From Propionivibrio dicarboxylicus (GTDB lineage: Bacteria > Pseudomonadota > Gammaproteobacteria > Burkholderiales > Rhodocyclaceae), in contig NZ_FNCY01000008.1 in the NCBI RefSeq assembly GCF_900099695.1, positions 88,785 to 152,784 on the forward strand: a stretch of DNA of 64,000 nt, read 5' to 3'. Numbering within the stretch: the first letter of the stretch is position 1; the number at the start of each line of letters is the position of its first letter. The notes beneath the pieces are model-generated. The model ran no database searches. It saw only the letters and a program-made list of their open reading frames with translations, and was not told the DNA's origin. Position numbers and translations under genes: made by a program. Positions 1-64,000 of the stretch are shown in pieces.

Positions 1-208
1 ACCGCTTTCCCCCTAAGCGCGAGTGCCTTGTCAGAATATTGAATACCAAGCACGCCGATCGATTTGTACAGCACATCGAAGCTTAGTACTTCAGTGGCGC
101 GCGCAAGTAGTGGCCAGAATGTTCCGAATGTCAGCAAGGGGAGCATCAGGAAGCGCCGCCGTGAGAACGTCGGCCTTTCGCGCTCGGAGATGGAACAAGA
201 TTCCAACA
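1..208. other. Window edge without a recognisable gene
   Basis: I see no convincing gene here. The one open frame on the + strand is rich in Arg and Cys and has no ribosome binding site or familiar motif. The stretch lies just downstream of the alkaline phosphatase stop codon. Confidence 0.5.
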
Positions 209-2029
209 TCACTGCCGACTGCGCTTGACCATTTTGCTGCGCGTAATATTGGATTCAGGGCGGTCCGGGTTCCCTAGCGACAACGCCTCGGCGATGATAC
301 GGAAAAGATCCGTGTTTTCCATCTGCCCATGCACTTTCTCGGCGCCCGGACCCATTGCGGTCAAGATTACGTCGTCGCCAGAATGTACGCCTTGATTGGC
401 AGCGCGCGCGCCCTTATTCGGCAGATTGCCTTCACGTAGTACGGCACCGGCTAGGTCTTTGTATTTGTCGTTGGCGACCATGACACCGCTGGCGTTCTTT
501 ATCGCCGGAACGAACTCGCCGTCCATGAATGGCTGGAATGTATCGTAGTAATCGGGGGTTGCGCCAAACACGAGGCGGATGCGGCGTGATACATCGACTT
601 TGGATGGATATCCGTCAGTGTCCGGGCGTGGGTAATTCGGATATCCGGCATCCTCGTAAATACTAACTTTGTTGCGCATCTCGTTGCCCGCTAACTCATC
701 GTTGACCGTGCCGATCACGCTTACCGGGTGAGAATGGTCTGCCGTAACCAGAATCAGCGTGTTGCTGCCGTTCTCTTTGGCCCATTCTTTGGCACGGGCG
801 ACAGCATTGTCGAGCATGATGGTGTCGTATATCGCGCGCTCGGGGTCCATCGAATGAGAGTATTTGTCAATACGTGCCGATTCGACCAGCAACACAAATC
901 CTTCTTTGTTGCGTGACAGCACCTTCAGTGCGGCCTGCATTTCTTCTACGATATCCGGTTGATCGGGGAATTTGGCGACTGAGCCTTTCTTTAGGAATTT
1001 CAGATCCAGCGCGCCGTCAACGTTGCCAGTGTTGTACAGGCCGAGCAATTTGGTTGTGCTGGCATCATTTGCTGCTGCCTGCATTTCGGTCTTTGAGGTC
1101 GCCAGGCTGTAATTGGCCAGTTTGAAAAGTTCAATGAAATCGACATCGTCACTTCGTTTCGATCCTGGCGTAGATTTTGGTAGGAAATTCGGAGATCCGC
1201 CCCCCATCATCACGTCAATTTTGCTGTCGTAGAACATTTTGACGATATCGTTATAGTCGGATCGACGACGCGTGTGCGCCACCATTGCCGCGGGTGTTGC
1301 ATCTTCGATTTCGGAATTGGTGACGGCTCCTACAGCCATGCCCTTGCGTTTTGCGAGGGCGGTCAAGGTATCGACCTTGGGATGTTCCAATGTGTTTGCA
1401 GCGCGTGAACAATAGACGCCGAGTGCATTAACACAGGACTTGTGACCGGTAGTGTAGGCGTGTGCTGCGTTCGCTGAATCGGTAATGATTGAATCGGTAC
1501 CTTCGGTTGTCAGAAGCGCCATATACGGCATGTCGTCCATGGCAAGTTTTCCTTTGTACTTGCCATCCTCGATCCCTTTGGAAAGAATGCGCGCCGCGGT
1601 GCGATGACCAATTGAAAAACCGTCTCCAATGAACAGAATTACGTTTTTTGCAATCCGTTTTTTTGGAGTGGCATAAACGTTCCATGTTGCTGATCGGGTA
1701 TGTGTCCCATCCGTCGCTGTTATCGTGTATTGCCCTGGCCTACCGATGGAAACATTGCGTAGCAGCAAGCTGGAGACGTCCTTTCCGTCTTCACGAGAAA
1801 TCAACTCGGCCGCTTTACCGAGCGTTTTGACATAGTCCTCGCCGTTGATTTCCACTGATACCAGTTTCGGATCAACGACACCAGCGAATTCGACCTTGAA
1901 GTCGAAGTGTGCTCCAGCGACAATGTCAGCCCGGTTTATAGGAAAAATGGTCTGTGCATGCACAGGCAGGGTCACTGCCGCAAAAAAAGCCAAGGCAGGG
2001 AAAATGAGGTGCGGGCGCATGCTATTCAT
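209..2029 (-). CDS. Secreted alkaline phosphatase (PhoA superfamily)
   Basis: Hydrolyses phosphate monoesters in the periplasm to supply inorganic phosphate. The ATG at 2029 is chosen because it opens a normal Sec signal peptide (MNSMRPHLIFPALAFF, cleaved near VHA-Q); the frame runs open a further 24 codons upstream without signal-peptide character. Family landmarks appear in order: the metal site in ILFIGDGFSIG, the nucleophile Ser in DSANAAHAYTTGHK near residue 183, the late TADHSHP metal site, and GVHSGDDV with the final metal-binding His. About 606 residues, longer than E. coli PhoA, with an N-terminal beta-rich region before the catalytic domain. It stands alone, 76 bp downstream of olsA on the same strand. 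I saw no clear PHO box. Confidence 0.88.
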   Translation of the reverse strand: MNSMRPHLIFPALAFFAAVTLPVHAQTIFPINRADIVAGAHFDFKVEFAGVVDPKLVSVEINGEDYVKTLGKAAELISREDGKDVSSLLLRNVSIGRPGQYTITATDGTHTRSATWNVYATPKKRIAKNVILFIGDGFSIGHRTAARILSKGIEDGKYKGKLAMDDMPYMALLTTEGTDSIITDSANAAHAYTTGHKSCVNALGVYCSRAANTLEHPKVDTLTALAKRKGMAVGAVTNSEIEDATPAAMVAHTRRRSDYNDIVKMFYDSKIDVMMGGGSPNFLPKSTPGSKRSDDVDFIELFKLANYSLATSKTEMQAAANDASTTKLLGLYNTGNVDGALDLKFLKKGSVAKFPDQPDIVEEMQAALKVLSRNKEGFVLLVESARIDKYSHSMDPERAIYDTIMLDNAVARAKEWAKENGSNTLILVTADHSHPVSVIGTVNDELAGNEMRNKVSIYEDAGYPNYPRPDTDGYPSKVDVSRRIRLVFGATPDYYDTFQPFMDGEFVPAIKNASGVMVANDKYKDLAGAVLREGNLPNKGARAANQGVHSGDDVILTAMGPGAEKVHGQMENTDLFRIIAEALSLGNPDRPESNITRSKMVKRSRQ

Positions 2030-2105
2030 CCGTCGTAATGGAAACGACACAGAGGATAGAGGGCGTAGATTAAAGAAATGTGACGGCGCCAAAAATTGCA
2101 AAATG

Positions 2106-2951
2106 TCAGAAGAGTGTCGAAGATTTGACGGATGGCGACAGGCTACGAGAGCAAAACGAGTAAATGTCCTCGGCGGACGAGTCTTCTGTTTCCGCCAACA
2201 AACTAAGGTGGTAGGCCACGGCGCTCCGAGCCATCACGGCGACCTCGCGGCGTGTGAGAGTGCCAGCGACGATCGGTGGGGTAGGTCTAAGGCGCACGTA
2301 CAATGACCGGCTGGCGATAATTTCCGCCATGCATTCAGCCATTGTCGTTTCGCCTGCATAGGCTGGAGCAATGCTGCGTCGCCCTGAGCGGTCGAAATAG
2401 GCGAGCGCGAGCGGTTGCACCGGGCGTTTGCTGTCGATGGCCGGTTGCAGCAATGCGCCGTGGAAGGGCTGTAGGTGTGAACCGTCGGTCGTCGTACCTT
2501 CTGGGAATACAGCAACGTCCTTGCCGGCGGCGAGCAAGGTTTCGATCCGGGCATTGATATCGATGGCATCGGCCCGACACCCGCGGCGCAGGAACAAAGT
2601 GTCGGTATTTGCTGCGAGCCATCCGGCCAGTGGCCAATCACGCACCTCCGATTTTGAGACGAAAGCCATTGGCCGAATCGCATTGAGAACGAAGATGTCG
2701 AGCCAGGAGATGTGGTTAGCGACGATCAGGCTGCCGTGCGGCACACCGTGCAGATTTGCATCGAGGTGGATCGCCAGGATGTCGAGCAGTTGCTGCGACC
2801 AGCGCTGCTTCAGCCAGAGTCGAGCGTCGTCGTTGAGAAATCTATAGACGGCCGCGACGGTCAGTGCGCCCCAAAGAAGGTGAAGACCAAGGCGCGCGTA
2901 GCGCACCCATTGCAGCAGGCGCGGGGTGCGGTTTGCTTTTGCGCGCTTCAG
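2106..2951 (-). CDS. olsA: 1-acyl-sn-glycerol-3-phosphate acyltransferase (OlsA/PlsC type)
   Basis: Predicted to O-acylate a lyso-lipid; next to OlsB this suggests the second step of ornithine-lipid synthesis at the inner membrane. The PlsC signature is clear: NHISWLD (HX4D box), then FLRRG, FPEGTTTDG and a late PVQPLAL segment. A hydrophobic stretch (LGLHLLWGALTVAAV) near the N-terminus fits a membrane anchor. The start is uncertain. A CTG at 2951 overlaps the olsB stop in a CTGA arrangement and has GGGGAG six bases upstream, which favours translational coupling. A GTG at 2906 is the alternative and lacks a ribosome site. The open frame continues upstream inside olsB but there it is only a shadow. 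Confidence 0.8.
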   Translation of the reverse strand: MKRAKANRTPRLLQWVRYARLGLHLLWGALTVAAVYRFLNDDARLWLKQRWSQQLLDILAIHLDANLHGVPHGSLIVANHISWLDIFVLNAIRPMAFVSKSEVRDWPLAGWLAANTDTLFLRRGCRADAIDINARIETLLAAGKDVAVFPEGTTTDGSHLQPFHGALLQPAIDSKRPVQPLALAYFDRSGRRSIAPAYAGETTMAECMAEIIASRSLYVRLRPTPPIVAGTLTRREVAVMARSAVAYHLSLLAETEDSSAEDIYSFCSRSLSPSVKSSTLF

Positions 2952-3709
2952 TCCGGGCTCCCCATGAAGTGCTTGGCATAACGCTGGTCGATCCGTGAGA
3001 GAGGCATCAGGATGGGCAGGTCGGCTGTGTTGAAATCCGGGTCCCATGCCGGTTCGCCGCAGATGTAGGCGCCGGCGCGCAGATAGCCCTTGATCAATGG
3101 CGGCAGTTCGGCGTCGAGGTCGTTTCGTAGTGCTTCCAGCGGCAAGGGGCAGCGCGGAAAAACACGGTACTCGAGCGGGCTCATGTATTCGCCAAGACGG
3201 CTGAACATGCTGGCCGCGGCGTGACCGCCGTCGGCCATGCTGATGCTTGCGCAACCGATGAGGTATTCGTAACGATTTTCGAGCATGTACTTCGCTAATC
3301 CTCCCCAGAGTAGCGCAATGGTTGCCCCGGTGCGATAGTCTGGATGCACGCAGCAACGGCCGATTTCGACAAGACGCGGGCGCAGCAATCGCAAACGAGT
3401 CAGGTCAAATTCGTTTTCGGAATAGTAGTTGCCAACCCGGCGAATGTTTTCCGGCGACAGGATGCGATAGGTGCCAACGACAATGCCTTCGTTGTCATCG
3501 CGCACGATCAGGTGTTCGCAAAAGGGATCGTAAATGTCCCGATCGACACCTGGCGTGCGGGTCGGCAGGTTGGCGCCAAGTTCTCCAGCGAAGACGTTGT
3601 AACGCAGTCGCTGGGCCTCGAGAATGTCCCACTCGCTGTGGGCCAGTGTGACGGAAAGCTTGCTCCTGGAGGGCTTTGCTTTCAGGCTGGTTTGGATGTT
3701 CGTTTCCAC
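2948..3709 (-). CDS. olsB: GNAT-type N-acyltransferase (OlsB-like)
   Basis: Likely L-ornithine N-alpha-acyltransferase, which transfers a 3-hydroxyacyl chain from ACP to ornithine to make lyso-ornithine lipid. At 253 residues it fits the OlsB family. Visible features are the early SEWDILEAQRLRYNVFAGELGA segment of autoinducer-synthase-like GNAT folds, VGTYRILSPE, and EIGRCCVHPDYRTG, which is typical of this family. It is first in a two-gene unit with the PlsC-type acyltransferase, and the two coding regions overlap by four bases. Some relatives in non-ornithine-lipid organisms have other acceptors, so the acceptor is inferred from the gene pairing. Confidence 0.8.
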   Translation of the reverse strand: METNIQTSLKAKPSRSKLSVTLAHSEWDILEAQRLRYNVFAGELGANLPTRTPGVDRDIYDPFCEHLIVRDDNEGIVVGTYRILSPENIRRVGNYYSENEFDLTRLRLLRPRLVEIGRCCVHPDYRTGATIALLWGGLAKYMLENRYEYLIGCASISMADGGHAAASMFSRLGEYMSPLEYRVFPRCPLPLEALRNDLDAELPPLIKGYLRAGAYICGEPAWDPDFNTADLPILMPLSRIDQRYAKHFMGSPD

Positions 3710-4176
3710 TGTCTGTCGCTCCTTGCTATGGCATCGGAGCGACAGTAACGATGTCGTGTTACCTGCGTATTGCGCGAAAATGACGGTTCAGTTGATGACG
3801 GTTCTCCGGAATAATGGAGTCGTAGAGGACGGCATTGGCGATGCATACCACATCATTCTTTTAGGCCATCCTCAACCGCCCAAAGGCTCCTCAGCCCGAA
3901 GAAGCCAAGCAGGACACCCGAAAGCCCCCCCGGGGAAACAACTTCTGAATCTGCCTTTTTTAGGCAAATGGGGAATTTTCGAGTGCGGTGAATCGCGGGG
4001 TCACCATGCCTCAATGGAGACTTTTTCTGTCGCTTAGTTTCGGTCGTTTTACGTGCCTAAATGGGCGCCATGGCCTTCTTCGCCGCGGCTTTTACTGCTG
4101 CTTTTTTGGCGGCATATCCTCCTTGTTTCGCATAAGCAGACTTGCAGGTGCGGCGAATAGAGTGTCTAATCACCGC
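3710..4176. other. Intergenic region upstream of the Fic gene, with relic sequence
   Basis: There is no intact gene. The stretch carries a diverged copy (3942-3971) of the repeat found after the Fic gene. On the minus strand near 4065-4130 it has a short tail reading AAKKAAVKAAAKKAM before a stop. That tail is similar in character to the end of the tiny basic ORF at 5705-5812. Together these suggest that both sides of the Fic gene derive from related mobile or duplicated sequence. Confidence 0.45.
3942..3971 (+). repeat. Left copy of the repeat flanking the Fic gene
   Basis: This copy begins CTTCTGAATCTGCC and ends TTTTTTAGGCAAATGG. It matches 5465-5496 (CTTTTGAACCTGCC, then TTTTTTAGGCATTTGG) apart from a few substitutions and a 2-base gap. 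Both copies are preceded by a CCCCCGGGG run and can fold as TGCC(TA)...(TA)GGCA hairpins. Confidence 0.55.
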
Positions 4177-5292
4177 ATGAAAGGCGGAGAAAAACTTTAT
4201 ATCTGGCAAGCCTGCGACTGGCCCGATTGGCGCTACGATCTATCGGTACTCGCGGGGCCTTTGGCTAAGGTCAGCCACGCCCAAGGCGTCCTACAGGGAA
4301 GGTTGGCTGATGCCGGCCTGGCTTTGCGTGATCAAGCGAGTCTCGAGGTGCTCACCGAAGACGTGATGAAAACCAGCGAGATCGAAGGCGAAATGTTAGA
4401 CCTTGAATCGGTGCGGTCATCCATTGCGCGACGTCTCGGCGTTGATATCGGCGCAGCCGCTCCGGTGGATCGGCACGTTGATGGCATCGTCGAAATGGTA
4501 CTCGATGCCACCTCTCATAGCCGAGAACCACTAACCGCTGAACGCCTGTTTGGCTGGCATGCCGCTTTGTTTCCCTCCGGATATTCCGGCATGAGCAAGA
4601 TCGCTGTCGGTCAGTGGCGAGACGATACTGACGGGCCCATGCAGGTCATTTCCGGGCCAATGGGGCGGCGCAAGGTACATTTTCAGGCACCGCCAGCTAA
4701 GGTACTCAATAGGGAAATAGCTCGTTTTCTGACATGGGCAAATGGGACTACCGGTGAGCCTATGCTTATCAAGGCGGGGCTGGCACATCTGTGGCTTGTG
4801 ACATTACACCCGTTCGACGATGGTAACGGTCGCATCGCCCGGGCCGTTGGTGATCTCTTCTTGGCTCGTGCCGATGGCTGCGGCCAGCGTTTCTTCAGCC
4901 TTTCCGCGCAGATTCAGCGCGAACGCCGTGACTATTATGATGTGCTCGAACACACCCAAAAAGGTACGCTCGATGTCACCGAATGGCTGACATGGTTCCT
5001 CGATACCCTCGGCCGTGCCATTGAAAGCGCCCAGGCTACCTTGGATGCAGTCCTGGTCAAAGCACATTTCTGGCAACGCTTGGCTGCTACGCCGATCAAT
5101 GAGCGACAGATCAAATTACTCAACCGCCTTTTGGATGGCTTCGAAGGCAAGCTCACAACCAGCAAGTGGGCGGCCATCGCCAAGTGTTCCCCCGATACCG
5201 CGTTGCGAGATATTACGCATCTATTGGAACTCGGAATACTACGAAAATCATCTGGTGGTGGGCGCAGCACAGGATATGAGTTGGCCGCCTGA
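4177..5292 (+). CDS. Fic-domain protein with DUF4172 N-terminus (AMPylator family)
   Basis: Fic enzymes transfer AMP, or another nucleotide-derived group, to target proteins. The active motif HPFDDGNGR (His near residue 211) is complete, so the enzyme should be competent. The N-terminus (YIWQACDWPDWRYD) looks like the DUF4172 domain. TSEIEGE at residues 66-72 fits the (S/T)xxxE(G/N) inhibitory motif, which places autoinhibition in the same chain and explains why no antitoxin gene is adjacent. The C-terminus looks like a winged helix (TSKWAAIAKCSPDTALRDI). The ATG at 4177 is chosen because it directly precedes the conserved domain; an upstream ATG in the same frame would add an Arg/Phe-rich non-conserved stretch. 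The gene sits alone between diverged flanking repeats. Confidence 0.88.
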   Translation: MKGGEKLYIWQACDWPDWRYDLSVLAGPLAKVSHAQGVLQGRLADAGLALRDQASLEVLTEDVMKTSEIEGEMLDLESVRSSIARRLGVDIGAAAPVDRHVDGIVEMVLDATSHSREPLTAERLFGWHAALFPSGYSGMSKIAVGQWRDDTDGPMQVISGPMGRRKVHFQAPPAKVLNREIARFLTWANGTTGEPMLIKAGLAHLWLVTLHPFDDGNGRIARAVGDLFLARADGCGQRFFSLSAQIQRERRDYYDVLEHTQKGTLDVTEWLTWFLDTLGRAIESAQATLDAVLVKAHFWQRLAATPINERQIKLLNRLLDGFEGKLTTSKWAAIAKCSPDTALRDITHLLELGILRKSSGGGRSTGYELAA

Positions 5293-5364
5293 TGAAGAGG
5301 CCCACGCCTGGGAAATACTTGCTCGCTATTTGGCGCAATCTTAGAGAAGAGCCAAAAGGACCAC

Positions 5365-5523
5365 ATGAACGAAAACACCTGCGCCACAGTGGCCACTCAG
5401 ACGCCAGCGAGACGTTCGGTTTGGGGGGCGGAAACCCCCGGGGTGACTGATCCCGGCGAGACCACTTTTGAACCTGCCTATTTTTTAGGCATTTGGAGTT
5501 TTTCAGGGGCGAGGGTAGATTGA
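5365..5523 (+). CDS. Small hypothetical protein, 52 residues
   Basis: I do not recognise this protein. It starts MNENTCATVATQTPARRS, has a good ribosome site (AAAGGA, six bases before the ATG) and lies 72 bp after the Fic stop codon. Its C-terminal half reads PGETTFEPAYFLGIWSF. The repeat upstream of the Fic gene translates in one frame as PGETTSESAFF, so part of the repeat similarity may be coding. It could instead be a chance frame across a hairpin repeat. Confidence 0.35.
   Translation: MNENTCATVATQTPARRSVWGAETPGVTDPGETTFEPAYFLGIWSFSGARVD
5465..5496 (+). repeat. Right copy of the repeat flanking the Fic gene, with hairpin
   Basis: This copy is related to 3942-3971. It contains the inverted repeat TGCCTA / TAGGCA around a T-rich loop. 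The two copies are in direct orientation and bracket the Fic gene, as expected for relics of a mobilisation or duplication event. Confidence 0.5.
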
Positions 5524-5590
5524 ATACCCGTATGCCATAGAGTATTGCTATGCGATTTTCCGTTTTTAGGGGGTGTAACGCGGGGAGGGG

Positions 5591-5660
5591 TGTGCCACAA
5601 AAGGGAATTTTTTCACTACCATTTTTTCCGTAAGCCGGGGACCCTTGTGCCACAAAAGGA
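5591..5660 (+). repeat. Direct repeat TGTGCCACAAAAGG, two copies
   Basis: Two copies of TGTGCCACAAAAGG start at 5591 and 5646, 55 bases apart. They lie in a gene-poor stretch between the Fic gene and the DeoR regulator. Function unknown; the G/A-rich context and nearby hairpins resemble sequence seen around plasmid mobilisation regions, but I cannot identify an oriT. Confidence 0.45.
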
Positions 5661-5704
5661 AAAAGGGGACGCGCCCCTTCTCGTTTTTCAGTGCTTACGG
5701 CCTT

Positions 5705-5812
5705 CTATTGCGACGACATCGCCTTCTTGGCCGCGGCTTTTTTGGCGAAAATTCGGTCCTTGTGCTGGGCCTGGACAACCTCCCATTTTCGCTCCGAAGT
5801 GGCCTTTTTCAT
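5705..5812 (-). CDS. Very small basic protein, 35 residues
   Basis: I do not recognise it. The product begins MKKATSERKWEVVQ and ends FAKKAAAKKAMSSQ, so it is strongly basic with an Ala/Lys tail. GGGGCGG lies directly before the ATG, too close for an ideal ribosome site. A related AAKKA-type tail is present as a relic upstream of the Fic gene. It could be a residual C-terminus of a larger DNA-binding protein rather than a functional gene. Confidence 0.25.
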   Translation of the reverse strand: MKKATSERKWEVVQAQHKDRIFAKKAAAKKAMSSQ

Positions 5813-5913
5813 CCGCCCCAACAGCAAAGCCAAGTCCGTAAGCTGATCCTGCTACCCTTAAACAGTTCCGCCAACGCTGGTGTTGTTTTTTCGCTACTTA
5901 GTCGTATACGTCA

Positions 5914-6762
5914 TCAGGGACTGGCTGCGTGATTAACGCTGCACGTCTGTGGTTGCAGCGGGATCAACAGCTGAACGCATTGTTGCTTGAGAAATGCCGA
6001 AATCGAAGGCGGGGGCTCGTGGTCGGAAACGACCGCTGAAAGCCGATCCCAGCCGCACAAGAAGACCGGTGCGGTGACGTCGAATTTGCGATGGTCGATG
6101 ACCAGCACCACGCGGTCGGCAATTTCCATCAGCGTCTGCTTGACGAGTCGCTCGACGTCGACCGAGGTGTAGATTCCGCGGTCATCGACCGCCGCGGCGC
6201 CCATGTAAAAGGTGCGTACGCGAAGCCGCTTGGCATTGTCGACGGTCACCGAGCCGACGAAGGCACGGCTTGGCCGGTACAGGTCGCCGCCGAGAACGAT
6301 GGTCTTGGCTAGCGGCAGTTCGAAGAGGTGATTGATTACCGGAATCGAGTGCGTCACCACGGAACCACTGAAATCTTCGGGAAGCGCCTTGGCGACTTGC
6401 ATCGCCGTTGTTCCGGCATCGATCGCGATTACATCGTTGGGCTGAATGTCTTTCGCGGCGAGCTGTCCGACGACCGTCTTCGCCGATCTTGCCGCTGCCG
6501 CACGTCGCTGGTACTCCGATACCGTGGGGTCCGTACTCGTCTCGGGCATCGGCAGGCGCAAGGCGCCGCGCAGAGCGATCGCCTGTCCCTTTTCGTGCAG
6601 GCGTTGCGCGTCGCGGCGAATCGTCATTTCGGAAACGCCGAGCAGCGCGGCGAGTTCCCCGATCGTGACAAACCCGGTCGCCCGCAGCTGGTCGATGATG
6701 GCTGCTCGCCGCGCATGCGCGTCGCGATAGCGAAGCGTTTCTGGGCTCAAGTTCACATTCAT
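5914..6762 (-). CDS. DeoR/GlpR-family transcriptional repressor
   Basis: Probable local repressor of the divergent sugar-catabolic operon. Residues about 18-70 form the DeoR helix-turn-helix (GFVTIGELAALLGVSEMTIRRD), and the rest is the DeoR C-terminal sensor fold, with VIAIDAGTTAMQVAKAL and a later VLGGDLYRPSRAFVG segment. Members of this family respond to phosphorylated sugars, so the phosphoketose made by the adjacent kinase is the natural candidate inducer. The start codon is 285 bp from the kinase start, and that gap carries AT-rich inverted repeats suited to DeoR binding. In the E. coli yih locus the regulator CsqR (YihW) belongs to the same family. Confidence 0.88.
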   Translation of the reverse strand: MNVNLSPETLRYRDAHARRAAIIDQLRATGFVTIGELAALLGVSEMTIRRDAQRLHEKGQAIALRGALRLPMPETSTDPTVSEYQRRAAAARSAKTVVGQLAAKDIQPNDVIAIDAGTTAMQVAKALPEDFSGSVVTHSIPVINHLFELPLAKTIVLGGDLYRPSRAFVGSVTVDNAKRLRVRTFYMGAAAVDDRGIYTSVDVERLVKQTLMEIADRVVLVIDHRKFDVTAPVFLCGWDRLSAVVSDHEPPPSISAFLKQQCVQLLIPLQPQTCSVNHAASP

Positions 6763-6935
6763 TGTGGGATTTCCGTCGAGTTCTCAATTTGTGTAACAAA
6801 AATCACAAACCGCCTGATACCGGGTTCGGCAGGCGCCGCTGGCGGCGAATCTCCGCTCGACTAAGCGCATTGCCAAGCAATTCAGCTGTTTAACACTTTA
6901 GCAAGATTTGCCCGTGTCGGCTATGGTTGGTGATT

Positions 6936-6980
6936 AATTGTTATATTTATAACATTTTATTGTTTGTTTAAATAACAATT
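6936..6980. promoter_or_regulatory. AT-rich operator repeats between the DeoR and kinase genes
   Basis: TGTTATATTTATAACA at 6939-6954 is a 6+6 inverted repeat. A second, wider inverted pair is formed by AATTGTTAT (6936-6944) and ATAACAATT (6972-6980). They lie immediately upstream of a good -35 box, which fits repression or looping by the DeoR-family protein. Confidence 0.65.
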
Positions 6981-6981
6981 G

Positions 6982-7009
6982 TTGACAGATTTGTGACATT
7001 GTGTGTAAT
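6982..7009 (+). promoter_or_regulatory. Sigma-70 type promoter for the kinase-led operon
   Basis: TTGACA (6982-6987) is followed after 16 bases by TGTAAT (7004-7009). Transcription would start near 7016, about 30 bases before the kinase ATG at 7048, which has AGGAG at 7038-7042. Confidence 0.65.
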
Positions 7010-7047
7010 CTTAGCAACAAATTACTTGTGCGGATTCAGGAGTCGCG

Positions 7048-7986
7048 ATGTCCAGTTCTTTCAGGGTTGTCTGTGTCGGAGTGGTTACCGTCGATGCGCT
7101 CGCGCTCGTCGAGCGCTACCCGGCGGCCGACGAGCGGGTCGTTGGTGAGGAAGTGATTGTTTCCGGCGGGGGGCCGGCGGCCAATGCGGCGGTCGTGCTG
7201 GCCCGCCAAGGCGTGCCGGTGTCGTTCATCGGCCGGGTTGGCGCCGATGCGACCGGCGAGCAGGCAATCCGCCTGCTTGAAAACGAAGGCGTCGATGTCT
7301 CCGGCGTGCTTCGCGACAAGGATGTTCCGACCCAGGCGTCCTGCGTCGTCGTCTCCAAGACCACGCAAGCGCGGGCGATTTCCACCCTGGCCGTGCCGCC
7401 GCTGCCGGCGTTCGAAGCGTTCGGTTCGCGGGCGATGGAATTGGTCCGGAATGCAGAATGGGTCCATACCGATCACTTGGGTTTTTCGCCGGTCGCCGCC
7501 TTCCTGAAGCGCTCGGAACGGCCGGCGCGTCCGCGCCTCGCCGTCGATGCCGGCAATCCGGTGCCCGGCCTCGACTTGTCGTTGCTCGATCTCTACGTGC
7601 CGACTACCGAATCTATGGTGCGCGAATTCGGACTCGAGCATACGCTGGCCGGCATCGCCGCCGCCGCCGACAAGGCGCTGGCGGCCGGTGCATCGGCGGT
7701 GGTCGCGACCAACGGGCGGCACGGTTCGACCGCCTGGTGGAGCGACCGGTTTGCGCTGGGGCAGGCGCCGGGGCGGGTCGATGTGCCGGCGATGGACGGT
7801 GTGACGATTCGCTCGACACTTGGCGCCGGTGATGTCTTCCACGGTGCGCTCATCTCCGCGCTTTGCCGCGGGTGCGACTGGGCGGCGGCGCTGGCGCAGG
7901 CCAATGCAACCGCCGCGTTGTCGTGCCGGGGGCTCGATGGCCGCAGCGCCGTGCCGACGCTGGACGAATTGCGCCGCTACCTCTGA
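7048..7986 (+). CDS. PfkB-family sugar kinase, YihV-like
   Basis: ATP-dependent sugar kinase, 312 residues. The PfkB signatures are the early SGGGPAANAAVVLARQG block and the late TLGAGDVFHGAL block, whose Asp near residue 261 is the catalytic base. It most resembles the sulfofructose kinase YihV and sits directly before a YihT-like aldolase, so the likely product is a 1-phosphoketose-type intermediate. From memory of YihV structures, Asn109 and Arg138 bind the sulfonate. The aligned positions here (in RAISTL and VHTDHLGF) appear to be Thr and Leu, so the true substrate may not be sulfofructose. First gene of the operon, with a strong ribosome site. Confidence 0.8.
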   Translation: MSSSFRVVCVGVVTVDALALVERYPAADERVVGEEVIVSGGGPAANAAVVLARQGVPVSFIGRVGADATGEQAIRLLENEGVDVSGVLRDKDVPTQASCVVVSKTTQARAISTLAVPPLPAFEAFGSRAMELVRNAEWVHTDHLGFSPVAAFLKRSERPARPRLAVDAGNPVPGLDLSLLDLYVPTTESMVREFGLEHTLAGIAAAADKALAAGASAVVATNGRHGSTAWWSDRFALGQAPGRVDVPAMDGVTIRSTLGAGDVFHGALISALCRGCDWAAALAQANATAALSCRGLDGRSAVPTLDELRRYL

Positions 7987-8031
7987 TTGGCGGCGCCTTC
8001 ATTTGATGACCGATTTATCACAGGAGTAACC

Positions 8032-8919
8032 ATGACTACCTCTTCAAAACCTAGCGTCGCATCCGTTCTGGCTCGTCCGTCCGGCGGCTTCGCCATGCTG
8101 GCTGTCGATCAGCGCGAGGCGATGCGCCTGATGTTTGCCGCCGCCGGCGCCAAGCCGCCGGTCGAGGATCGCGTGCTGACCGATTTCAAGGTGACGGCGG
8201 CGGAAATCCTCTCGCCCTATGCCTCGGCGATTCTCGCCGACAAGCAGTTCTGCTTCGACCAGATCGTGGCCGCCAAGGTGTTGGCGCCGCAGTGCGCGCT
8301 GATCGCGGCGGCCGACGAGTTCCTGCCCGGCAACGGCATTCCGGTCGACGATGTGTGCATCGACGAGGCCGTCAGCCCGGCCGAAGTGCGCAACGCCGGT
8401 GCCAAGGCCATGAAGCTGCTGGTGTTGTGGCGTCCGGACGAGCCCGCCGAAAAGCGGCTGGCGATGGTCGAGGACTTTGTGGCGCGCTGCCGTTCGGCCG
8501 GCCTCGTCAGCATCATCGAGCCGGTCGTTCGCCCGCCGCGGCGCGGCTGGGCCTTCGACCGTGAAGCGGCGATCATCGCCGCCGCCAAGGAATTGGGGGG
8601 CACCGGCGCCGACCTGTACAAGGCGGAAATGCCGTTCGGCGGCAAAGGCGCCGAGCGGGATCTGCTTAACGCCGCGAAGCAGCTCAACGACCAGATCCGC
8701 ATGCCGTGGGTCATCCTGTCTTCGGGCGTGCCGGCCGACATTTTCGGGCGTTCCGTGCGCATCGCCATGGCTGCCGGCGCATCCGGCTTCCTCGCTGGCC
8801 GTGCCGTCTGGGCTTCGGTGATCGGCGCCGACGACGTGCGCACTATGCTCCACGACGTTTCGGTGCCGCGCCTCAAGCGTCTCGGCGAGATCGTCGACGA
8901 GGGCATGGCCCGTCGCTGA
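8032..8919 (+). CDS. yihT: Class I aldolase, YihT-like (sulfofructose-phosphate aldolase family)
   Basis: Cleaves a phosphorylated ketose into dihydroxyacetone phosphate and a C3 aldehyde. The protein is close to E. coli YihT as I remember it: [42 protein letters not shown], and the Schiff-base Lys near residue 197 in DLYKAEMP all match. The AGRAVWAS segment, whose Arg contacts the sulfonate in YihT, is retained. The LacD tagatose-1,6-bisphosphate aldolases are the nearest alternative. The ATG at 8032 is preferred over an upstream ATG in the same frame because CAGGAGTAACC lies just before it and the family begins here. It follows the kinase by 45 bp. Confidence 0.85.
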
Positions 8920-8975
8920 AGGTTCTTTCTTTCCAGCATCACTTGCTTTGAGTCAGCTTTAGAGGGAGGGTTGTC

Positions 8976-9983
8976 GTGTCAGCAATCACCAAAGTGGTAT
9001 TCACGGAAATCGGCCAAGTCGCCACGGAGAAAGTCGACGAGCCGTTACCCGCGTTGAAAGCGAACGAAGTCCGCATCGCGCCGGCGTATCTCGGCGTCTG
9101 CGGTTCCGATCTGCACGTGTTGGGCGGCGGCCATCCGTTCGCCAAGCCGCCGATCGTCACCGGGCATGAAATCTCGGCGGTGGTCACCGAAGTCGGCGCC
9201 GAGGTCACGAATACGGCAGTCGGCGATCACGTCGTCGTCGATCCGATCATGGCCTGCATGAATTGCCGCGCCTGCCGCAACAAACGCTACAACCTGTGCG
9301 AACCGCCGCAGGTCGCCGGTTTCCGGGCGCCGGGGTTCGGCCGCTCGTCGCACGTCGTTCCGGCGCGCAATATCCACGTCGCGCCGAAGTCGCTGCCGCT
9401 CGAAGTGCTGGCGTTCGCCGAGCCGGCGGCCTGCGCACATCATTGCGTCAATCGCCTGCCGGTCGATGCGCGGGAGATCGTCCTGGTCATCGGCGCCGGA
9501 ACGATCGGCCTGTCGGTGGTGCAGGCGTTGCGCATCATGGGCGCCGGCCATATCACGGTCATCGAGCCGGATGCACGCAAGCGCCAGCTCGCGCTCAAGC
9601 TTGGCGCGCACCGCGCCATGGCGCCCGGCGAACTTGCGGCCGACGAGCGCTTTACCGGGGTCATCGACATCGTCGCCGCGCAGGCGACGATCACCGAAGC
9701 CTGCACCAAGGTCGTGGCGGGCGGCACGGTAATCTGCATGGGCGTGCCGAACGGGCCGCGTGAAATTCCGCTGCCGAGCATGCAGCGTTTCGAGCGCGAT
9801 CTGTTGAGCACCGGCATGTACGTGCCCGACGACTTCGATGCCGTGATCGGCTGGCTCGCCGATGGCCGTTTCGATACCTCGGACCTGATCACCGACGTGG
9901 TCTCCGTCGAGGAAGCGCCGGTCGCCTACGCCAAGGCCAAGGAGCCGACCTCGATCAAGGTTCTCATCAAGTTCCCTTCCTGA
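8976..9983 (+). CDS. Zinc-dependent alcohol dehydrogenase (MDR family)
   Basis: NAD(P)-dependent oxidation of a polyol or alcohol, or the reverse. Catalytic zinc ligands lie in LGVCGSDLH and TGHEIS. The structural zinc site has four Cys in CMNCRACRNKRYNLC. The cofactor loop is VIGAGTIGLSVVQAL. It starts with GTG at 8976 behind a GAGGGAGG ribosome site. It resembles sorbitol, threonine and galactitol dehydrogenases. E. coli yih has no such gene, so it may feed a polyol into this pathway, possibly replacing the missing isomerase (YihS-like) by oxidising an alcohol to the ketose that the kinase uses. The substrate is unknown. Confidence 0.82.
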   Translation: MSAITKVVFTEIGQVATEKVDEPLPALKANEVRIAPAYLGVCGSDLHVLGGGHPFAKPPIVTGHEISAVVTEVGAEVTNTAVGDHVVVDPIMACMNCRACRNKRYNLCEPPQVAGFRAPGFGRSSHVVPARNIHVAPKSLPLEVLAFAEPAACAHHCVNRLPVDAREIVLVIGAGTIGLSVVQALRIMGAGHITVIEPDARKRQLALKLGAHRAMAPGELAADERFTGVIDIVAAQATITEACTKVVAGGTVICMGVPNGPREIPLPSMQRFERDLLSTGMYVPDDFDAVIGWLADGRFDTSDLITDVVSVEEAPVAYAKAKEPTSIKVLIKFPS

Positions 9984-10010
9984 TTTATCCGTGACGCAAA
10001 GGACATCGAA

Positions 10011-11429
10011 ATGAATACTTCCACGTATCGTATCCGCCGTCCGCAGGATGTCGTTGATCTCGTCAACGAGCACCCGGCGCTCAACACTTCGATCGGCATC
10101 GTGCTGATCGCGCTCGGCGGCATCCTGATCGACGCTTATCAGGCCGCGATGATCGGCTTCGGCAACAAGTACATCGCCGCGCAGTTCGGCATCTCGCAGG
10201 GGCTGGCGGCGACCATCAACGCCTCGGTGCTGGTTGCGGCGCTGATCGGCGGCCTGCTGGCCAACCGGATCATCAATTCGGTCGGCCAGAAACGCGCCTT
10301 CCTGATCGGCATGGGAATGTGCACCGTCGGCGCCGCCGCCGTCGCGGTGACGCCGGACATCTGGTGGCTGTTGGCCTGCCGCGTCATCATGGGGATCGGC
10401 CTCGGCATTGACTTCCCCTTGGCGACGAGCGCCGTCGCGGAACTGCGCGGCAGCACCTCGAAAAAGTCGGGCACCTCGGTCAACCTGTGGCAGATGGGCT
10501 GGTACCTGTCGACGACGGTGGTCTTCGCCGTCCTGCTGACGCTCAATTCCGTCGCGATCCCCGAAGCGGCGCTCTGGCGCTATGGCATCGGCATTGGCGG
10601 CGCGTTCGCCGTCCTCATCATGATCCTGCGCTACGTCTTCATCGGCGAGTCGGCGATGTGGGCGGCGCGGGCGAACCGCTTCGACGAGGCCTGCAAGATT
10701 CTCAAAAAGCGCCATGGCGTCGACGCCGTCGTTGCCGAAAACATTACGTCGGAGGCGGAATCCTCGGTCAAGATGCACGGTGCCTACGGCGTGTTGTTCA
10801 ACAAAAAATACCGCCAGCGCACCATCCTCGGCTGTGTCGTGGCGACGATGCAGGCTTGGCAATACAACGCGGTCGGCGTCTATCTGCCGCTGACGCTGGC
10901 CGGCATCCTGGCCGGCGGGCTGACCAGCGCATTGTCAGGGTCGGCTGCGGTCAACGCGTTGTGCGGCGTCACGGGCGGGGCGATCGGCTCGGTGATCGTG
11001 CGCCGCTTCGGTTCCCGCCGCCAGTCGATGGTCGGTTTCGGGCTGGTGTTCCTCGCACTGCTGATCCTGGGTTCATTCGGGAAAGAAAACCCAATGCTGG
11101 CGCTGGCGCTGCTCGGGTCGATCATCTTCTTCCATTCCGCGGGGCCGGGCGGCCTCGGCATGACGATCGCCACGCTTTCCTATCCGCCGAGCATCCGGCC
11201 GGCCGGTGTCGGCTTCGCCCGCGCCATCATGCGGACCGGCGCGATCGCGGGCCTCATCCTGTGGCCCATCGTCTGGCAGACCTACAAGACCGACGCCTTC
11301 TACCTGCTCTCGGCGGTGCCGCTCATCGGCTTCCTGACCTGTGCCTTGATCCACTGGGAACCGATCGGTGCCAACGTCGATGCGGAAGACGCCGAAGTGC
11401 TTTCCGAAGTGACGGCGGAGGAGAAGTAA
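10011..11429 (+). CDS. MFS transporter, sugar porter-like
   Basis: Inner-membrane carrier with about twelve hydrophobic segments, 472 residues. The first half shows the MFS loop motif in altered form (GGLLANRIINSVGQKRAF) and MGIGLGIDFPLATSAVAEL. A long hydrophilic loop follows helix 6 (MWAARANRFDEACKILKKRHG), as in sugar porters. Its position inside the kinase-aldolase operon makes it the likely importer of the operon's substrate. The stop codon is one base before the next start. Confidence 0.82.
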   Translation: MNTSTYRIRRPQDVVDLVNEHPALNTSIGIVLIALGGILIDAYQAAMIGFGNKYIAAQFGISQGLAATINASVLVAALIGGLLANRIINSVGQKRAFLIGMGMCTVGAAAVAVTPDIWWLLACRVIMGIGLGIDFPLATSAVAELRGSTSKKSGTSVNLWQMGWYLSTTVVFAVLLTLNSVAIPEAALWRYGIGIGGAFAVLIMILRYVFIGESAMWAARANRFDEACKILKKRHGVDAVVAENITSEAESSVKMHGAYGVLFNKKYRQRTILGCVVATMQAWQYNAVGVYLPLTLAGILAGGLTSALSGSAAVNALCGVTGGAIGSVIVRRFGSRRQSMVGFGLVFLALLILGSFGKENPMLALALLGSIIFFHSAGPGGLGMTIATLSYPPSIRPAGVGFARAIMRTGAIAGLILWPIVWQTYKTDAFYLLSAVPLIGFLTCALIHWEPIGANVDAEDAEVLSEVTAEEK

Positions 11430-11430
11430 G

Positions 11431-12315
11431 ATGACGACAACTACGTGGCCGGGATCGATCGGCTTCATCGGGCTGGGCGCCATGGGCGGCGCCGTCGCGC
11501 AGCGGCTGTCGAGCGCCTGGAAGCTCAAGGTCTTTGATCTTTCACCCGCGGCCGTCGAAGCCATCGGCAAGTTCGGCGCGGTCGCTTGCGCCAGCCCAGC
11601 GGAGGCCATGGCCGGGGCTGCGGTGGTGTTCTCCTGCCTGCCAACGCCGGAACTCGTCGAAGCGTTCTGGACTGAGAACGGCAAGCATCTTGGCGATGGC
11701 GCGATCGCCGTCGATCTCTCGACGATCGACCCGGCGACCTCGCGACGCGTGGCGACGCTGATCGAGCGGCAAGCCGGCGCCAAATTCGTCGCCTGCACGA
11801 TGGGCAAGACGCCGGCGATGGCCCGCGAGGGGAAAATTCCGGTGTTTGTCGGCGGCGACGCCGCTGCCGTCGAGAAGCTGCGCCCGGTCCTGGCCGTGAT
11901 GGCTAACGCCGTGTTCGACATGGGATCGGTCGAGGGCGCGACGATGTTCAAGCTGATCTCCAATCTGATCGGCATGACCAACCTGGCCGTCCTCGCCGAA
12001 GGCCACCTGCTCGCGCAGGCAGCCGGGATCGATCCCGCGACCTACATGGAGGCGTTGCGCACGACGGGCGGTTGGTCGGTCCAGGCCGACATCCGCCTCA
12101 AGTGGATGATGGAGCGCGACTTCGCGCCGCGCTTCGCGGTCGACCTCGCGGCCAAGGACCTGCGCCTGTCGGTCAATGCGGCGGCGCAGTGGGGTATTCC
12201 GACGCCGGTCGCGGCGGCCGGCCTGTCGGTGTTCTCGCTGGCGCATGCCGCCGGACTCGGGGCGAAGGACGCGGCGGCGATCGTCGAGCCGCTCACGCCG
12301 AAGGTCAAGGTGTAA
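11431..12315 (+). CDS. Beta-hydroxyacid dehydrogenase family reductase, YihU-like
   Basis: NAD(P)H-dependent reductase of the 3-hydroxyisobutyrate dehydrogenase family, 294 residues. The nucleotide fold is GFIGLGAMGG and the catalytic Lys near residue 174 lies in FKLISN. In the yih pathway the counterpart YihU reduces sulfolactaldehyde, the second aldolase product. As I recall, YihU binds sulfonate through Arg123, Asn174 and Ser178. The aligned residues here look like Lys (in MGKTPAMA, residue 126), Ser (in KLISN) and Gly. This points to a different C3 aldehyde, such as lactaldehyde, glyceraldehyde or tartronate semialdehyde. It starts two bases after the preceding MFS stop. Confidence 0.82.
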   Translation: MTTTTWPGSIGFIGLGAMGGAVAQRLSSAWKLKVFDLSPAAVEAIGKFGAVACASPAEAMAGAAVVFSCLPTPELVEAFWTENGKHLGDGAIAVDLSTIDPATSRRVATLIERQAGAKFVACTMGKTPAMAREGKIPVFVGGDAAAVEKLRPVLAVMANAVFDMGSVEGATMFKLISNLIGMTNLAVLAEGHLLAQAAGIDPATYMEALRTTGGWSVQADIRLKWMMERDFAPRFAVDLAAKDLRLSVNAAAQWGIPTPVAAAGLSVFSLAHAAGLGAKDAAAIVEPLTPKVKV

Positions 12316-12401
12316 CCTCTCACCGGGCAAACGCAGGCGCCGGTCTCTCGTGCGCTCGCCCGGCGGGGTTGCAATGAACGATTTGCCAAGGGAGGTTTGT
12401 C

Positions 12402-13781
12402 GTGACTGACCATCGCAATTCTGTACCAACTGATGGCTTGAGCGGGGCCGCCATGCGCAAGGTCGTCGCTGCAAGCTTTGCCGGCGCGATGCTCGAATGG
12501 TACGACTTCTTCGTATTCGGCACGGCGTCCGGTCTGGTCTTCGGGCGCCTGTTCTTTGCCCAGTCCGATCCGATGATGGGCATCATCGCAGCGTTTGCAA
12601 CCTTCGGCGTCGGCTTCTTTGCCCGTCCGATCGGTGGCATCGTCTTCGGCCATTTCGGCGACCGGGTCGGCAGGAAAGTGACACTGATCTGGACGCTGCT
12701 GATCGTCGGGCTATCGACGTTTCTCATCGGGTTGCTGCCGACCTATGACGAAGTCGGCGTGCTGGCGCCGATCCTGCTGGTTCTCCTGCGTATCGTCCAG
12801 GGCTTCGGCCTCGGTGGCGAGTACGGCGGCGCCGCGCTGATGACCATCGAGTCGTCGCCGCAGTCGCGGCGCGGCTTCATGGGCTCCTTGCCGCAAGCCG
12901 CGGCATCGGCGGGAATCATGCTGGCGACCGGCGTCTTCTCGCTGTGCAACTGGCTGCTCAGCGAGAGCCAGTTCATGCTTTGGGGCTGGCGGATTCCGTT
13001 CCTGCTGTCGATCGTGATGCTGATCGTCGGCATGTATATCCGGGTGCATGTCGAGGAAACCGGCGACTTCCAGCGGGCGCACCGTGCGCTGGCACGTTCC
13101 GCCGACGCCGAGGGCGAGCGGCCGAAGGAATCGCTGCCGATCGTCGAATTGTTCCGCCGCCATCCGAAGAACATTCTTCTGGCGCTCGGTGCGCGCTTGG
13201 CCGAGACCGTGTCGTCGAACGCGATCAACGCCTTCGGTATTGCCTACATCTCGAGCCAACTCGGCATGGGGCGCCAAGTGCCCTTGACCGGGATGCTGAT
13301 CGCCTCGGCGGTCGGCATCGTCCTGTGCCCGGTGATCGGTCGCCTCTCCGACCGCTGGGGCCAGAAACCGATCTATCTGGCGGGTGCGGCGTTCTGCGCC
13401 GTGTTCATCTTCCCGTTCTTCAACCTGCTGGCGACGAAGGACATCCATGTCATCTGGGCGGCGCTGATCGTCGCCTACCTCATGGGGCCGACGTCGATGT
13501 TCGCCGTCCAGCCGACGATGTTCTCGCGCATGTTCGGGACGCGGGTCCGCTACACCGGCCTGTCTTTCGCCTACCAGTTCTCGGCCATTCTCGGCGGCTT
13601 GACGCCGCTGATCGCCTCATCGCTGCTGGCGATGAACGGCGGCCGGCCGTGGTTCGTCGCCGGATATCTCGCGGCAATCTCCACGATTTCCTTCGTCTGC
13701 GTCTGCCTGATCAAGCCGCATCAGGAGATCGATGGGCATGCCGTGCCGAGCGTCGTCGGCGCAACATCTACCGGGAAATAG
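12402..13781 (+). CDS. MFS transporter, metabolite:H+ symporter (MHS/ShiA-like) family
   Basis: Twelve-helix carrier of 459 residues. The typical MHS start ASFAGAMLEWYDFFVFG and the loop FGHFGDRVGRKV are present, followed by GFGLGGEYGGAALMTIES. This family imports carboxylates and related compounds (shikimate, alpha-ketoglutarate, dicarboxylates), so it may handle an acidic substrate or export the reduced C3 product. It starts with GTG at 12402 behind GGGAGG. A second carrier in one operon suggests separate import of substrate and export of product, as proposed for yih (YihO/YihP). Confidence 0.82.
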   Translation: MTDHRNSVPTDGLSGAAMRKVVAASFAGAMLEWYDFFVFGTASGLVFGRLFFAQSDPMMGIIAAFATFGVGFFARPIGGIVFGHFGDRVGRKVTLIWTLLIVGLSTFLIGLLPTYDEVGVLAPILLVLLRIVQGFGLGGEYGGAALMTIESSPQSRRGFMGSLPQAAASAGIMLATGVFSLCNWLLSESQFMLWGWRIPFLLSIVMLIVGMYIRVHVEETGDFQRAHRALARSADAEGERPKESLPIVELFRRHPKNILLALGARLAETVSSNAINAFGIAYISSQLGMGRQVPLTGMLIASAVGIVLCPVIGRLSDRWGQKPIYLAGAAFCAVFIFPFFNLLATKDIHVIWAALIVAYLMGPTSMFAVQPTMFSRMFGTRVRYTGLSFAYQFSAILGGLTPLIASSLLAMNGGRPWFVAGYLAAISTISFVCVCLIKPHQEIDGHAVPSVVGATSTGK

Positions 13782-13782
13782 T

Positions 13783-14706
13783 ATGGCAATTGTGTTCGAT
13801 CCGAATCCTTATCTGGCGGTCCGTCAGGCCTTCGACGCGCCTTGGCCGGGACGAAGGGGGCCGAGAATCGACTTGCGCTGCGGTGAACTCGCCGCGACGA
13901 TCTATCCCGAAGACGGCTGCCGCATCACTTCCCTGACAGCCTACGGGTTCGAGCTGTTGCGCCAGTGGAATCCGAACCGGCGCGCCTTCCAGTACGGCTG
14001 CTTCCCGATTGTTCCATGGGTCGGCCGGATGCGTGCCGGGATGCTTCGTTTTGCGGGCAAGGACTATTAATTGCCGGTCAACAAACCGCCGCACGCGCTG
14101 CACGGCACGGCGTGTTTCGGGGCGTGGCGGACGATTGCCGCGAACGGGACGATGGCCGAATTCGAGTTCGCCTTGGGTGATCCCTGGCCATGGGCGGGGC
14201 GTGTGACGCAACGGATCGAACTGGTGGACGACTCGCTCAACCTGACGCTCACCATTGAAACGGAAGGGGAACCCTTTCCGGCGGCGGCCGGCTGGCATCC
14301 GTGGTTCGCCAAATGGATCGGCGACGCCGCGTATGTGGCGACGGCGCCGGTCGGCAATGCTGGGGAGCGGTTGCAGGTTGCCTTCTCTGCGGATTGGCAA
14401 GAAGAGCCGCGCCCCGACGACCTACCGACCGGGCAGCGGATCGCGGTTTGCGAAGGGCCGTGGGATGACTGCTTCGGTTTCGACGACGGCCTCCAAGCCT
14501 CGCTCTCCTGGCCGGGAAAGATTCGGCTCGGCATGACTTCGCCGGCTTCACGGCTCGTGGTGTTCGACAAGCAGCCCGATGCGACCTGCGTCAATCCGAT
14601 GTCCGGGCCGCCGGATGGCGTGAATACCTGCCCACGACTCGTAACCATCCGTGATCCGCTAGTGGTGTCATCGGCGTTGAAATTTGTCCCGGAATATTCC
14701 AGGTAG
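13783..14706 (+). pseudogene. Aldose 1-epimerase (mutarotase) gene with in-frame stop
   Basis: The frame from ATG 13783 encodes a galactose-mutarotase-like protein of about 307 codons but is interrupted by TAA at 14068-14070. Before the stop it reads FPIVPWVGRMRAG...FAGKDY, and directly after it, in the same frame, LPVNKPPHALHG. Family members normally have an uninterrupted Y-x-LP-x-N...HALHG block, so a single CAA (Gln) to TAA change would explain the stop. The catalytic area (AGWHPWF, DDCFGF) survives downstream. A TTG at 14071 could restart translation but would lose the first third of the fold. Last gene of the operon, starting two bases after the MFS stop. A sequencing error or readthrough is possible. 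Confidence 0.75.
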
Positions 14707-15018
14707 AGAAATGGCCCTAGGTGGGCTAGGACTTGGTTAGTCCGTGCCTTGCCCTGTAGTTCGATATGGGACGGTTGAGGATGCAATAACACATTCGTCA
14801 TTGCGGTGAAGTTCGGTGCAGTGTTGAATCTGGATTGGGCGCCTTCTCGCCGTATACCCCTCATTTTTACTGTTTCGCTGTAAGCCTTGCTCCATGCAGC
14901 TTCCCGAGAGACGTATTACTTGGCGGTGTCGAAGTCGAGTCAAAGTCAATCCTCAACTTTTGAAAAGGTGAGGGGTCTTGCGATAGTTGCGCATAGTCAT
15001 TGGTATTTTCCAATACCC

Positions 15019-15174
15019 CTCGCACGGTATGTACGAGAACGTGCAGCCTACAAGGTGGGCTACGATAGCCCATCGCAATTTAGCAGTGAGTACAGCCGTC
15101 TATTTGGCGCGCCACCCAAGCGTGATATCAAGAGCCTTCGTAGCCAAGCGTTGCCTTTCGTCGCGTCGGCCTAA
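15019..15174 (+). pseudogene. Fragment of an AraC-family regulator (C-terminal helix-turn-helix)
   Basis: Only the last helix-turn-helix of an AraC/XylS-type regulator is present: [22 protein letters not shown] followed by APPKRDI matches the usual C-terminal motif. No sensor domain or first HTH precedes it in any frame. The region 14707-15018 holds no gene that I can support. This is a decayed regulator at the edge of the catabolic operon, next to the plasmid-like block. Confidence 0.6.
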
Positions 15175-15334
15175 GCCAGAATTCAGAGCAAAGGCCGACA
15201 AGGAGGAAAGCCGCTATTTGCTTTCAGGCCATCAGCGTTACAGCCCCCCCAGTTGTTGATCTGGAGGTCTAATTCTCACGTTCACAGGTTCAACTAGCTG
15301 ACCTTTGCAAGGCTCTATTGTTGAAGGTCAGCTC

Positions 15335-15583
15335 TTAAGCAGCAGAAAGAGCGGAGTTCAGGACACTGTGGGCAGGCGCCTGGGCGATGTTCGGTGCTTC
15401 GTTCAGGCTGGATAAGTAGACGTTCAAGAACGGCCAACCGTAGGCGACGACACCACTAAGAATCAGCAGTGGAACGGAAACAGCGAAAACGCCTGTCAGC
15501 AGCAGAGCCAGAGAAACGAGAGAAGCGGCCGTACGGCTTTCGGTCAGACGCTCCAACGACTTGATCAGGGGACTAGGGCTCAT
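15335..15583 (-). CDS. Small membrane protein of unknown function, 82 residues
   Basis: I do not recognise the family. The protein starts MSPSPLIKSLERLTESR, then has two hydrophobic stretches (SLVSLALLLTGVFAVSVPLL and SGVVAYGWPFLNVYL) and an Ala/Ser-rich tail. The ATG at 15583 is preferred over one seven codons upstream because AAAGGA lies six bases before it. An inverted repeat, AGCTGACCTT (15296-15305) with AAGGTCAGCT (15324-15333), lies just past its stop and may act as a terminator, although no T-run follows. Confidence 0.5.
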   Translation of the reverse strand: MSPSPLIKSLERLTESRTAASLVSLALLLTGVFAVSVPLLILSGVVAYGWPFLNVYLSSLNEAPNIAQAPAHSVLNSALSAA

Positions 15584-15860
15584 GGTAAATCCTTTCGTAG
15601 ACATTTAGGCTTTGTCGCATAGTGAAATACTTCACCATCTGACGGAAGCCATGTTATCGAGGATCCATCGAGGCGTCTGTTTTGATTCTGCGCGCCTTTT
15701 GTAGCCGCATGTAACATATGTCTTTTTACAAGTACAAATGTTAATTTTGTGCTTAGAGCACTTGTTGCCGATTCCGTTGAGTGAGGGATCTCCGTCTGCT
15801 TTGAAAGACGTTTTCCCGAGCAATGAACAGTGCTGAGATCAAGTTTGGTTGATTATCATT
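15584..15860. other. Gap before the recombinase, no gene seen
   Basis: The only frame here (minus strand, Lys/Cys-rich, about 63 codons) has no ribosome site or known motif. I see nothing else. Confidence 0.4.
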
Positions 15861-15884
15861 GCCTGATAACGTCTATTATCAGGC
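15861..15884. repeat. dif-like inverted repeat upstream of the recombinase gene
   Basis: GCCTGATAA and TTATCAGGC form perfect 9-bp arms around the 6-base centre CGTCTA. This arm/spacer geometry, with ATAA and TTAT flanking six bases, is that of Xer/dif core sites. It lies 60 bp before the tyrosine recombinase start and could be its recombination site. A T-rich tail (TTGCGTTTTT) follows, so a rho-independent terminator is the alternative reading. Confidence 0.5.
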
Positions 15885-15944
15885 TTGCGTTTTTATGTGT
15901 TTTTCCGCAAAATCGCCGTCAGGCACCCCTAAAATCACCTAAAG

Positions 15945-17774
15945 ATGGCCCAGCACACCGAGGTTTCGCTCCCCGACGTCCGCTATACCCGGGCCGATTT
16001 CGCCGCCCTGCGCGCCTATCTGCAGCGACTCCCGCTCGGCCGCATCGCCACGCTCTACTACACCGAGGACGATCTCGAGCGCCTTGCCTGCGATTCTGAG
16101 AGCGCGCTCCGAGACCGCCTAGAGACGATGCGCGACCGCCTGGTCATCGAGGCGAGCCAAACCAACCCGTATCTCGCCGACATGCTGCAAAACGCCCGGC
16201 GCAGCGGCCTGTGGTCGCCAAAGCTGGTGGATTTTCTGGTCAGGGCTGGCGAAGCCGATCGACAAGGGCCCAAACGCGCTGATCTCGTCTCCGCCTGGCT
16301 GCGGCCGCGGGTGGCGGCAGTGTTGCGGGAAGAGTCGGTCCGCACCCTGGGCGACCTGATAGCACTCATCGAGGTCCGGGGGGATGGCTGGTGGAAACCG
16401 GTGCGCTGTATCGGCGCCGGCAAGGCACAACGCCTGGAAACCTGGATGTCCCGTCATGCCGCGACCTTGGGGGAGATACGACGCATCGAGTTGCCGCCGG
16501 TGATTCGTGGCGAGACCATAGAGATCGGTCCGCAGGCACCGTTTCTCGTGCCGCTCGAGCGAATCCGGCTCCCGGAGGCGCTCAGCGGTCGGCAGGGACG
16601 CAACCGCGCCAACAATTACTGTCAGATCTCTGCACGCAACGATCTCGATGCCATCGACGCCTATCTCTATCGTTTCCGCGCCAACGAAAAGACGCAGCGG
16701 GCCTATCGCAAGGAGCTGGAACGCTTTTTACTGTGGTGCATCATTGAGCGTGATACGTCGATGTCCTCTGTTTTCCAGGAGGACTGCGAAGCCTATAAAG
16801 ATTTTCTGGCCGTCCCGGGCGAAGCCTGGATCGGACCACGGGCCTTGCGCCACAGCCACGACTGGAAACCCTTTGCCGGCATTCCCTCGGCCTCTTCGCA
16901 ACGCTATGGTGTGCAGGCGATCCGAAGTTTTTTTGAGTGGCTCGTCAATGTCCGTTATCTCGCTGGAAATCCGTGGCTGACGGTCGCCGATCCCGCCGTT
17001 GCAAAGCCTCTGACGCCGATCCAGATTGATAAAGCCTTGCCCAAATCCCTTTGGGAAAAGCTAAGTCGCAGTGGTGGTTTGCTCGACCAAATGGCCGCCA
17101 TTTCCCCCGAAGATCTCGCCCAACGCTATCGTCTGCGCGGAGCCTCCCGGAAAATCAACCTGGCTGCCCAGTTCCGGCTCGTCAAAGCCGCGCTGTTGTT
17201 GCTCGGCGACGGCGGGCTGCGCCGTGAAGAGGTGGCATTTGCCGTGCGCCATCACCTCAAACCGATTCCGGATTCATCGCTGTGGGAACTTGACGTCCTC
17301 GGAAAAAGAAACAAGTGGCGGACCGTTTTTTTACCGAACCGGGTGATTGATGCGCTTCGCGCCCACTGGGTCGACCGTGACCTCGATTTTAGTTTTGCGA
17401 TGGTCGATACCCCCCTGTTATCCCCATTAGTATCCCCTCCTACCCCGGATGCACAGACCAAGCACCTCTCAGAAAGTGGTCAATTGCGCGATTCCGGCTT
17501 CAGCCAGGACGGTCTCTACCGCGTCATCACCACGGCGCTGAAGCGAATTGCTGACGAAGAGGTTCTCGATCTCGAGGCCGACGAGCGAGAGTTGCTTCGG
17601 AACACCCATCCGCACATGCTTCGTCACACGTTCGGAACGCAAGCGGCAGCCAGTCAGGTTCCGCTCGACGTCCTGCAACGCGTGATGGGGCACGCTAGCC
17701 TTCAAACCACGACGATCTACGTACAGGCGGAAAAGCGGCGCAGCATCGAGGAGATGGGCAAGTTCTTTGGTTGA
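15945..17774 (+). CDS. Tyrosine site-specific recombinase (phage-integrase family)
   Basis: Large integrase of 609 residues. An N-terminal module of about 200 residues ends in a helix-hairpin-helix-like segment (WKPVRCIGAGKAQRLETWM). A SAM-like core-binding domain follows (FRANEKTQRAYRKELERFL), then the catalytic domain. The catalytic set is complete: Arg near 426 in GGLRREEV, HMLRHTFG near 557, MGHASLQTT, and Tyr near 592 in TTIYVQAEKR. Such long recombinases are common on betaproteobacterial plasmids and islands, where they resolve multimers or integrate the element. Here it is convergent with the rep gene and sits beside parAB and an iteron origin, so it most likely belongs to the same plasmid-derived block. 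Confidence 0.88.
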   Translation: MAQHTEVSLPDVRYTRADFAALRAYLQRLPLGRIATLYYTEDDLERLACDSESALRDRLETMRDRLVIEASQTNPYLADMLQNARRSGLWSPKLVDFLVRAGEADRQGPKRADLVSAWLRPRVAAVLREESVRTLGDLIALIEVRGDGWWKPVRCIGAGKAQRLETWMSRHAATLGEIRRIELPPVIRGETIEIGPQAPFLVPLERIRLPEALSGRQGRNRANNYCQISARNDLDAIDAYLYRFRANEKTQRAYRKELERFLLWCIIERDTSMSSVFQEDCEAYKDFLAVPGEAWIGPRALRHSHDWKPFAGIPSASSQRYGVQAIRSFFEWLVNVRYLAGNPWLTVADPAVAKPLTPIQIDKALPKSLWEKLSRSGGLLDQMAAISPEDLAQRYRLRGASRKINLAAQFRLVKAALLLLGDGGLRREEVAFAVRHHLKPIPDSSLWELDVLGKRNKWRTVFLPNRVIDALRAHWVDRDLDFSFAMVDTPLLSPLVSPPTPDAQTKHLSESGQLRDSGFSQDGLYRVITTALKRIADEEVLDLEADERELLRNTHPHMLRHTFGTQAAASQVPLDVLQRVMGHASLQTTTIYVQAEKRRSIEEMGKFFG

Positions 17775-17901
17775 TCGGCAGCGGCTATCCACAAAACCTG
17801 TGGAAAATCCTTTGCACAAAGAGGCCGAAATACCCGCTGCTTCTGGTGTTGCCTGCCTTGCTGAAAGAACAGGCATTGGATTGTGCAATCCAAATTTAAA
17901 C

Positions 17902-17924
17902 GGGGGATTACCCGGTAATCCCCC
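17902..17924. terminator. Strong inverted repeat between convergent recombinase and rep genes
   Basis: GGGGGATTAC and GTAATCCCCC pair around a CCG loop. The position between two converging gene ends suggests a bidirectional terminator, although there is no long T-run. Confidence 0.5.
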
Positions 17925-17938
17925 CCTTGTGTTCGCTG

Positions 17939-19189
17939 TTAGCAAATCCCAGAATCGATCAGCCACACACCTAAAGCCTGCCTGACCATTGGGCTCTTTT
18001 TCGACTTCGCGGCGTGCGCTCGGATAAAAGGGGTTTGCGAGACAAAGGAGGAAAAGACTCTCTGCCTTTCGTCTTCGGCGTGGTCGTCGAACCACTTAAG
18101 AGCCGCATCGATCTTCTCCCTTTTCTCGTTTGAAGCAGGAGAATCGATCTGCAAAGCCTGCTTCGTCTCAATGTCCGTTTGAGGGCGTGTTCCGGCCTGC
18201 TTCGCGTCCGCATAGCGCCTCTTCACCGCAGTCCGGAAAAATGCAGCGATGCTCGTGATGGGTGAAAGGCTTGAGTCACGGGCTCGAGCACTGACGAGAT
18301 CGAGCGTTTTCACCAAAAACTGTTCATCGTGTTTGGCGAACAAATCCTCGGCTTCTTTTGGATAAATGCCAATATCAACGATTCTTTTGATCAGAGCCGT
18401 GTCGATCACGGGCGGAGGAGGTAGCTCGAGAGATCCTTGCGCGCGGAGAAACACCTTGAATTGGAGGTCTGTGACTCGGCGCCCATTCTTGTGTTCGACC
18501 ATCTCAACTTGGATGTCGGTCGTTTCGATCTCGGCCAGCGCCGGCTTCAGCGTATCGCGCTTGAAATATTTGTACTCTGGTTTCTCTGTTGCTATTGGCG
18601 TTCCGGTCAGCACCTCGTGCCACCATTCCCAAGGCTCTCTCCTCGTCAGATGACTAGGGTTGGTCGCATAGCGTTTACAGTTTTCGTAGAGAGCTGCGCC
18701 AGCGTTTGTTTTCAGAGAAGTTAGATAGTAAAGAGAGAGTCTCGTAAAAAATTCTGGCGAGCGAAGAATTTCCTCAGTTGCGGGGTGCAATCCCCATCCA
18801 ACCATCGTTGGTCGCTTTCGTTCGCCAGGGATGATTTTGACGCTTGCGACCAGAACGTCAGACGAAAACCCTTTCGTGCTATCGGTGATGATCTTGATGT
18901 CCTGGAGCTTAAGGAGGGTGTCCTTGAGTAAAGCAGCGTCGTCTGAATTGAATGCGGCGTCCTTTGCCAGCTCAGATAGCGGGAGCCAATAGAGGGACTT
19001 GAACACTTCGGCACCTTCGGGCGCCAAATCACCCGGCGCTCCCAATCGCTGCGTGTGATAAAGCAAGACGTTGAAGACTTTTCGCCCCAAGAGAGACAGG
19101 GATCCTCCGCGCGCAACACGTGGAGCAATGATCTCGTTCGCTTTCTTGAACTCTTTTTTTTGGGGGACGGGAAGGTTTTCTTTACCCAT
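17939..19189 (-). CDS. Plasmid replication initiator (Rep_3 superfamily)
   Basis: Initiator that binds iterons and opens the plasmid origin. 416 residues. The N-terminal winged-helix region has LLGRKVFNVLLYHTQRLG, the usual Rep_3 opening, and LYYLTSLKTNAGAALYENCKRY matches the second winged-helix core. A long charged C-terminal extension (from about residue 260) is less conserved. One iteron-like copy, GGTGAGCTTTTTCGGCGTC, ends right at its start codon (19191-19209), where Rep binding would autoregulate expression. parB and parA lie upstream on the same strand and the main iteron cluster is at 21.05-21.33 kb. The protein looks intact. Confidence 0.85.
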   Translation of the reverse strand: MGKENLPVPQKKEFKKANEIIAPRVARGGSLSLLGRKVFNVLLYHTQRLGAPGDLAPEGAEVFKSLYWLPLSELAKDAAFNSDDAALLKDTLLKLQDIKIITDSTKGFSSDVLVASVKIIPGERKRPTMVGWGLHPATEEILRSPEFFTRLSLYYLTSLKTNAGAALYENCKRYATNPSHLTRREPWEWWHEVLTGTPIATEKPEYKYFKRDTLKPALAEIETTDIQVEMVEHKNGRRVTDLQFKVFLRAQGSLELPPPPVIDTALIKRIVDIGIYPKEAEDLFAKHDEQFLVKTLDLVSARARDSSLSPITSIAAFFRTAVKRRYADAKQAGTRPQTDIETKQALQIDSPASNEKREKIDAALKWFDDHAEDERQRVFSSFVSQTPFIRAHAAKSKKSPMVRQALGVWLIDSGIC

Positions 19190-19190
19190 A

Positions 19191-19209
19191 GGTGAGCTTT
19201 TTCGGCGTC
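19191..19209 (+). promoter_or_regulatory. Single iteron-like site at the rep start
   Basis: GGTGAGCTTTTTCGGCGTC differs from the main iterons by one base in the T/A region. It abuts the rep start codon and is well placed for autoregulation by Rep. Confidence 0.65.
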
Positions 19210-19236
19210 ATTGGGGGGTGTACAATTTGGACACCC

Positions 19237-20115
19237 CTAGAAGCGGAACCCTTGTTTTTCAAGTTCGGCCTGCAATGCTTTCTCAAGCGCTACGAAATCG
19301 ATTCCTTTTGCGGTGATCTTTATGTTGTCGATGCCGCGATTTAGTTTTCCGATCGTCTTTCCGGCTTTGTCGAGGACTCGCGTTTCCTGTCTTGTATGCG
19401 GAGAAACGGCCGGTCGAATGAGCCAGGCCATGAGCTCCTGTTGCGTCCTGAATTTTCCGCTCGCCAAACGCTCGCAACCTTCGACGACTTTTTCTGCTGG
19501 GTAGACACAGATTGCCTGCGCAGCCGAAGCACCGAGCAGTTGTTTGTTTGCTTCCAACATCTCAAGAACTCTTGATGGAAGTTTTCCAAAGCAGTTATAG
19601 CGGATGACGTCTTGTCGCGTGCGACCAATGAGGCTCGACGCCTCCGAATTCGATTTCACGAAGCCAAGTTCGAAAAGCGATTTGAGTTGTTTAAAAATTT
19701 CGTAATCCGAAAGATCTTCTCTTGCAAGATTGTCAGCAGCCAAAGCCCGTGCAGCGTCTTGATCCGAAAACTGGCGAACGATCGCGGGGATGTCAGTGTG
19801 CCCCAGTCTCTTGCAGGCCTCGTAACGAGTGTGTCCGGCAATCAATTCATAACAACCCTCCGGAACGGGGCGAACAATAACGGGGGAAATCAAACCGTCA
19901 GTGTCGACAATCGAAGACATCAAGTCCTCGATCGCTTGTTCGGTAACTTCTCGCACTTGAAAGGGCGATGGCCGGATCGCGGCGATCGGAATGCGCAACG
20001 CGTCGTTAATCATTTGCCCCATCACCGTGCTCGAACGGACCTCTTCTTCGATCACGCGAGGGTTGCGCCGATTTCTCAATCCCGCTGCAAGATCCTTTTC
20101 GCTAATTTTGCTCAT
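19237..20115 (-). CDS. parB: ParB-family partition protein
   Basis: CTP-dependent centromere-binding protein that works with ParA to segregate a replicon. 292 residues. The ParB/Srx fold includes SPFQVRE and the nucleotide-binding block ELIAGHTRYEACKRLG (the GERRxRA-type motif). An HTH follows in SEASSLIGRTRQDVIRYNCF. The start overlaps the ParA stop by four bases (ATGA), indicating coupling. I found no canonical parS palindrome close by; the iterons or an unrecognised site may serve. Confidence 0.87.
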   Translation of the reverse strand: MSKISEKDLAAGLRNRRNPRVIEEEVRSSTVMGQMINDALRIPIAAIRPSPFQVREVTEQAIEDLMSSIVDTDGLISPVIVRPVPEGCYELIAGHTRYEACKRLGHTDIPAIVRQFSDQDAARALAADNLAREDLSDYEIFKQLKSLFELGFVKSNSEASSLIGRTRQDVIRYNCFGKLPSRVLEMLEANKQLLGASAAQAICVYPAEKVVEGCERLASGKFRTQQELMAWLIRPAVSPHTRQETRVLDKAGKTIGKLNRGIDNIKITAKGIDFVALEKALQAELEKQGFRF

Positions 20116-20900
20116 TTACTATCCTTCGGCTTGCTCTCCAGCCCTGTAATTGACATCATTTCTCGGGCAATGCCAACGACGGCGCGTGATACGTTCGAGT
20201 CTCTTTCGAGTTGGAGAACAGTCTTGTTTACGATCTGCCCTTTATCCACGTCGGTCGTGAGTGGCATCGTGTTTTCAAGAACGCGTTCGTAGTACTCACT
20301 GGCTGCCTCTTGCACTAATCGGCAAACCTTCTTTCTCGAATCGTGGCGAGTGAGAACGGCTCCGCCAAATTTCAATCTCGGGTTTGCGATTTTCGCTTGG
20401 TGAATGAACGCCACTAAATCATCAGCACCGATCAGGGAAAGCTTTGAACCAGACGACAGCGGCGTGAAAACAAAGTCGGATGCGGCGAGCGCGTTTGCCG
20501 TGAGGAAACTCAGGGCTGGCGGTGTGTCCAGGATAATTACGTCATAGACTTTTGTGACCGGCGCAAGCTTCTGCGACAAAAGAGATGTGCTGGCAAACGG
20601 GGTGGCGTGTAGCTGCCGTTCCAAGTTCGCGAGCTTCAGCGAGCAACCGATGAGATGCACACCATCTACAGTGGTCTGTTCGATAACGGCCTGTGCAACA
20701 GAGGTCGAACCGTCTAGAACTTTCTCGAGAGGAACTCCCGGTGTTTCTTCTGCACTGTAGAGCAGCGCTGTGACATTGGCCTGGGGGTCAAGGTCGACAA
20801 CAAGAACGTCAAGACCTTCCCTGGCGAGGGCATCCGCGACGTTCACCGCAAGGGTTGTCTTAGCAACGCCGCCTTTGTGGTTTGCGATAGATATGATCAT
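20112..20900 (-). CDS. parA: ParA-family partition ATPase
   Basis: Walker-type ATPase that positions the replicon by oscillation on the nucleoid. The deviant Walker A motif is KGGVAKTTLAVN (Ala where Gly is usual), the A' region is VVDLDPQAN and Walker B is IILDTPPALS. It is short (262 residues) without an N-terminal HTH, so it is a type Ib-like ParA. The ATG at 20900 gives MIISIANHKGG, the usual family start. A GTG three codons upstream is possible. It precedes parB in a two-gene unit, and its upstream region leads into the iteron cluster. Confidence 0.87.
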   Translation of the reverse strand: MIISIANHKGGVAKTTLAVNVADALAREGLDVLVVDLDPQANVTALLYSAEETPGVPLEKVLDGSTSVAQAVIEQTTVDGVHLIGCSLKLANLERQLHATPFASTSLLSQKLAPVTKVYDVIILDTPPALSFLTANALAASDFVFTPLSSGSKLSLIGADDLVAFIHQAKIANPRLKFGGAVLTRHDSRKKVCRLVQEAASEYYERVLENTMPLTTDVDKGQIVNKTVLQLERDSNVSRAVVGIAREMMSITGLESKPKDSK

Positions 20901-21050
20901 AATTCCCACCGGTTGTTTTCAACGATTCGCAGGTGATTATCTGCTGAAGTTGATAAATGATAGCGGTTGGGCTGAAATAGTCAATGAAAATTGTCTCTAT
21001 GTATATAGCAACTCGTTGTAACTTAATACATAACGCGTCTTGCTATTTAA

Positions 21051-21330
21051 GGTGAGCTTTTACGGCGTCCTGTAGAATTTTTCGCGTTTATCAACACATG
21101 TAAAATTTTAATAACACACATTGAGTGTTCTTTTGATAAACACAAAGTTAAAATCGTTAACAGGGGCCGAAACCGTTACGTAGCGGTGCTTACAGCGGAG
21201 TAAGGTGAGCCTTTACGGCGTGAAAAGTGAGCTTTTACGGCGTCGTCAGGGCTTTTAGGTGAGCCTTTACGGCATCGTAAGGTGAGCCTTTACGGCGTCT
21301 TGATACCCAAAGGTGAGCTTTTACGGCGTT
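21051..21330. repeat. Iteron cluster, probable plasmid replication origin
   Basis: Six 19-base copies of the type GGTGAGCYTTTACGGCGTC are in direct orientation, starting at 21051, 21204, 21226, 21258, 21281 and 21312. The last five are spaced 22, 32, 23 and 31 bases, close to two and three helical turns, so Rep molecules would line up on one face of the DNA. An AT-rich stretch with repeated AAC/TTG runs (about 21070-21170) separates the first copy from the others and could be the unwinding region. A further variant is at the rep start codon. This is a classic Rep_3 theta-type origin layout. Confidence 0.85.
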
Positions 21331-21346
21331 CCGCCGATTTCGCCGT

Positions 21347-21820
21347 TCAGCAAGATCTCTCCACCTCGGCCTTCAACAAATCCCTGTGCCGCTCGAACAT
21401 TTCGCGCGCCTCGTCTTTAAGGTCGGTCGGAACTTCGGGCATCGGAGCTGCACGACCGCCGCCATGACGAATGGCCACTGCATACCGCTTCAGATCCTTT
21501 GATTGCTGGGCGCGACCGAAAATCTCCTTCTGAAGGTCCTTGATGCGCTGCCGACCAGGATCGATTTTCAATTCGGTAATGATGTCAGTGGTGATGACTT
21601 CGACCAGGGCAGCCTGCCACGTCTTCAGAATCCCGCCGTAGGCGCCGGCCAATGCGCTCGCGTCCGGAGCGTGAAGATTCTGCGCAAGGCGCTTTTGCTC
21701 ATAGAGATCCACGGCGCGCATGAGAAAGGAAGGAGGGAACGTCGTTTCGGCAAGCTGCTGCTTGATCCAGGACGCGGCGAACGGAAACCGTTTGGCGAGA
21801 TTCGGTGGGCAGGGGGGCAT
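21347..21820 (-). CDS. Hypothetical plasmid-associated protein, 157 residues
   Basis: I do not recognise this family. The protein is mostly helical in appearance and charged, with an N-terminus MPPCPPNLAKRFPFAASWIK, a central LKIDPGRQRIKDLQKEIFG and a C-terminus rich in Glu/Arg. It has no signal peptide or membrane segment. AAAGGAAG, six bases before the ATG, is a strong ribosome site, so I take it as real. It lies between the iterons and a 26-bp palindrome that is suited to autoregulation. It may have a role in copy control or stability of the replicon. Confidence 0.6.
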   Translation of the reverse strand: MPPCPPNLAKRFPFAASWIKQQLAETTFPPSFLMRAVDLYEQKRLAQNLHAPDASALAGAYGGILKTWQAALVEVITTDIITELKIDPGRQRIKDLQKEIFGRAQQSKDLKRYAVAIRHGGGRAAPMPEVPTDLKDEAREMFERHRDLLKAEVERSC

Positions 21821-21878
21821 GGACGACTTCCTTTTGTTGGAAACAGGCGGCGAAGCCGTTGGAGTTATATTTTACGCT

Positions 21879-21904
21879 ACCCTTACGCACCCGTGCGTAA
21901 GGGT
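21879..21904. promoter_or_regulatory. 26-bp perfect palindrome upstream of the hypothetical plasmid gene
   Basis: ACCCTTACGCAC and GTGCGTAAGGGT pair perfectly around CC. The site is 58 bp upstream of the minus-strand gene start, with an AT-rich TTATATTTTA segment between them that could hold its -10 region. It is a likely repressor operator. Confidence 0.6.
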
Positions 21905-22345
21905 TATTAATGCGTGTTGGCGAATTGGGGCAAAACTACGGCGTGTGCACGCTAATGAGTAACGCAGGGATTCGACGATCAGGGCGAAATGGATAACCGA
22001 GACGATTGGTAATGTAGGTTGTGCTCGTGTTCAACGGGCAGCCCTTCGAAAATACCGCCCTCAATTTCCGCAACTCTGGCGTAAAAAAATCGAAGATGAT
22101 TGCGACAGCAGCGGCCCTGTGCAAAAAAGGGGGCTGCTCTCTAGGGTTGTTTCGTCGACTTCTGAAATCATTGGGCGCAATCGGAAATCGTGGAAGGAAA
22201 GGCCGGGATCACGGATCCACGCAGGAGTTTTGCATCCAAACCACATATTATTTAATGAAAATTTAGCCTAAAAATTGATTTCTGCCTGTTTATATACCAT
22301 TATTATGTGACATACACTAACTTTTCATGTGTTAACCATATTTTT
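21905..22345. other. Spacer before hipB, no gene seen
   Basis: Short frames are present on both strands, but none has a motif and a ribosome site. The 80 bases before hipB are AT-rich and probably contain its promoter. Confidence 0.4.
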
Positions 22346-22645
22346 ATGTTATTTGAACTCTCGACCCCTGACGAAATCTCGCTCGAGCTTGCGCGACGTC
22401 TGCGAGAGCATCGGCTCGCCCAAAACCTGACTCACAAGGAACTAGCGGATCGCGCTGGCCTGTCGAAAGGCATGGTGGCGGCCTTCGAGAAAACAGGGAA
22501 GGCTTCGTTCGGCAACTTCATAAAGTTAGTCGTAACTTTGGGCTTGGTTACACAGCTAAACGAGTTGCTCATATTCAAAGCGACCTCGATTAAGCAAATG
22601 GAAATGGCGAGTCACAAGAGGCAGCGAGCACGGAGGTTTCGATGA
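22346..22645 (+). CDS. hipB: HipB-like XRE-family antitoxin and repressor
   Basis: DNA-binding antitoxin that neutralises and co-represses with HipA. The helix-turn-helix is complete: LREHRLAQNLTHKELADRAG followed by LSKGMVAAFEKTGKASF. The ATG at 22346 is chosen because it gives a family-length protein (99 residues); an upstream in-frame ATG adds 13 uncharacteristic residues. Its stop overlaps the hipA start by four bases (ATGA), so the two are translationally coupled. Confidence 0.85.
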   Translation: MLFELSTPDEISLELARRLREHRLAQNLTHKELADRAGLSKGMVAAFEKTGKASFGNFIKLVVTLGLVTQLNELLIFKATSIKQMEMASHKRQRARRFR

Positions 22646-23868
22646 AAAAATTGAGCGTAATTTATGCCGGGTGGAACGAGCATTTCTTGCTGGGGACACT
22701 TGCAGACGACGGATCGCAACTCCTCTTTGAGTATTCGAGCGAAGCCCTCGTCCGAGGGCTTGAGCTATCGCCTATCCACGTAAAACTCCGGTCGCAAGCT
22801 TACGCGGGGTTCCCAGACTTCCTTCTTCGATTACCCGGATTCATCGCAGATGCCTTGCCTGACGGCTGGGGATTATTGCTGCAGGATCGAGCTTTTAGAG
22901 CGAGAGGGTTAAACCCAGCCGATTTGTCGCCTCTCGATCGCCTCGCTTTTGTGGGCAAGCACGCCATGGGTGCTCTTGAATTCGAGCCAGACGGATCAGA
23001 CGCCCTGGAAACTCGCGACGTCGAATTGCTAGCGTTAGCCAATGCGGTGCAGGATGTCTTAGCCGACAAAGACACGGTGTTGCTTGGCCAACTCGCCTTG
23101 ATGGGAGGTTCTCCGCACGGCGCCAGGCCAAAAGTGCTGGTGTTCTACGATCGGGATACAGGTCGGATGTCGAATCTGGACGAGATGGCGGGCGAATCGT
23201 GGCTCGTGAAATTCCCAGCCCAGTCCGAGCACAAGGAAGTGTGCGCCATCGAACATTTGTACGCTTTCATGGCCAAGCAGTGCGGAATCGACGTTCCTGA
23301 AACCGCATATTTCGACATCGGCAAAAAGCTTTCGGCATTTGGCATTGCGCGATTCGACCGAAAGCAGGGAGTGCGGATCCCGGTCCAAACGCTTGCGAGC
23401 CTTCTGCACGTCAATTTTAGGGTTCCGGGAACGCTAAGCTACCGCGAATTGCTGCGTGCAACCCGCGCGATTACCCATGACGAGCGTGACATTAAACAAG
23501 TTTTTTTGCGCTGCGTATTTAACGTCGTGTTCAATAACCGCGACGATCATCCCAAGAATTTTTCGTTCTTACTCAACCAACAAGGGCGCTGGGAGCTCGC
23601 CCCGGCGTATGACGTAACCTTCTGCGAAGGCCCAGGAGGAGAGCATCAGATGGATATTTGCGGGGAAGGGCGGAAACCCGCCCGGCGACATCTTCTTCAA
23701 CTGGCGGCCGAAAACGGGGTTCCGAGAAAGGATGCGGTTTCCAGTATTGACGCTGTTTTAGCGATGGCAAGAGCGGCGCCGGATCTCTTGAAAAACGGGC
23801 GCATCCGCAGAGACACGGTTGGGAAATTGAAGGGGATTATTGGGGAGAATGCGGCACGGTTGGTGTGA
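22642..23868 (+). CDS. hipA: HipA-like serine/threonine kinase toxin
   Basis: HipA kinases phosphorylate a cytoplasmic target (GltX in E. coli) and induce growth arrest. 408 residues. The N-terminal subdomain includes GFPDFLLRLPGFIADALPDGWG. The glycine-rich loop is MGGSPHGARPKV near residue 155, the catalytic segment is NNRDDHPKN (Asp near 301), and the metal site is LAPAYDVTF. All key residues are present, so the toxin should be active. It is the second gene of hipBA and fits the addiction cargo of the plasmid-like block. Confidence 0.87.
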   Translation: MKKLSVIYAGWNEHFLLGTLADDGSQLLFEYSSEALVRGLELSPIHVKLRSQAYAGFPDFLLRLPGFIADALPDGWGLLLQDRAFRARGLNPADLSPLDRLAFVGKHAMGALEFEPDGSDALETRDVELLALANAVQDVLADKDTVLLGQLALMGGSPHGARPKVLVFYDRDTGRMSNLDEMAGESWLVKFPAQSEHKEVCAIEHLYAFMAKQCGIDVPETAYFDIGKKLSAFGIARFDRKQGVRIPVQTLASLLHVNFRVPGTLSYRELLRATRAITHDERDIKQVFLRCVFNVVFNNRDDHPKNFSFLLNQQGRWELAPAYDVTFCEGPGGEHQMDICGEGRKPARRHLLQLAAENGVPRKDAVSSIDAVLAMARAAPDLLKNGRIRRDTVGKLKGIIGENAARLV

Positions 23869-24656
23869 TCGCAAAAAAACGCCCGAAGGCGGTATTTAGG
23901 AGCGGTCAATATATTTCAAGCGCTTCCGGCGGCCGGCAATTCCGGCATCGATTCGCCAACCCCACCGACCTCCAACCAACCTCGGCAACACGGGGCCGGC
24001 AAATCCTCCCAAAACCACCAGTGCCACAACGCCCACTTAGGGGCCGGCGAGACTTTCGGCTTGTGGGACGGGAAAGAGTCAGACTCGGGCGGGGGGTACC
24101 GGTTATATGCTGACGCAGCGATTGACGACGGACAATAAGCACTGCGCATCTTCTATGAGCTCGAACTTTCGACCAGAGCTTTAATCAGTCAAACTCATGG
24201 AGACTGACGTTCACAACTGCGCTGAATACTCGCTTGCTACCTATTTTGGTTGAGGAATGGCAGTGGCCTGGAAAGTTATCACCTGAGGCCCGTTTGGCAT
24301 GGCTGTCAGCCTCGCATAATTTAGCGGCTTCCGATAATCAGAGCGTTCTGATCAAGAGATTAGTGTTAGCTGAACCGCAGGCAATTACAGAATAATTGAC
24401 TTTCATCAGTGATACCTCTAGTCTGGGCCTGTGTCACCATGACAGCCTTTTAACGGCCAACAGAGGGTAATATCCCGCTGGTGGCCGTATGTTTTATTAG
24501 CTGCGAACTGGTCGTTTTCTAGCTCCGAGAGAGCCAGAAGTCGCTGACATCATCGAAGTGGATACGGAAGTTAATTTCTGCGTGTTATTGGTTTTTTCTG
24601 AACAATGGCGAAAGTCGGTGCTATGCTGTTCATGCAGCACTTAGACATACCCCCTT
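23869..24656. other. Long gene-free stretch after hipA
   Basis: No frame of credible length with a ribosome site or motif. Base composition shifts from GC-rich (to about 24100) to AT-richer. The region ends at a strong + strand terminator, so a non-coding transcript is possible. This may be the right edge of the plasmid-derived block. Confidence 0.4.
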
Positions 24657-24683
24657 AAGCCGCCCTACTGGGCGGCTTTTTTA
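24657..24683 (+). terminator. Rho-independent terminator with no gene upstream
   Basis: AAGCCGCCC and GGGCGGCTT pair around a TACT loop, followed by a T-run and TTATT. On the + strand no protein gene ends nearby; hipA stops almost 800 bp upstream. Confidence 0.8.
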
Positions 24684-24759
24684 TTCCTTGTCGAGGAGTA
24701 TCTTAGTCTTTAGGCTTGCCTGGGCGAAGCATCGAACTCAACTATTGTTTTTCACCCGC

Positions 24760-26394
24760 TCAGATGCCATATTGATTCACTGCCTTTTGCATCCGAACGA
24801 CTACGGAATTTAAATACTTGACGGTTGCGTCGGTCTGGTTGATGACTGACACATTCTGTTCGGTCATATGAGAAACCCGTTCAACGTTCTGAGCAAGCTC
24901 GAGCATGGCGCTCTGTTGCTCGTTCGATGCATGTGTGATCTCCTCAACCATCTGGGTCGTCTTATCCATTTCGGTATTAATCTCTCGCAGTGATTCTTCC
25001 GCGCCATTCACGAGAGTGACCCCCTCCGCAACCTGTTGGGCGCCAGCTCTCATGCCATCTACAGCCCGGCTCGTTTCATCCCGAATGGTTCGGATCATGC
25101 CACCAATCTCTTCAGTTGCTTTGGCGGTTCGTTCAGCAAGTTTCCTGACCTCATCGGCTACCACCGCGAAGCCCCGACCCGTTTCTCCTGCTCTGGCGGC
25201 CTCAATGGCCGCATTGAGCGCAAGCAGATTGGTTTGATCGGCAATTTCCTTAATCACTTCTGTAACACGGCTGATTTCTTCGGATCTCTGCCCAAGCGAC
25301 TCGACTTGTTCCGCAGAAATACGTACGTTGTCTGCGAGTGCTTGAATTGTTTGACTCGCGCTTTTAGTTACGGCTGCACCCTTATGTGATATTTGACCTG
25401 TTTCAAGCGCTGTATCTCGTGTCATTTTTGCATGCGTTGCGACTTCACCAATCGAGACAGTAACCTCTTCAATTGCGGCGGCGGCGGAAGCGGTTGCTTC
25501 ACTTTGTTTAACGGCAGAGTCATGCGAAACAGCCATACCAGAATTGACATCGTTGGTGGCGTATTGAACCTGCTTCGAGATATCTGCCAACCCCTGCACC
25601 GTCGCTTGTACCGACGACACAAACATATCTGCTTCTCGTGCAATCTGTCCGACGACATCACGGCGATCCAAAGTGAAGCGCTTGCGCATATTTCCGCTCG
25701 AAAGCAAATCGCCTAGCCACTGCTTTGTTTTATCCAAGCCAGTTGTCGTTTGGGGGACGTATCCAACGAGATAGAACAACGCATAGCAAATCACGAATAT
25801 CGCCATCGAGGCCGCAACAGTATCGGGAAGTGCTGGGATACCTAAATGGCCAGTGAGCGCATTCACTGCAGCTAACAAGGCCATGATCCCAATCGCGATC
25901 ATTTGCGCTCGAAGTGAGAGTACTTGATTAACCCATTCGGGCCGCTTTCGGAATACGCGCCCGTGTTCAACATAAAGAGAGGTACTGCCGTCTCTGATCT
26001 GTTTGTAGGCAGCGTCGGCCGAAGTAATCTCTTCCCGTGAAGGTCGAGACCGAACCGACTGGAATCCGACGACAGTGCCGTTTTCCCGAACAGGTGAAAC
26101 ATTCGCCACCACCCAATAGAAGCCACCATCTTTTCTTCGGTTTTTTACGACGCCTCGCCACGGCCGACCGGCCTTGAGGTCTTTCCACATATCCGCAAAT
26201 GCTGCTGGGGGCATGTCCGGGTGCCGTACCATGTTGTGTGACTGCCCAATCATTTCTTCCCGAGCGTAGTTGCTAACGTTGGCGAATGCCTCGTTTGCTT
26301 CAACGATGACGCCCTTCAAGTCGGTTGCCGAATAGATAAACTCATTCTCAGGAAGCAGTGTCTCGACATTGGTTACGGGCATGTTGATTTTCAT
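24760..26394 (-). CDS. PAS-containing methyl-accepting chemotaxis protein (Aer-like)
   Basis: Energy or oxygen taxis receptor, 544 residues. An N-terminal PAS domain ([21 protein letters not shown] through [15 protein letters not shown]) closely follows the Aer pattern that binds FAD. Two hydrophobic segments (about residues 170-220) form a membrane hairpin without a periplasmic domain. A linker and the signalling hairpin follow, with the conserved tip [20 protein letters not shown] and [17 protein letters not shown]. It lies 69 bp downstream of a bacteriohemerythrin gene on the same strand, which suggests that the pair senses oxygen or redox state together. Confidence 0.9.
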
Positions 26395-26463
26395 TACGCC
26401 TCCAGGTGCGGGTTTGTTGCGAAATCAGGGTTCGGGATTATGTGAGTGCGCTTTTTTAAATAC

Positions 26464-26907
26464 TCAAGGTTCTGGTTTGTCTGCGACAAACGGACGGAGC
26501 TTTAAGTCATACTTGACTACGTGATTCAGAATCCATTGCCGTGCCATCAACGTTACGGTGGCATTGTCGATCGACTTGCCTTGCATCAGGTCCAGGTTGA
26601 GGGAAGAAAACTCTTCCATGATGCGAACATGCGCTCGGATGTGGTCGTCAATGTCGGCCGCAGGCATGTCAGAGGCGAGAAATAGGGATTCTTCATGATC
26701 AATATGACGGGCGAGATCCAGACCAATTCTGCTGAAGATCTCGGAAAAAGCTTCGGAGTCTGCGGACTGAGATTTGGCAATCTCGAGCAATTTTTCCAAC
26801 GCCCTAAACAGCTCGGCGTGCTCGGCATCAATGAGCTTATTTCCCGTCAGTAGTGTGGACAGTGTGTAAGCACAACCAGTATCTAACGCCAATTTAATGC
26901 CCCGCAT
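26464..26907 (-). CDS. Bacteriohemerythrin
   Basis: Non-heme di-iron O2-binding protein, 147 residues. Metal ligands are in the expected order: the first His in DAEHAELF, His and Glu in HIDHEESLF, His in DHIRAHVRI, and His plus Asp in NHVVKYDLKLRPF. Cytoplasmic, with no signal peptide. First of a probable two-gene unit with the Aer-like receptor, which could use it for oxygen delivery or sensing. The N-terminal 20 residues are not family-typical, so a slightly later start is possible. Confidence 0.87.
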   Translation of the reverse strand: MRGIKLALDTGCAYTLSTLLTGNKLIDAEHAELFRALEKLLEIAKSQSADSEAFSEIFSRIGLDLARHIDHEESLFLASDMPAADIDDHIRAHVRIMEEFSSLNLDLMQGKSIDNATVTLMARQWILNHVVKYDLKLRPFVADKPEP

Positions 26908-27237
26908 ATGCCGTAACCATGGTTGAGACTAGCACTGACAGATTCCTCATGTCATGTTAACCAGACAACGAAGAACGAGCATAAGAAGAATATGTTGCCT
27001 GAATGGAAGTTAATTGTCGGCGCGCGTCCAAAATTACCCAGCGATGCACGTTGAACGACTACCCAGGGCAGGCTAGTGCCTCACGTGAATAGCAAGTGTT
27101 CCGTAGGTCACCGACTTTGCCACGGTTACGCCTCAGCGGTGGCTTATCCGGACTCCTTGTAATTGATACGTATGGCTACAGCGGGCGAGTCATGCCGCCT
27201 CCGTTGTTCGGCCCCGAGTTGCCGTCGTGCATCCGGG

Positions 27238-27263
27238 AATATTCTAATAGATGTTAGAATATT
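27238..27263. promoter_or_regulatory. Perfect inverted repeat upstream of the ArsR-rhodanese gene
   Basis: AATATTCTAA and TTAGAATATT (10-bp arms) flank TAGATG, ending three bases before the ATG at 27267. The sequence resembles operators of BigR/SqrR-type sulfide-responsive ArsR regulators (ATTCTAA...TTAGAAT) and is placed for autorepression. Confidence 0.75.
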
Positions 27264-27266
27264 GCC

Positions 27267-27941
27267 ATGAAAACCCGATTACTCAAAGACGCGCTCTACG
27301 AGCAGGTTGCCCGAATCGGCAAAGCGGTCTCCAGTCCGAAACGACTGGAGATGCTTGAACTGCTTGCGCAAGGCGAAAAAACCGTTGAAGCGCTGACGGA
27401 AGAACTGTCAATTGACGTCAAGCTGACCAGCGCGCATCTGCGAACGCTGAAGGAAGCCCGTCTAGTGGTGCCACGGCGTGATGGCCGATACATCTATTAC
27501 CGACTCGCCGGCAAAGATGTAGCCAATCTGTGGGTTAATCTCAGGGAAGTGGCCGAAGAGCACCTCGTCGAATTGAAACTGGCACTGCGACAGATCTCGG
27601 AGAGTCCATCGCAACTGGTAGCGGTCAGTCGGGCGGCGCTTCTGGAACAAGTGATAAGCGGCGACGTGGTCGTCATCGATGTTCGGCCGCAGTCGGAGTA
27701 CGACGAGGCACACTTGCCGTTTGCCCGCTCAATGCCCTTGGTCGAACTCGAGAAGCGCCTTTCCGAACTCCCGACGGACAAGGAGATCGTCGCCTATTGC
27801 AGAGGACCGTTCTGCCTGCTGTCCGATGAAGCAGTTGCTTTGCTGAGCGCTCGCGGTTACAGGATACGCAAGATTTCAGACGGTGTCAGCGAATGGCAAG
27901 CCGCCGGGTTGCCCGTCGAACACAACTCGTGCGAGACATGA
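27267..27941 (+). CDS. ArsR-family regulator fused to a rhodanese domain
   Basis: 224 residues. Residues about 1-95 form an ArsR winged helix (VSSPKRLEMLELLAQGEKTV, VKLTSAHLRTLKEARLV). Residues about 120-220 form a rhodanese domain (VVVIDVRPQSEYDEAHLPFA) with active Cys in YCRGPFCLLS. The rhodanese probably handles sulfane sulfur, so the fusion is a candidate direct persulfide sensor. The inverted repeat just upstream fits autoregulation. It heads a unit with a methyltransferase (5 bp gap) and a DsrE-type protein, which suggests sulfur or thiol stress; arsenic is the alternative because ArsR and methyltransferases also occur there. Confidence 0.87.
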   Translation: MKTRLLKDALYEQVARIGKAVSSPKRLEMLELLAQGEKTVEALTEELSIDVKLTSAHLRTLKEARLVVPRRDGRYIYYRLAGKDVANLWVNLREVAEEHLVELKLALRQISESPSQLVAVSRAALLEQVISGDVVVIDVRPQSEYDEAHLPFARSMPLVELEKRLSELPTDKEIVAYCRGPFCLLSDEAVALLSARGYRIRKISDGVSEWQAAGLPVEHNSCET

Positions 27942-27945
27942 CAAC

Positions 27946-28521
27946 ATGAAGGGGCGTGAAAGTGGCATGCCGGAGGAGGCCTACTGGGAAAGTTTCTTCG
28001 ATGCGGACAGGGCGGTTGAAACATTGCTAGGGGACTCTGTCCTTCAAGGCGATCTCGTTGAATTTGGCTGCGGCTACGGCACGTTCACGCTCCCCGCAGC
28101 CCGACGTATCACTGGCAAGGTTACTGCACTAGACATTGAGCCTGACATGCTCGCATCGCTGCGCTGCAAGGCTGAAGCAGGCGGATTGCCCAACATTCAC
28201 CCGGTTCTTCGCGATTTTGTGGCGCACGGTACCGGCATTGCTGATGGTTCCCAGGCACACGCCATGATCTACAACCTGCTGCATTTGGAGAATCCCCACG
28301 CATTGTTGGCCGAAGCGCATCGAATCCTGCGACCCGCTGGCGTTCTTTCCGTCATCCATTGGCGAAGCGACATTCCTACCCCGCGTGGGCCGTCATTGGC
28401 TATCCGCCCCAGTTTGGATCAATGCCGACGCTGGATGGTGCAGGCAAGATTCGAGTCCATTGAGTTGATTGATTTGCAGCACTGCTGTCCGTTTCATTTT
28501 GGCTTGATTGGGCGACGCTGA
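27946..28521 (+). CDS. Class I SAM-dependent methyltransferase
   Basis: 191 residues. The SAM site is LVEFGCGYGTFTLPAARR with ALDIEP as the acidic motif II, and the late ILRPAGVLSVIHWRSD matches motif III. The acceptor cannot be read from the sequence. The start may instead be the ATG at 27967 (MPEEAYWESFF), which fits homologue starts slightly better. It follows the ArsR-rhodanese gene by four bases and precedes the DsrE-type gene by 28 bp, so all three are probably co-transcribed. Confidence 0.8.
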   Translation: MKGRESGMPEEAYWESFFDADRAVETLLGDSVLQGDLVEFGCGYGTFTLPAARRITGKVTALDIEPDMLASLRCKAEAGGLPNIHPVLRDFVAHGTGIADGSQAHAMIYNLLHLENPHALLAEAHRILRPAGVLSVIHWRSDIPTPRGPSLAIRPSLDQCRRWMVQARFESIELIDLQHCCPFHFGLIGRR

Positions 28522-28549
28522 TTCAGGCGAACACAAAGGGAGACTTGCC

Positions 28550-28906
28550 ATGAAAATTCTGCTCATCTTCAACCACGAACCCTACAACGGGACCGATGTC
28601 ACCTGGAACGGCCTGCGTCTCGCCGGAAAACTGGCGGAAGGGGGTCACGAGATCCGTCTCTTCCTGATGAATGATGCAGTCGATATGGCGCGCGATTCGT
28701 GCCGTCCGCCGGCCGGTTATGACCAGGACTTATCGCGGATGTTGAAAGACCTGATTGTCGGCGGTGTAACGGTCAAGGTTTGTGGCACCTGCATGGCGCG
28801 TTGTGGCATCTACAAGAATCAACCGTACTTCGAGGGCGCCGAAAAGTCGACGATGCAGGCTCTCGCCGACTGGGTCGTCGAGAGCGACAAGGTCATCACC
28901 TTCTGA
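28550..28906 (+). CDS. DsrE/DsrF-like family protein
   Basis: Small cytoplasmic sulfur-carrier-type protein of 118 residues with the DsrE fold opening MKILLIFNHEPYNGTDVTWNGLRLA. A Cys cluster, KVCGTCMARCG, sits where related proteins carry the persulfide-accepting Cys. The ATG at 28550 is preferred because AGGGAG lies seven bases before it and the fold begins there. Downstream of ArsR-rhodanese and methyltransferase, it may accept or relay sulfane sulfur. Confidence 0.82.
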   Translation: MKILLIFNHEPYNGTDVTWNGLRLAGKLAEGGHEIRLFLMNDAVDMARDSCRPPAGYDQDLSRMLKDLIVGGVTVKVCGTCMARCGIYKNQPYFEGAEKSTMQALADWVVESDKVITF

Positions 28907-28921
28907 GCAATAGCTTCGATT

Positions 28922-29139
28922 TTCACTAGGGCCCCGGCGCAGCACGACGCGTGGTACGACACGCCGCGTGGGCGATGGATTGGCAAGACCGAATATTGCC
29001 TGATCGAACGACAACTGACCTTAGAGTCGGGCGCTCATATGGTTGATGTGGACTGCGGTAGGTCACAAGATGAAATAGACTTTCAGTGTGACCTTTTCTC
29101 GGAATGTGTGTGCCCACAACCGTCCTTGGATCCGAAGTA
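28922..29139 (+). pseudogene. Remnant of a second SAM-dependent methyltransferase (N-terminal part)
   Basis: The frame reads APAQHDAWYDTPRGRWIGKT followed by EYCLIERQL and ESGAHMVDVDCGRS. This is the N-terminus of UbiE-like methyltransferases (DAWYDTPRGRW...E..LL....LDVGCG) with the SAM motif already altered. It has no start codon in context, and the frame loses similarity after the motif and stops at 29139. A relic beside the intact methyltransferase operon. Confidence 0.5.
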
Positions 29140-29176
29140 GCGACAGACTCACACAGAACTCCGAAAACGTCGGATT

Positions 29177-30811
29177 CTAGTCGGCAGATCGGCGCCGTTT
29201 TTTTTCTTCGTACATCATGGCGTCCGCCTGCCTGATTAGCGTCTCTGCATCGGTTTCATCGCCGCGCGCAATTTGGATGCCGATGCTGGCCGAACACCGG
29301 TGAAAAACACCTCGTCCAAGCCGTATCTCGGCATCGAATGTCTGCCTAATTTTCTGCAACACACTTCCTGCATAGTGATAGGCCAATTCATGGTCAGGAC
29401 CCAAGTCTTCAAGCAAGACAATGAATTCGTCGCCGCCGAGCCTGGCGACGGTGTCGGCATCGCGGACCGCGTTTGTGAGACGCTTGGCGACCTCGACCAG
29501 CAACCGGTCGCCGCTTTCGTGACCGTGCGTATCGTTCAATTCCTTGAAGCGATTGAGGTCAATGAACAGCAGGGCGACATGGCTTGCGCGCCGCTTGCCG
29601 GAGCGGAGCGCATGCTGGATCTTCTCGACAAGCAGCCGCCGGTTTGGCAACAGTGTCAGCGGATCATGAAAAGCGAAGTGCCGGAGTTCTTCTTCCAGTC
29701 GTTTTCGTTCGGTGAGATCGAAGAATTGGATGAGCAAATGTGCATTACCGCCGATAACAGTAGGTAGCAGTTGGCAATCCAGAGAAACCATCTTGTCAAA
29801 GCTGGTCAGTAAGTCAATGACAATGCGTTGCGGTACTCTTTGTGCAAGAGCCTCCCGACAGGCGTCAAACAATCCGCTGTCTTTCCAGGCAAGATGGTCG
29901 TTGAAGTTGTGCGCTAGCAGTGCGTCGAGGGTGCCACCAACCAGTTCTGCATACGCCTGGTTGGCCATCACGCATTGCCCGTCACTACGATAGACGCCCA
30001 TGGCGACGGGCGAGCTGAGCAAAATTTTTTCATTGAATTCGTAAGCTTCGGACAAATGCTGCGTTCTTTCCGCTACAGTTTTTTCCAGGTTGCGGTTCGA
30101 GTGCTCAAGCGCCTCGTGCGCACGGCGCAGCCTTTCCTGCATCGTCCGCATCGACGCCATCAGCCGGCCCAGCTCGTCCTGATAAGGGTAGTCAATCGAA
30201 ATGGTTTCCTTGGCACCAGCAATCAGTTCGAACTGCGTGACGACCTCGGTCAATTTTGCCAGGGGGCGCGACAAGCCTTTGTTGATGACAAGGTAAAAAA
30301 TCAGCCAAAGTCCCGTCGTTTTGATCAGCGAGTTGATCAGAATGACGAAAAAACTGTATTTCACGCGATTCAGGGCGACTGAACGGTCTGCGTAGATCGT
30401 GAGTTCGCCTAGTTTCCTGAGCCCGGTTGGTGTCTTCCTTTTCAAGGGTGTCGCGTTAAACTGGAAGGGCGCCAAGAATCCCAAAGCAAGGTTTTCGTTC
30501 GTGGATGGAATGTCGCCTTCTGTCGCCAAGATTTCTCCTTCTGCTGACGCGATCTTGACGCCGGTGACGATGGAGGATTGGGCGATGCCGTGCGCCATGG
30601 TTTTCATTAGTGGCACATCCAGTTCCCACATGGCGTTGGCGACGCCACCGTTAAAGGACTGTCCGAGCGAATCTAGATCTTCATGTATTTGTTGCCGGAT
30701 CGTGGCGTATTCAAGGATCAACTGGACCGCCGTGACGACAATGGCGAGCACCAGATAGCCGCCAAAAACTAGCCGGAAGAGACGGCCCGCCAGTGAGTGC
30801 CAATAGTTCAT
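29177..30811 (-). CDS. Membrane-bound diguanylate cyclase with HAMP and PAS domains
   Basis: Makes cyclic di-GMP from two GTP. 544 residues. A transmembrane helix (LVFGGYLVLAIVVTAVQLIL), a periplasmic sensor of about 130 residues, a second helix (FVILINSLIKTTGLWLIFYL), a HAMP-like segment, a PAS domain (residues about 255-370), then the cyclase. The active site ARLGGDEFIVLL near residue 460 is intact. RDADTVARLGG carries the RxxD inhibitory site at the right distance. It follows the periplasmic binding protein gene by 21 bp, so the binding protein may present a ligand to its sensor region. Confidence 0.9.
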   Translation of the reverse strand: MNYWHSLAGRLFRLVFGGYLVLAIVVTAVQLILEYATIRQQIHEDLDSLGQSFNGGVANAMWELDVPLMKTMAHGIAQSSIVTGVKIASAEGEILATEGDIPSTNENLALGFLAPFQFNATPLKRKTPTGLRKLGELTIYADRSVALNRVKYSFFVILINSLIKTTGLWLIFYLVINKGLSRPLAKLTEVVTQFELIAGAKETISIDYPYQDELGRLMASMRTMQERLRRAHEALEHSNRNLEKTVAERTQHLSEAYEFNEKILLSSPVAMGVYRSDGQCVMANQAYAELVGGTLDALLAHNFNDHLAWKDSGLFDACREALAQRVPQRIVIDLLTSFDKMVSLDCQLLPTVIGGNAHLLIQFFDLTERKRLEEELRHFAFHDPLTLLPNRRLLVEKIQHALRSGKRRASHVALLFIDLNRFKELNDTHGHESGDRLLVEVAKRLTNAVRDADTVARLGGDEFIVLLEDLGPDHELAYHYAGSVLQKIRQTFDAEIRLGRGVFHRCSASIGIQIARGDETDAETLIRQADAMMYEEKKRRRSAD

Positions 30812-30832
30812 TGCGGCCTTGCCGGTCTGCAG

Positions 30833-31666
30833 CTAGAAGTTCAGCATTTTGTCGGCTTCGCTTGGCGAGACGTAGCGAACGAAGATCCGCTTCAAGGTTC
30901 CATCGGCGCGCATCTGCTGGACTAGCGCGTTCCAGCGCTTGGCCTCGTCCTCTGAGAAACGCTGTTTAGTCAGCATCATGCATCCGACGATGCCGGGGTC
31001 CTTGGGCGCCCAGTCTTGTATCGTGACGTCCTTCTCCATCGACAGTTCGCTGATATTCTTGCGATAGACGAAGGGGAAGGAATAGAAACCGTCGATTCGG
31101 CCGTGCTTCAGTTTTTCGAAGAGTACGTCGACATTTCCACTCTCCTCGACGCGACCATCTTGCTTCAGTCTGTCCAGCTTGGCGTCGAGTTCCTTCCCGT
31201 GCGTGTAGCCACGAACCATGCCGAACTGCAGCTTCTCGTTGGCAATGAAATCGGCGGCATTCTTCACTGATGCTTGCGCCTGTGGGCCAATCACCACGAA
31301 ATTTTTCGCCGTGATTGATGGAATACACCACAATGTTTTATCGCGTTCCGGGCTACGGATTCCAGACAGTGTCATATCGATTTCGCCGCTGGAGAGATCA
31401 GCCCACAGTCTTGCAAAGGGCATTTCCTGGGTGATAAAAAGGCATCCGGTGCGCTTTTTGATCTCCTCCATGATGTCCTTGTTCATGCCCTTCTCTTGGC
31501 CATTCTCAATGTAATATCTATAGCCGAGCTTGAACTGCCCAACCCGAATCGGTGAGCTCCCACAGTCGACGGGGCCGGCCGCGGCGATGCCGCTGATGAA
31601 CAGTGCGCCAAGGCACGAAAGAATCGTCAAGATCCGCAGATTCTTGATTTTGCGGGACACCTTCAT
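30833..31666 (-). CDS. Periplasmic solute-binding protein (SBP_bac_3 family)
   Basis: 277 residues with a clear signal peptide (ILTILSCLGALFISGIAAAG). Family elements are MNKDIMEEIKKRTGCLF, WADLSSGEIDMTLSGI and a late KILNF-type end (SEADKMLNF). These proteins bind amino acids or other small polar solutes. No permease or ATPase gene is adjacent; instead the downstream gene is a membrane diguanylate cyclase. A signalling role, feeding ligand information to the cyclase, is therefore more likely than transport. Confidence 0.82.
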   Translation of the reverse strand: MKVSRKIKNLRILTILSCLGALFISGIAAAGPVDCGSSPIRVGQFKLGYRYYIENGQEKGMNKDIMEEIKKRTGCLFITQEMPFARLWADLSSGEIDMTLSGIRSPERDKTLWCIPSITAKNFVVIGPQAQASVKNAADFIANEKLQFGMVRGYTHGKELDAKLDRLKQDGRVEESGNVDVLFEKLKHGRIDGFYSFPFVYRKNISELSMEKDVTIQDWAPKDPGIVGCMMLTKQRFSEDEAKRWNALVQQMRADGTLKRIFVRYVSPSEADKMLNF

Positions 31667-31925
31667 CGATATCTTCCGATCATGAATTTAGCATGGGGTG
31701 ACCCCAAACATTTTTCGGAGTTAATTCTTTTCCATTCTAGCCGGCGATCTTGTTGTGGTGAAGAGCATCGCTGGAATTCTCAGCCAATCGGTCGCGATGC
31801 ATCGATTACGGAGAAACGGCGAAAGCCAAATACATCCATGCGAACGGTCGTACTGAATATCTAGTGGATACGTCGCGGATTTGATGCGATTGACTTGTTC
31901 TCCTTATGGATTTGCTTCGACACAA
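31667..31925. other. Gap upstream of the binding-protein gene, no gene seen
   Basis: No frame with a motif. It probably carries the promoter of the binding-protein/cyclase unit. The gap continues beyond a short dehydrogenase relic to 32441, also without a gene. Confidence 0.4.
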
Positions 31926-32055
31926 TCTCCCAATTTAGTTTATGCCGCAAGCAAAGCTGTTGCATCGTTGCTAACGAACAGGGACGTTTACAGCGACAGA
32001 GCGAGAATCAGGATTACTTTGTCAAATGCATACATCGTTTGCCCTACTGACATGT
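31926..32055 (+). pseudogene. Possible short-chain dehydrogenase relic
   Basis: One frame reads SPNLVYAASKAVASLLTNR, resembling the catalytic YxxxK segment of SDR enzymes, and later CPTDMF, resembling the PGPTDT loop. The distance between the two is right for an SDR, but no Rossmann start is found. Weak evidence; it may be chance. Confidence 0.25.
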
Positions 32056-32441
32056 TTCGACAAAGACTCCGATCGTCACAATCATGATTGGCGACGAGAG
32101 AGTGGCCGACCACCTAGCCTGTAAGCTTCTCAGAGAGAATCTAGATCGACAGCATCAAGTTTCCAGCAGTCCAGAAAGGACGTACTAGTCTGCACGTTGT
32201 TCTCAGCTCTGGCCATATCCGTCGTCGGCTTGACAAGCTCAGCTGGATATTGGGTGAGAATGGATATAGCCACCTAGAATATTTGGATAGACAGGAGTTT
32301 ATTGCGTAATGACGCATATGTCATTGACTGACAGAGCGACTCAAGACAATAGATTCATAGCCCTGCTTTACAGTTTCCATAAAGCGGAAAGAACTTGATC
32401 AGTTTGCGACGGCCGGACTCACGCCGAGCCAAGAACTATTG

Positions 32442-33143
32442 TCAGCATCCTGTTTGTGAAGCCGACTGTCCAAAGAGCAATGCTCGTGACGCCTCGGTGA
32501 CGGTTGGTGCGATATTGATTTCTTCCGCTAGGCGATACGCGCGACCGACAGCCGGCCGGCCTAGAACCGCCTCGAACCAGCGTTTCAGATGAGGAAAATC
32601 GTCAATGTTTTGCTGCTGCCGTTTCCAGGGGACAATCCATGGATAGGCCGCCATATCGGCAATCGAGTATTCGGCACCGGCAATGAACTCGCGGTCGGCC
32701 AGTCGCCGATTCAACACGCCGTAAAGCCGATTGGTTTCCTTGACGTAGCGATCGATGGAATAGGGAATCTTCTCGGGGGCATAGAGGCCGAAATGATGGT
32801 TCTGACCGGCCATCGGTCCAAGCCCCGCCATCTGCCAGAATAGCCACTGGAGCACTTCGGTGCGACCTCTAACGTCGCTGGGAAGAAACCTACCCGTCTT
32901 CTCCGCCAAATAAAGCAGAATAGCCCCCGACTCGAAAATTGAGAGAGGCCCGTTGCCATCCGCTGGTGCATGGTCGACCAACGCCGGAATGCGATTGTTC
33001 GGTGCGATCTTTAGGAAATCGGGCTGAAACTGCTCGCCCTTTGAGATGTTGACCGGAATGATCTTGTAGGGAAGTTGGGCTTCTTCCATAAAGATCGTGA
33101 TCTTGTGGCCATTCGGCGTCGTCCAGTAGTAAAGGTCGAGCAT
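32442..33143 (-). CDS. Glutathione S-transferase, YfcG/YghU-like (nu class)
   Basis: Glutathione-dependent disulfide-bond oxidoreductase type. 233 residues. The thioredoxin-like half starts LDLYYWTTPNGHKITIFMEE, and LSIFESGAILLYLAEKTGRF and LQWLFWQMAGLGPMAGQNHH are close to E. coli YfcG as I remember it. The active Thr/Asn of nu-class enzymes (TPNGHK) is present. It follows another GST by about 30 bp, so the two are probably one transcript for thiol or electrophile stress. Confidence 0.88.
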   Translation of the reverse strand: MLDLYYWTTPNGHKITIFMEEAQLPYKIIPVNISKGEQFQPDFLKIAPNNRIPALVDHAPADGNGPLSIFESGAILLYLAEKTGRFLPSDVRGRTEVLQWLFWQMAGLGPMAGQNHHFGLYAPEKIPYSIDRYVKETNRLYGVLNRRLADREFIAGAEYSIADMAAYPWIVPWKRQQQNIDDFPHLKRWFEAVLGRPAVGRAYRLAEEINIAPTVTEASRALLFGQSASQTGC

Positions 33144-33173
33144 CGTTCTGTCTCCGGGATAATTGCTAGTCTG

Positions 33174-33797
33174 CTATGGCACAGCATTGCGGCCGTGGAG
33201 GAGATAACCCGGCCGCTGAGCCAAACGATCGTAATAAGCCTCCACATGCGGAAGTTCGAAACGTTCAATAGGCGACATGAACCAACGGTGCACCGCAACG
33301 CCCAGTACGATATCGGCCAGCGTAAATGCATCTCCGGTCACGAATGCACCGGTCTGCGCCAAAGCCTTGTCCAGGATTTGGATATGGTGATTCCAGTTGT
33401 CGACGCTCTTGGCGATTTCCTGCACATCCTGGTACTCGGGGCTCTTGCGCACGAGGCCCATGAAGGCGTAGCGCCAGGCATTGTTGAGTTCGGTGGCTTG
33501 CCAGTCCATCCATTGCTCAACGCGAGCACGTTGGCGAAGGTCGGTCGGCAAGAGGTCGATTCGCTGGGAACGCCCGGCCAGGTAGCGGCAAATCGTGTTC
33601 GACTCCCAAAGAACGAAGTCATCATCGACAATTACTGGAACCTTGGCATTGGGATTAAGCGCGAGGAACTCATCGGATTTAAGCGTCAGCCCCTCCTTCC
33701 CCCATTCGACATGTTCGTACGTCAAACCCAATTCATGGCACAGCCAGAGTACCTTCTTGACGTTGATCGAATTGGAACGACCGAGAACCTTCAGCAT
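33174..33797 (-). CDS. Glutathione S-transferase family protein
   Basis: 207 residues. The N-terminal thioredoxin fold (MLKVLGRSNSINVKKVLWLC) has a Ser in the catalytic position, NPNAKVPVIVDD gives the cis-Pro region and WESNTICRYLA binds the glutathione gamma-glutamyl group. The C-terminal helical domain carries the N-capping box (FTLADIVLG). Upstream partner of the YfcG-like GST. The substrate cannot be deduced. Confidence 0.87.
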   Translation of the reverse strand: MLKVLGRSNSINVKKVLWLCHELGLTYEHVEWGKEGLTLKSDEFLALNPNAKVPVIVDDDFVLWESNTICRYLAGRSQRIDLLPTDLRQRARVEQWMDWQATELNNAWRYAFMGLVRKSPEYQDVQEIAKSVDNWNHHIQILDKALAQTGAFVTGDAFTLADIVLGVAVHRWFMSPIERFELPHVEAYYDRLAQRPGYLLHGRNAVP

Positions 33798-33846
33798 GGC
33801 GTCTCCTCAGGAAGCAAAGGTGTGTTGATTCTAGTGGCGAACTCTG

Positions 33847-34398
33847 TCACCGCACGCCAAGACTGCTTATTGACGATGATCCGAGCATGTATTCCCGGAC
33901 CAGTTCGCGCGCCCGATGCAATCGACTCTTGATGGCACCTGTCTGTTCGCCCAGACGCGTCGCGATTTCTTCGATCGTCAGTTCCTCGAAGTCACGGAGC
34001 AGGACGACTTCCAGATAATGCGCCGGCAGCGATTCCAGTGCAGCGGCAAGATCCATGCGCAATTCGTTGTCGCTCCGGCTCGCCAGCTGTTGCTCGACGA
34101 CTTCTTCGTCCAAAGGATCGTGGCGAAACATCATGCGTTCCAGCTTGCGGCATTCGCGCTTAATCACGGTAAACAGCCACGACGAGAAGGCAGCGGCCAC
34201 CTTGAGCGCTTTTACCTTGCGTGAAACGACCATCAAGGATTCCTGCACGGCGTCATCCACGTCGCTGGCCTGGCAATGCTTGTAGGCGTAGCGACGGGCA
34301 TCGGCCTTGCAGACGGCGAGCAGACGGGTAATCGCCAGCGGATCGCCGGTCTGCGCTGCATAGATGAGATTGTCGCGTTCGATTCCAGTGACGGCCAT
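33847..34398 (-). CDS. ECF-type RNA polymerase sigma factor
   Basis: 183 residues. Region 2 is DVDDAVQESLMVVSRKVKAL with SSWLFTVIKRECRKLERM. Region 4 is ALESLPAHYLEVVLLRDFEE with LTIEEIATRLGEQTGAIKSRLHRA. No anti-sigma gene of the usual membrane type is adjacent, but a tiny DUF2892 membrane protein gene precedes it by three bases. It is the last gene of a probable operon trx - ccdA - DUF2892 - sigma, which faces away from the Cys-rich peptide gene. It is therefore a candidate activator of that divergent promoter region. Confidence 0.85.
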   Translation of the reverse strand: MAVTGIERDNLIYAAQTGDPLAITRLLAVCKADARRYAYKHCQASDVDDAVQESLMVVSRKVKALKVAAAFSSWLFTVIKRECRKLERMMFRHDPLDEEVVEQQLASRSDNELRMDLAAALESLPAHYLEVVLLRDFEELTIEEIATRLGEQTGAIKSRLHRARELVREYMLGSSSISSLGVR

Positions 34399-34401
34399 GG
34401 C

Positions 34402-34611
34402 TCAATCTCCCTTATCGATCCTACTTCGGGCAATCGCACAGACAGGGCAGCCGCCGAGCAGCCCATTGATCACCAGCATCAGGCCGACCGCACCGGCAAT
34501 GACTGCGGCGTTGGATAGACCCCAGCTCGAATAGGCGAATATCAGCAAGCCCGCTCCGGCGAGGACGCGAATAACGCGTTCCCATGTTTTGTTCTCTTTA
34601 GCGCACTGCAC
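34402..34611 (-). CDS. Small membrane protein of the DUF2892 type
   Basis: 69 residues with two hydrophobic segments (VIRVLAGAGLLIFAYSSWGL and AAVIAGAVGLMLVINGLLGG), like the membrane part of YgaP. The end carries CPVCAIARSRI, a CxxC pair on the membrane edge. The stop is three bases from the ECF sigma start, so expression is linked. It could be a thiol-responsive partner of the sigma factor, but that is inference. Confidence 0.72.
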   Translation of the reverse strand: MQCAKENKTWERVIRVLAGAGLLIFAYSSWGLSNAAVIAGAVGLMLVINGLLGGCPVCAIARSRIDKGD

Positions 34612-34670
34612 TTTGAACTCCTTTCATGAATTTGGTTGCGACGCACTCGACGTATCGGCGGCTTCTCGCC

Positions 34671-35402
34671 TCAATAGCGCGTCGTCAGGTGGGTAAGCCA
34701 GGCCGGCGACTGTTCGACCAACCACGCCTCCATGGGTCGATCGAGTCCGGAAAGCATCAAGACCGCAATGGCGATCATAAATCCACCGAGAAGCGTCTTG
34801 CCGGTCTTGCCGGCCTGCATCAGACGACCACGCAAGCGGACCATTGCTGAGCGCGAGACATAGGCCAGGACGATGATCGGTAGCGCGGCGCCGATGCCGA
34901 AAACCCCCATCAGCAACGCCACTTGCAGCAGATGCGTGCCTTGGCTGGCCAGCACAATCGCGGCGCCCAATGTCGGGCCGACGCATGGGCTCCAGACGAC
35001 GCCGAGCACCAGGCCGATGACAAACTGCCCCCACAGGCCATCGAAGCGGATATTGGCGATCAGATTGCTGCCGGCGTTACCGATGTTGGCGGTTGCCGAG
35101 GCGAAACGCTGTTGAAGCGCACCGGAAATCAGCACCAGACCAAACACCCCGAACAGCACGGCGCCGACATTGCGAATGATCGACGGATCGAAGCCGAAGG
35201 CTGCGCCGGCACTGGCGAGGAATGTACCAACCAGGGCATACGAAATCGCCAGCCCGCCGGCCAGGACCAGCGGCGCCTTGGGATGAGCGTTCGTCGCCGA
35301 GCCGAGCAGGATCGGGATGATCGGCAGTACGCACGGCGATAGCGTCGACAGGACGCCGGCGACCAGGCCCAATCCGTAGGAAGCGATGCCGAAGTCCATC
35401 AC
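34671..35402 (-). CDS. CcdA-like thiol:disulfide transmembrane transporter
   Basis: 243 residues, about six membrane helices. Conserved Cys lie in LSTLSPCVLPIIP (helix 1) and VVWSPCVGPTLGA (helix 4), the pair that passes electrons across the membrane in the CcdA/DsbD family. It would carry reducing power from cytoplasmic thioredoxin to the periplasm. The start overlaps the stop of the secreted thioredoxin-like gene by four bases, so the two act together. Likely clients are periplasmic Cys-rich proteins such as the one encoded divergently at 35977. Confidence 0.86.
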   Translation of the reverse strand: MMDFGIASYGLGLVAGVLSTLSPCVLPIIPILLGSATNAHPKAPLVLAGGLAISYALVGTFLASAGAAFGFDPSIIRNVGAVLFGVFGLVLISGALQQRFASATANIGNAGSNLIANIRFDGLWGQFVIGLVLGVVWSPCVGPTLGAAIVLASQGTHLLQVALLMGVFGIGAALPIIVLAYVSRSAMVRLRGRLMQAGKTGKTLLGGFMIAIAVLMLSGLDRPMEAWLVEQSPAWLTHLTTRY

Positions 35403-35788
35403 TGAACCGTGGACTTGACGAGTTTCTCGATGCCGTCACGCGAGGTGTCGCCGACCGATCGCGCCACTTCCTTAGTGCCTTTGTAGCCAATCAAGGTGCT
35501 CTGCATGGTGACCTTGTAAGTCTTGAGCAAGGGCTTGCTGGTATCGAAGTCGATCATCAGTGTCGTGACGTCCTTATACGCAGGCTGTCCCATCAGGTCG
35601 CTGACGATGGGAATCTGCGTCTTGCAGGTGGGGCACCAGGTGGCATGGATATGGAGCAGCACCGGCTTCCCCGCCTGCGTCAATGCATCGAAAGTCTTTT
35701 GGTCATACGTCTTGATTTCCCCCGCCAACGTCATCGATGCCGAGGCAAGAAGGGAGAGCGCGAGAAGCGATGATTTGATGAGTTTCAT
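35399..35788 (-). CDS. Secreted thioredoxin-like protein
   Basis: 129 residues: signal peptide (LLALSLLASASMTLAG), then a thioredoxin fold with active site HATWCPTCKTQIP near residue 50. The usual cis-Pro region reads TMQSTLIGYKG, so the cis-Pro before the last strand is replaced by Ser/Thr, which is atypical. It is probably kept reduced by the CcdA-like protein encoded next. First gene of a minus-strand unit that ends with the ECF sigma factor, and divergent from the Cys-rich peptide gene. Confidence 0.83.
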   Translation of the reverse strand: MKLIKSSLLALSLLASASMTLAGEIKTYDQKTFDALTQAGKPVLLHIHATWCPTCKTQIPIVSDLMGQPAYKDVTTLMIDFDTSKPLLKTYKVTMQSTLIGYKGTKEVARSVGDTSRDGIEKLVKSTVQ

Positions 35789-35822
35789 GGTGTCGTCCTT
35801 TCAGGTCACGAAGGGCCAGTCC

Positions 35823-35929
35823 TTCACTCACTAGGAGTCGGCAAGAACACCAATCGATTCGTAGCAACGGAAAAATATTTTTTGTCCGCTGCGAATCCCT
35901 TGCCGAAGTCAGCCCCTCTTAGTGGGTGA
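35823..35929. promoter_or_regulatory. Shared divergent regulatory region with inverted motif pair
   Basis: The element CTTGCCGA...TAGTGRGTGA occurs in both orientations. On the + strand it is at 35899-35906 with 35920-35929. On the minus strand it is TCGGCAAG (35838-35845) with TTCACTCACTA (35823-35833). The two parts are 13 bases apart in one copy and 4 in the other, so they are not a plain -35/-10 pair. The region separates the thioredoxin-led operon from the Cys-rich peptide gene. Confidence 0.45.
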
Positions 35930-35976
35930 GGCAACCCCTCGCCGCGTTTGCGGAACCTTTACCCAAGGAGATACAC

Positions 35977-36213
35977 ATGAACACTTCACTCAAGATGGCT
36001 TCTCTTGCCGCCCTCACTGCCGCAACGCTGGCGTTGCCCGTCGCCGCCGCCGACATGCAATCTTCGGCTGCAAAGTGCCAACCTAAGGCTGGGATGGCAC
36101 GCTGCCGGGCCAAGTCCGGTGCCAAATGTGCCAGCCGGACCGATGCCTCTGCCAAATGCGGCGCCCGGAAATGCGCCCCGAAGTGCGGTGCCAAATGCGC
36201 GCCAAAGAACTGA
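35977..36213 (+). CDS. Secreted Cys/Lys-rich small protein
   Basis: 78 residues. A signal peptide (SLAALTAATLALPVAAA) precedes a mature part of about 54 residues with seven Cys, each preceded by Lys or Arg (KCQ, RCR, KCA, KCG, KCA, KCG, KCA). The end, KCAPKCGAKCAPKN, is repetitive. It has a good ribosome site (AAGGAG). This resembles low-complexity Cys peptides of bufferin or HvfA type, thought to bind copper or other metals, but no DUF692/DUF2063 maturation genes are nearby. The next gene starts inside its stop codon (TGATG). The divergent CcdA/thioredoxin pair could keep its Cys reduced. Function inferred. Confidence 0.78.
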   Translation: MNTSLKMASLAALTAATLALPVAAADMQSSAAKCQPKAGMARCRAKSGAKCASRTDASAKCGARKCAPKCGAKCAPKN

Positions 36214-36920
36214 TGCAACTCGTCACGCAGCGGAATTCTGAACTGGCCGGCGACGCTCAGCGTGCTGTTGGCCAGCGCTTGCTGGAAACCTACGCGAGAT
36301 TGGCCGAGCAAAATAAACATTTGCTCACCGATGTTATGGGGGGCCAGATGCCGCATCAGTTGCATCACTACCCGGAAGGCGATGCCGTCGATCATGATCA
36401 TGGATATCAGTGGTTCTATCATTCCCACGCGCCGGAGGACCGGCCCGATTCGACGGAGCATGGGCATTTCCATCTCTTCGCCGGGAAAGCGTGTTGGACT
36501 CATCGCCACAATTCGACCGGAGAGCGCGCATTCCAAGCATTGACCGGCAGACCAGCGGAGTTGGCCAATACACGCCATCTGCTGGCTATTGGTTTGAGCG
36601 CAAAGGGCGTTCCAAGCAATTTGTTTACCGTCAACAGCTGGGTGACGGGCGACATGATGCTGAGCGCGGACGCGACGGCCATGCTGCTTGAACAAATGAA
36701 GTTGAACACCGGCTACGAGACAATCGATACGGTCATCGAATGCGTGGTCTCGCTCTGCCGTAACCAGATCGAGCAATTGTTAGCAGCGCGGGACCAGGTC
36801 TTGTTCTCGTGGGAGTCGGCCAATGTGCTGGCCGACCGAAATCTTGAAGTGCTGTCCGAAACGACGATTGATCTCGATGACTTGCTGCAATCGCCCCGCC
36901 GGAATGAATCTTTGGGCTAA
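36213..36920 (+). CDS. His-rich protein of unknown function
   Basis: 235 residues. A striking central region carries HHYPEGDAVDHDHGYQWFYH and then EHGHFHLFAGK and WTHRH, giving over a dozen His in about 60 residues, so a metal-binding or radical/hydrolytic centre is plausible. No signal peptide or membrane segment. It reminds me of the DUF6969 family, but I am not certain. The ATG at 36213 overlaps the stop of the Cys-rich gene by one base; an ATG at 36195 is also in frame. The coupling implies the two products work together. Its stop overlaps the end of the convergent HD-GYP gene. Confidence 0.7.
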   Translation: MQLVTQRNSELAGDAQRAVGQRLLETYARLAEQNKHLLTDVMGGQMPHQLHHYPEGDAVDHDHGYQWFYHSHAPEDRPDSTEHGHFHLFAGKACWTHRHNSTGERAFQALTGRPAELANTRHLLAIGLSAKGVPSNLFTVNSWVTGDMMLSADATAMLLEQMKLNTGYETIDTVIECVVSLCRNQIEQLLAARDQVLFSWESANVLADRNLEVLSETTIDLDDLLQSPRRNESLG

Positions 36921-37816
36921 TAAGCCAGAAGCGCTTTTGCCGATGCCCTGACCACGCATCCAATCAATTCAATATCGGCCTCGGGCTCCAGGTCTTTGGG
37001 CGTTCCTTTTCCGCCGGTTGGCGCGGTGACAAGCGAGCCATTTTCGCGCTGAACCGAATATTCGCCGGTGCAAGCCGGACAATAAATTTTGTCTCCAGGC
37101 TGGTGATTGCGTCGGAGTACAAGCGTAGGCCCGCACATCACACAGTCATGAAGCGGAATACCTTCATCGCTATGGCCAACGATGTGATCCAGTTGGCCAG
37201 ATCGGCCAAGCGAGATGAAACGCGTCCCGAATGTCGCGTCGAACTGCCGGTCAAGATTCTCCTCAATGATAGTCAGCGCTTTTTCGGTGGGCATTCCTCG
37301 ACGATAGGGGCGTGTGCTCGTCATGGCGTCGAAAGCGTCACAGATGCCAACGATGCGTGCATCGAGCGGTACGTCTTTACCGACCAAACCGCGTGGATAA
37401 CCTCTCCCGTCCGGGGTTTCATGATGAGCGCGTACGGCCGCTTCGGCAAGCGCGGCCAAAGGATGGCCAGCCAACATGCGCCAGCCGACTTCCGGGTGGG
37501 TTTTGATAACTTCATATTCTTCTTCGGTCAGCCGATCTTTCTTGCCAAGAATATGGTCCGGAACGCTGACCTTGCCGAGATCATGAAGAAAGCCGCCAAC
37601 CGAAATCCGGGCCACGTCGGCATCAGGCAGAGATAGTTCCTGTGCGAGCAATCGGGAAAATTGTGAAACGCGCCATAGATGCCCGCCGGTATAGGGATCT
37701 CGCGCTTCAACCATCCAGGCCATCACCAGCAACGTCATCAGAAGATTTTCCTGATGGCGTAACTTTTCCGGCCTGTCGGCACCAAGCAAACGGGAGACCG
37801 TGGTGAGAAAGCTCAT
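36917..37816 (-). CDS. HD-GYP domain cyclic di-GMP phosphodiesterase with zinc ribbon
   Basis: 299 residues. The HD motif is in GGFLHDLGKVSVPD, and the second part is HHETPDGRGYPRG (the GYP motif reads GRGYP). Both support degradation of cyclic di-GMP. After the catalytic domain the protein has CVMCGP and CPAC, a probable zinc ribbon. The ATG at 37816 is preferred because GGAG lies six bases upstream and the protein begins MSFLTTVSRLLG; the frame opens 21 codons earlier. It is convergent with the His-rich gene and overlaps its end by four bases. Confidence 0.87.
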   Translation of the reverse strand: MSFLTTVSRLLGADRPEKLRHQENLLMTLLVMAWMVEARDPYTGGHLWRVSQFSRLLAQELSLPDADVARISVGGFLHDLGKVSVPDHILGKKDRLTEEEYEVIKTHPEVGWRMLAGHPLAALAEAAVRAHHETPDGRGYPRGLVGKDVPLDARIVGICDAFDAMTSTRPYRRGMPTEKALTIIEENLDRQFDATFGTRFISLGRSGQLDHIVGHSDEGIPLHDCVMCGPTLVLRRNHQPGDKIYCPACTGEYSVQRENGSLVTAPTGGKGTPKDLEPEADIELIGCVVRASAKALLAY

Positions 37817-38236
37817 GACATCTCCAATATTCACACTATGCGTCAGTGGAAGGTCGCAATCCCTTGTTGGCAGTGCCAACCGGCGGTCATGTATGCAGCG
37901 CCATCGGCACTATCTTCCCAATTCAGGAGTGCGTGGAATTCTGATTCTTAACTCTCATCAGACGAGTATGTCTGTCTAGGGGAGATATCGCAATATGCAT
38001 TAGGAGCGGCTGGAGGACCACTAAAGTCTTAGTTAAGAATTGAATTGGCTAAAGCCCTTCACCAAGGGATAGCATTTACCGAAGACCGGACGACATACAA
38101 GGAATCTCAACGCACGAACAACAATTTGTTACATGGTTTTGTCATCAGTTTAAGTAACTCTTAAGTCGTTACGCTTTAGTCTTCAATCACGGAATCAGGC
38201 GTTTTGCCTATGCAAGTATCGTGAAAGGAGATCACC
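37817..38236. other. Gap between the HD-GYP and protease genes, no gene seen
   Basis: The region is AT-rich, with no frame of credible length. It probably holds the divergent promoters. The 12 bases before the protease ATG contain a clear AAAGGAG ribosome site. Confidence 0.45.
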
Positions 38237-39709
38237 ATGAACGTCAATCGAAGCAGACTGTCAGTTGGCGCGCTTGCGGTTGTGGGCGCTTTTTCCCTAG
38301 GATATATATTGAGCGGCGTTGACGGCACGCCAATTTTGGGGCGAGCTCACGCAGCGGTCGCAACGACGCAAAGCGAGATGTCCGGTCCCTTTGTCGGCGC
38401 AACCGGGGGCGACATGGCAGCCATCGTTGCTCGTAACGGGCAGTCGGTCGTTAATATCAGCATTGCAGGCACCCACAAAGTCAAGTCTGGCATGTCCGAC
38501 ACTCCGATCGATCCGGAGGATCCGTTCTTCGACTTATTCCGCCGCTTCGGCATCCCCCAGCAGCCGAGCGAGACCCCCGTACACGCACTTGGTTCGGGTT
38601 TCATTGTTAGTCCGGACGGAACCATTCTGACCAATGCCCATGTCGTCGAGGATGCCGACGAGGTGACGGTAAAACTGACCGACAAACGGGAGTTCCGCGC
38701 GAAAGTCCTTGGCATGGACAAGGCGAGCGATATCGCCGTGTTGAAGATCCAGGCGGAAAATCTGCCGGTCGTGCAGATCGGCAAGGCCGACCAGGTGAAG
38801 GTCGGCGAATGGGTCCTGGCCATCGGGTCGCCGTTCGGCTTCGAGAACAGCGCTACGGCCGGTATCGTCTCGGCCAAATCGCGCTCGCTTCCCGACGGCG
38901 GATATGTGCCCTTCATCCAGACGGATGTCGCGGTCAATCCGGGGAACTCCGGGGGGCCCTTGTTCAATACGGCGGGTGAAGTCATCGGCGTGAATTCCCA
39001 AATCTATTCACGCAGCGGCGGCTATCAGGGCTTGTCCTTTGCGATCCCGATCGACGTTGCCATGAATGTCGAGAAGCAGATCGTCGAACACGGAAAGGTC
39101 GAGCACGGTCGGCTTGGCGTGATGGTTCAGGAAGTTTCCCAACCGCTCGCCCAATCGTTTGGATTGAGCAAGCCGGGCGGTGCCTTGGTCGGCAACGTCG
39201 AAAAGGGCAGTCCGGCAGCTAAAGCCGGTCTGGCAAGCGGAGATGTCATCCTCGGCATCAATGGACGTGACATCGCGTCGTCCGGCGAGCTGGCGGCCGT
39301 CGTCGCCAACATCCATCCGGGCGACACGGCGAAGCTCCAGGTCTGGCGCAAGGGAAGCATGCATTCGGTCGAAGTGAGCGTTGGTTCGGCGACCGGCAGC
39401 AACACGCTCGCCAGCAGCGACAAGCGCGAGAGCGAGACCGATCATGGCAAACTCGGCGTCAGCGTCAGGCCCCTGACGTCCGATGAGCTTGCAGAGGCCG
39501 GTGTCAAGGGCGGACTGGTCGTTCAGGACGTCAGCGGACCGGCAGCCGCCGCCGGCATCCAGGCCGGAGACATTCTCCTGTCAGTCAATGGTGAAGCGCT
39601 TGCCAAACCCGAGCAATTGCGAAGTCTGATTGCCAAAGCTGGCAAGCATGTTGCCATTCTGGTTGAGCGTGGCAATACCAAACTTTTCGTGCCAATCGAT
39701 CTCGGTTGA
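38237..39709 (+). CDS. Do-family periplasmic serine protease (DegP/HtrA)
   Basis: Periplasmic quality-control protease and chaperone. 490 residues with an N-terminal signal or anchor (LSVGALAVVGAFSLGYIL). The triad is complete: His in TNAHVVEDAD, Asp in ASDIAVLKI and Ser in NPGNSGGPLF. Two PDZ domains follow (from GRLGVMVQEVS and from GKLGVSVRPLT). It starts with a strong ribosome site. Regulation is likely by envelope stress, but I cannot point to an RpoE promoter. Confidence 0.92.
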   Translation: MNVNRSRLSVGALAVVGAFSLGYILSGVDGTPILGRAHAAVATTQSEMSGPFVGATGGDMAAIVARNGQSVVNISIAGTHKVKSGMSDTPIDPEDPFFDLFRRFGIPQQPSETPVHALGSGFIVSPDGTILTNAHVVEDADEVTVKLTDKREFRAKVLGMDKASDIAVLKIQAENLPVVQIGKADQVKVGEWVLAIGSPFGFENSATAGIVSAKSRSLPDGGYVPFIQTDVAVNPGNSGGPLFNTAGEVIGVNSQIYSRSGGYQGLSFAIPIDVAMNVEKQIVEHGKVEHGRLGVMVQEVSQPLAQSFGLSKPGGALVGNVEKGSPAAKAGLASGDVILGINGRDIASSGELAAVVANIHPGDTAKLQVWRKGSMHSVEVSVGSATGSNTLASSDKRESETDHGKLGVSVRPLTSDELAEAGVKGGLVVQDVSGPAAAAGIQAGDILLSVNGEALAKPEQLRSLIAKAGKHVAILVERGNTKLFVPIDLG

Positions 39710-39786
39710 TGCATCCGGCGTAATCCAAGCTTTGCTCCGAAGCGGCGCTCGCCGCTTTCGGAGTTAGCTGTTTCCATGGAGTTGTC

Positions 39787-41604
39787 ATGGAGTGGAATCA
39801 TGAACTGATCGCCAGCACGATTTGGCTGGCGAGGTCATTTCTCCTCAGCCTGGCCGGAATTGTCCTCGCCATCGCCTGGCTCGGCCGTTTTACCGAATGG
39901 GGTCGCCAGTTCAAACGCATCACTGCTGGCTTCTTTCTCTCGTCCAATGGGGTAGTGCCACTTGCCTGGCTGGCGGGCATCGTTTTCATGACGCTGTTTT
40001 CGGTACGAATGAATATTCTCTTTTCGTACTGGTACAACGGCTTCTACAACGCGATGCAGAATCTTGACGCCCAGGCGTTCTGGCGGATGTTGGCGATTTT
40101 CGTGGCACTGGCAGCGGTCCATGTCGCCCGGGCTCTGGCCGATTTCTTCCTGCGGCAGGCATTTCTTGTCCGCTGGAGAACGTGGCTGACGCGAACCTTG
40201 ATTGATCGCTGGCTCGACCGGCAGGCTTACTATCGCAGCCGCTTCGTTTCCGCCGAAGCGGACAATCCCGATCAACGAATTCAACAGGACGTGGAGAGTT
40301 TCGTCGGCAATACGCTGTCCTTGTCGATGGGACTGCTCGACGCGGTGGTTTCCCTTCTGGCGTTCACGCTGATTCTCTGGAACCTTTCGGGAACCCTGGC
40401 GATTCTCGGCCACGAGATTCCACGGGCGATGGTGTTTGCGGTCTATCTCTATGTGCTGGTGGCCACCTTATTCGCGGTCAGGATCGGGCGTCCGTTGATC
40501 CGGCTGAATTTTCTCAATGAGCAGTTCGTCGCCAACTTCCGCTATGCGCTCGTGCGGCTCCGCGAATACGCCGAAAGCATCGCGTTCTATGGCGGCGAAA
40601 CCGTCGAGAAGGATGGTCTGTTCAGGCGATTTGCCGCAGTTATTACGAATGTCTGGGAAATCATTTTCCGTTCATTGAAGTTTCAAGGGTTTAATCTTGC
40701 CATCAGCCAGGCTGCGGTAGTTTTTCCCTTTGTCGTGCAAGCGCCGCGCATGTTCGCCAAGCAGATTACGCTCGGCGACGTGATGCAAACCGCGCAATCA
40801 TTTGGACAGGTGGAATCCGCGCTGTCCTTTATCCGCAATTCATATGACAGCTTTACCGCCTTGCGCGCCGTCATCAACCGTCTTGGAGGATTCCTCGATG
40901 CGGCCGATGCCACTGCCCGATTGCCGCAACTCCATACCGACGTCGATGAGACGCGTCTGGCGGTCGATGCACTGACGGTCAGTTCGCCGGTAGGACAGCG
41001 CTTGATCAGCCAGTTGCAGTTTGACTTGCGGCGAGGGGCGTCGCTGCTGATTCGGGGCCGGTCCGGGATCGGCAAGACGACGCTGCTCAGGGCGCTTGCG
41101 GGACTCTGGCCGTACGTCGAGGGCAAGGTTGCCCTGCCGACCGGCGGGCATGCCCTGTTCCTTCCCCAAAAGCCCTATCTGCCTGTCGGAACGCTTCGCG
41201 AAGCGCTCCATTATCCGTGTCAGGCGAGTGATCGCGCCGATGTCGAAGCGGTTCTGCATGCTTGCCAATTGGCGCATCTCGTTCCGTTGCTCGATGTGCA
41301 AGACGATTGGTCGAACAGGCTGTCTTTGGGCGAGCAACAGCGACTGGCGATCGGTCGCGTTCTGCTGAATCGTCCGGTGCTCCTCTTCCTCGATGAAGCG
41401 AGTTCCGCTCTGGACGAAGGTCTCGAATTCGCCATGTATGACGTGCTTTCTCGCGCGTTGCCTGATTCGATTCTAGTTAGTGTTGGACATCGCAGCAGTT
41501 TGTCTCGATTCCATCGTCACGTACTCGACATTCTTGAAGAAGGTCAATGGGAACTATGCGCAAACATGCTTGATAATGCTCCGTCAAACATCGAGAAAAC
41601 TTAA
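39787..41604 (+). CDS. ABC transporter membrane-ATPase fusion, SbmA/BacA-like (YddA type)
   Basis: 605 residues. The membrane half resembles SbmA/BacA peptide uptake proteins (FFLRQAFLVRWRTWLTRTLI, YYRSRFVSAEADNPDQRIQQD). The C-terminal half is an ABC ATPase: Walker A GRSGIGKTTLLRAL, signature LSLGEQQRLAIG, Walker B LLFLDEASSALDEG. It would transport peptides, vitamin B12 derivatives or long-chain acyl compounds across the inner membrane. It lies 77 bp after the protease gene on the same strand, and the two may be co-expressed in envelope stress. Confidence 0.87.
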   Translation: MEWNHELIASTIWLARSFLLSLAGIVLAIAWLGRFTEWGRQFKRITAGFFLSSNGVVPLAWLAGIVFMTLFSVRMNILFSYWYNGFYNAMQNLDAQAFWRMLAIFVALAAVHVARALADFFLRQAFLVRWRTWLTRTLIDRWLDRQAYYRSRFVSAEADNPDQRIQQDVESFVGNTLSLSMGLLDAVVSLLAFTLILWNLSGTLAILGHEIPRAMVFAVYLYVLVATLFAVRIGRPLIRLNFLNEQFVANFRYALVRLREYAESIAFYGGETVEKDGLFRRFAAVITNVWEIIFRSLKFQGFNLAISQAAVVFPFVVQAPRMFAKQITLGDVMQTAQSFGQVESALSFIRNSYDSFTALRAVINRLGGFLDAADATARLPQLHTDVDETRLAVDALTVSSPVGQRLISQLQFDLRRGASLLIRGRSGIGKTTLLRALAGLWPYVEGKVALPTGGHALFLPQKPYLPVGTLREALHYPCQASDRADVEAVLHACQLAHLVPLLDVQDDWSNRLSLGEQQRLAIGRVLLNRPVLLFLDEASSALDEGLEFAMYDVLSRALPDSILVSVGHRSSLSRFHRHVLDILEEGQWELCANMLDNAPSNIEKT

Positions 41605-41638
41605 TTGCTAGTCATGCAGAAAAACAGGCTAAATATAC

Positions 41639-44335
41639 CTAGCGACCAATCCATTTCAAAAGTGTCGCGAATAACTTAGAACGATCCACAGGTTTGGCGA
41701 TGTGATCGTTCATCCCCGAGGAAAGACAAGCCTCTCTGTCCTCACCGTAGGCACTGGCAGTCATGGCTACGATGGGAGTACTTCTGTTTAGCGAATTGGC
41801 TCTAATCATTTTTGTCGCCTCCAGTCCATTCATTATCGGCATTTGCATGTCCATTATGATTAAGGCATATTTGTCCTTTTCGGCCAAGGAAAGCGCTTGG
41901 GAACCGTTCTCGGCATCATCTACACAGAATCCGATTGATTCCAGATGAGAGCCGACGATCTCCCGAATGATTGGGTCATCTTCAACAAGGAGGACTCGTG
42001 TACCCGGGAAGTTCTGCTTTAACAGTTCTTCGATATTGGAAGAGTCTTCGGTTTGCTCCTGAATTCTCGAAAAATCCCTCTTCAAAGGAAGTTCAAACCA
42101 GAAAGTACTGCCAGATTCAGGTTCGCTTACCACTCCAATCTCTCCACCACTTAGTTGGACTAAGCGCTTGCAAATTGCCAATCCCAATCCAGTACCGCCA
42201 TATTGTCGGCTTGTACTGTTATCGGCTTGTTCGAAAGATTGAAATAGCCTTGCCTGTGCACCTAAGTCGATTCCGATACCGGTATCTGCAACTTCGAAAC
42301 GAATTCGTACAGAGACAGAGTCTTCCGAAACAGGCGACGCCTTCAACGTCACCGATCCATGTTGTGTAAACTTGATAGCATTCCCGAGAAGATTGAGGAG
42401 AATTTGTCCTAGCCGCAAGGGGTCACCACGAAGCGGTAACTCTTTGAGCGAGTCGTGAGCATCGGTGATTAGTCGCAATCCCTTATCAGCGGCCTTAAAT
42501 TTAAGAGTCCCCACTATATTGTCGATGCAGGAGGCGATATTCAGCGGCACGTCTTCCAATACCATGCGATCGGCTTCGATCTTTGAGAGGTCTAATATAT
42601 CGTTAAGGATTGATAGTAGATGGTCGGCGGAGCGCCGCGCTTTGGCAAGGTACTCTTTCCCTTTAGCGTCTGCAGTGCATCGATTGGCCAGTTCAATCAT
42701 TCCTATCACACCGTTCATCGGGGTACGCAGTTCATGGCTCATGTTGGCAAGAAACGTACTTTTTGCACGACTGGCCGCTTCAGCCGCATTTTTTGCATCA
42801 GCCAATTCGACCGTGCGCGACGCCACGAGGGCCTCCAGATTTCCACGATAGCGAAGAAGCTCAGCTTCAGCGCGTTTTCGATCTGTAATGTCGCGAAATA
42901 CCGTGACAGAGAAGCCAGAAAACGCTCCTCTATCATCAAGTATGGGGCGACTTGCGACCTCAACATCTAGTGGAGCACCAGATTTCGTCACAAACTGTCG
43001 CTCGCCGGAGAACAGGCCTCCATTGCGAATAGTCAAGTCAATCGGGCATTCACAACCTGATACGCAGTCGTCATTCGCGTGCCGATGAAACAACTCATGC
43101 CCGACCTTACCAATTACTTCGCCTGAGGAGAAACCCAATAACTCGGCAAACGCCGGGTTGATTGAGGTGACTCGACCATGAGCATCCATCACATAAATAC
43201 CATCGGCAATCGTGTCGGTAATTGCTCTAAAGCGTCGGCTCTGGAGGGCGAGTGCCTGCCGGGCACAAATAACGCGCCAAGTAAGCAAGAATAAAAGAAA
43301 CAATACAACACTCGTTGCAAAGGCTTCTTGATAAAAACTAACCCGGAGTGTCCCAAGTGTCGGAGCCGGCGCGTACGCGACGATATATGCCGTCAAATTA
43401 CCAAGTACATCGTGTACCGGAACAAATGAGACAGCCCAATCTTCGAGATCCGACATATCTGGTCTGCTATTACTAGCACTAAGATTTACGGACAAACTAA
43501 AGCGTTCGCCTTTGGTCATGCCGGTGTGCAATTTTGGCATGTTGGCTAATATCCGATTTAATTCCTGTACCTGCACAGATGGGGGAGGAGGCGAGTCAGG
43601 CAACCTCAGATGCACGTCTTCTGTGTACCAATCAGGATTTGGCTTCCAACGTTCATAGATGCCCTTTAAATCACTAAAAAGTGCGGCATCTACTCCCCTT
43701 CCAAGTAACACAAGTGCGTAATCGCGTTCCGGATCGTTGCGCATCATGGCATCGCGCACACTCCTGAATGGGATACTGGTTTCAACGCTGCCTAAATGTC
43801 GCTTCCCCAGAAACAAGGGGGTGACATAGCGAAATCCGGAAAAAACGCGGCCAGGTTCAAATGAAGTGACAGGTCGAAGTTCCGTGTTTGCGATACGAAC
43901 CGAGGGCCTGATATCCCAAAGAGAATCACCGTATTTGTCAGGCGCATGAAAGCGCAAATAGGCCTCAGACGATGCAGTATGAAATTGAAACTGACGAATC
44001 CCGAGTTCGACCAAGCGATCGTAGGTTGACGCCAATCGACGATAAAGATGACCGCGGGCTAACGGATCACCATCAAGGCCTGCAGCAAAAATAGCGAGAA
44101 CTTCCGGACGACAGACTATCTCGTTAACTATCAGATCGTTCACTAAGGAAAAACTGTTAACACTCGCTCGATAGGCAGTAGCGGCAACGGCAATGTGTTG
44201 ATCGAGATATTGTTCCTCTTTACTTAACCAATTAGCATGAAGTAGCCAAAGCGCACCCAACCAGATGAGTACAAATAGCGAGATGAAGAATACTCGCAAG
44301 CGCCAATCGATTTTGAGGTCTCGCTCGGCAAACAC
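41639..44335 (-). CDS. Hybrid sensor histidine kinase with PAS and receiver domains
   Basis: 898 residues. An N-terminal helix (LRVFFISLFVLIWLGALWLL), a periplasmic sensor of about 300 residues, a second helix (EAFATSVVLFLLFLLTWRVI), PAS (ITDTIADGIYVMDAHGRVTS), HisKA with phospho-His in MSHELRTPMNG, the HATPase boxes (NLLGNAIKF, DTGIGI, GTGLGLAICK) and a receiver with Asp in ALIIMDMQMPIMNG. The PAS contains a Cys pair (CVSGCECP). It starts with GTG that overlaps the TAG of the PhnD-like gene by one base, so the binding protein is likely the ligand sensor for this kinase. Confidence 0.9.
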   Translation of the reverse strand: MFAERDLKIDWRLRVFFISLFVLIWLGALWLLHANWLSKEEQYLDQHIAVAATAYRASVNSFSLVNDLIVNEIVCRPEVLAIFAAGLDGDPLARGHLYRRLASTYDRLVELGIRQFQFHTASSEAYLRFHAPDKYGDSLWDIRPSVRIANTELRPVTSFEPGRVFSGFRYVTPLFLGKRHLGSVETSIPFRSVRDAMMRNDPERDYALVLLGRGVDAALFSDLKGIYERWKPNPDWYTEDVHLRLPDSPPPPSVQVQELNRILANMPKLHTGMTKGERFSLSVNLSASNSRPDMSDLEDWAVSFVPVHDVLGNLTAYIVAYAPAPTLGTLRVSFYQEAFATSVVLFLLFLLTWRVICARQALALQSRRFRAITDTIADGIYVMDAHGRVTSINPAFAELLGFSSGEVIGKVGHELFHRHANDDCVSGCECPIDLTIRNGGLFSGERQFVTKSGAPLDVEVASRPILDDRGAFSGFSVTVFRDITDRKRAEAELLRYRGNLEALVASRTVELADAKNAAEAASRAKSTFLANMSHELRTPMNGVIGMIELANRCTADAKGKEYLAKARRSADHLLSILNDILDLSKIEADRMVLEDVPLNIASCIDNIVGTLKFKAADKGLRLITDAHDSLKELPLRGDPLRLGQILLNLLGNAIKFTQHGSVTLKASPVSEDSVSVRIRFEVADTGIGIDLGAQARLFQSFEQADNSTSRQYGGTGLGLAICKRLVQLSGGEIGVVSEPESGSTFWFELPLKRDFSRIQEQTEDSSNIEELLKQNFPGTRVLLVEDDPIIREIVGSHLESIGFCVDDAENGSQALSLAEKDKYALIIMDMQMPIMNGLEATKMIRANSLNRSTPIVAMTASAYGEDREACLSSGMNDHIAKPVDRSKLFATLLKWIGR

Positions 44336-45180
44336 TAGAAATTTCCTTCAGTTGGAATATCTTTTTTCTTGTATAGCACCCGCATTGGATTGTAATCAAT
44401 GTCCTCTGCTGATACGGCCCCATGACGAACATTATCTCCCCATGTAGCACGAGTGTTCGAATCCACTTCTAAAAGTGCAATACGAACACTTTCTATTGTC
44501 TCTTTCGAAAGACGTTGGCTGTTGGCTATTAGTCCCAACGCGGGCAGCGCGGCCGTCTCTGCAAGCCTGATAACACCCAGGTGCGCATATTTAGCCCCAA
44601 TTGCGCTCTTGACCACGCCGAGATCGTAATCGCCTCGCACTACGGCCAAAGCAACTGCGTCGTGGGCATTCAAATATCGATATTTGTTCGATTCAATATG
44701 CGTCCCGGCCATATGCAAGAGTCCGTCAGCTGCGAAATAACCGCAAGTTGACATCGGCTGAGTAAGTGCAATTTTCAGATTGCGCGGAAATTTCAACTTA
44801 CGATCATTTCCAGCAAGAGCGATCATGGCACAAGTGTAGGCTGCTTCGCCGTTTGCTTCCCTAAATTTAACTACGGGCTGAGCGGCAGGGAACACCTTCT
44901 TTAGTGCGACATATGGCAATGGTCCGAGATAAGCTAAATCAATCTTTCCGGAACGAAATTTGTCGAGAATTTCCTGATTGGATTTGGAGTACTCAATGCG
45001 AAACACCATGCCTAGTCTTTGCTCCAAATAACTGAGCAATGGTTTCCATTGCCCAATGACGAGTTCCGGCGATTCCATTGGCATTGGTGCGAACACAACG
45101 ACCCTATCTGCCGCATATCCTAAATCAATGCAGACACACATCACCACCCAAAGCATAGTACTAAAGCATATTCTAGGCAT
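44335..45180 (-). CDS. PhnD-like periplasmic binding protein (phosphate/phosphonate type)
   Basis: About 281 residues with a signal peptide (MLWVVMCVCIDLGYAA). PhnD-family elements include VFAPMPMESPELVIGQWKPL, FRSGKIDLAYLGPLPYVAL and ALTQPMSTCGYF. The start at 45180 is chosen because GGCGAG lies seven bases before it; ATGs at 45204 and 45237 are in frame. No permease or ATPase gene is present, and the hybrid kinase starts within its stop codon. It therefore probably acts as a sensory binding protein, in the manner of TorT or HptA-type modules. The ligand is unknown: phosphite, phosphonate, phosphate or another oxyanion. Confidence 0.84.
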   Translation of the reverse strand: MPRICFSTMLWVVMCVCIDLGYAADRVVVFAPMPMESPELVIGQWKPLLSYLEQRLGMVFRIEYSKSNQEILDKFRSGKIDLAYLGPLPYVALKKVFPAAQPVVKFREANGEAAYTCAMIALAGNDRKLKFPRNLKIALTQPMSTCGYFAADGLLHMAGTHIESNKYRYLNAHDAVALAVVRGDYDLGVVKSAIGAKYAHLGVIRLAETAALPALGLIANSQRLSKETIESVRIALLEVDSNTRATWGDNVRHGAVSAEDIDYNPMRVLYKKKDIPTEGNF

Positions 45181-45607
45181 TTTCGTACTCGCCACCCGAA
45201 GCATAGTCCACGTGATGAATTCTGGAGTGACATCCATAAAATTTCAAGAATTCAATCGCATTCAACCAACTTTGCGACTGTCGGGGTTCGTCTAGTTGAG
45301 GTCGTCGTATTATTCTTCGCTGAGAGCATTCACTTTAGTCCAAATCTACCTCTGTGGTAGTGTCGATTGGGCGAAATCTCTTATCGTTGTGGCGAAACTG
45401 AAGACGCCTTTAAGGCAGATGTTGCTGTCGCCATGAGTGATGGCCAGACTAAGACCGGGTCTATGTGCCGCAGCGAATGAATGTTAAGTACAATCGACTG
45501 CCGGGAATTGAGGCGGAACTCGGCAAGGTAACCCGCTTCGGGCGTTGACTGTTTATTCTCAAGGGCAGAGAAACTATTGGCGATTTTTCTGCATTTTTTT
45601 GGAAAGA
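45181..45607. other. Gap before the HAD gene, no gene seen
   Basis: Short open frames only, without motifs. The 5' half would hold the promoter of the PhnD-like/kinase unit. Confidence 0.4.
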
Positions 45608-46084
45608 ATGCGCGTGATTGAGATAGGAATTCCGGGTCGTCAGAAGATTTCTTTGAGTCATCTCGTCCTCGATTTCAATGGCACCCTGGCCTGTGATGGA
45701 CATCTATTGCCCGGGATCAAGGATCGACTGGCAGTCTTGGCGGAGAAACTGCATGTTCATGTGGTGACTGCCGACACCTTTGGTCTTGTTCGGGAAACAA
45801 CGTGTAATGTGCCATGTTCTATCACTATTCTTTCCCCGGGGCTGCAGGCCGAGTCGAAACTATCCCATGTGCAGACGCTTGGGACCGAATCATGCGTTTG
45901 TATCGGTAACGGCTATAACGACCGGTTGATGGTGCAGGATGCTGCGGTTGGGATTGCGGTTGTTCAAGGAGAAGGGGCTGCCACTGAAACGATGCTCGCG
46001 GCTGACGTTGTCGTGACGAATATTTTTGACGCTCTGGACCTCCTTGTCTCCCCTCTGCGCCTCGGGGCCACACTGAGGGATTAG
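45608..46084 (+). CDS. HAD-family hydrolase, soluble P-type-ATPase-like
   Basis: 158 residues. It matches the catalytic core of P-type ATPases without membrane parts: nucleophile Asp in LVLDFNGTLACDG, then VHVVTADTFG, and CIGNGYNDRLMVQDAAVGIAV, the hinge/metal motif. Such stand-alone domains are proposed to be soluble phosphatases or ATPase subunits. The ATG at 45608 follows GGAAAG; the 21 codons upstream in the same frame are not conserved. It stands alone between the PhnD-like operon and the ArsR gene, so its partner is unknown. Confidence 0.78.
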   Translation: MRVIEIGIPGRQKISLSHLVLDFNGTLACDGHLLPGIKDRLAVLAEKLHVHVVTADTFGLVRETTCNVPCSITILSPGLQAESKLSHVQTLGTESCVCIGNGYNDRLMVQDAAVGIAVVQGEGAATETMLAADVVVTNIFDALDLLVSPLRLGATLRD

Positions 46085-46243
46085 CCAGAAATCTGACCTG
46101 ACTTTTGGCTAAAAGCCGGCACTTGACTTTTTTGTGGGCTCTTTGATGCCATGCTGATGTAATTTATGTCAGGAAAATTCCAGAGGAAACGGCGCATAAA
46201 AACGGTCGAATTCCTTCGCTCGGATCTCCTTGAGGACGCTGCT

Positions 46244-46531
46244 TCAGTACATTTCTAGAGCTGCTCGTAAGAGCAATACTAGTTTCGGATCCGAAATAGA
46301 GTAATAGATGTTATGCCTGGATCGACGGGGAGTTACCAAATGGCTAAACACCAATTTGTGAAGATGCTGTGAGACTAAAGGTTGAGACATACCGAGAATC
46401 TCAACCAACTCATTTACGCATAGTTCGCGATTATCGAGTGCATACAACACTCGCAAATTATTCACGCTCGAGAACCCGTGCCACATTGCGGCTTCTCTTG
46501 GAAATTTTGAAGGGTCAAGTCTAGGTCTCAT
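46244..46531 (-). CDS. ArsR-family transcriptional regulator
   Basis: 95 residues from the ATG at 46531; a TTG at 46576 would add 15. The winged helix is SVNNLRVLYALDNRELCVNE, then LGMSQPLVSQHLHKL and the wing RRSRHNIYYSI. It is clearly a paralogue of the ArsR protein encoded at 54605 (shared LRVLYAL, E.CV.ELV..LG.SQ.LVSQ.L). No typical metal-binding ELCVCDL motif; the Cys in RELCVNEL could be the sensing residue. Upstream lies the palindrome at 46646 that also occurs before the cyd/CoA-disulfide-reductase operon, trxC and iscA, which suggests autoregulation and a regulon. Confidence 0.8.
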   Translation of the reverse strand: MRPRLDPSKFPREAAMWHGFSSVNNLRVLYALDNRELCVNELVEILGMSQPLVSQHLHKLVFSHLVTPRRSRHNIYYSISDPKLVLLLRAALEMY

Positions 46532-46645
46532 GCTCAACGATTGGTTCAGCGTAATAACACTTAAGGACTCCCTCAAGCCTCTTCCAACTCCAAAAAGGGA
46601 CCGTGCAGACCATACATCGGAAACAACCCAAGCAACAGTCTTATA

Positions 46646-46659
46646 TTAGCATATGCCAA
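46646..46659. promoter_or_regulatory. Palindromic operator TTAGCATATGCCAA upstream of arsR
   Basis: Near-perfect palindrome around GCATATGC. On the minus strand it reads TTGGCATATGCTAA and continues into TATAAG, a plausible -10, so the site overlaps the promoter of the ArsR gene. Related sites occur at 59739, 61275 and 63296. Confidence 0.6.
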
Positions 46660-46770
46660 TGATTGGTTGTGAGCACTAAATAGCGACCTACGACGTTCAG
46701 TTGTAGCCCCTTGACTATAAGATGCTATGCCGTTTGTGTAATGAAACACGCTTCCGCGCTTGGTCTCGAA

Positions 46771-48054
46771 CTATTGGCTACCCATTAGTAAATTCGGCAA
46801 CCAATCGCTCAACGCCGGAAAAATTGAGATGAGAAATAATACGAGGAGGTTAGCAATCAGAAACGGCATCGACCCCCTGAATATCTGAACGATGCTCAAG
46901 CCGGAGATCGTCGAAACAACGTTCAGACACATGCCGACCGGCGGCGTGACAAGACCGATGGCCAAACCAACAATCAGAATATTGCCGAACTGAATCGGAG
47001 AGACTCCCAAAAGCTGGAGTGGCGGCAGAAAAATCGGCGTCAACAGCATGATGGCGGGGCTCACATCAACAAAGAAACCGATGGCCAGAATGACCACATC
47101 AACAACGAGCAGGGCGGCGACAGGTGAGAGATGCATCTGCACAAACAACAAACCAACCGCTTCGGTGACATGCTCTAGTGCCAGAATCCACGTAAAAACG
47201 CCGCAGAAAGCGATGATGATCATCACATTTGCACTACTCAGGATGGCGTCCTTGAAAAGCCCCGGCAAGTCGCGAATCTTCATTTCCTTGTAAACGAAAA
47301 GACCCACGAGTAGCGAATAAAGCGTACCGATTGCGGCGGACTCTGTCGCCGTGGTGATGCCGGAAACAACCGATCCCACGACAATAATCGGCATGGCAAG
47401 CGCCGGCAACGCATGCTTGCAGCATTCCCCGATCACTGCGGCGGAGAGATCGACGTCTTCGCACGGATAGTTGTGGCGGCGAGCCATGAATACGGTAATG
47501 GCCATCATCATGACCCCCACCATCAACCCGGCGATCATGCTCCCCAGAAACAGCTTTCCGACCGATTCCGATGCAACAAAGGCATAGATCACCATCGGAA
47601 TGCTTGGCGGGATGATCATGCCCATGGTCGACGCCCCCGCAACGAGCCCGGCGGCGAAACGCAGCGGATATTTCCGCTTTTTCATTGCCGGAATCATGAC
47701 CTGACCGATCGAGGCCGCATCGGAAACAGAAGACCCCGAGATGCCACTGATGATCATGCTCGCCATGATGCTGACATGGCCGAGACCGCCTCGCAGGCGT
47801 CCGGCAAACAGCATGCAGAAATCGATCAACCGGCTGGTCAGGCCGCCGTGGTTCATGAAATGCCCCATGACGATGAACAAAGGCAAGGCAATCATCACCG
47901 AAGAATCCATCCCGGAAAATACGCGGGCCGGCAGGACGGTGATGAGGGTCGGCTGATGTATCAGGAAATACAAGAGCCCCGATGTGCCCATGGAATAGGC
48001 GACAGGCACGCCCATGATCAGGAGTACGACCAGACTGCAAAGAAGCAATGTCAT
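46771..48054 (-). CDS. dctM: TRAP transporter large permease subunit (DctM)
   Basis: Integral membrane subunit with about a dozen helices, 427 residues; carries solute with Na+ or H+ coupling. Family elements are MDSSVMIALPLFIVMGHFMN, SMIISGISGSSVSDAASIGQ and the end GSMPFLIANLLVLFLIS. The ATG at 48054 overlaps the dctQ stop by four bases; the much longer open frame upstream is a shadow of dctQ. Last gene of the unit aldolase-dctP-dctQ-dctM. Confidence 0.88.
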   Translation of the reverse strand: MTLLLCSLVVLLIMGVPVAYSMGTSGLLYFLIHQPTLITVLPARVFSGMDSSVMIALPLFIVMGHFMNHGGLTSRLIDFCMLFAGRLRGGLGHVSIMASMIISGISGSSVSDAASIGQVMIPAMKKRKYPLRFAAGLVAGASTMGMIIPPSIPMVIYAFVASESVGKLFLGSMIAGLMVGVMMMAITVFMARRHNYPCEDVDLSAAVIGECCKHALPALAMPIIVVGSVVSGITTATESAAIGTLYSLLVGLFVYKEMKIRDLPGLFKDAILSSANVMIIIAFCGVFTWILALEHVTEAVGLLFVQMHLSPVAALLVVDVVILAIGFFVDVSPAIMLLTPIFLPPLQLLGVSPIQFGNILIVGLAIGLVTPPVGMCLNVVSTISGLSIVQIFRGSMPFLIANLLVLFLISIFPALSDWLPNLLMGSQ

Positions 48055-48587
48055 AGCGCCCCCCTGTTTTCTTCCGAGTTGCTTGCAAACATGGTCACCA
48101 GTCGAGTGACGCAGAACAGCACCGAAAAGGCACATCCGATAGGCATGGCGACCTGGACCAACCCCTCCGGCACATGCAGGACGGGGTGTTCGCTGCCTCC
48201 GACGGCGCCCACCCAGTCGATGCTGTACTTGAACAGGAATGCGTTCAACATGCCGACGATGACGAGATTGGTCCCATCGACGATCCGGCGCACGCGCGCC
48301 GAAAGACAATTCACAAACGTATCGACGATGATGTGCCGACTCCGTGCAATGTCGACCGCCCCGCCAAGCGCGGTAGTGTAAATAAACAGCATGACGCCGG
48401 CCTCATTGGCGCCAACAATCGTTGTATTGAAGAGATAGCGCAAAGCGACAAGAACGATGACCAGAACAAATATGACGATGCATAGCACCATCACCAGCCA
48501 CTGCAGAACTCCGGACAGCGCACCTTCCCATCGGCGCATCCGATTGTTCCAGCAACCGCAAGATACCGTCGCGGAAGAATCACTCAT
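48051..48587 (-). CDS. dctQ: TRAP transporter small permease subunit (DctQ)
   Basis: 178 residues, four membrane segments with the DctQ pattern (LQWLVMVLCIVIFVLVIVLV, GANEAGVMLFIYTTALGGAV, RHIIVDTFVNCLSARVRR). It works with DctM and the periplasmic DctP. It lies between dctP (58 bp) and dctM (4-base overlap). Confidence 0.86.
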   Translation of the reverse strand: MSDSSATVSCGCWNNRMRRWEGALSGVLQWLVMVLCIVIFVLVIVLVALRYLFNTTIVGANEAGVMLFIYTTALGGAVDIARSRHIIVDTFVNCLSARVRRIVDGTNLVIVGMLNAFLFKYSIDWVGAVGGSEHPVLHVPEGLVQVAMPIGCAFSVLFCVTRLVTMFASNSEENRGAL

Positions 48588-48645
48588 GGTTGTGTAACCC
48601 TCTCGTTATTCGCACCGGCAGCCGCCTGGGCTGCCGGCGTCTCCA

Positions 48646-49635
48646 TTACTTGCTTGCTGCAATCGCTGCCTGAATCTCGCTTTCCGAGAACGTGCCGTCC
48701 TTGACATAGCCATCCCAGACGGGTTTGACCTTGGCCACGAACTTCACACGACTCTCGGCTGAGATCGAATTGACTGTCATGTTCTTCTTGAGCGTTTCCA
48801 TATAGTTGGCTTCAGAAGCGAGCCAGTTGGTGTCGCTCCACTCCATCGCTTCCTTAGCCGCCTTGTTAAACACCGCTTTCAGCTCTGCCGGTAGCGCCTG
48901 GTACCACTTGAGATTCACCATGAAAGGGTCCGGATGAATCTGATAGTCGACTATCGACAGATATTTCTGGGCTTCGTAGAACTTCATCTCGGCGATATTC
49001 GACGGCGGGTTCTCCTGCCCATCGACGACGCCCATCTTCAGCGCCATGTAGGTCTCGCCATAGGGAATCGATTGGGGATTGGCACCGAGCGCCTGCATTG
49101 TCTTGACGATCGTCTCGATCGGCGGCGTGCGAATCTTCAAGCCTGCCGCATCTTCCGCCGTGTTTATCGGCCGTTTGCTGTTCGAAATCTGCCGAAAGCC
49201 CCCGGCAACGCCCGTCGCTGGAATGTAATAGCCATTCGCCTCGGCATGTTTGGCGATGTCAGAACCGAAACTGCTGCGCATGGCCTTCAACACCGCGTCG
49301 GTACTGCTGAACAGGAAGGGCAGCGTGTATATCAGGAATTTCTTGTTGGCCTTCGTGAAAGCGCCTCCGCGTGTCCCCTGCACGCTTCCCATCTTGACCA
49401 TGTCCATAACCTCGGGCTCGTTGCCGAGGGCGCTGGCAGCGAACAGCTCGACCGAGATTCTGCCATTACTGGCCTTTTCGACATTTTGCTTGAACATCAA
49501 CATGGATTTGTGACGCACGCTGGATTCCGGCTGCGAGTGCGCGAATTTGAAATTGAATTCGGCGGCAAAGGCCGGCAACGCAATAGTCATACAGACTGCA
49601 GTCAGGCTCAGGGACTTCAGAAACAATCGACGCAT
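48646..49635 (-). CDS. dctP: TRAP transporter periplasmic binding protein (DctP)
   Basis: 329 residues. Signal peptide (LFLKSLSLTAVCMTIALPAFA), then FKFAHSQPESSVRHKSMLMF, LKIRTPPIETIVKTMQALGA and YGETYMALKMGVVDGQENPP, which contain the conserved carboxylate-binding Arg. The ligand is probably a carboxylate, such as a sugar acid. The ATG at 49635 is chosen because AGGAGG lies nine bases upstream; the frame begins ten codons earlier. The neighbouring HpcH/HpaI aldolase suggests that the imported acid is degraded by retro-aldol cleavage. Confidence 0.88.
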   Translation of the reverse strand: MRRLFLKSLSLTAVCMTIALPAFAAEFNFKFAHSQPESSVRHKSMLMFKQNVEKASNGRISVELFAASALGNEPEVMDMVKMGSVQGTRGGAFTKANKKFLIYTLPFLFSSTDAVLKAMRSSFGSDIAKHAEANGYYIPATGVAGGFRQISNSKRPINTAEDAAGLKIRTPPIETIVKTMQALGANPQSIPYGETYMALKMGVVDGQENPPSNIAEMKFYEAQKYLSIVDYQIHPDPFMVNLKWYQALPAELKAVFNKAAKEAMEWSDTNWLASEANYMETLKKNMTVNSISAESRVKFVAKVKPVWDGYVKDGTFSESEIQAAIAASK

Positions 49636-49699
49636 GATTGACATCCTCCTCTGTGGTTTACGCAATATGATGTTTGGATCAGAAGCGTGCTCTGCGGTG

Positions 49700-50491
49700 C
49701 TATTGGCGCTGACGAATCTGTTCGACGCAGTCCGTCATGATGGTCTTGAAGGCCGTTTGCAAGTGGTACATGTCGTTTCCGAGAATCAGCATATTCACCC
49801 CTTTGGCGATCATGTCCATGGCATTTTCAATGGTTGGCGGAACGACTGGGCACATCATCCCGACGCCTTTGGCGCGCGCCCTTGTCTCAATCTTCTTGTA
49901 GGCATCAATCAGGGATGGATGATCGATCTTGTAGCCGATGGGAAGATTGGCGGAGAGGGAATAGTCGATCGGCCCAAAATTGATCGCATCGATGCCATCG
50001 ATCGAAAGGATGTCATCGACGTTGTCGGCAAATTCATAATCCTCGGCCATCGGAATAATCAGGCTTTCCTCGTTGCTTCGGCGGATGTATTCCTCCCAAC
50101 TGAATCCGGGTCCGCCAAACGCGGCCGCCCGCACATTCGATTCGGCGCCCCGGCGTCCCACGGGGGGAAACTTGGCGGCCCGAACGATTTCGGCAGCTTC
50201 TTCCTTTGTGCGTACGTGCGGTATGACGACCCCTTCCGCCCCCATCTCCAAGGTCTTGCGAATATCCACTTCGTTCGTTCCCGTCAGGCGAACGACTGAA
50301 GAAATGCCGGCGAGGCGGGCCGCCATGATTTGGCGCTCAAGTTCGGGACCGACCCCGATCGAGGTGTGCTCAACATCGAGATAGACAAAGTCATAGCCCC
50401 AATTGCCGACACTCTCGATGACGCACGATGCGCCTGTAAAAATCGCAAATCCGAACACCGGTCCGCGTTTCATTTTTTGCCTGAGATTCAT
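49700..50491 (-). CDS. HpcH/HpaI-family aldolase
   Basis: 263 residues. Class II pyruvate-type aldolase with metal ligands in YLDVEHTSIG and NFGPIDYSLS, and with AEGVVIPHVRTKEEA. It cleaves 2-keto-3-deoxy acids or 4-hydroxy-2-oxo acids to pyruvate and an aldehyde. The ATG at 50491 is chosen because AAAGGAGAGG lies just upstream; 31 upstream codons in frame have no family similarity. First gene of the TRAP unit, under a strong promoter, and divergent from a TetR regulator. The true substrate is unknown. Confidence 0.84.
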   Translation of the reverse strand: MNLRQKMKRGPVFGFAIFTGASCVIESVGNWGYDFVYLDVEHTSIGVGPELERQIMAARLAGISSVVRLTGTNEVDIRKTLEMGAEGVVIPHVRTKEEAAEIVRAAKFPPVGRRGAESNVRAAAFGGPGFSWEEYIRRSNEESLIIPMAEDYEFADNVDDILSIDGIDAINFGPIDYSLSANLPIGYKIDHPSLIDAYKKIETRARAKGVGMMCPVVPPTIENAMDMIAKGVNMLILGNDMYHLQTAFKTIMTDCVEQIRQRQ

Positions 50492-50588
50492 ACCAAAAAC
50501 CTCTCCTTTAAGCGCGGCAAAGGCAAAACTGCTTGCTGATCCGTGCCATGGGTTAATGATGCTGGGGACGTGCGCGACCCACACAAGC

Positions 50589-50646
50589 TACCAAACAGTA
50601 GGTGTGGAGTAATGGCTTTATAGACTGATTGGTAGGTCGTGTCAAC
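50589..50646 (-). promoter_or_regulatory. Promoter and operator pair for the aldolase-TRAP operon
   Basis: On the minus strand, TTGACA (50641-50646) is followed after 17 bases by TATAAA (50618-50623), an almost ideal sigma-70 promoter. The element CTACCAATCAGT lies in its spacer (50625-50636), and an inverted, nearly identical CTACCAAACAGT is at 50589-50600 just past the start site. These look like repressor half-sites for the divergent TetR protein. Confidence 0.7.
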
Positions 50647-50821
50647 ACTGCCGCCGGTCAGTCTGGCAGCAACGGGAAGTTCAACCGAAAATTAGGCAAC
50701 AAACAGGAGACGCCGGGCCAGCGCCACGACGCTGGAACACCATACCGAAAACTCCGAGAACTCTGCTATATTTGCAGTGTCGGCGACAAGATCCATACCA
50801 CTATAACCATACCTTTGACGC

Positions 50822-51745
50822 ATGAACCCCTTACCGAAAAATGTCCGGGTCGGACGAAACGGGCGCATTGGCATACTCAAGAAGATCCCTCGAGATCTTT
50901 GGCAGCACCCCGCTTATGCCGGCAAATCGAAAATCGTTGAACGCTCGACGGGCAGCACCTCCACAGACGAGGGCATAAGAATTGCGGTCGATATGCTGGC
51001 GCGCCTGGAAGACGAGTTTTCTCGGGCCCGTGCCGAATTGAGTACAAGCCTCCCGAGCGCAGATATTTCCGAACCGCCGACAGCGCCTTCCCCGGCAGCG
51101 AGGAAGCGCAAGCCCGTTCAAAGCCGCGCCCATGTCGCCGAGGAGACGCGCCGCGACATTATTAACGTGGCGATGAAGGAGTTTGCCGAGAAAGGACTTT
51201 CCGGCGCGCGCGTCGACGAAATTGCCGCCAAGACACGAACTACCAAACCGACGATTTACTACCACTTCGGCAGCAAGGAAAAGTTGTACGCAGCCGTCAT
51301 GGAAGAGGCCTACGGCGAAGTTCGCAACAAGGAACAAGGGTTACACCTTGATGATCTGCCGCCGGTCGAAGCCCTGCAAAAACTCGTTGAGGTGACGTTC
51401 GACCATCACGCGGCCCACACCGAACACGTCCGCCTGGTCTGCGTGGAAAACATCGAGCGCGGGCGACACATCAGCGGTCGCTCCTCGTTGGTACAAAGAA
51501 ACGCCATCGCTATCGAAACCGTTCGCAAGCTACTGGCACGCGGCGAGCGTGCAGGCGTCTTCCGCGAAGGCATCAATCCGTGGCACTTTCACCTCCTGAT
51601 TACATCCTTTTGCTTTATACGCGTTTCGAACCGCTACACCTGGAATGCCGTATTCGAAATGGATCTTTGGCGCGAAGAAGATGTTCCTAAACAGCGCCAA
51701 ATGATCATTGAAGCGATATTGCGCTACGTTCGGCCTGGCCCATGA
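50822..51745 (+). CDS. TetR-family regulator with an integrase-like N-terminal arm
   Basis: 307 residues, about 100 longer than usual. Residues about 105-160 form the TetR helix-turn-helix (ARVDEIAAKTRTTKPTIYYH followed by FGSKEKLY), and the rest is a ligand-binding domain. Residues 1-72 (MNPLPKNVRVGRNGRIGILK, IPRDLW, RSTGSTSTDEGIRIAVDMLA) look like the arm-binding N-terminus of tyrosine recombinases (DUF6538-like). A Pro/Ala-rich linker with RKRKPVQSR joins them. It is probably the repressor of the divergent aldolase-TRAP operon. The ATG at 50822 matches the integrase-like start; a later start would leave an ordinary TetR protein, and no ribosome site is obvious for either. Confidence 0.82.
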   Translation: MNPLPKNVRVGRNGRIGILKKIPRDLWQHPAYAGKSKIVERSTGSTSTDEGIRIAVDMLARLEDEFSRARAELSTSLPSADISEPPTAPSPAARKRKPVQSRAHVAEETRRDIINVAMKEFAEKGLSGARVDEIAAKTRTTKPTIYYHFGSKEKLYAAVMEEAYGEVRNKEQGLHLDDLPPVEALQKLVEVTFDHHAAHTEHVRLVCVENIERGRHISGRSSLVQRNAIAIETVRKLLARGERAGVFREGINPWHFHLLITSFCFIRVSNRYTWNAVFEMDLWREEDVPKQRQMIIEAILRYVRPGP

Positions 51746-51885
51746 TGTCGGTGCATCCGGACTATCGATTAACACGCGCTACCTTGCTTGTGACCAGGCG
51801 GTGAGTAGCCCGGCGCCAACTTCTATTGTCCATAGCTAGACCGTCCTGATTATCTGTATATGCAAGCGGCAAGAACACGGAATTA

Positions 51886-52563
51886 TTATGATATTTCGGT
51901 GGCGGTCAGGATGTGCGCAAGAAGATAAGTTCCGGATTCCGGCTCTGTTGCCCCGTGGCTCGCAAACGTCTTGGAAGACAGAGATGTCTCGGCTAGAGAC
52001 GCAATAATGTTTTGATCATATCCAGTCACCATAAGAACCCAGTCTACGGCAGTGTCTTTGCCGCGAATTCGCTGCTCTTCAGTCATTTCGGTAGCAAGCT
52101 CTGATTGAAACAGATGTGCACCGATCACTCCACTCCTTTGCGTCAGGGGAGGCAGTAGTTCATTAACAAGCCAATCGCGTAAAGCCGACGCCATTTCCGG
52201 TCTTGGACGGAGCCTAAGCAAGGACACGTGTGCTCCCAGGCCGTCGCCTGCGCTATATGTAAGCGTGCAAAAGCCTCGCTTCATGCCGCGGTAGTGCCTC
52301 ATCATGCTTGAGGTCCATGCGCTTGGATTGTTAAGTCGATCAAGGTAGGGCTTTGACGCCAGAGTGTCCAACTGGTCAACTTCGTATAGGACGAAGTACC
52401 CGGGGCTTCCTTTTGTCGAAATCCAGCGAGAGCCTCGCAAGAATCCCGGAATCGACATTCTCTCCTGAAGATGCTCACGAGAATGCCATTCGTCATGTTC
52501 GGCTATCGCCGACTCATCAATGTCGAATGAAAGAATCAGTGCGGCTTTCCCAAGCAATCCCAT
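51886..52563 (-). CDS. Uncharacterised protein, two ferredoxin-like (dimeric alpha-beta barrel) domains
   Basis: 225 residues. The N-terminal half has HDEWHSREHLQERMSIPGFL, typical of dimeric alpha/beta-barrel proteins (EthD/DUF4286-like). The second half (DGLGAHVSLLRLRPRPEMAS) appears to be another copy of the fold. No signal peptide. A strong ribosome site (AGGAGAG) supports the start. It lies 30 bp after the sigma-54 activator on the same strand, so the two are likely co-transcribed. Related folds bind small aromatic or haem-like ligands; here the role is unknown. Confidence 0.65.
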   Translation of the reverse strand: MGLLGKAALILSFDIDESAIAEHDEWHSREHLQERMSIPGFLRGSRWISTKGSPGYFVLYEVDQLDTLASKPYLDRLNNPSAWTSSMMRHYRGMKRGFCTLTYSAGDGLGAHVSLLRLRPRPEMASALRDWLVNELLPPLTQRSGVIGAHLFQSELATEMTEEQRIRGKDTAVDWVLMVTGYDQNIIASLAETSLSSKTFASHGATEPESGTYLLAHILTATEIS

Positions 52564-52593
52564 GGAACTCTCCTCTCAGAGGTGCTGTGGCAT

Positions 52594-53943
52594 TTAATTG
52601 TTTTCCGATGTTGAGCATGAAGAGCTTTTCGCCAGTTTGCGAAAGAGCGTCCTTCGACTTAAGCGAAGGCGCTGAGCCAAGTCTTCTCGATTTCCTCGCA
52701 CCATGGACTCTGCCCAGGCAATATAACGTCGTTCGACATCTTCCAGTGGCGCGGGTTCGTCAACGATGAATGCGGTTGAAGAGGATGCAGCAAGCACTGT
52801 CGAGGGTGAGGGTTGCGCCATAGGTTCAAATTGCTTTTCTGTAATTGTCTTTCCATCTGCCAATATCGTTGCACGCTCAATGATGTTTCTTAGTTCACGT
52901 ATGTTTCCGGAATATTCGCGTTGCTGAAGAAACTGGATGGCCTGAGGCGTTAATGAAAAGTCCTGACCATCAGCGACCCGTTTCAGGAAGGCGGTTACCA
53001 ACATTGGAATGTCCGTTTTTCGTTCTGCCAAGTTTGGAACCTGTATTGGGAATGTGCTGATTCGGTAATACAGATCACGTCGAAAGGTTTCCTTTTCAAC
53101 CATCTGAGCCAGATTTCGATGCGTGGCGCAGACCAACCTGAATCCAGTCCTCAGAATATCGACGCCGCCAACGCGCCGATAGGTGCCGCTCTCGAGCAGA
53201 CGCAGAAGCTTGACTTGCAATGACAAAGGGATGTCGCCGACTTCGTCTAAAAACAGCGTGCCACCGTTTGCTGCCTCCACCAATCCCATTTTTCGATGCG
53301 ACGCCCCCGTAAATGCGCCTTTCTCATAGCCAAATAACTCACTTTCAAAAAGCGATTCTGTTAATCCGGAACAGTCGACCGGAACAAAGGGACCGTTTGG
53401 GTGGCTTCCCTTCTCATGCAGCATTTTCGCAACCAGTTCCTTGCCAGTTCCAGTCTCGCCTTGTAAAAGCACTGCCGCGCTTGTCGGGGCGACGCGTACG
53501 GCGAATGCCAGCATTTGCAAAAATTTCGGCGAACTTCCAACTAACCCCTCTGACTCAGCATGACCAGATGCCTGCTTAACGACGCGCATGGTTTCCACGA
53601 AAAAGACAATATCCCCGCAGTTGTCACGAATCGGGGTTGTCTCCACATCAACATGCTCTTCGCCCTTGGGCGTGTGATGGCAATGTAATACCCGCTGTGG
53701 GCGGCCACTCTCTTGGCTCATGCGCAGGGGACATGGTTCTCCTGTTTGGTCGCACGGGGCGTCGAATCGATGCGATACCTCGTAGCAGTGGAGTCCAGCC
53801 ACGGCCCGGTTTGGGGAAAATGCGGCCGAGTAGGCCTTGTTCGCGGCCACTATTCGATAATTCGCATCCATGATGATCCGAGGTTCTGGAAACGCATCAA
53901 GGAAAGAAACCAGCTCTGGAAGGGATTTTGAATGCGAGTTCAT
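52594..53943 (-). CDS. Sigma-54-dependent transcriptional activator with PAS domain
   Basis: 449 residues. The N-terminal PAS ([20 protein letters not shown]) carries Cys residues in [20 protein letters not shown], a pattern that can hold a metal or act as a redox switch. The AAA+ domain is complete: Walker A GETGTGKE, the sigma-54 contact loop [10 protein letters not shown], Walker [15 protein letters not shown]. The Fis-type HTH is at the end ([20 protein letters not shown]). It is divergent from a tiny membrane protein gene that has a sigma-54-like promoter, and palindromes between them are candidate binding sites. Confidence 0.9.
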
Positions 53944-54003
53944 AACTAGCTAGCGCCATAAATGCCATTAGTGACACTAAATATAGCACTGTCCTTTCTA
54001 CGG

Positions 54004-54019
54004 GTGCCATATATGGCAC
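54004..54019. promoter_or_regulatory. Palindrome GTGCCATATATGGCAC, probable activator binding site
   Basis: Perfect 16-bp palindrome about 75-90 bp upstream of the sigma-54-like promoter at 54093, the normal distance for an enhancer site. A degenerate second copy (GTGACACTAAATATAGCAC) is at about 53971-53989. Confidence 0.7.
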
Positions 54020-54092
54020 TTTAAAATTTCACTGAAATATAAACTTCACTATAAATACAATGAATTACATATTTGTGCATGATCAGAAATTT

Positions 54093-54108
54093 TGGCATGG
54101 TTATTGAT
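54093..54108 (+). promoter_or_regulatory. Sigma-54-like -24/-12 promoter
   Basis: TGGCATGGTTATTGAT carries TGGCA and TTGAT with the standard spacing; the -12 element has GA in place of the usual GC. Transcription would start near 54120, about 30 bases before the small protein ATG at 54149. Confidence 0.6.
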
Positions 54109-54148
54109 TTGATATAGGCAGAGTTGCTTATATTTCAAGGAGACAACC

Positions 54149-54334
54149 ATGACAACAGAGATCTTTGCAAACAGCGCCTTAAGCGTTGCTCAAGTAATCA
54201 CAACCGTGCCAATCTTCGTTGCTGCTCTGGTTGGCGCGATCCCGGTCTTGCTGTTATGCGTCACTTGCCGCTGTTGTAAGAGCGCCTGCGCAACAACCGT
54301 TGGTTATATTCGTGACTTATGTGCCAAACATTAA
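54149..54334 (+). CDS. Small Cys-rich membrane peptide, 61 residues
   Basis: I do not recognise the family. Residues about 15-37 (QVITTVPIFVAALVGAIPVL) form one membrane helix. The C-terminal tail holds six Cys in 22 residues (CVTCRCCKSAC, then DLCAKH), so it may bind metal or form disulfides at the membrane surface. A strong ribosome site (AAGGAG), a sigma-54-like promoter and enhancer palindromes support its being real and tightly regulated. It is divergent from the sigma-54 activator and stands alone; the 270 bp after its stop hold no gene. Confidence 0.68.
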   Translation: MTTEIFANSALSVAQVITTVPIFVAALVGAIPVLLLCVTCRCCKSACATTVGYIRDLCAKH

Positions 54335-54604
54335 CGCAACAAGCGAGTGCCTTAGGACTGGACAGGTCAATTGGTCACGGCTGATCGCAATTTGAAAAGT
54401 TGATGCATCAATGTGTGTTACGACCAATAATGATTTATAGCCAACTTTCTCGAAAAGACGCGCGAAATTTCGGGACGGCAGAAATCGCCTTAGATAAGCA
54501 TCCACCGATTCAAATTGCTCTTGCCGCCGGTGTAATCGCGATGGTTCGGTAGTTTCTATAGTACAGTTGCTTGTATCTTTACTGATTTAAGTCCTACGCA
54601 CAGA

Positions 54605-54922
54605 TTAGCTGTGGCGATAGGTGTCCAGCGCCATTTTCAGCAGCGCGTTGAGGTCGGGGCTGGCAATCGCATAGTAGGTCCTGCGTCCCGACCGCCGCGC
54701 CGAGACGAGCTTGCCGTCGAGCAGCAGGCCAAGCTGTTGCGAGACGAGCGATTGTGACAGGCCCAGCGCATCGACGAGTTCGCCGACGCAGCGCTCTTCG
54801 TCTTCAAGCGCATAGAGGACGCGTAGCCGGTTGAGACTCGACAATCCGAAGAGCAGGGCGCGGCCGCGCGCGCTGAGTGCGCAGCCGCAGGCTCCGTTGT
54901 CGCGTTTGTCTGCGTTTGTCAT
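54605..54922 (-). CDS. ArsR-family transcriptional regulator
   Basis: 105 residues. The winged helix has LSSLNRLRVLYALEDEERCV, then LGLSQSLVSQQLGLL and the wing ARRSGRRTYYAIASP. Cys residues are at the N-terminus (NGACGCALS) and in ERCVGEL, which may sense thiols or metals. It is a paralogue of the ArsR protein at 46244. It is the last gene of the unit CoA-disulfide-reductase/rhodanese - cydP - cydA - cydB - cydX - arsR, so it probably regulates this operon. Confidence 0.85.
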   Translation of the reverse strand: MTNADKRDNGACGCALSARGRALLFGLSSLNRLRVLYALEDEERCVGELVDALGLSQSLVSQQLGLLLDGKLVSARRSGRRTYYAIASPDLNALLKMALDTYRHS

Positions 54923-54946
54923 GCAAGACGCGCCGATGCCGGCGCC

Positions 54947-55054
54947 TCAGTCGCCGGTCCGGTCACGCTGTTCCTGCGACTCCAGCCAGAGCGCGTTGAC
55001 GATGGCGAAGAGGACGGCGAAGCCGAGGCCAAGCATCCAGGTGAAATACCACAT
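54947..55054 (-). CDS. cydX: Cytochrome bd oxidase small subunit CydX
   Basis: 35 residues, MWYFTWMLGLGFAVLFAIVN followed by ALWLESQEQR. The Trp/Tyr-rich start and single helix match CydX, which stabilises the haems of the bd oxidase. It has GGGAGA before the ATG and lies 15 bp after cydB. Confidence 0.9.
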   Translation of the reverse strand: MWYFTWMLGLGFAVLFAIVNALWLESQEQRDRTGD

Positions 55055-55069
55055 GCGATAGTCTCCCGA

Positions 55070-56206
55070 TCAGTAGGTGGAATGGTCGTTGGCCTTGATG
55101 TACTCGACGGTGACCTTGCCGCGCATGACGCGGTAGGCCCAGCCGGTGTAGGCGACGATGATCGGCGTCATGATCAGCGCCACCCAGAACATCACGCCGA
55201 GGGTCCGTTGGCTCGAGACGCAGTCCCAGAGGGTCAGGCTGCTGCGCGGATCGGTGCTCGACGGCAGCACGAAGGGAAAGATGGCGATGCCGGCGGTGGC
55301 GATGATGCCAAGCTCGGCCAGGGCGCTGCAGACGAAGGCGATGACGCCGCGCGCCGCGCGGGCGAAGACGATGCCGAGCGCCCCGCCGACGAAGCCGAGC
55401 GCCGGGAAGGCGAACAGCGCCGGATGCGCGTGGAAATTGGCCATCCAGGCGCCGGCCTGGCGGACGACTTCCTTGTCGAGCGGGTTGAGCCCGGCGCCGG
55501 TGTCGATCGGCGAAGTGACGACATAGCCGGACATCGTGTTGGCCATGACGCCGCCCAGCGCGAATCCTAATAGCATGACGATGCCGGCGAGTGTCGAGGC
55601 GCGCTGCGCGCGGCGCTGGATGTCGCCCTCGGTGCGGACGATCAGGTAGTTGGCACCGTGGAAGACGAGCATCGACAGGCTGACGACGCCGGCGACCAGT
55701 GCGAAGGGGCTGAAGAGCTGCCAGAAGCTGCCCGAATAGACCGGCAGCATGGTCTCCTCGAAGTGGAAGGGAACGCCGAGGATGACATTGCCGAAGGCGA
55801 CACCGAAGACGAGCGCCGGTACGGCGCTACCGGTGAAGATGCCCCAGTCCCAGGCCTGGCGCCAGCGCTTGTCGGCGAGCTTGCTGCGATAGTCGAAGCC
55901 GACCGGGCGGAAGAACAGCGCCCACAATACCGCCAGCATGGCGATGTAGAAACCGGAGAAGACGGCGGCATAGACCAGCGGCCAGGCGGCGAAGAGGGCG
56001 CCGCCGGCGGTGACGAACCAGACCTGGTTGCCTTCCCAGTGCGGGCCGACCGAATTGAGCACGGCGCGGCGCTCGTCGTCGCTGCGGCCGGCGAAGGGCA
56101 ACAGCGTGCCGACGCCCATGTCGTGGCCGTCCATGACGGCGAAGCCGAAGAGGAGGACGCCGACGAGTGCCCACCAGACGAATTTCAGGGTCGTGTAATC
56201 AAGCAT
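55070..56206 (-). CDS. cydB: Cytochrome bd oxidase subunit II (CydB)
   Basis: 378 residues, about nine membrane helices. Family elements are [40 protein letters not shown] and the final [11 protein letters not shown]. It pairs with CydA to form the quinol:O2 oxidoreductase that works at low O2 and resists sulfide and NO. The start overlaps the cydA stop by eight bases. Confidence 0.93.
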
Positions 56207-57773
56207 GGCGAGCCTCCGTGTCCTGTCCGGCGGTTTCGAAATGGTAGCGTCCGGTGCCGAGGCTGGACGGACCCAGGCGGGCGTACTTGAACATCAGGTA
56301 CAGTTCGGCGACGAGCAGCAGCGAGTAGAAGATCAGGAAGCCCGAGAGCGAGAAGATCAGGTTGCCGGGGCTGAGCGCCGAGGTCGACAGGTGCGTCGGC
56401 AGCACGCCGTGGATCGTCCAGGGCTGGCGGCCGTATTCGGCGACAAACCAGCCGAGTTCGCAGGCGATCCAGGGCAGCGGGATCGACCATAGCGCCCACT
56501 TCAGCAGCCAGGGCGTCGAGAGCTGGTTGCGTGCGGCGTAGTAGAAGGCGGTGGCGAAGAGCGCCAGGAAGCCGATCGACAGGCCGACCATCAGCCGGAA
56601 CGACCAGAACAGCGAAGGTACGTGCGGGATCGCGTCGTCGATGGCGCGCGCCTTCATCTCGGGTGTCGCCTGGCTGACGTCGGCGACATATTTCTTGAGC
56701 AGCAGGCCGTAGCCGAGGTCGGCCTTGACGGCGTTGAAGTCGGCCAGCCGCTGCGCGTTCTTCGGGTCCTTGCGCAACCGTTCGAGCGCCTTGACGGCGA
56801 CGATGCCGGTGTCGATGCGGCGGGCGATGCGCGCTTCGAGTTCGTCAATGCCGGGGATGACCTTGTCGGTCGTGCGCGTGCCGATCAGTCCCATGACATA
56901 CGGAACATGGATGGCCATCTTGGTGGTGCGCGTCTTTTCGTCGGGGAAGCCGAACAGCGTCAGGCCCGCCGGCGCCGGTTCGGTCGTCCACATCGCTTCC
57001 ATCGCCGCCAGCTTGGTTTCCTGCGTTTCGGCGGCGGTGTAGCCCGATTCGTCGCCAAGGACAATCACCGACAGCGCCGAGGCGAGGCCGAAGGAAGCGG
57101 CGATGCGGAAGGAGCGGTGGGCGAATTCGCTGTCGCGGTTCTTGAGCAGGTACCAGGCGCTGATGCCGAGCACGAAGACCGAAGCAGTGACGTAGCCGGC
57201 GCTCAGCGTATGCACGAACTTAGACTGCGCGACCGGGTTGAAAACGATGTCGGCGAAGTTGGTCATTTCCATGCGCATCGTCACCGGGTTGAAGTCGGCG
57301 CCGACCGGGTTCTGCATCCAGGCGTTGGCGATCAGGATCAGGAGTGCCGAGAGGTTCGAACCGATCGCGACGAGGTAAGTGACGCACAGGTGGCTGAGAC
57401 GCGAGAGCCGTTCCCAGCCGAAGAAGAACAGGCCGACCATCGTCGATTCGAGGAAGAAGGCGAGCAGTCCCTCGATCGCCAGCGGCGCCCCGAAGATGTC
57501 GCCGACATAATGCGAGTAGAAGGCCCAGTTGGTGCCGAACTGGAATTCCATGGTCAGCCCGGTGGTGACGCCGAGCGCGAAGTTGATGCCGAACAGCTTG
57601 CCCCAGAACTTCGTCATGTCGCGGTAGATCGTCTTGCCGGTCAGCACATAGACCGATTCCATGATCGCCAGCAGGAAGGAAAGGCCGAGCGTCAGCGGAA
57701 CGAAGAGGAAATGATAGAACGCTGTCGCCGCGAACTGCAGGCGCGACAGGTCGACCAGGGAGTCGCTAATCAT
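56199..57773 (-). CDS. cydA: Cytochrome bd oxidase subunit I (CydA)
   Basis: 524 residues. It carries the three haems. The haem-ligand His lies in [20 protein letters not shown], with [20 protein letters not shown] and a Q-loop containing the characteristic [19 protein letters not shown] segment. The C-terminus includes [20 protein letters not shown]. The start overlaps cydP by eight bases. High-affinity oxidase for microaerobic respiration. Confidence 0.94.
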
Positions 57774-58014
57774 GATCTGTCCTTGAGGAGTCGGAAATCG
57801 GTTTGCTGGCGTCGGACGCCTGGAAGACGCCGTCGAGCCGGTCGGCCAGTTCGCGCTGGCTGACCGGCGTGCCGAAGAAAATGAGCTTGATGGCGACGAT
57901 CAGCACCAGCTTGACGAGCAGGACCAGCGCGATTTCGCGCGCATAGGTCCGGCGCGGCGCCGCCGCGTCCGGCGGACGGGCGTCGCGGGCGGGGCTGTCG
58001 CAGCCGGGGCGCAT
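57766..58014 (-). CDS. cydP: Cytochrome oxidase small subunit CydP-like
   Basis: 82 residues with one helix (IALVLLVKLVLIVAIKLIFF), then GTPVSQRELADRLDG, a pattern seen in CydP proteins that precede cydA in betaproteobacteria. It lies 11 bp after the CoA-disulfide-reductase gene and overlaps cydA by eight bases. Confidence 0.78.
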   Translation of the reverse strand: MRPGCDSPARDARPPDAAAPRRTYAREIALVLLVKLVLIVAIKLIFFGTPVSQRELADRLDGVFQASDASKPISDSSRTDHD

Positions 58015-58025
58015 GATCTGCCGGG

Positions 58026-59690
58026 TCAGGCGGTCGGCAGCTTGGCCGGCGTTCTCGGATCGACGTTCGCCTTGAGTCCGCCGCTGTAGCTGCTGACCTC
58101 GAAACCGTTCTGGGCGAGTACGCGCGCGGCGAAATAGCTCATCTTGCCGAAGGCGCAGAGTGTCACCACCGGCCGGTTTTTGTCGAGCTTGCCGAGGTTG
58201 GCGCGCAGCGTCGCGAACGGGATGTTGAGCACCGTGGCCGGCGCCGGATAGGCCTCGGCCAGCGGTTTGCCGCGCACGTCGACGATCTGCACCGCCGGGT
58301 CGGTCGGCAGGGTTTCGGTATGCTTGACGAGTCCGTCGCGGCGGTTGCAGGCGGCGAAGCCGGCCAGGTTGATGATGTCCTTGGCGGACCCGAACGGCGG
58401 CGCGTAAGCGAGTTCGAGGTGGCAGAGGTCCTCGATCGTCATCTCGGCGGCGATCGCCGTCGACAGCACGTCGAGGCGCTTGTCGATGCCTTCGAAGCCG
58501 GTCGCCTGCGCACCGAGGAGGCGGCCGGTGCGGGCGTCCCAGACGATCTTGAGCGTCATCGGCTTGGCGCCCGGATAGTAGGAGGCGTGGTGGCTGTCGT
58601 TGACGGTGACCGAGGCGAACGGGTACTGGAGGGCGCGCAGCCGCTTTTCGCTCCAGCCGGTGATGCCGGCGACGACGTCGAAGGCGCGGACGATGCCGGT
58701 GCCGATCGAGCCGGGGTAGGGTCGGGCCTTGTCGCCGAGGAAAATGTGGTCGGCGGCGACGCGGCCCTGGCGGTTGGCTGGGCCGCCCATCGGCACGGTC
58801 GTGCGGCCGGGGACGACGCGGTCCTGCGTTTCGACGACGTCACCCGCAGCGTAGATGTTGGGGTCGGAGGTCCGCTGGAAGGCGTCGACGACGATGTGGC
58901 CGCGCGCGCCGAGTTCCAGCCCGGCCCGCTTGGCGAGGTCCGAGTCCGGCTTGACGCCGATCGAGAGGATGACGAGATCGGCGTCGAGCACGGCGCCGGA
59001 GTTGAGTTCGCAGCCGACGTGGCTGTCGCCCGGCCGGAAGGCGCGGATGCCGTCGCCGAGGAAGACTTCGACGCCGTTGCGGCGCAGTTCGCTGTCGAGC
59101 AGCGCGGCCATCGGCGCGTCGAGCGGCGGAATGACCTGCGGCATCAGTTCGACGAGCTGGACCTTCATGCCGCGCCGCTGCAGCTGCTCAGCCATCTCGA
59201 GACCGATGAAGCCGGCGCCGATGATGACGGCGCGCATGCCGGTGTTGGCTGCGGCGATGATGCGGTCCATGTCCTGCAGGTTGCGCAGGGTGAAGATGCG
59301 TGGGTCGTCGATGCCCGGCAGCGGCGGACGCACTGGCGAGGCGCCGGGCGAGAGCATGAGCTTGTCATAGCGCAGCCATTCCGTCCTCCCGCTAACCAGG
59401 TCTTTCACTTGCAGTTTTTTCCCGGCGTGGTCTATGTCAATTGCTTCGCACTGTGTAAACACATTCAGATTCAGCTGGTCTTTGAGTGAAGACGATGTTT
59501 GGACAGCAAGTACATCGCGAGCCGGAATCTCTCCGCCGATGTGGTAGGGCAGGCCGCAGTTGGCGAAGGAAACGTCGGGGCCGCGCTCGATCAGCGTGAT
59601 TTCGGCGCTTTCGTCGAGACGGCGTGCCCGTGCGGCAAATGATGCTCCTGCGGCAACGCCGCCAACGACCAACAGCTTTAATGCTCCCAT
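58026..59690 (-). CDS. CoA-disulfide reductase/rhodanese fusion (FAD-dependent)
   Basis: 554 residues. N-terminal flavoprotein with FAD loop VVGGVAAGASFAARARRL, the redox Cys in SFANCGLPYHIGGE (active CoA-disulfide-reductase type), NAD loop VIIGAGFIGLEMAEQL, and FAD-binding IYAAGDVVETQD. Residues about 455-550 form a rhodanese domain (VQIVDVRGKPLAEAYPA) with the Cys in TLCAFGKMSYFAARVL. These fusions (CoADR-RHD) reduce CoA persulfides or polysulfides. It heads the cydPABX-arsR operon, linking sulfane sulfur removal with a sulfide-resistant oxidase. The palindrome at 59739 lies in its promoter region. Confidence 0.88.
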   Translation of the reverse strand: MGALKLLVVGGVAAGASFAARARRLDESAEITLIERGPDVSFANCGLPYHIGGEIPARDVLAVQTSSSLKDQLNLNVFTQCEAIDIDHAGKKLQVKDLVSGRTEWLRYDKLMLSPGASPVRPPLPGIDDPRIFTLRNLQDMDRIIAAANTGMRAVIIGAGFIGLEMAEQLQRRGMKVQLVELMPQVIPPLDAPMAALLDSELRRNGVEVFLGDGIRAFRPGDSHVGCELNSGAVLDADLVILSIGVKPDSDLAKRAGLELGARGHIVVDAFQRTSDPNIYAAGDVVETQDRVVPGRTTVPMGGPANRQGRVAADHIFLGDKARPYPGSIGTGIVRAFDVVAGITGWSEKRLRALQYPFASVTVNDSHHASYYPGAKPMTLKIVWDARTGRLLGAQATGFEGIDKRLDVLSTAIAAEMTIEDLCHLELAYAPPFGSAKDIINLAGFAACNRRDGLVKHTETLPTDPAVQIVDVRGKPLAEAYPAPATVLNIPFATLRANLGKLDKNRPVVTLCAFGKMSYFAARVLAQNGFEVSSYSGGLKANVDPRTPAKLPTA

Positions 59691-59738
59691 AACAATTCCT
59701 TTATAAAATGGCCGGTTGATGCAGATGGACTAATATAG

Positions 59739-59750
59739 TGGCAAATGCCA
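59739..59750. promoter_or_regulatory. Palindrome TGGCAAATGCCA upstream of the CoA-disulfide reductase operon
   Basis: TGGCA and TGCCA arms flank AA. On the minus strand it is followed by a TATATT -10-like box, as at the arsR site (46646), so the palindrome would lie in the promoter. Confidence 0.6.
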
Positions 59751-59777
59751 AAAACAGCAAAGACAGTTCGCAGCGAT

Positions 59778-60752
59778 TCATTCCGGAACACATATCGCTT
59801 TTTGAGCTGCCGCGTTGATGGTTTTCAAGACCAAAATAACGACCACGATGCTTAGAATTATTAGAAGGCCAAATCCCAGCCATACGAGTAATCCGTTTCC
59901 TGTGCGCTGTGCCATCAGGAACGACGCTATCGTGATGGCGGCTAGAGGAAAGGAATAGGCCCACGAGGAAAGGAAAAACCCCTCCCGTATGAAGCGCAAA
60001 GCATTCGAGAAAAGCAATATTGTGATGAATAGCGCGGTGTAATAAAAAATTCGGCCGAGGACATCAACCCCCGGTGTCAGCGCACTGTATGAGATGAAAC
60101 CGACAGCAGGCGGTGCGATCAGAATGAACAAGGTTGGCAGCAAGCGCGGTGGAATCGGATCGTGAAAAAAGACACGGTAAAGGACAATGGTCATCAGTAC
60201 GATCCAGAACACAATGCCGATGCTGAAATAGAACCAACCGATCTCGGTCAAACCAAACGATGTCGCACTGATCGGAACAAAAAGATTTCCAACCACTGGG
60301 ATAAACCAGGCAGGCGTTGCGTGCTTGAGTTCATAGTGGGAGCGATATATCCAGCTACTGAGGATTGCGATGGTAAATCCGATGTGCACGCCGGCTCCTA
60401 GTGCCCAAAGAAAATACGCAGTAGAGCCTGAAGTCTCTTTCCATACCACCGAGAGGAGCAAAAGACTGATCGAAATAGTCGGGAAGAAATTTACTCGAAT
60501 CGGGTGGTTCCATTCCGCGATTACATGGTTTCGATAACGAGCGAACTTGATTGCATACGCCAGGACAAATCCAAGAAAAACAATCGACGCAAGAACGGCC
60601 AGCACTAACCAAACTGGGCCAATCCAATCAACTGCGCGCTGAGCCCGCTGCCAAGCAATCGCAAGTCCGCAGATTCCCATGACGATCGAGAAGATCGAAA
60701 CCGGGAAATGCGCCAATCTACTCGTTTCCATTGAAGATGTTTCGGTACTCAA
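59778..60752 (-). CDS. SLAC1/TehA-family anion transporter
   Basis: 324 residues, about ten membrane helices. It opens LAHFPVSIFSIVMGICGLAI, as in TehA and SLAC1 proteins, and has SATSFGLTEIGWFYFSIGI. The family transports anions such as nitrate, sulfite or dicarboxylates. It lies 18 bp after trxC on the same strand; association with thiol genes points to sulfite, but this is inference. Confidence 0.83.
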   Translation of the reverse strand: MSTETSSMETSRLAHFPVSIFSIVMGICGLAIAWQRAQRAVDWIGPVWLVLAVLASIVFLGFVLAYAIKFARYRNHVIAEWNHPIRVNFFPTISISLLLLSVVWKETSGSTAYFLWALGAGVHIGFTIAILSSWIYRSHYELKHATPAWFIPVVGNLFVPISATSFGLTEIGWFYFSIGIVFWIVLMTIVLYRVFFHDPIPPRLLPTLFILIAPPAVGFISYSALTPGVDVLGRIFYYTALFITILLFSNALRFIREGFFLSSWAYSFPLAAITIASFLMAQRTGNGLLVWLGFGLLIILSIVVVILVLKTINAAAQKAICVPE

Positions 60753-60770
60753 GGGTTCCTCTTCGATTTT

Positions 60771-61208
60771 CTAGGCAAAGATCGAATTTAGCCAATTTAG
60801 CAATTGCTTCAGATCAATCGCTCCGGCCTGCTGGTCGATGAGCTTTCCCTGTCGAAAGACGGCAAGAGTCGGAATGCTGCGAATGCCAAAACGGGTGGCC
60901 AATTCACGTTCGCGTTCGGTGTTGACCTTGGCCACTCGTACGGAAGACACCAACTCTTCGGCTGCGCGGTCGATGATTGGCGTCATCATCTTGCACGGGC
61001 CGCACCACGGAGCCCAAAAATCGACGAGGACAGGAATATCGGAATGATTGATGTGTCGGTCGAAGTTTACGGTTGTCAACTCCAAAGGCTTTCCCGGCAG
61101 CAACAGATGCTTGCACGAACCGCAAATCGGTCGCTCTGCCAGTCGATCGCATGCGACTTGGTTCGTGGTATCACAATTCGGGCAAACAATATTCAAGGAG
61201 TCTGACAT
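60771..61208 (-). CDS. trxC: Thioredoxin 2 (TrxC)
   Basis: 145 residues. An N-terminal zinc ribbon (VCPNCDTTN and ICGSCK) precedes the thioredoxin fold with active site FWAPWCGPCKMM and cis-Pro in RSIPTLAVF. The ATG at 61208 is chosen because the alternative at 61214 falls inside the inverted repeat. It is expected under oxidative and disulfide stress. A 17-bp inverted repeat begins three bases upstream, and a further palindrome lies about 65 bp upstream, so it appears to be strongly regulated. Confidence 0.92.
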   Translation of the reverse strand: MSDSLNIVCPNCDTTNQVACDRLAERPICGSCKHLLLPGKPLELTTVNFDRHINHSDIPVLVDFWAPWCGPCKMMTPIIDRAAEELVSSVRVAKVNTERERELATRFGIRSIPTLAVFRQGKLIDQQAGAIDLKQLLNWLNSIFA

Positions 61209-61210
61209 TT

Positions 61211-61250
61211 CCACGTCTCTATATTAGGTGTCGCTAATATAGAGACGTGG
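61211..61250. promoter_or_regulatory. 17-bp perfect inverted repeat at the trxC start
   Basis: CCACGTCTCTATATTAG (61211-61227) and its perfect complement (61234-61250) flank GTGTCG. The core TATTAG-N6-CTAATA resembles ArsR/BigR-type operators such as the one at 27238. The position in the mRNA leader also allows a strong hairpin just before the ribosome site. Confidence 0.8.
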
Positions 61251-61274
61251 GGCGGAAAAATCAAGTTTTTTTCT

Positions 61275-61284
61275 GGCATATGCC
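61275..61284. promoter_or_regulatory. Palindrome GGCATATGCC upstream of trxC
   Basis: Perfect 10-bp palindrome, TGGCATATGCCC with flanks, about 65 bp upstream of the trxC start. It shares its core with the sites at 46646, 59739 and 63296. The remaining bases to 61583 hold no gene. Confidence 0.55.
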
Positions 61285-61583
61285 CGTATTATTTACGAGA
61301 GGATCTCGAGTTTTTCAACCAAATGCGCTAGCACGCCGGCTGACGCAGGTTATCACCTTGATCGCCCATCTGCGGAGGCGTCTAAGCCGGCGTTCGAAAG
61401 CCTGGTCGCGAAAAAATTTGAATATAGCGTCGGCTATCTCATAATCGATTACACGCGGCCTATCTGAATTGGGGCCAGATCATGGAGACAATCAGTACAT
61501 CAGCGTCCAGTGGCGCCGAGAAACATGGATTGAAAAACCGAGCACATTTTCGCGTGTTTGTATCGAACACTTCAGGCATTCTG

Positions 61584-62120
61584 CTACAAGGCCTTTTTCC
61601 CCTTTGCTAGCAGACACATATTTGCCGCCAAAAATATAAGCAGAACAAGAAAAGACCAGTTGGCAAGCGATAGGCCGAAAACTACGAGATCCTTGCTCTC
61701 ACACGATCCTGTGGCCATGAAGAATAGTGGGTAAATCTGACCAAGCCAGTCGATCAGGCGTTCGGTGACTCCTGGTTCAACAATCGTGCAGGTAAGGCCC
61801 GATTCAGGGAACCACTGTAACCAGCTTTGCTGGGCTGCAACGTTCATACACCAGCCGCAGCAAGCCGATGCAATACCAAGTAATACCCTTCGTAGTATTA
61901 GATTTTCCCAACCAAAAAAGGCGAAGATCAGCAAAGCGCCGATAACAAAGAAAGCAAGACGCTGGAATATGCAAAGGTGGCAAGCGTCAAGCCTGAGAAG
62001 ATTGGCTAGCGTGACAGCGAACAAGCCAAGTCCGAGAGCGAAGAGTGCCATTACTAATGTAATTTGACGTCCATTTTCGTGAATCAGTGTCGCGATATTT
62101 TTCATGGTTGGGTTCAACAA
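61584..62120 (-). CDS. dsbB: Disulfide bond formation protein DsbB
   Basis: 178 residues. Four membrane helices, the first Cys pair in DACHLCIFQRLAFFVIG and a second in LTCTIVEPGVT with CESKD; it reoxidises DsbA with quinone. The start is probably TTG at 62120, with GGAGAG eight bases upstream; the ATG at 62105 is the alternative. It shares seven bases with the end of the thioesterase gene. Confidence 0.88.
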   Translation of the reverse strand: MLNPTMKNIATLIHENGRQITLVMALFALGLGLFAVTLANLLRLDACHLCIFQRLAFFVIGALLIFAFFGWENLILRRVLLGIASACCGWCMNVAAQQSWLQWFPESGLTCTIVEPGVTERLIDWLGQIYPLFFMATGSCESKDLVVFGLSLANWSFLVLLIFLAANMCLLAKGKKAL

Positions 62121-62648
62121 GAAAAATTCTCTCCATCGATAACTTGATCAGTATGCAAGTCATGCGTCCATGCATTATTGGCGGCAGGCGTTGCTCTTAG
62201 GTTGCGAAGAACGAAGCTGGCCTCGGCACGCGCTAGTACGCGACTGGAAACGGTAATTTCGGCGTTGAGGTAAAACACGCACCGACGTCGTTTGGTTAAT
62301 TTGGCGCTGATGTTCAGCGGGGTGGAGTGGGGAATCGGTTCGACAAAGCGGACCTTCAGTGAGGCCGTCACGGCCTCGATTCCCTGCCGGAAAAGACAAT
62401 GAGTCATCGCAGCATCAAGCATCGTGCTGATCATTCCGCCGTGCAACTGGTTCGGATAGCCTTGCCATCGCGAATCCGGTTGATAGATCGTGGAAACCGT
62501 GTTGCCATTGCCAGCCCGGAATTTCAGCCCCAGCGAATCTCCAGAGCCACAAGCCATGCACGAGGCATGGCTTGGTGGTGGAATGATCGGGTCGGAACTC
62601 GGTACGTTATCGTAGGGAGAATAAGTTAATCGGAATTCGTTATCCAAG
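62114..62648 (-). CDS. PaaI-like hotdog-fold thioesterase
   Basis: About 177 residues. The hotdog signature is YPNQLHGGMISTMLDAAMTH, with VRFVEPIPHSTPLNISAKL. It also has CMACG at the start of the domain. It hydrolyses acyl-CoA thioesters. The start is set at TTG 62648 because AGGA lies six bases before it; the frame extends further upstream into the broken NifX-like gene, where it has no similarity. Downstream it overlaps dsbB by seven bases. Confidence 0.78.
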
Positions 62649-63065
62649 GCGATTCCTGCGCGGAGAGAGTGAAGACGAACAGGGTGCCGGATACGCCCCC
62701 CAAGCCCTTCGCCTGGCCCTGAACCCATTGCCTCGACGACCTGGCATCGCATAGCGCTCGAGTCCCGCCGCGCCTTCCTCCAGATAGGCGTTCAGAACGT
62801 CGGGAACATCTCCTGCGAGGAAGGAATGAACCTTGATCCCGTGTTCGCCAAGCAAGCTTTGCCACCGGTAGGAGACAGCGCCGCAAAGCAGTAGCGTCAC
62901 TCCTTTGTCGAACAGTTACCGGCACCTGGCGTCATCTCGTTGATTCTTGATTTGCCAGACTGAGGCGTCGTCCGTGGCTCGCTCGCGGTCAATCAGCAGG
63001 AATGTTTCCGCTGACTCGAAGAGCGGTGCGATCCTTTGCCGGCATACGGGAATGGCGATTTTCAT
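62640..63065 (-). pseudogene. Broken NifX/NifB-like (dinitrogenase cofactor family) gene
   Basis: The frame starts MKIAIPVCRQRIAPLFESAE at ATG 63065, as in the NifX-type family, and stops at TAA 62916-62918. In the same frame downstream it continues LLLCGAVSYRWQSLLGEHGI, then VHSFLAGDVPDVLNAYLEEG and RYAMPGRRG, which is the remainder of the domain. Some residues between the two parts appear deleted. The gene is therefore probably inactive. It is adjacent to the thioesterase/dsbB genes. Confidence 0.7.
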
Positions 63066-63295
63066 GGTGATTGCAGCTCTTACGACGCTCTTCATTACGC
63101 AAAACGCGTGCCGGCAAGTTGATGCTGCTATTCGGTCTAAAAATCAATGAACTAGACTTTTCTTGAGAGATAGGACTTTCCGAAAGTTGCAAAAGTGCAA
63201 TGCGCGCGTCTGCAATTGATGCACGAATGCATGTCTTGTTCTCCACAGATTGTCGGCGCAGGCTTTGTTGATCATCATGGTGCGTTCTATTGGTG

Positions 63296-63308
63296 TTAGC
63301 ATATGCCA
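63296..63308. promoter_or_regulatory. Palindrome TTAGCATATGCCA upstream of iscA
   Basis: Matches 13 of 13 bases of the site upstream of the ArsR gene at 46646. It lies 25 bp before the iscA start codon. Confidence 0.6.
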
Positions 63309-63332
63309 CAAACTGAACCAAGGAGAAATTCA

Positions 63333-63656
63333 ATGGCAATGCGTCTGACTGATCGTGCCGCCGAACAGATTCGGAACTATCTCGCAGAGCGCGGTGGCGG
63401 CGTGGGTATCCGTGTGATCGTCCAGTCGTCGGAGTGCTCGGGAATGGCCTATCGCTTGGAGTTTGTCGACAAAGCGGAAGAAAATGATTTCGTCTTTGAC
63501 AGTTGCGGTGCAAAAATCTTCGTCGACGAGAAATCGTTGATTTGGCTCGAGGGAACGGAGATCGACTATCTGCAGATTGGTGACGAAAGCGGTTTTGCGT
63601 TCAACAACCCCAATGCAAGAAACCAATGCGGGTGTGGCGAGAGCTTCTACGTCTAA
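63333..63656 (+). CDS. iscA: Iron-sulfur cluster assembly protein IscA
   Basis: 107 residues. Conserved Cys lie in SSECSGMAYRLEFV (the usual first Gly-Gly replaced by Ser-Glu) and in NQCGCGESF at the C-terminus. It delivers iron or Fe-S clusters to client proteins. A strong ribosome site (AAGGAG) precedes the ATG; the ten upstream codons in frame are not conserved. It is isolated from any isc operon but followed by a periplasmic rhodanese gene, which suggests a sulfur-stress role. Confidence 0.9.
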   Translation: MAMRLTDRAAEQIRNYLAERGGGVGIRVIVQSSECSGMAYRLEFVDKAEENDFVFDSCGAKIFVDEKSLIWLEGTEIDYLQIGDESGFAFNNPNARNQCGCGESFYV

Positions 63657-63689
63657 GGTATCGACCTTTTTTCGTCTTAGGGAAAGACC

Positions 63690-64000
63690 ATGAAGTTGAT
63701 CAAATCGATGGTGCTTTTTGTTGTTCTGGTCGCGGCCAAGTCGTTCGCTGCGGATGTCAGCTACAACGGCTTCAGGCCGGATTTCGTTATCGATGTGCGG
63801 ACACCCGCAGAATATGTGGCGGGTCACATCGACGGCGCGATCAACATTCCCGTCGAACGCATCGGTCAGGACTTACGGGCCGTCAAGGGCGTCCGGCAGG
63901 ACAGCACAATTTTGCTCTACTGCCGGAGCGGTCGACGTTCGGCAATTGCGGCGGAAGTGATTCGCCAGCAAGGCTACCAACGTGTGCTCGACGGTGGTGG
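63690..64000 (+). CDS. Periplasmic rhodanese-like sulfurtransferase (3' end outside window)
   Basis: Partial. A signal peptide (MKLIKSMVLFVVLVAAKSFA) is followed by a rhodanese domain with FVIDVRTPAEYVAGHIDGA and active Cys in YCRSGRRSAIAA. It would handle sulfane sulfur or thiosulfate in the periplasm. It starts 33 bp after iscA and is probably co-transcribed. The window ends near residue 103, just before the usual end of the domain. Confidence 0.85.
   Translation, partial: MKLIKSMVLFVVLVAAKSFAADVSYNGFRPDFVIDVRTPAEYVAGHIDGAINIPVERIGQDLRAVKGVRQDSTILLYCRSGRRSAIAAEVIRQQGYQRVLDGG

Follow-up and report, generated by a model that had tools for sequence, protein, structure and literature searches.

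In the 64,000-nucleotide stretch of Propionivibrio dicarboxylicus DNA analysed here (the window), a Cys-rich exported peptide is encoded together with a protein of the DUF6969 family (PF22308), and this pair, which recurs in many bacteria, looks like an alternative to the known copper-trapping peptide systems. Evenly balanced between belief and doubt, we interpret the locus as an MNIO-independent, bufferin-like system, that is, a putative thiol buffer for metals or metalloids under the stress control of an ECF sigma factor, with DUF6969 as cytosolic maturase or chaperone of the peptide. The locus, which seems to be plasmid-borne, comprises two divergent operons (Table 1). The first-pass annotation had placed the secreted thioredoxin (Trx), the CcdA-type transporter, the CxxC membrane protein, and the sigma factor opposite the peptide operon, and all four genes were present at correct coordinates.

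Table 1. Features of the peptide-DUF6969 locus (positions within the window).
Feature	Position	Strand	Basis
ECF sigma factor (Sigma70_r2 / r4_2)	33847..34398	-	Pfam E 5.6e-14 (r4_2), 2.4e-07 (r2)
69-aa membrane protein, YgaP-like TM domain, C-terminal CPVC (CxxC)	34402..34611	-	PF11127 E 8.7e-11
CcdA/DsbD-type transmembrane reductant transporter	34671..35402	-	PF02683 E 9.5e-15
Secreted thioredoxin-like protein, active site WCPTC	35399..35788	-	PF00085 E 4.2e-12
Promoter-like motif, trx-ccdA-TM-sigma operon: GCTACGAATC-N20-CCTAGTGAGTGA	35824..35865	-	Genome motif scan
Promoter-like motif, peptide-DUF6969 operon: GCTGCGAATC-N20-CTTAGTGGGTGA	35888..35929	+	Motif and spacing as at the divergent site
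Cys-rich exported peptide precursor	35977..36213	+	Sequence; homologues upstream of DUF6969 in clade loci
DUF6969 (PF22308) protein, without signal sequence	36213..36920	+	Pfam; 100-row alignment; AlphaFold

Peptide precursor and DUF6969 protein

The precursor has a length of 78 amino acids and consists of a 24-aa Sec-type signal (MNTSLKMASLAALTAATLALPVAA) and a mature part of 54 aa. All seven Cys of the mature part directly follow Lys or Arg, which bears out the earlier description of a secreted peptide with seven such pairs; when this part was shuffled 200,000 times, the number was reached twice. The signal, as read from the sequence, has an n-region, a hydrophobic core, and an AxA end, and it is conserved among 34 peptides including that of the window. 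Its identity between loci is 80%, as compared to 46% for the signal of the neighbouring Trx in the same 20 loci, and it was the higher of the two in 190 of 190 locus pairs. On these sequence comparisons, the peptide signal resembles a RiPP leader; conservation of Sec signals can also have other causes. For the peptide, a Pfam search up to E 1 returned no family, DUF2282 included (the library lacked the profile of Buf2), and no NCBIfam family scored above its cut-off. The peptide contains KC pairs and is devoid of EGKCG repeats. A tblastn search of 300 genomes of the order reported 19 genomes, but convincing matches were confined to the own genome and to two relatives (G209, E 2.6e-20; G120, E 4.8e-14), with E values of 9e-4 or worse for the remaining genomes. 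All three genomes with convincing matches are DUF6969-positive.

The TGA stop codon of the peptide gene overlaps the ATG of the following gene (TGATG, 36211-36215), as noted earlier, and translation of the two is probably coupled; an alternative in-frame start of the second gene lies at 36195. Its product (235 aa, 14 His) had been described as a His-rich protein of unknown function. The protein is not an orphan and clearly belongs to PF22308/DUF6969 (E 6e-56, 189.6 bits, gathering cut-off 27), a Pfam family without assigned function; a literature search found no paper on DUF6969 or PF22308. In an alignment of 100 rows the family displays a near-invariant set of His, Asp, and Glu residues (HYPxxDxxD...YHxH...EHGHxHxF...H), including seven near-invariant His, and beyond His the conserved set comprises Asp, Glu, Asn, and Arg. 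An Arg found in 90 of the 100 rows is missing from the protein of the window. The AlphaFold model is confident (pLDDT 92.7). A fold search with two DUF6969 models against the PDB returned no match at E <= 0.001, and the best hit of a profile search among PDB sequences had an E value of 0.1. Since a structural relative was not detected, the enzyme class cannot be read from the fold.

Recurrence of the gene pair

DUF6969 was found in 20 of 300 genomes of the order and 20 of 398 genomes of the phylum. A set of 118 loci was used for the neighbourhood analysis, after removal of the copies L001, L010, and L084 and of the partial match L021; near-duplicates such as L025/L083 and L100/L101 are still in this set. 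Co-occurrence of the two coupled genes in other genomes had been proposed as a test, and the pair passed it: a script detected a Cys-repeat Sec precursor directly upstream of DUF6969 in 73 of the 118 loci (control, no match in 440 kb of distal DNA), and in the clade of the window a precursor homologue lies just upstream in 37 of 39 loci, the window counted. This conservation rules out a chance adjacency. In 14 of these 37 loci DUF6969 could, as in the window, start on the final base of the precursor stop codon. The script detected no precursor in 36 of the 118 loci, 33 of which have at least 1.4 kb of upstream sequence; by eye, at least seven of the 36 do carry one. In one alphaproteobacterial DUF6969 group, which has long flanks and an FGE-sulfatase gene, no precursor was seen, and DUF6969 may therefore act on other substrates. 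An FGE gene lies no more than 5 kb away in 27 loci, of which 20 were without a script-detected precursor directly upstream, and no peptide was seen among the main ORFs listed for the DUF6969 loci on S. meliloti and Azospirillum plasmids.

Several peptide types adjoin DUF6969 across its tree. Peptides with NPC repeats are associated with DUF6969 at the genome level (Fisher p 3e-11 and 6e-10), and 12 genomes, according to our own repeat criterion, have NPC repeats without DUF6969 (3 of 13 in the order sample and 9 of 19 in the phylum sample); two of these 12 cases resemble non-genes. In the nine genomes of the phylum sample neither MNIO nor DUF6969 occurs in the stretch examined around the repeat, and four of them contain an arsenite-methyltransferase-type gene there.

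Regulation and gene neighbourhood

The two promoter-like motifs are near-identical (GCTRCGAATC-N20-CYTAGTGRGTGA) and point away from each other out of the intergenic region. A scan of the whole genome (4.5 Mb) returned these two sites as sole strict matches, the reversed pattern yielded none, and a scan for sigma-70 promoters gave no match. The motif recurs in about 20 related loci, where 23 sites scored at least 14/15, versus none in mono-shuffled loci. Matched motifs in front of both operons, in opposite directions, indicate positive autoregulation; one predicted promoter type precedes both the sigma and the target operon, which is the pattern by which ECF self-regulation is judged. The earlier grouping of the sigma factor with the set gains support, as the shared motif ties the genes to one regulator. 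The locus, as far as the motifs tell, would be an autoregulated ECF unit that includes Trx and CcdA, with the sigma factor presumably as its regulator.

Within the 39 loci of the clade, again counting the window, homologues of the ECF sigma factor occur within 5 kb of DUF6969 in 21 loci and those of the 69-aa membrane protein in 16. CcdA homologues are located near DUF6969 in 24, Trx homologues in 23, cytochrome c genes in 13, and a bufferin-type cluster in three of the clade loci. On a Burkholderia glumae plasmid, two DUF2282-DUF692 clusters are at most about 15 kb away from the DUF6969 unit. Some DUF6969 loci have ArsM, ArsS, or MerA genes nearby. No obvious copper gene was present among 29 proteins of the window scanned; its wider part contains ArsR-rhodanese, DsrE, and rhodanese-oxidoreductase genes. 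In other lineages, YeeE/YedE sulfur transporters and rhodaneses (6-7 of 79 loci per query) and SoxA/TsdA-type cytochromes c, sometimes fused to an NPC repeat, are encoded within 5 kb of DUF6969. Given these sulfur-metabolism neighbours and the FGE genes, other functions of the DUF6969 pair are possible.

Proposed function and alternative interpretations

According to the proposed mechanism, envelope stress, most likely by a thiophilic metal or metalloid, would activate the sigma factor, and the Cys-rich precursor would be synthesized in the cytosol. DUF6969, probably metal-loaded through its conserved His/Asp/Glu set, might recognise the signal region, which is unusually well conserved, in the manner of a leader and modify the Cys repeats, or load them with metal or protect them, prior to Sec export, and could thereby be the counterpart of MNIO plus DUF2063 in bufferins and captophorins. 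In the periplasm, a CcdA-Trx relay would hold the peptide thiols reduced, and the peptide would sequester the metal, with Cu(I) as first guess and Hg(II), As(III), and Cd(II) as further candidates. A more far-reaching version, to which we assign somewhat less than an even chance, is that DUF6969 represents a new enzyme class that modifies peptides in a metal-dependent manner and has a fold unmatched in the PDB. Such enzymes would turn the Cys of KC and NPC repeat precursors into ligands for metal ahead of Sec export and would define an MNIO-independent class of RiPP metallophores across the Pseudomonadota that is partly spread by plasmids.

The coupling of the genes and the conserved His set would also suit a non-enzymatic DUF6969 protein that serves in the cytosol as a metal-binding chaperone, holdase, or metal sensor for the precursor, accompanied by an unmodified, metallothionein-like periplasmic thiol peptide. 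NPC-repeat peptides in the absence of both DUF6969 and MNIO from the stretch examined, and the lack of a recognised enzyme fold, also agree with this interpretation, which we nevertheless consider rather unlikely because the conserved Asp, Glu, Asn, and Arg beside the His are closer to an active site than to a metal sponge, and because a modifying enzyme (MNIO) occupies the partner position in a relative, G037. That the two genes are adjacent through co-regulation or inheritance alone, without their products acting on each other, could explain the loci without a script-found precursor, among them the 20 with FGE neighbours, but appears very improbable in view of the tight gene spacing, the adjacency throughout the DUF6969 tree to peptides of several types, and the genome-level association with NPC repeats.

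The sulfur-related genes near DUF6969 in other lineages and in the wider window raise the alternative that the unit serves sulfur or thiol stress, with the Cys peptide carrying or scavenging sulfane or thiosulfate-derived sulfur in the periplasm and Trx/CcdA as redox partner. However, no such gene directly adjoins the pair of the window, and its clade has Trx, CcdA, and the sigma factor instead, although cytochrome c genes do occur in a third of its loci. Metals or metalloids are favoured by the bufferin-type clusters and by the ArsM, ArsS, or MerA genes that accompany some loci, and the sulfur function is regarded as improbable.

Comparison with known systems

Bacterial metallothioneins and the Csp copper-storage proteins are Cys-rich small thiol ligands, and so is the peptide of the window, but the latter is exported and has a dedicated neighbour gene. 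In bufferins (Buf1/DUF2282 and Buf2), the cluster encodes MNIO, DUF2063, and DoxX, and that of Buf1 also an ECF sigma factor and NrsF. The locus shares with them a Cys-containing Sec precursor as first gene, a dedicated cytosolic partner as next gene, and an ECF sigma factor in the cluster, but has DUF6969 as partner and adds Trx/CcdA. The absence of DUF692 and DUF2063 reported by the first-pass annotation was confirmed, for DUF692 (MNIO, PF05114) by zero matches in the whole genome (98.6% complete) and for both by a scan of nine locus proteins, among which NrsF and DoxX were not found either. Together with the missing DUF2282 match this excludes a classical bufferin. An MNIO encoded elsewhere is no requirement, as the own genome and 21 of 38 DUF6969 genomes have none. 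Some bufferin precursors stand alone (PMC12452194).

Captophorins (oxazolins) are of the HvfA type, with EGKCG repeats and 5-thiooxazoles. The peptide resembles them in the low-complexity Lys-Cys repeats after a Sec signal, and differs in lacking EGKCG and an MNIO/PME1 pair. In PMC12668002, AKCGA is tested among common MNIO precursor motifs; MNIO precursors are reported there to bind Cu, and one group of them is of a Lys-Cys kind. The suggestion that the His-rich protein is a different partner of the peptide is the best reading of these data: in G037, in which no DUF6969 was found, an NPC-type precursor (NPCAAK) lies beside MNIO and DUF2063, and the precursor was apparently swapped to MNIO in place of DUF6969. 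This apparent swap makes the idea of interchangeable partners directly testable. If it is true, exported Cys-repeat metal buffers would represent a general strategy in which one cytosolic partner can stand in for another, and DUF6969 would gain its first testable role. Whereas bufferins and captophorins are defined by MNIO enzymes, this widespread pair follows the same gene logic with an unrelated partner of unrecognised fold.

Gene content and setting of the locus

The first-pass annotation had described a secreted Cys-rich peptide gene coupled to that of a His-rich protein and divergent from thioredoxin, transporter, membrane protein, and ECF sigma factor genes; reading of the open reading frames and Pfam matches confirmed that all of these genes exist. 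The precursor begins with a 24-residue Sec-type signal (MNTSLKMASLAALTAATLALPVAA), and its mature part of 54 residues contains 7 Cys, every one preceded by Lys or Arg. Seven such pairs were reached by 2 of 200,000 shuffles of this mature part. The peptide TGA and the ATG of the DUF6969 gene have one base in common, and the DUF6969 protein scored 189.6 bits against PF22308 (cut-off 27).

Features of the locus and of the surrounding contig (positions in the window)
Feature	Position	Strand	Basis
Cys-rich precursor, 78 aa	35977-36213	+	Sequence
DUF6969 protein, 235 aa, no signal	36213-36920	+	Pfam PF22308, E 6e-56
Secreted thioredoxin, WCPTC		minus	Pfam
CcdA-type transporter		minus	Pfam
YgaP-like membrane protein, 69 aa, CPVC close to end		minus	Pfam
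ECF sigma factor		minus	Pfam
Phage-type integrase, Rep3-type replication initiator, ParB, ParA	15945-20909		

Since the 194,655-bp contig carries genes for a Rep3 initiator, ParB, ParA, and an integrase, it is probably a plasmid, and the DUF6969 locus plasmid-borne. The nearest match of its ParA (62% identical) stems from an Azoarcus plasmid. Elsewhere on the contig, window positions 27267-28903 and 58029-63998 contain sulfur and redox genes (ArsR-rhodanese, DsrE, a rhodanese-fused disulfide oxidoreductase, a SLAC1-type channel, DsbB, and rhodanese), and a HipA-type kinase gene preceded by a small ORF, HTH-like by eye, forms a HipBA-like toxin-antitoxin pair at 22307-23865.

Distribution and predicted structure of DUF6969

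Of the 300 genomes sampled from the order, 20 contain DUF6969, as do 20 of the 398 from the phylum (each count includes the own genome); the 14 control genomes gave no match. When the proteins of 59 near genomes were searched, it was detected in two, the own genome and one of a different genus (G330), with no match in the 27 other genomes of the same genus, several of which are incomplete. GTDB representatives contain at least 567 relatives, of which the best 80 were retained. Among 72,556 plasmid records, 166 had a match, mainly from Sinorhizobium (103), Burkholderia (47), and Azospirillum (13).

In an alignment of 100 DUF6969 proteins (window numbering from 36213), H70, H72, H85, H87, P54, F138, N141, V144, and R193 are invariant, and H52, H83, H122, D57, D60, E82, and D194 are conserved in at least 96%; position 91, Gly in the window protein, is Arg in 90. 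AlphaFold models of the window protein and a distant member (pLDDT 92.7 and 96.3) consist of a long N-terminal helix, a sheet, and C-terminal helices, with the His residues on or bordering sheet strands, whose positions suggest that these residues may meet in space. Foldseek comparison of both models with the PDB retrieved no chain at E ≤ 0.001 (best E 1.3 and 0.29). Searching PDB sequences with a profile gave no match better than E 0.1.

Conservation of the gene pair and its putative promoters

The two coupled genes co-occur in other genomes as well: a script detected a same-strand Cys-repeat ORF with signal-like start directly upstream of DUF6969 in 73 of 118 loci; in 9 others such an ORF lay at another place within 3.6 kb. 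No precursor was detected in the remaining 36, of which three had too little sequence and at least seven contain a precursor by eye (L011, L038, L041, L061, L065, L068, L073), as the script is strict; it gave 0 matches on 440 kb of control DNA more than 4.5 kb distant from DUF6969. The genomes of L026, L027, and L029 have an NPC-repeat match 1.6–1.8 kb from DUF6969, just beyond the fetched flank. Repeat types comprised KCAPKCGAKC, NPCAAKNPCAAK, NPCGPSNPCGPK, NPCNPCAAKKGC, and PCVKTKAG, the last an unusual repeat in the upstream precursor of L009. A quick tree of the 100 proteins placed the window inside a 38-row clade (SH-aLRT 99) with Lys-Cys (KC) peptides in 36 rows and none detected in two; seven peptide labels were assigned by hand, and the program warned of some long branches outside this clade. 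Among all 39 clade loci (the window, L008, L013, and L042-L077), the peptide lies just upstream of DUF6969 in 37, with a possible window-like DUF6969 start at the last base of the peptide stop in 14 of these; none was located in L054 or in L060, which sits at the end of a contig.

Between the two divergent operons of the window lie two outward-facing copies of GCTRCGAATC-N20-CYTAGTGRGTGA; 47 nt separate the end of one from the peptide ATG, and 35 nt the end of the other from the thioredoxin ATG. The 4.5-Mb genome has no further strict match, and none at all to the reversed control pattern. Relaxed sites (at least 13/15 over a GCGAAYC-like box, 18 nt, and a CTCTTAG box) precede the peptide in 21 loci and occupy the divergent position in 21, window counted; at 14/15 or better, 23 sites were found in the loci versus 0 in mono-shuffled loci. 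Many loci have an additional copy on the minus strand at a greater distance, plausibly upstream of the sigma factor gene, and stray sites are few (L065, L118, one in the window). From its sequence, this arrangement looks like an autoregulated ECF unit. Within 5 kb of DUF6969, the 39 clade loci (window counted) contain homologs of CcdA in 24, thioredoxin in 23, sigma factor in 21, and the YgaP-like protein in 16, with the first three together in 17; a SoxA/TsdA-type cytochrome c occurs in 13. MerA-like matches lie at this distance in four clade loci, and a mercuric reductase near DUF6969 in L056 exceeds the NCBIfam MerA cut-off.

Role of DUF6969

DUF6969 likely acts on the precursor. This reading is suggested by gene order, a signal-bearing Cys precursor being followed by a leaderless partner, and by substitution: in genome G037 (L176 = G037:C7; also L163) an NPCAAK Sec precursor is followed by MNIO (DUF692; PF05114, E 5e-103) and DUF2063, and DUF6969 was not found in that genome. 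MNIO was not found in a genome-wide search of the own genome, nor in 21 of 38 DUF6969 genomes, and is therefore dispensable, which also argues for DUF6969 as maturation partner. In the order sample, 10 of 13 NPC-repeat genomes contain DUF6969 (Fisher p 3e-11; G011 counted on a 36-residue partial match of 29 bits). A genome counted as NPC-repeat when two or more pattern matches lay on the same strand within 2 kb; single matches (37 of 300 order and 52 of 398 phylum genomes in all) are partly noise, and the reversed control pattern matches a few as well. Besides G037, the NPC-repeat genomes of this sample without DUF6969 are G267, where the match is a tandem DNA repeat, and G124, where no peptide ORF was seen.

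The peptide signal looks like a recognised leader and thus further favours a maturation partner, since in the 20 clade loci where both signals were readable its mean identity is 80%, compared with 46% for the thioredoxin signal, while the mature parts diverge similarly (63 and 61%). The peptide signal is the more conserved in 190 of 190 pairs, kinship of loci ignored. The peptide finder, which relied on an ALTAA-like core, overlooked 5 of the 39 clade loci, although L055, L059, and L062 among these have such a core. Bufferin-type clusters near DUF6969 units point the same way: a DUF2282-MNIO-DUF2063-DoxX set is nearby in 3 of 39 clade loci, and a Burkholderia glumae plasmid has two DUF2282-DUF692 clusters near a set comprising thioredoxin, CcdA, sigma factor, a zf-HC2 protein (likely an anti-sigma factor), a KC peptide, and DUF6969. 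The same island (L244, L246) contains arsenosugar genes (ArsS, two glycosyltransferases) and an MTA phosphorylase gene.

DUF6969 may nevertheless have further substrates, and the unit could possibly act in sulfur handling, because of NPC-repeat genomes without DUF6969, loci with FGE-sulfatase genes, and lineages in which DUF6969 is paired with YeeE/YedE sulfur transporters and rhodaneses. In the phylum sample just 10 of 19 NPC-repeat genomes contain DUF6969 (p 6e-10). Eight of the other nine belong to one family (f79), by our guess Alphaproteobacteria-like, and neither DUF6969 nor MNIO occurred in the stretches fetched from all nine. An arsenite-methyltransferase-type gene shares the peptide's stretch in 4 of 8 f79 stretches (L232, L234-L236) and likewise in two extra ones of that family (L241, L242); five of these six have a radical SAM gene, and the gene pair of L232 scores above the NCBIfam thresholds of both ArsS and arsenite methyltransferase. 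These arsenic genes possibly form a third partner set for NPC peptides. In each of the six stretches an NPC-repeat peptide is accompanied by a cytochrome c fused to NPC repeats, and none of the six contains DUF6969 or MNIO. FGE-sulfatase genes lie within 5 kb of DUF6969 in 27 of 79 non-clade loci, only seven of which have a script-detected precursor directly upstream; in L079, L105, L107, L110, and L113, with this gene close upstream, no Cys peptide was seen by eye either. The FGE protein of L117 retains a CGVCR motif near its end.

Proposed mechanism and comparison with known systems

In the proposed mechanism, the sigma unit would drive both operons from the two matched promoter motifs, DUF6969 would act on the precursor, and the peptide would, judging from the protein families, be exported and then reduced by CcdA and thioredoxin. 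Covalent modification of the peptide is a tentative suggestion; a metal or metalloid is the probable target. Literature searches found no paper on DUF6969 or PF22308 (most subscription papers being outside reach), none or unrelated ones for the peptide repeat strings, and by topic either an MNIO landscape paper or nothing on a DUF6969-peptide system. There is a real chance that DUF6969 represents a new enzyme class.

Among known systems, bufferin clusters have the order precursor, MNIO, partner (PMC12452194), and the peptide-DUF6969 pair shares this precursor-before-partner order. Cytochrome c fused to NPC repeats is encoded close upstream of DUF6969 in L006, L023, L028, L030 (SoxA/TsdA type by Pfam), L082, L103, and L118, paralleling the Buf1/cytochrome c fusions described in the same paper. 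Captophorins, according to PMC12668002, include a Lys-Cys precursor group, shared in kind with the KC peptide of the window, and bind Cu; by this analogy, copper would be the first candidate metal.
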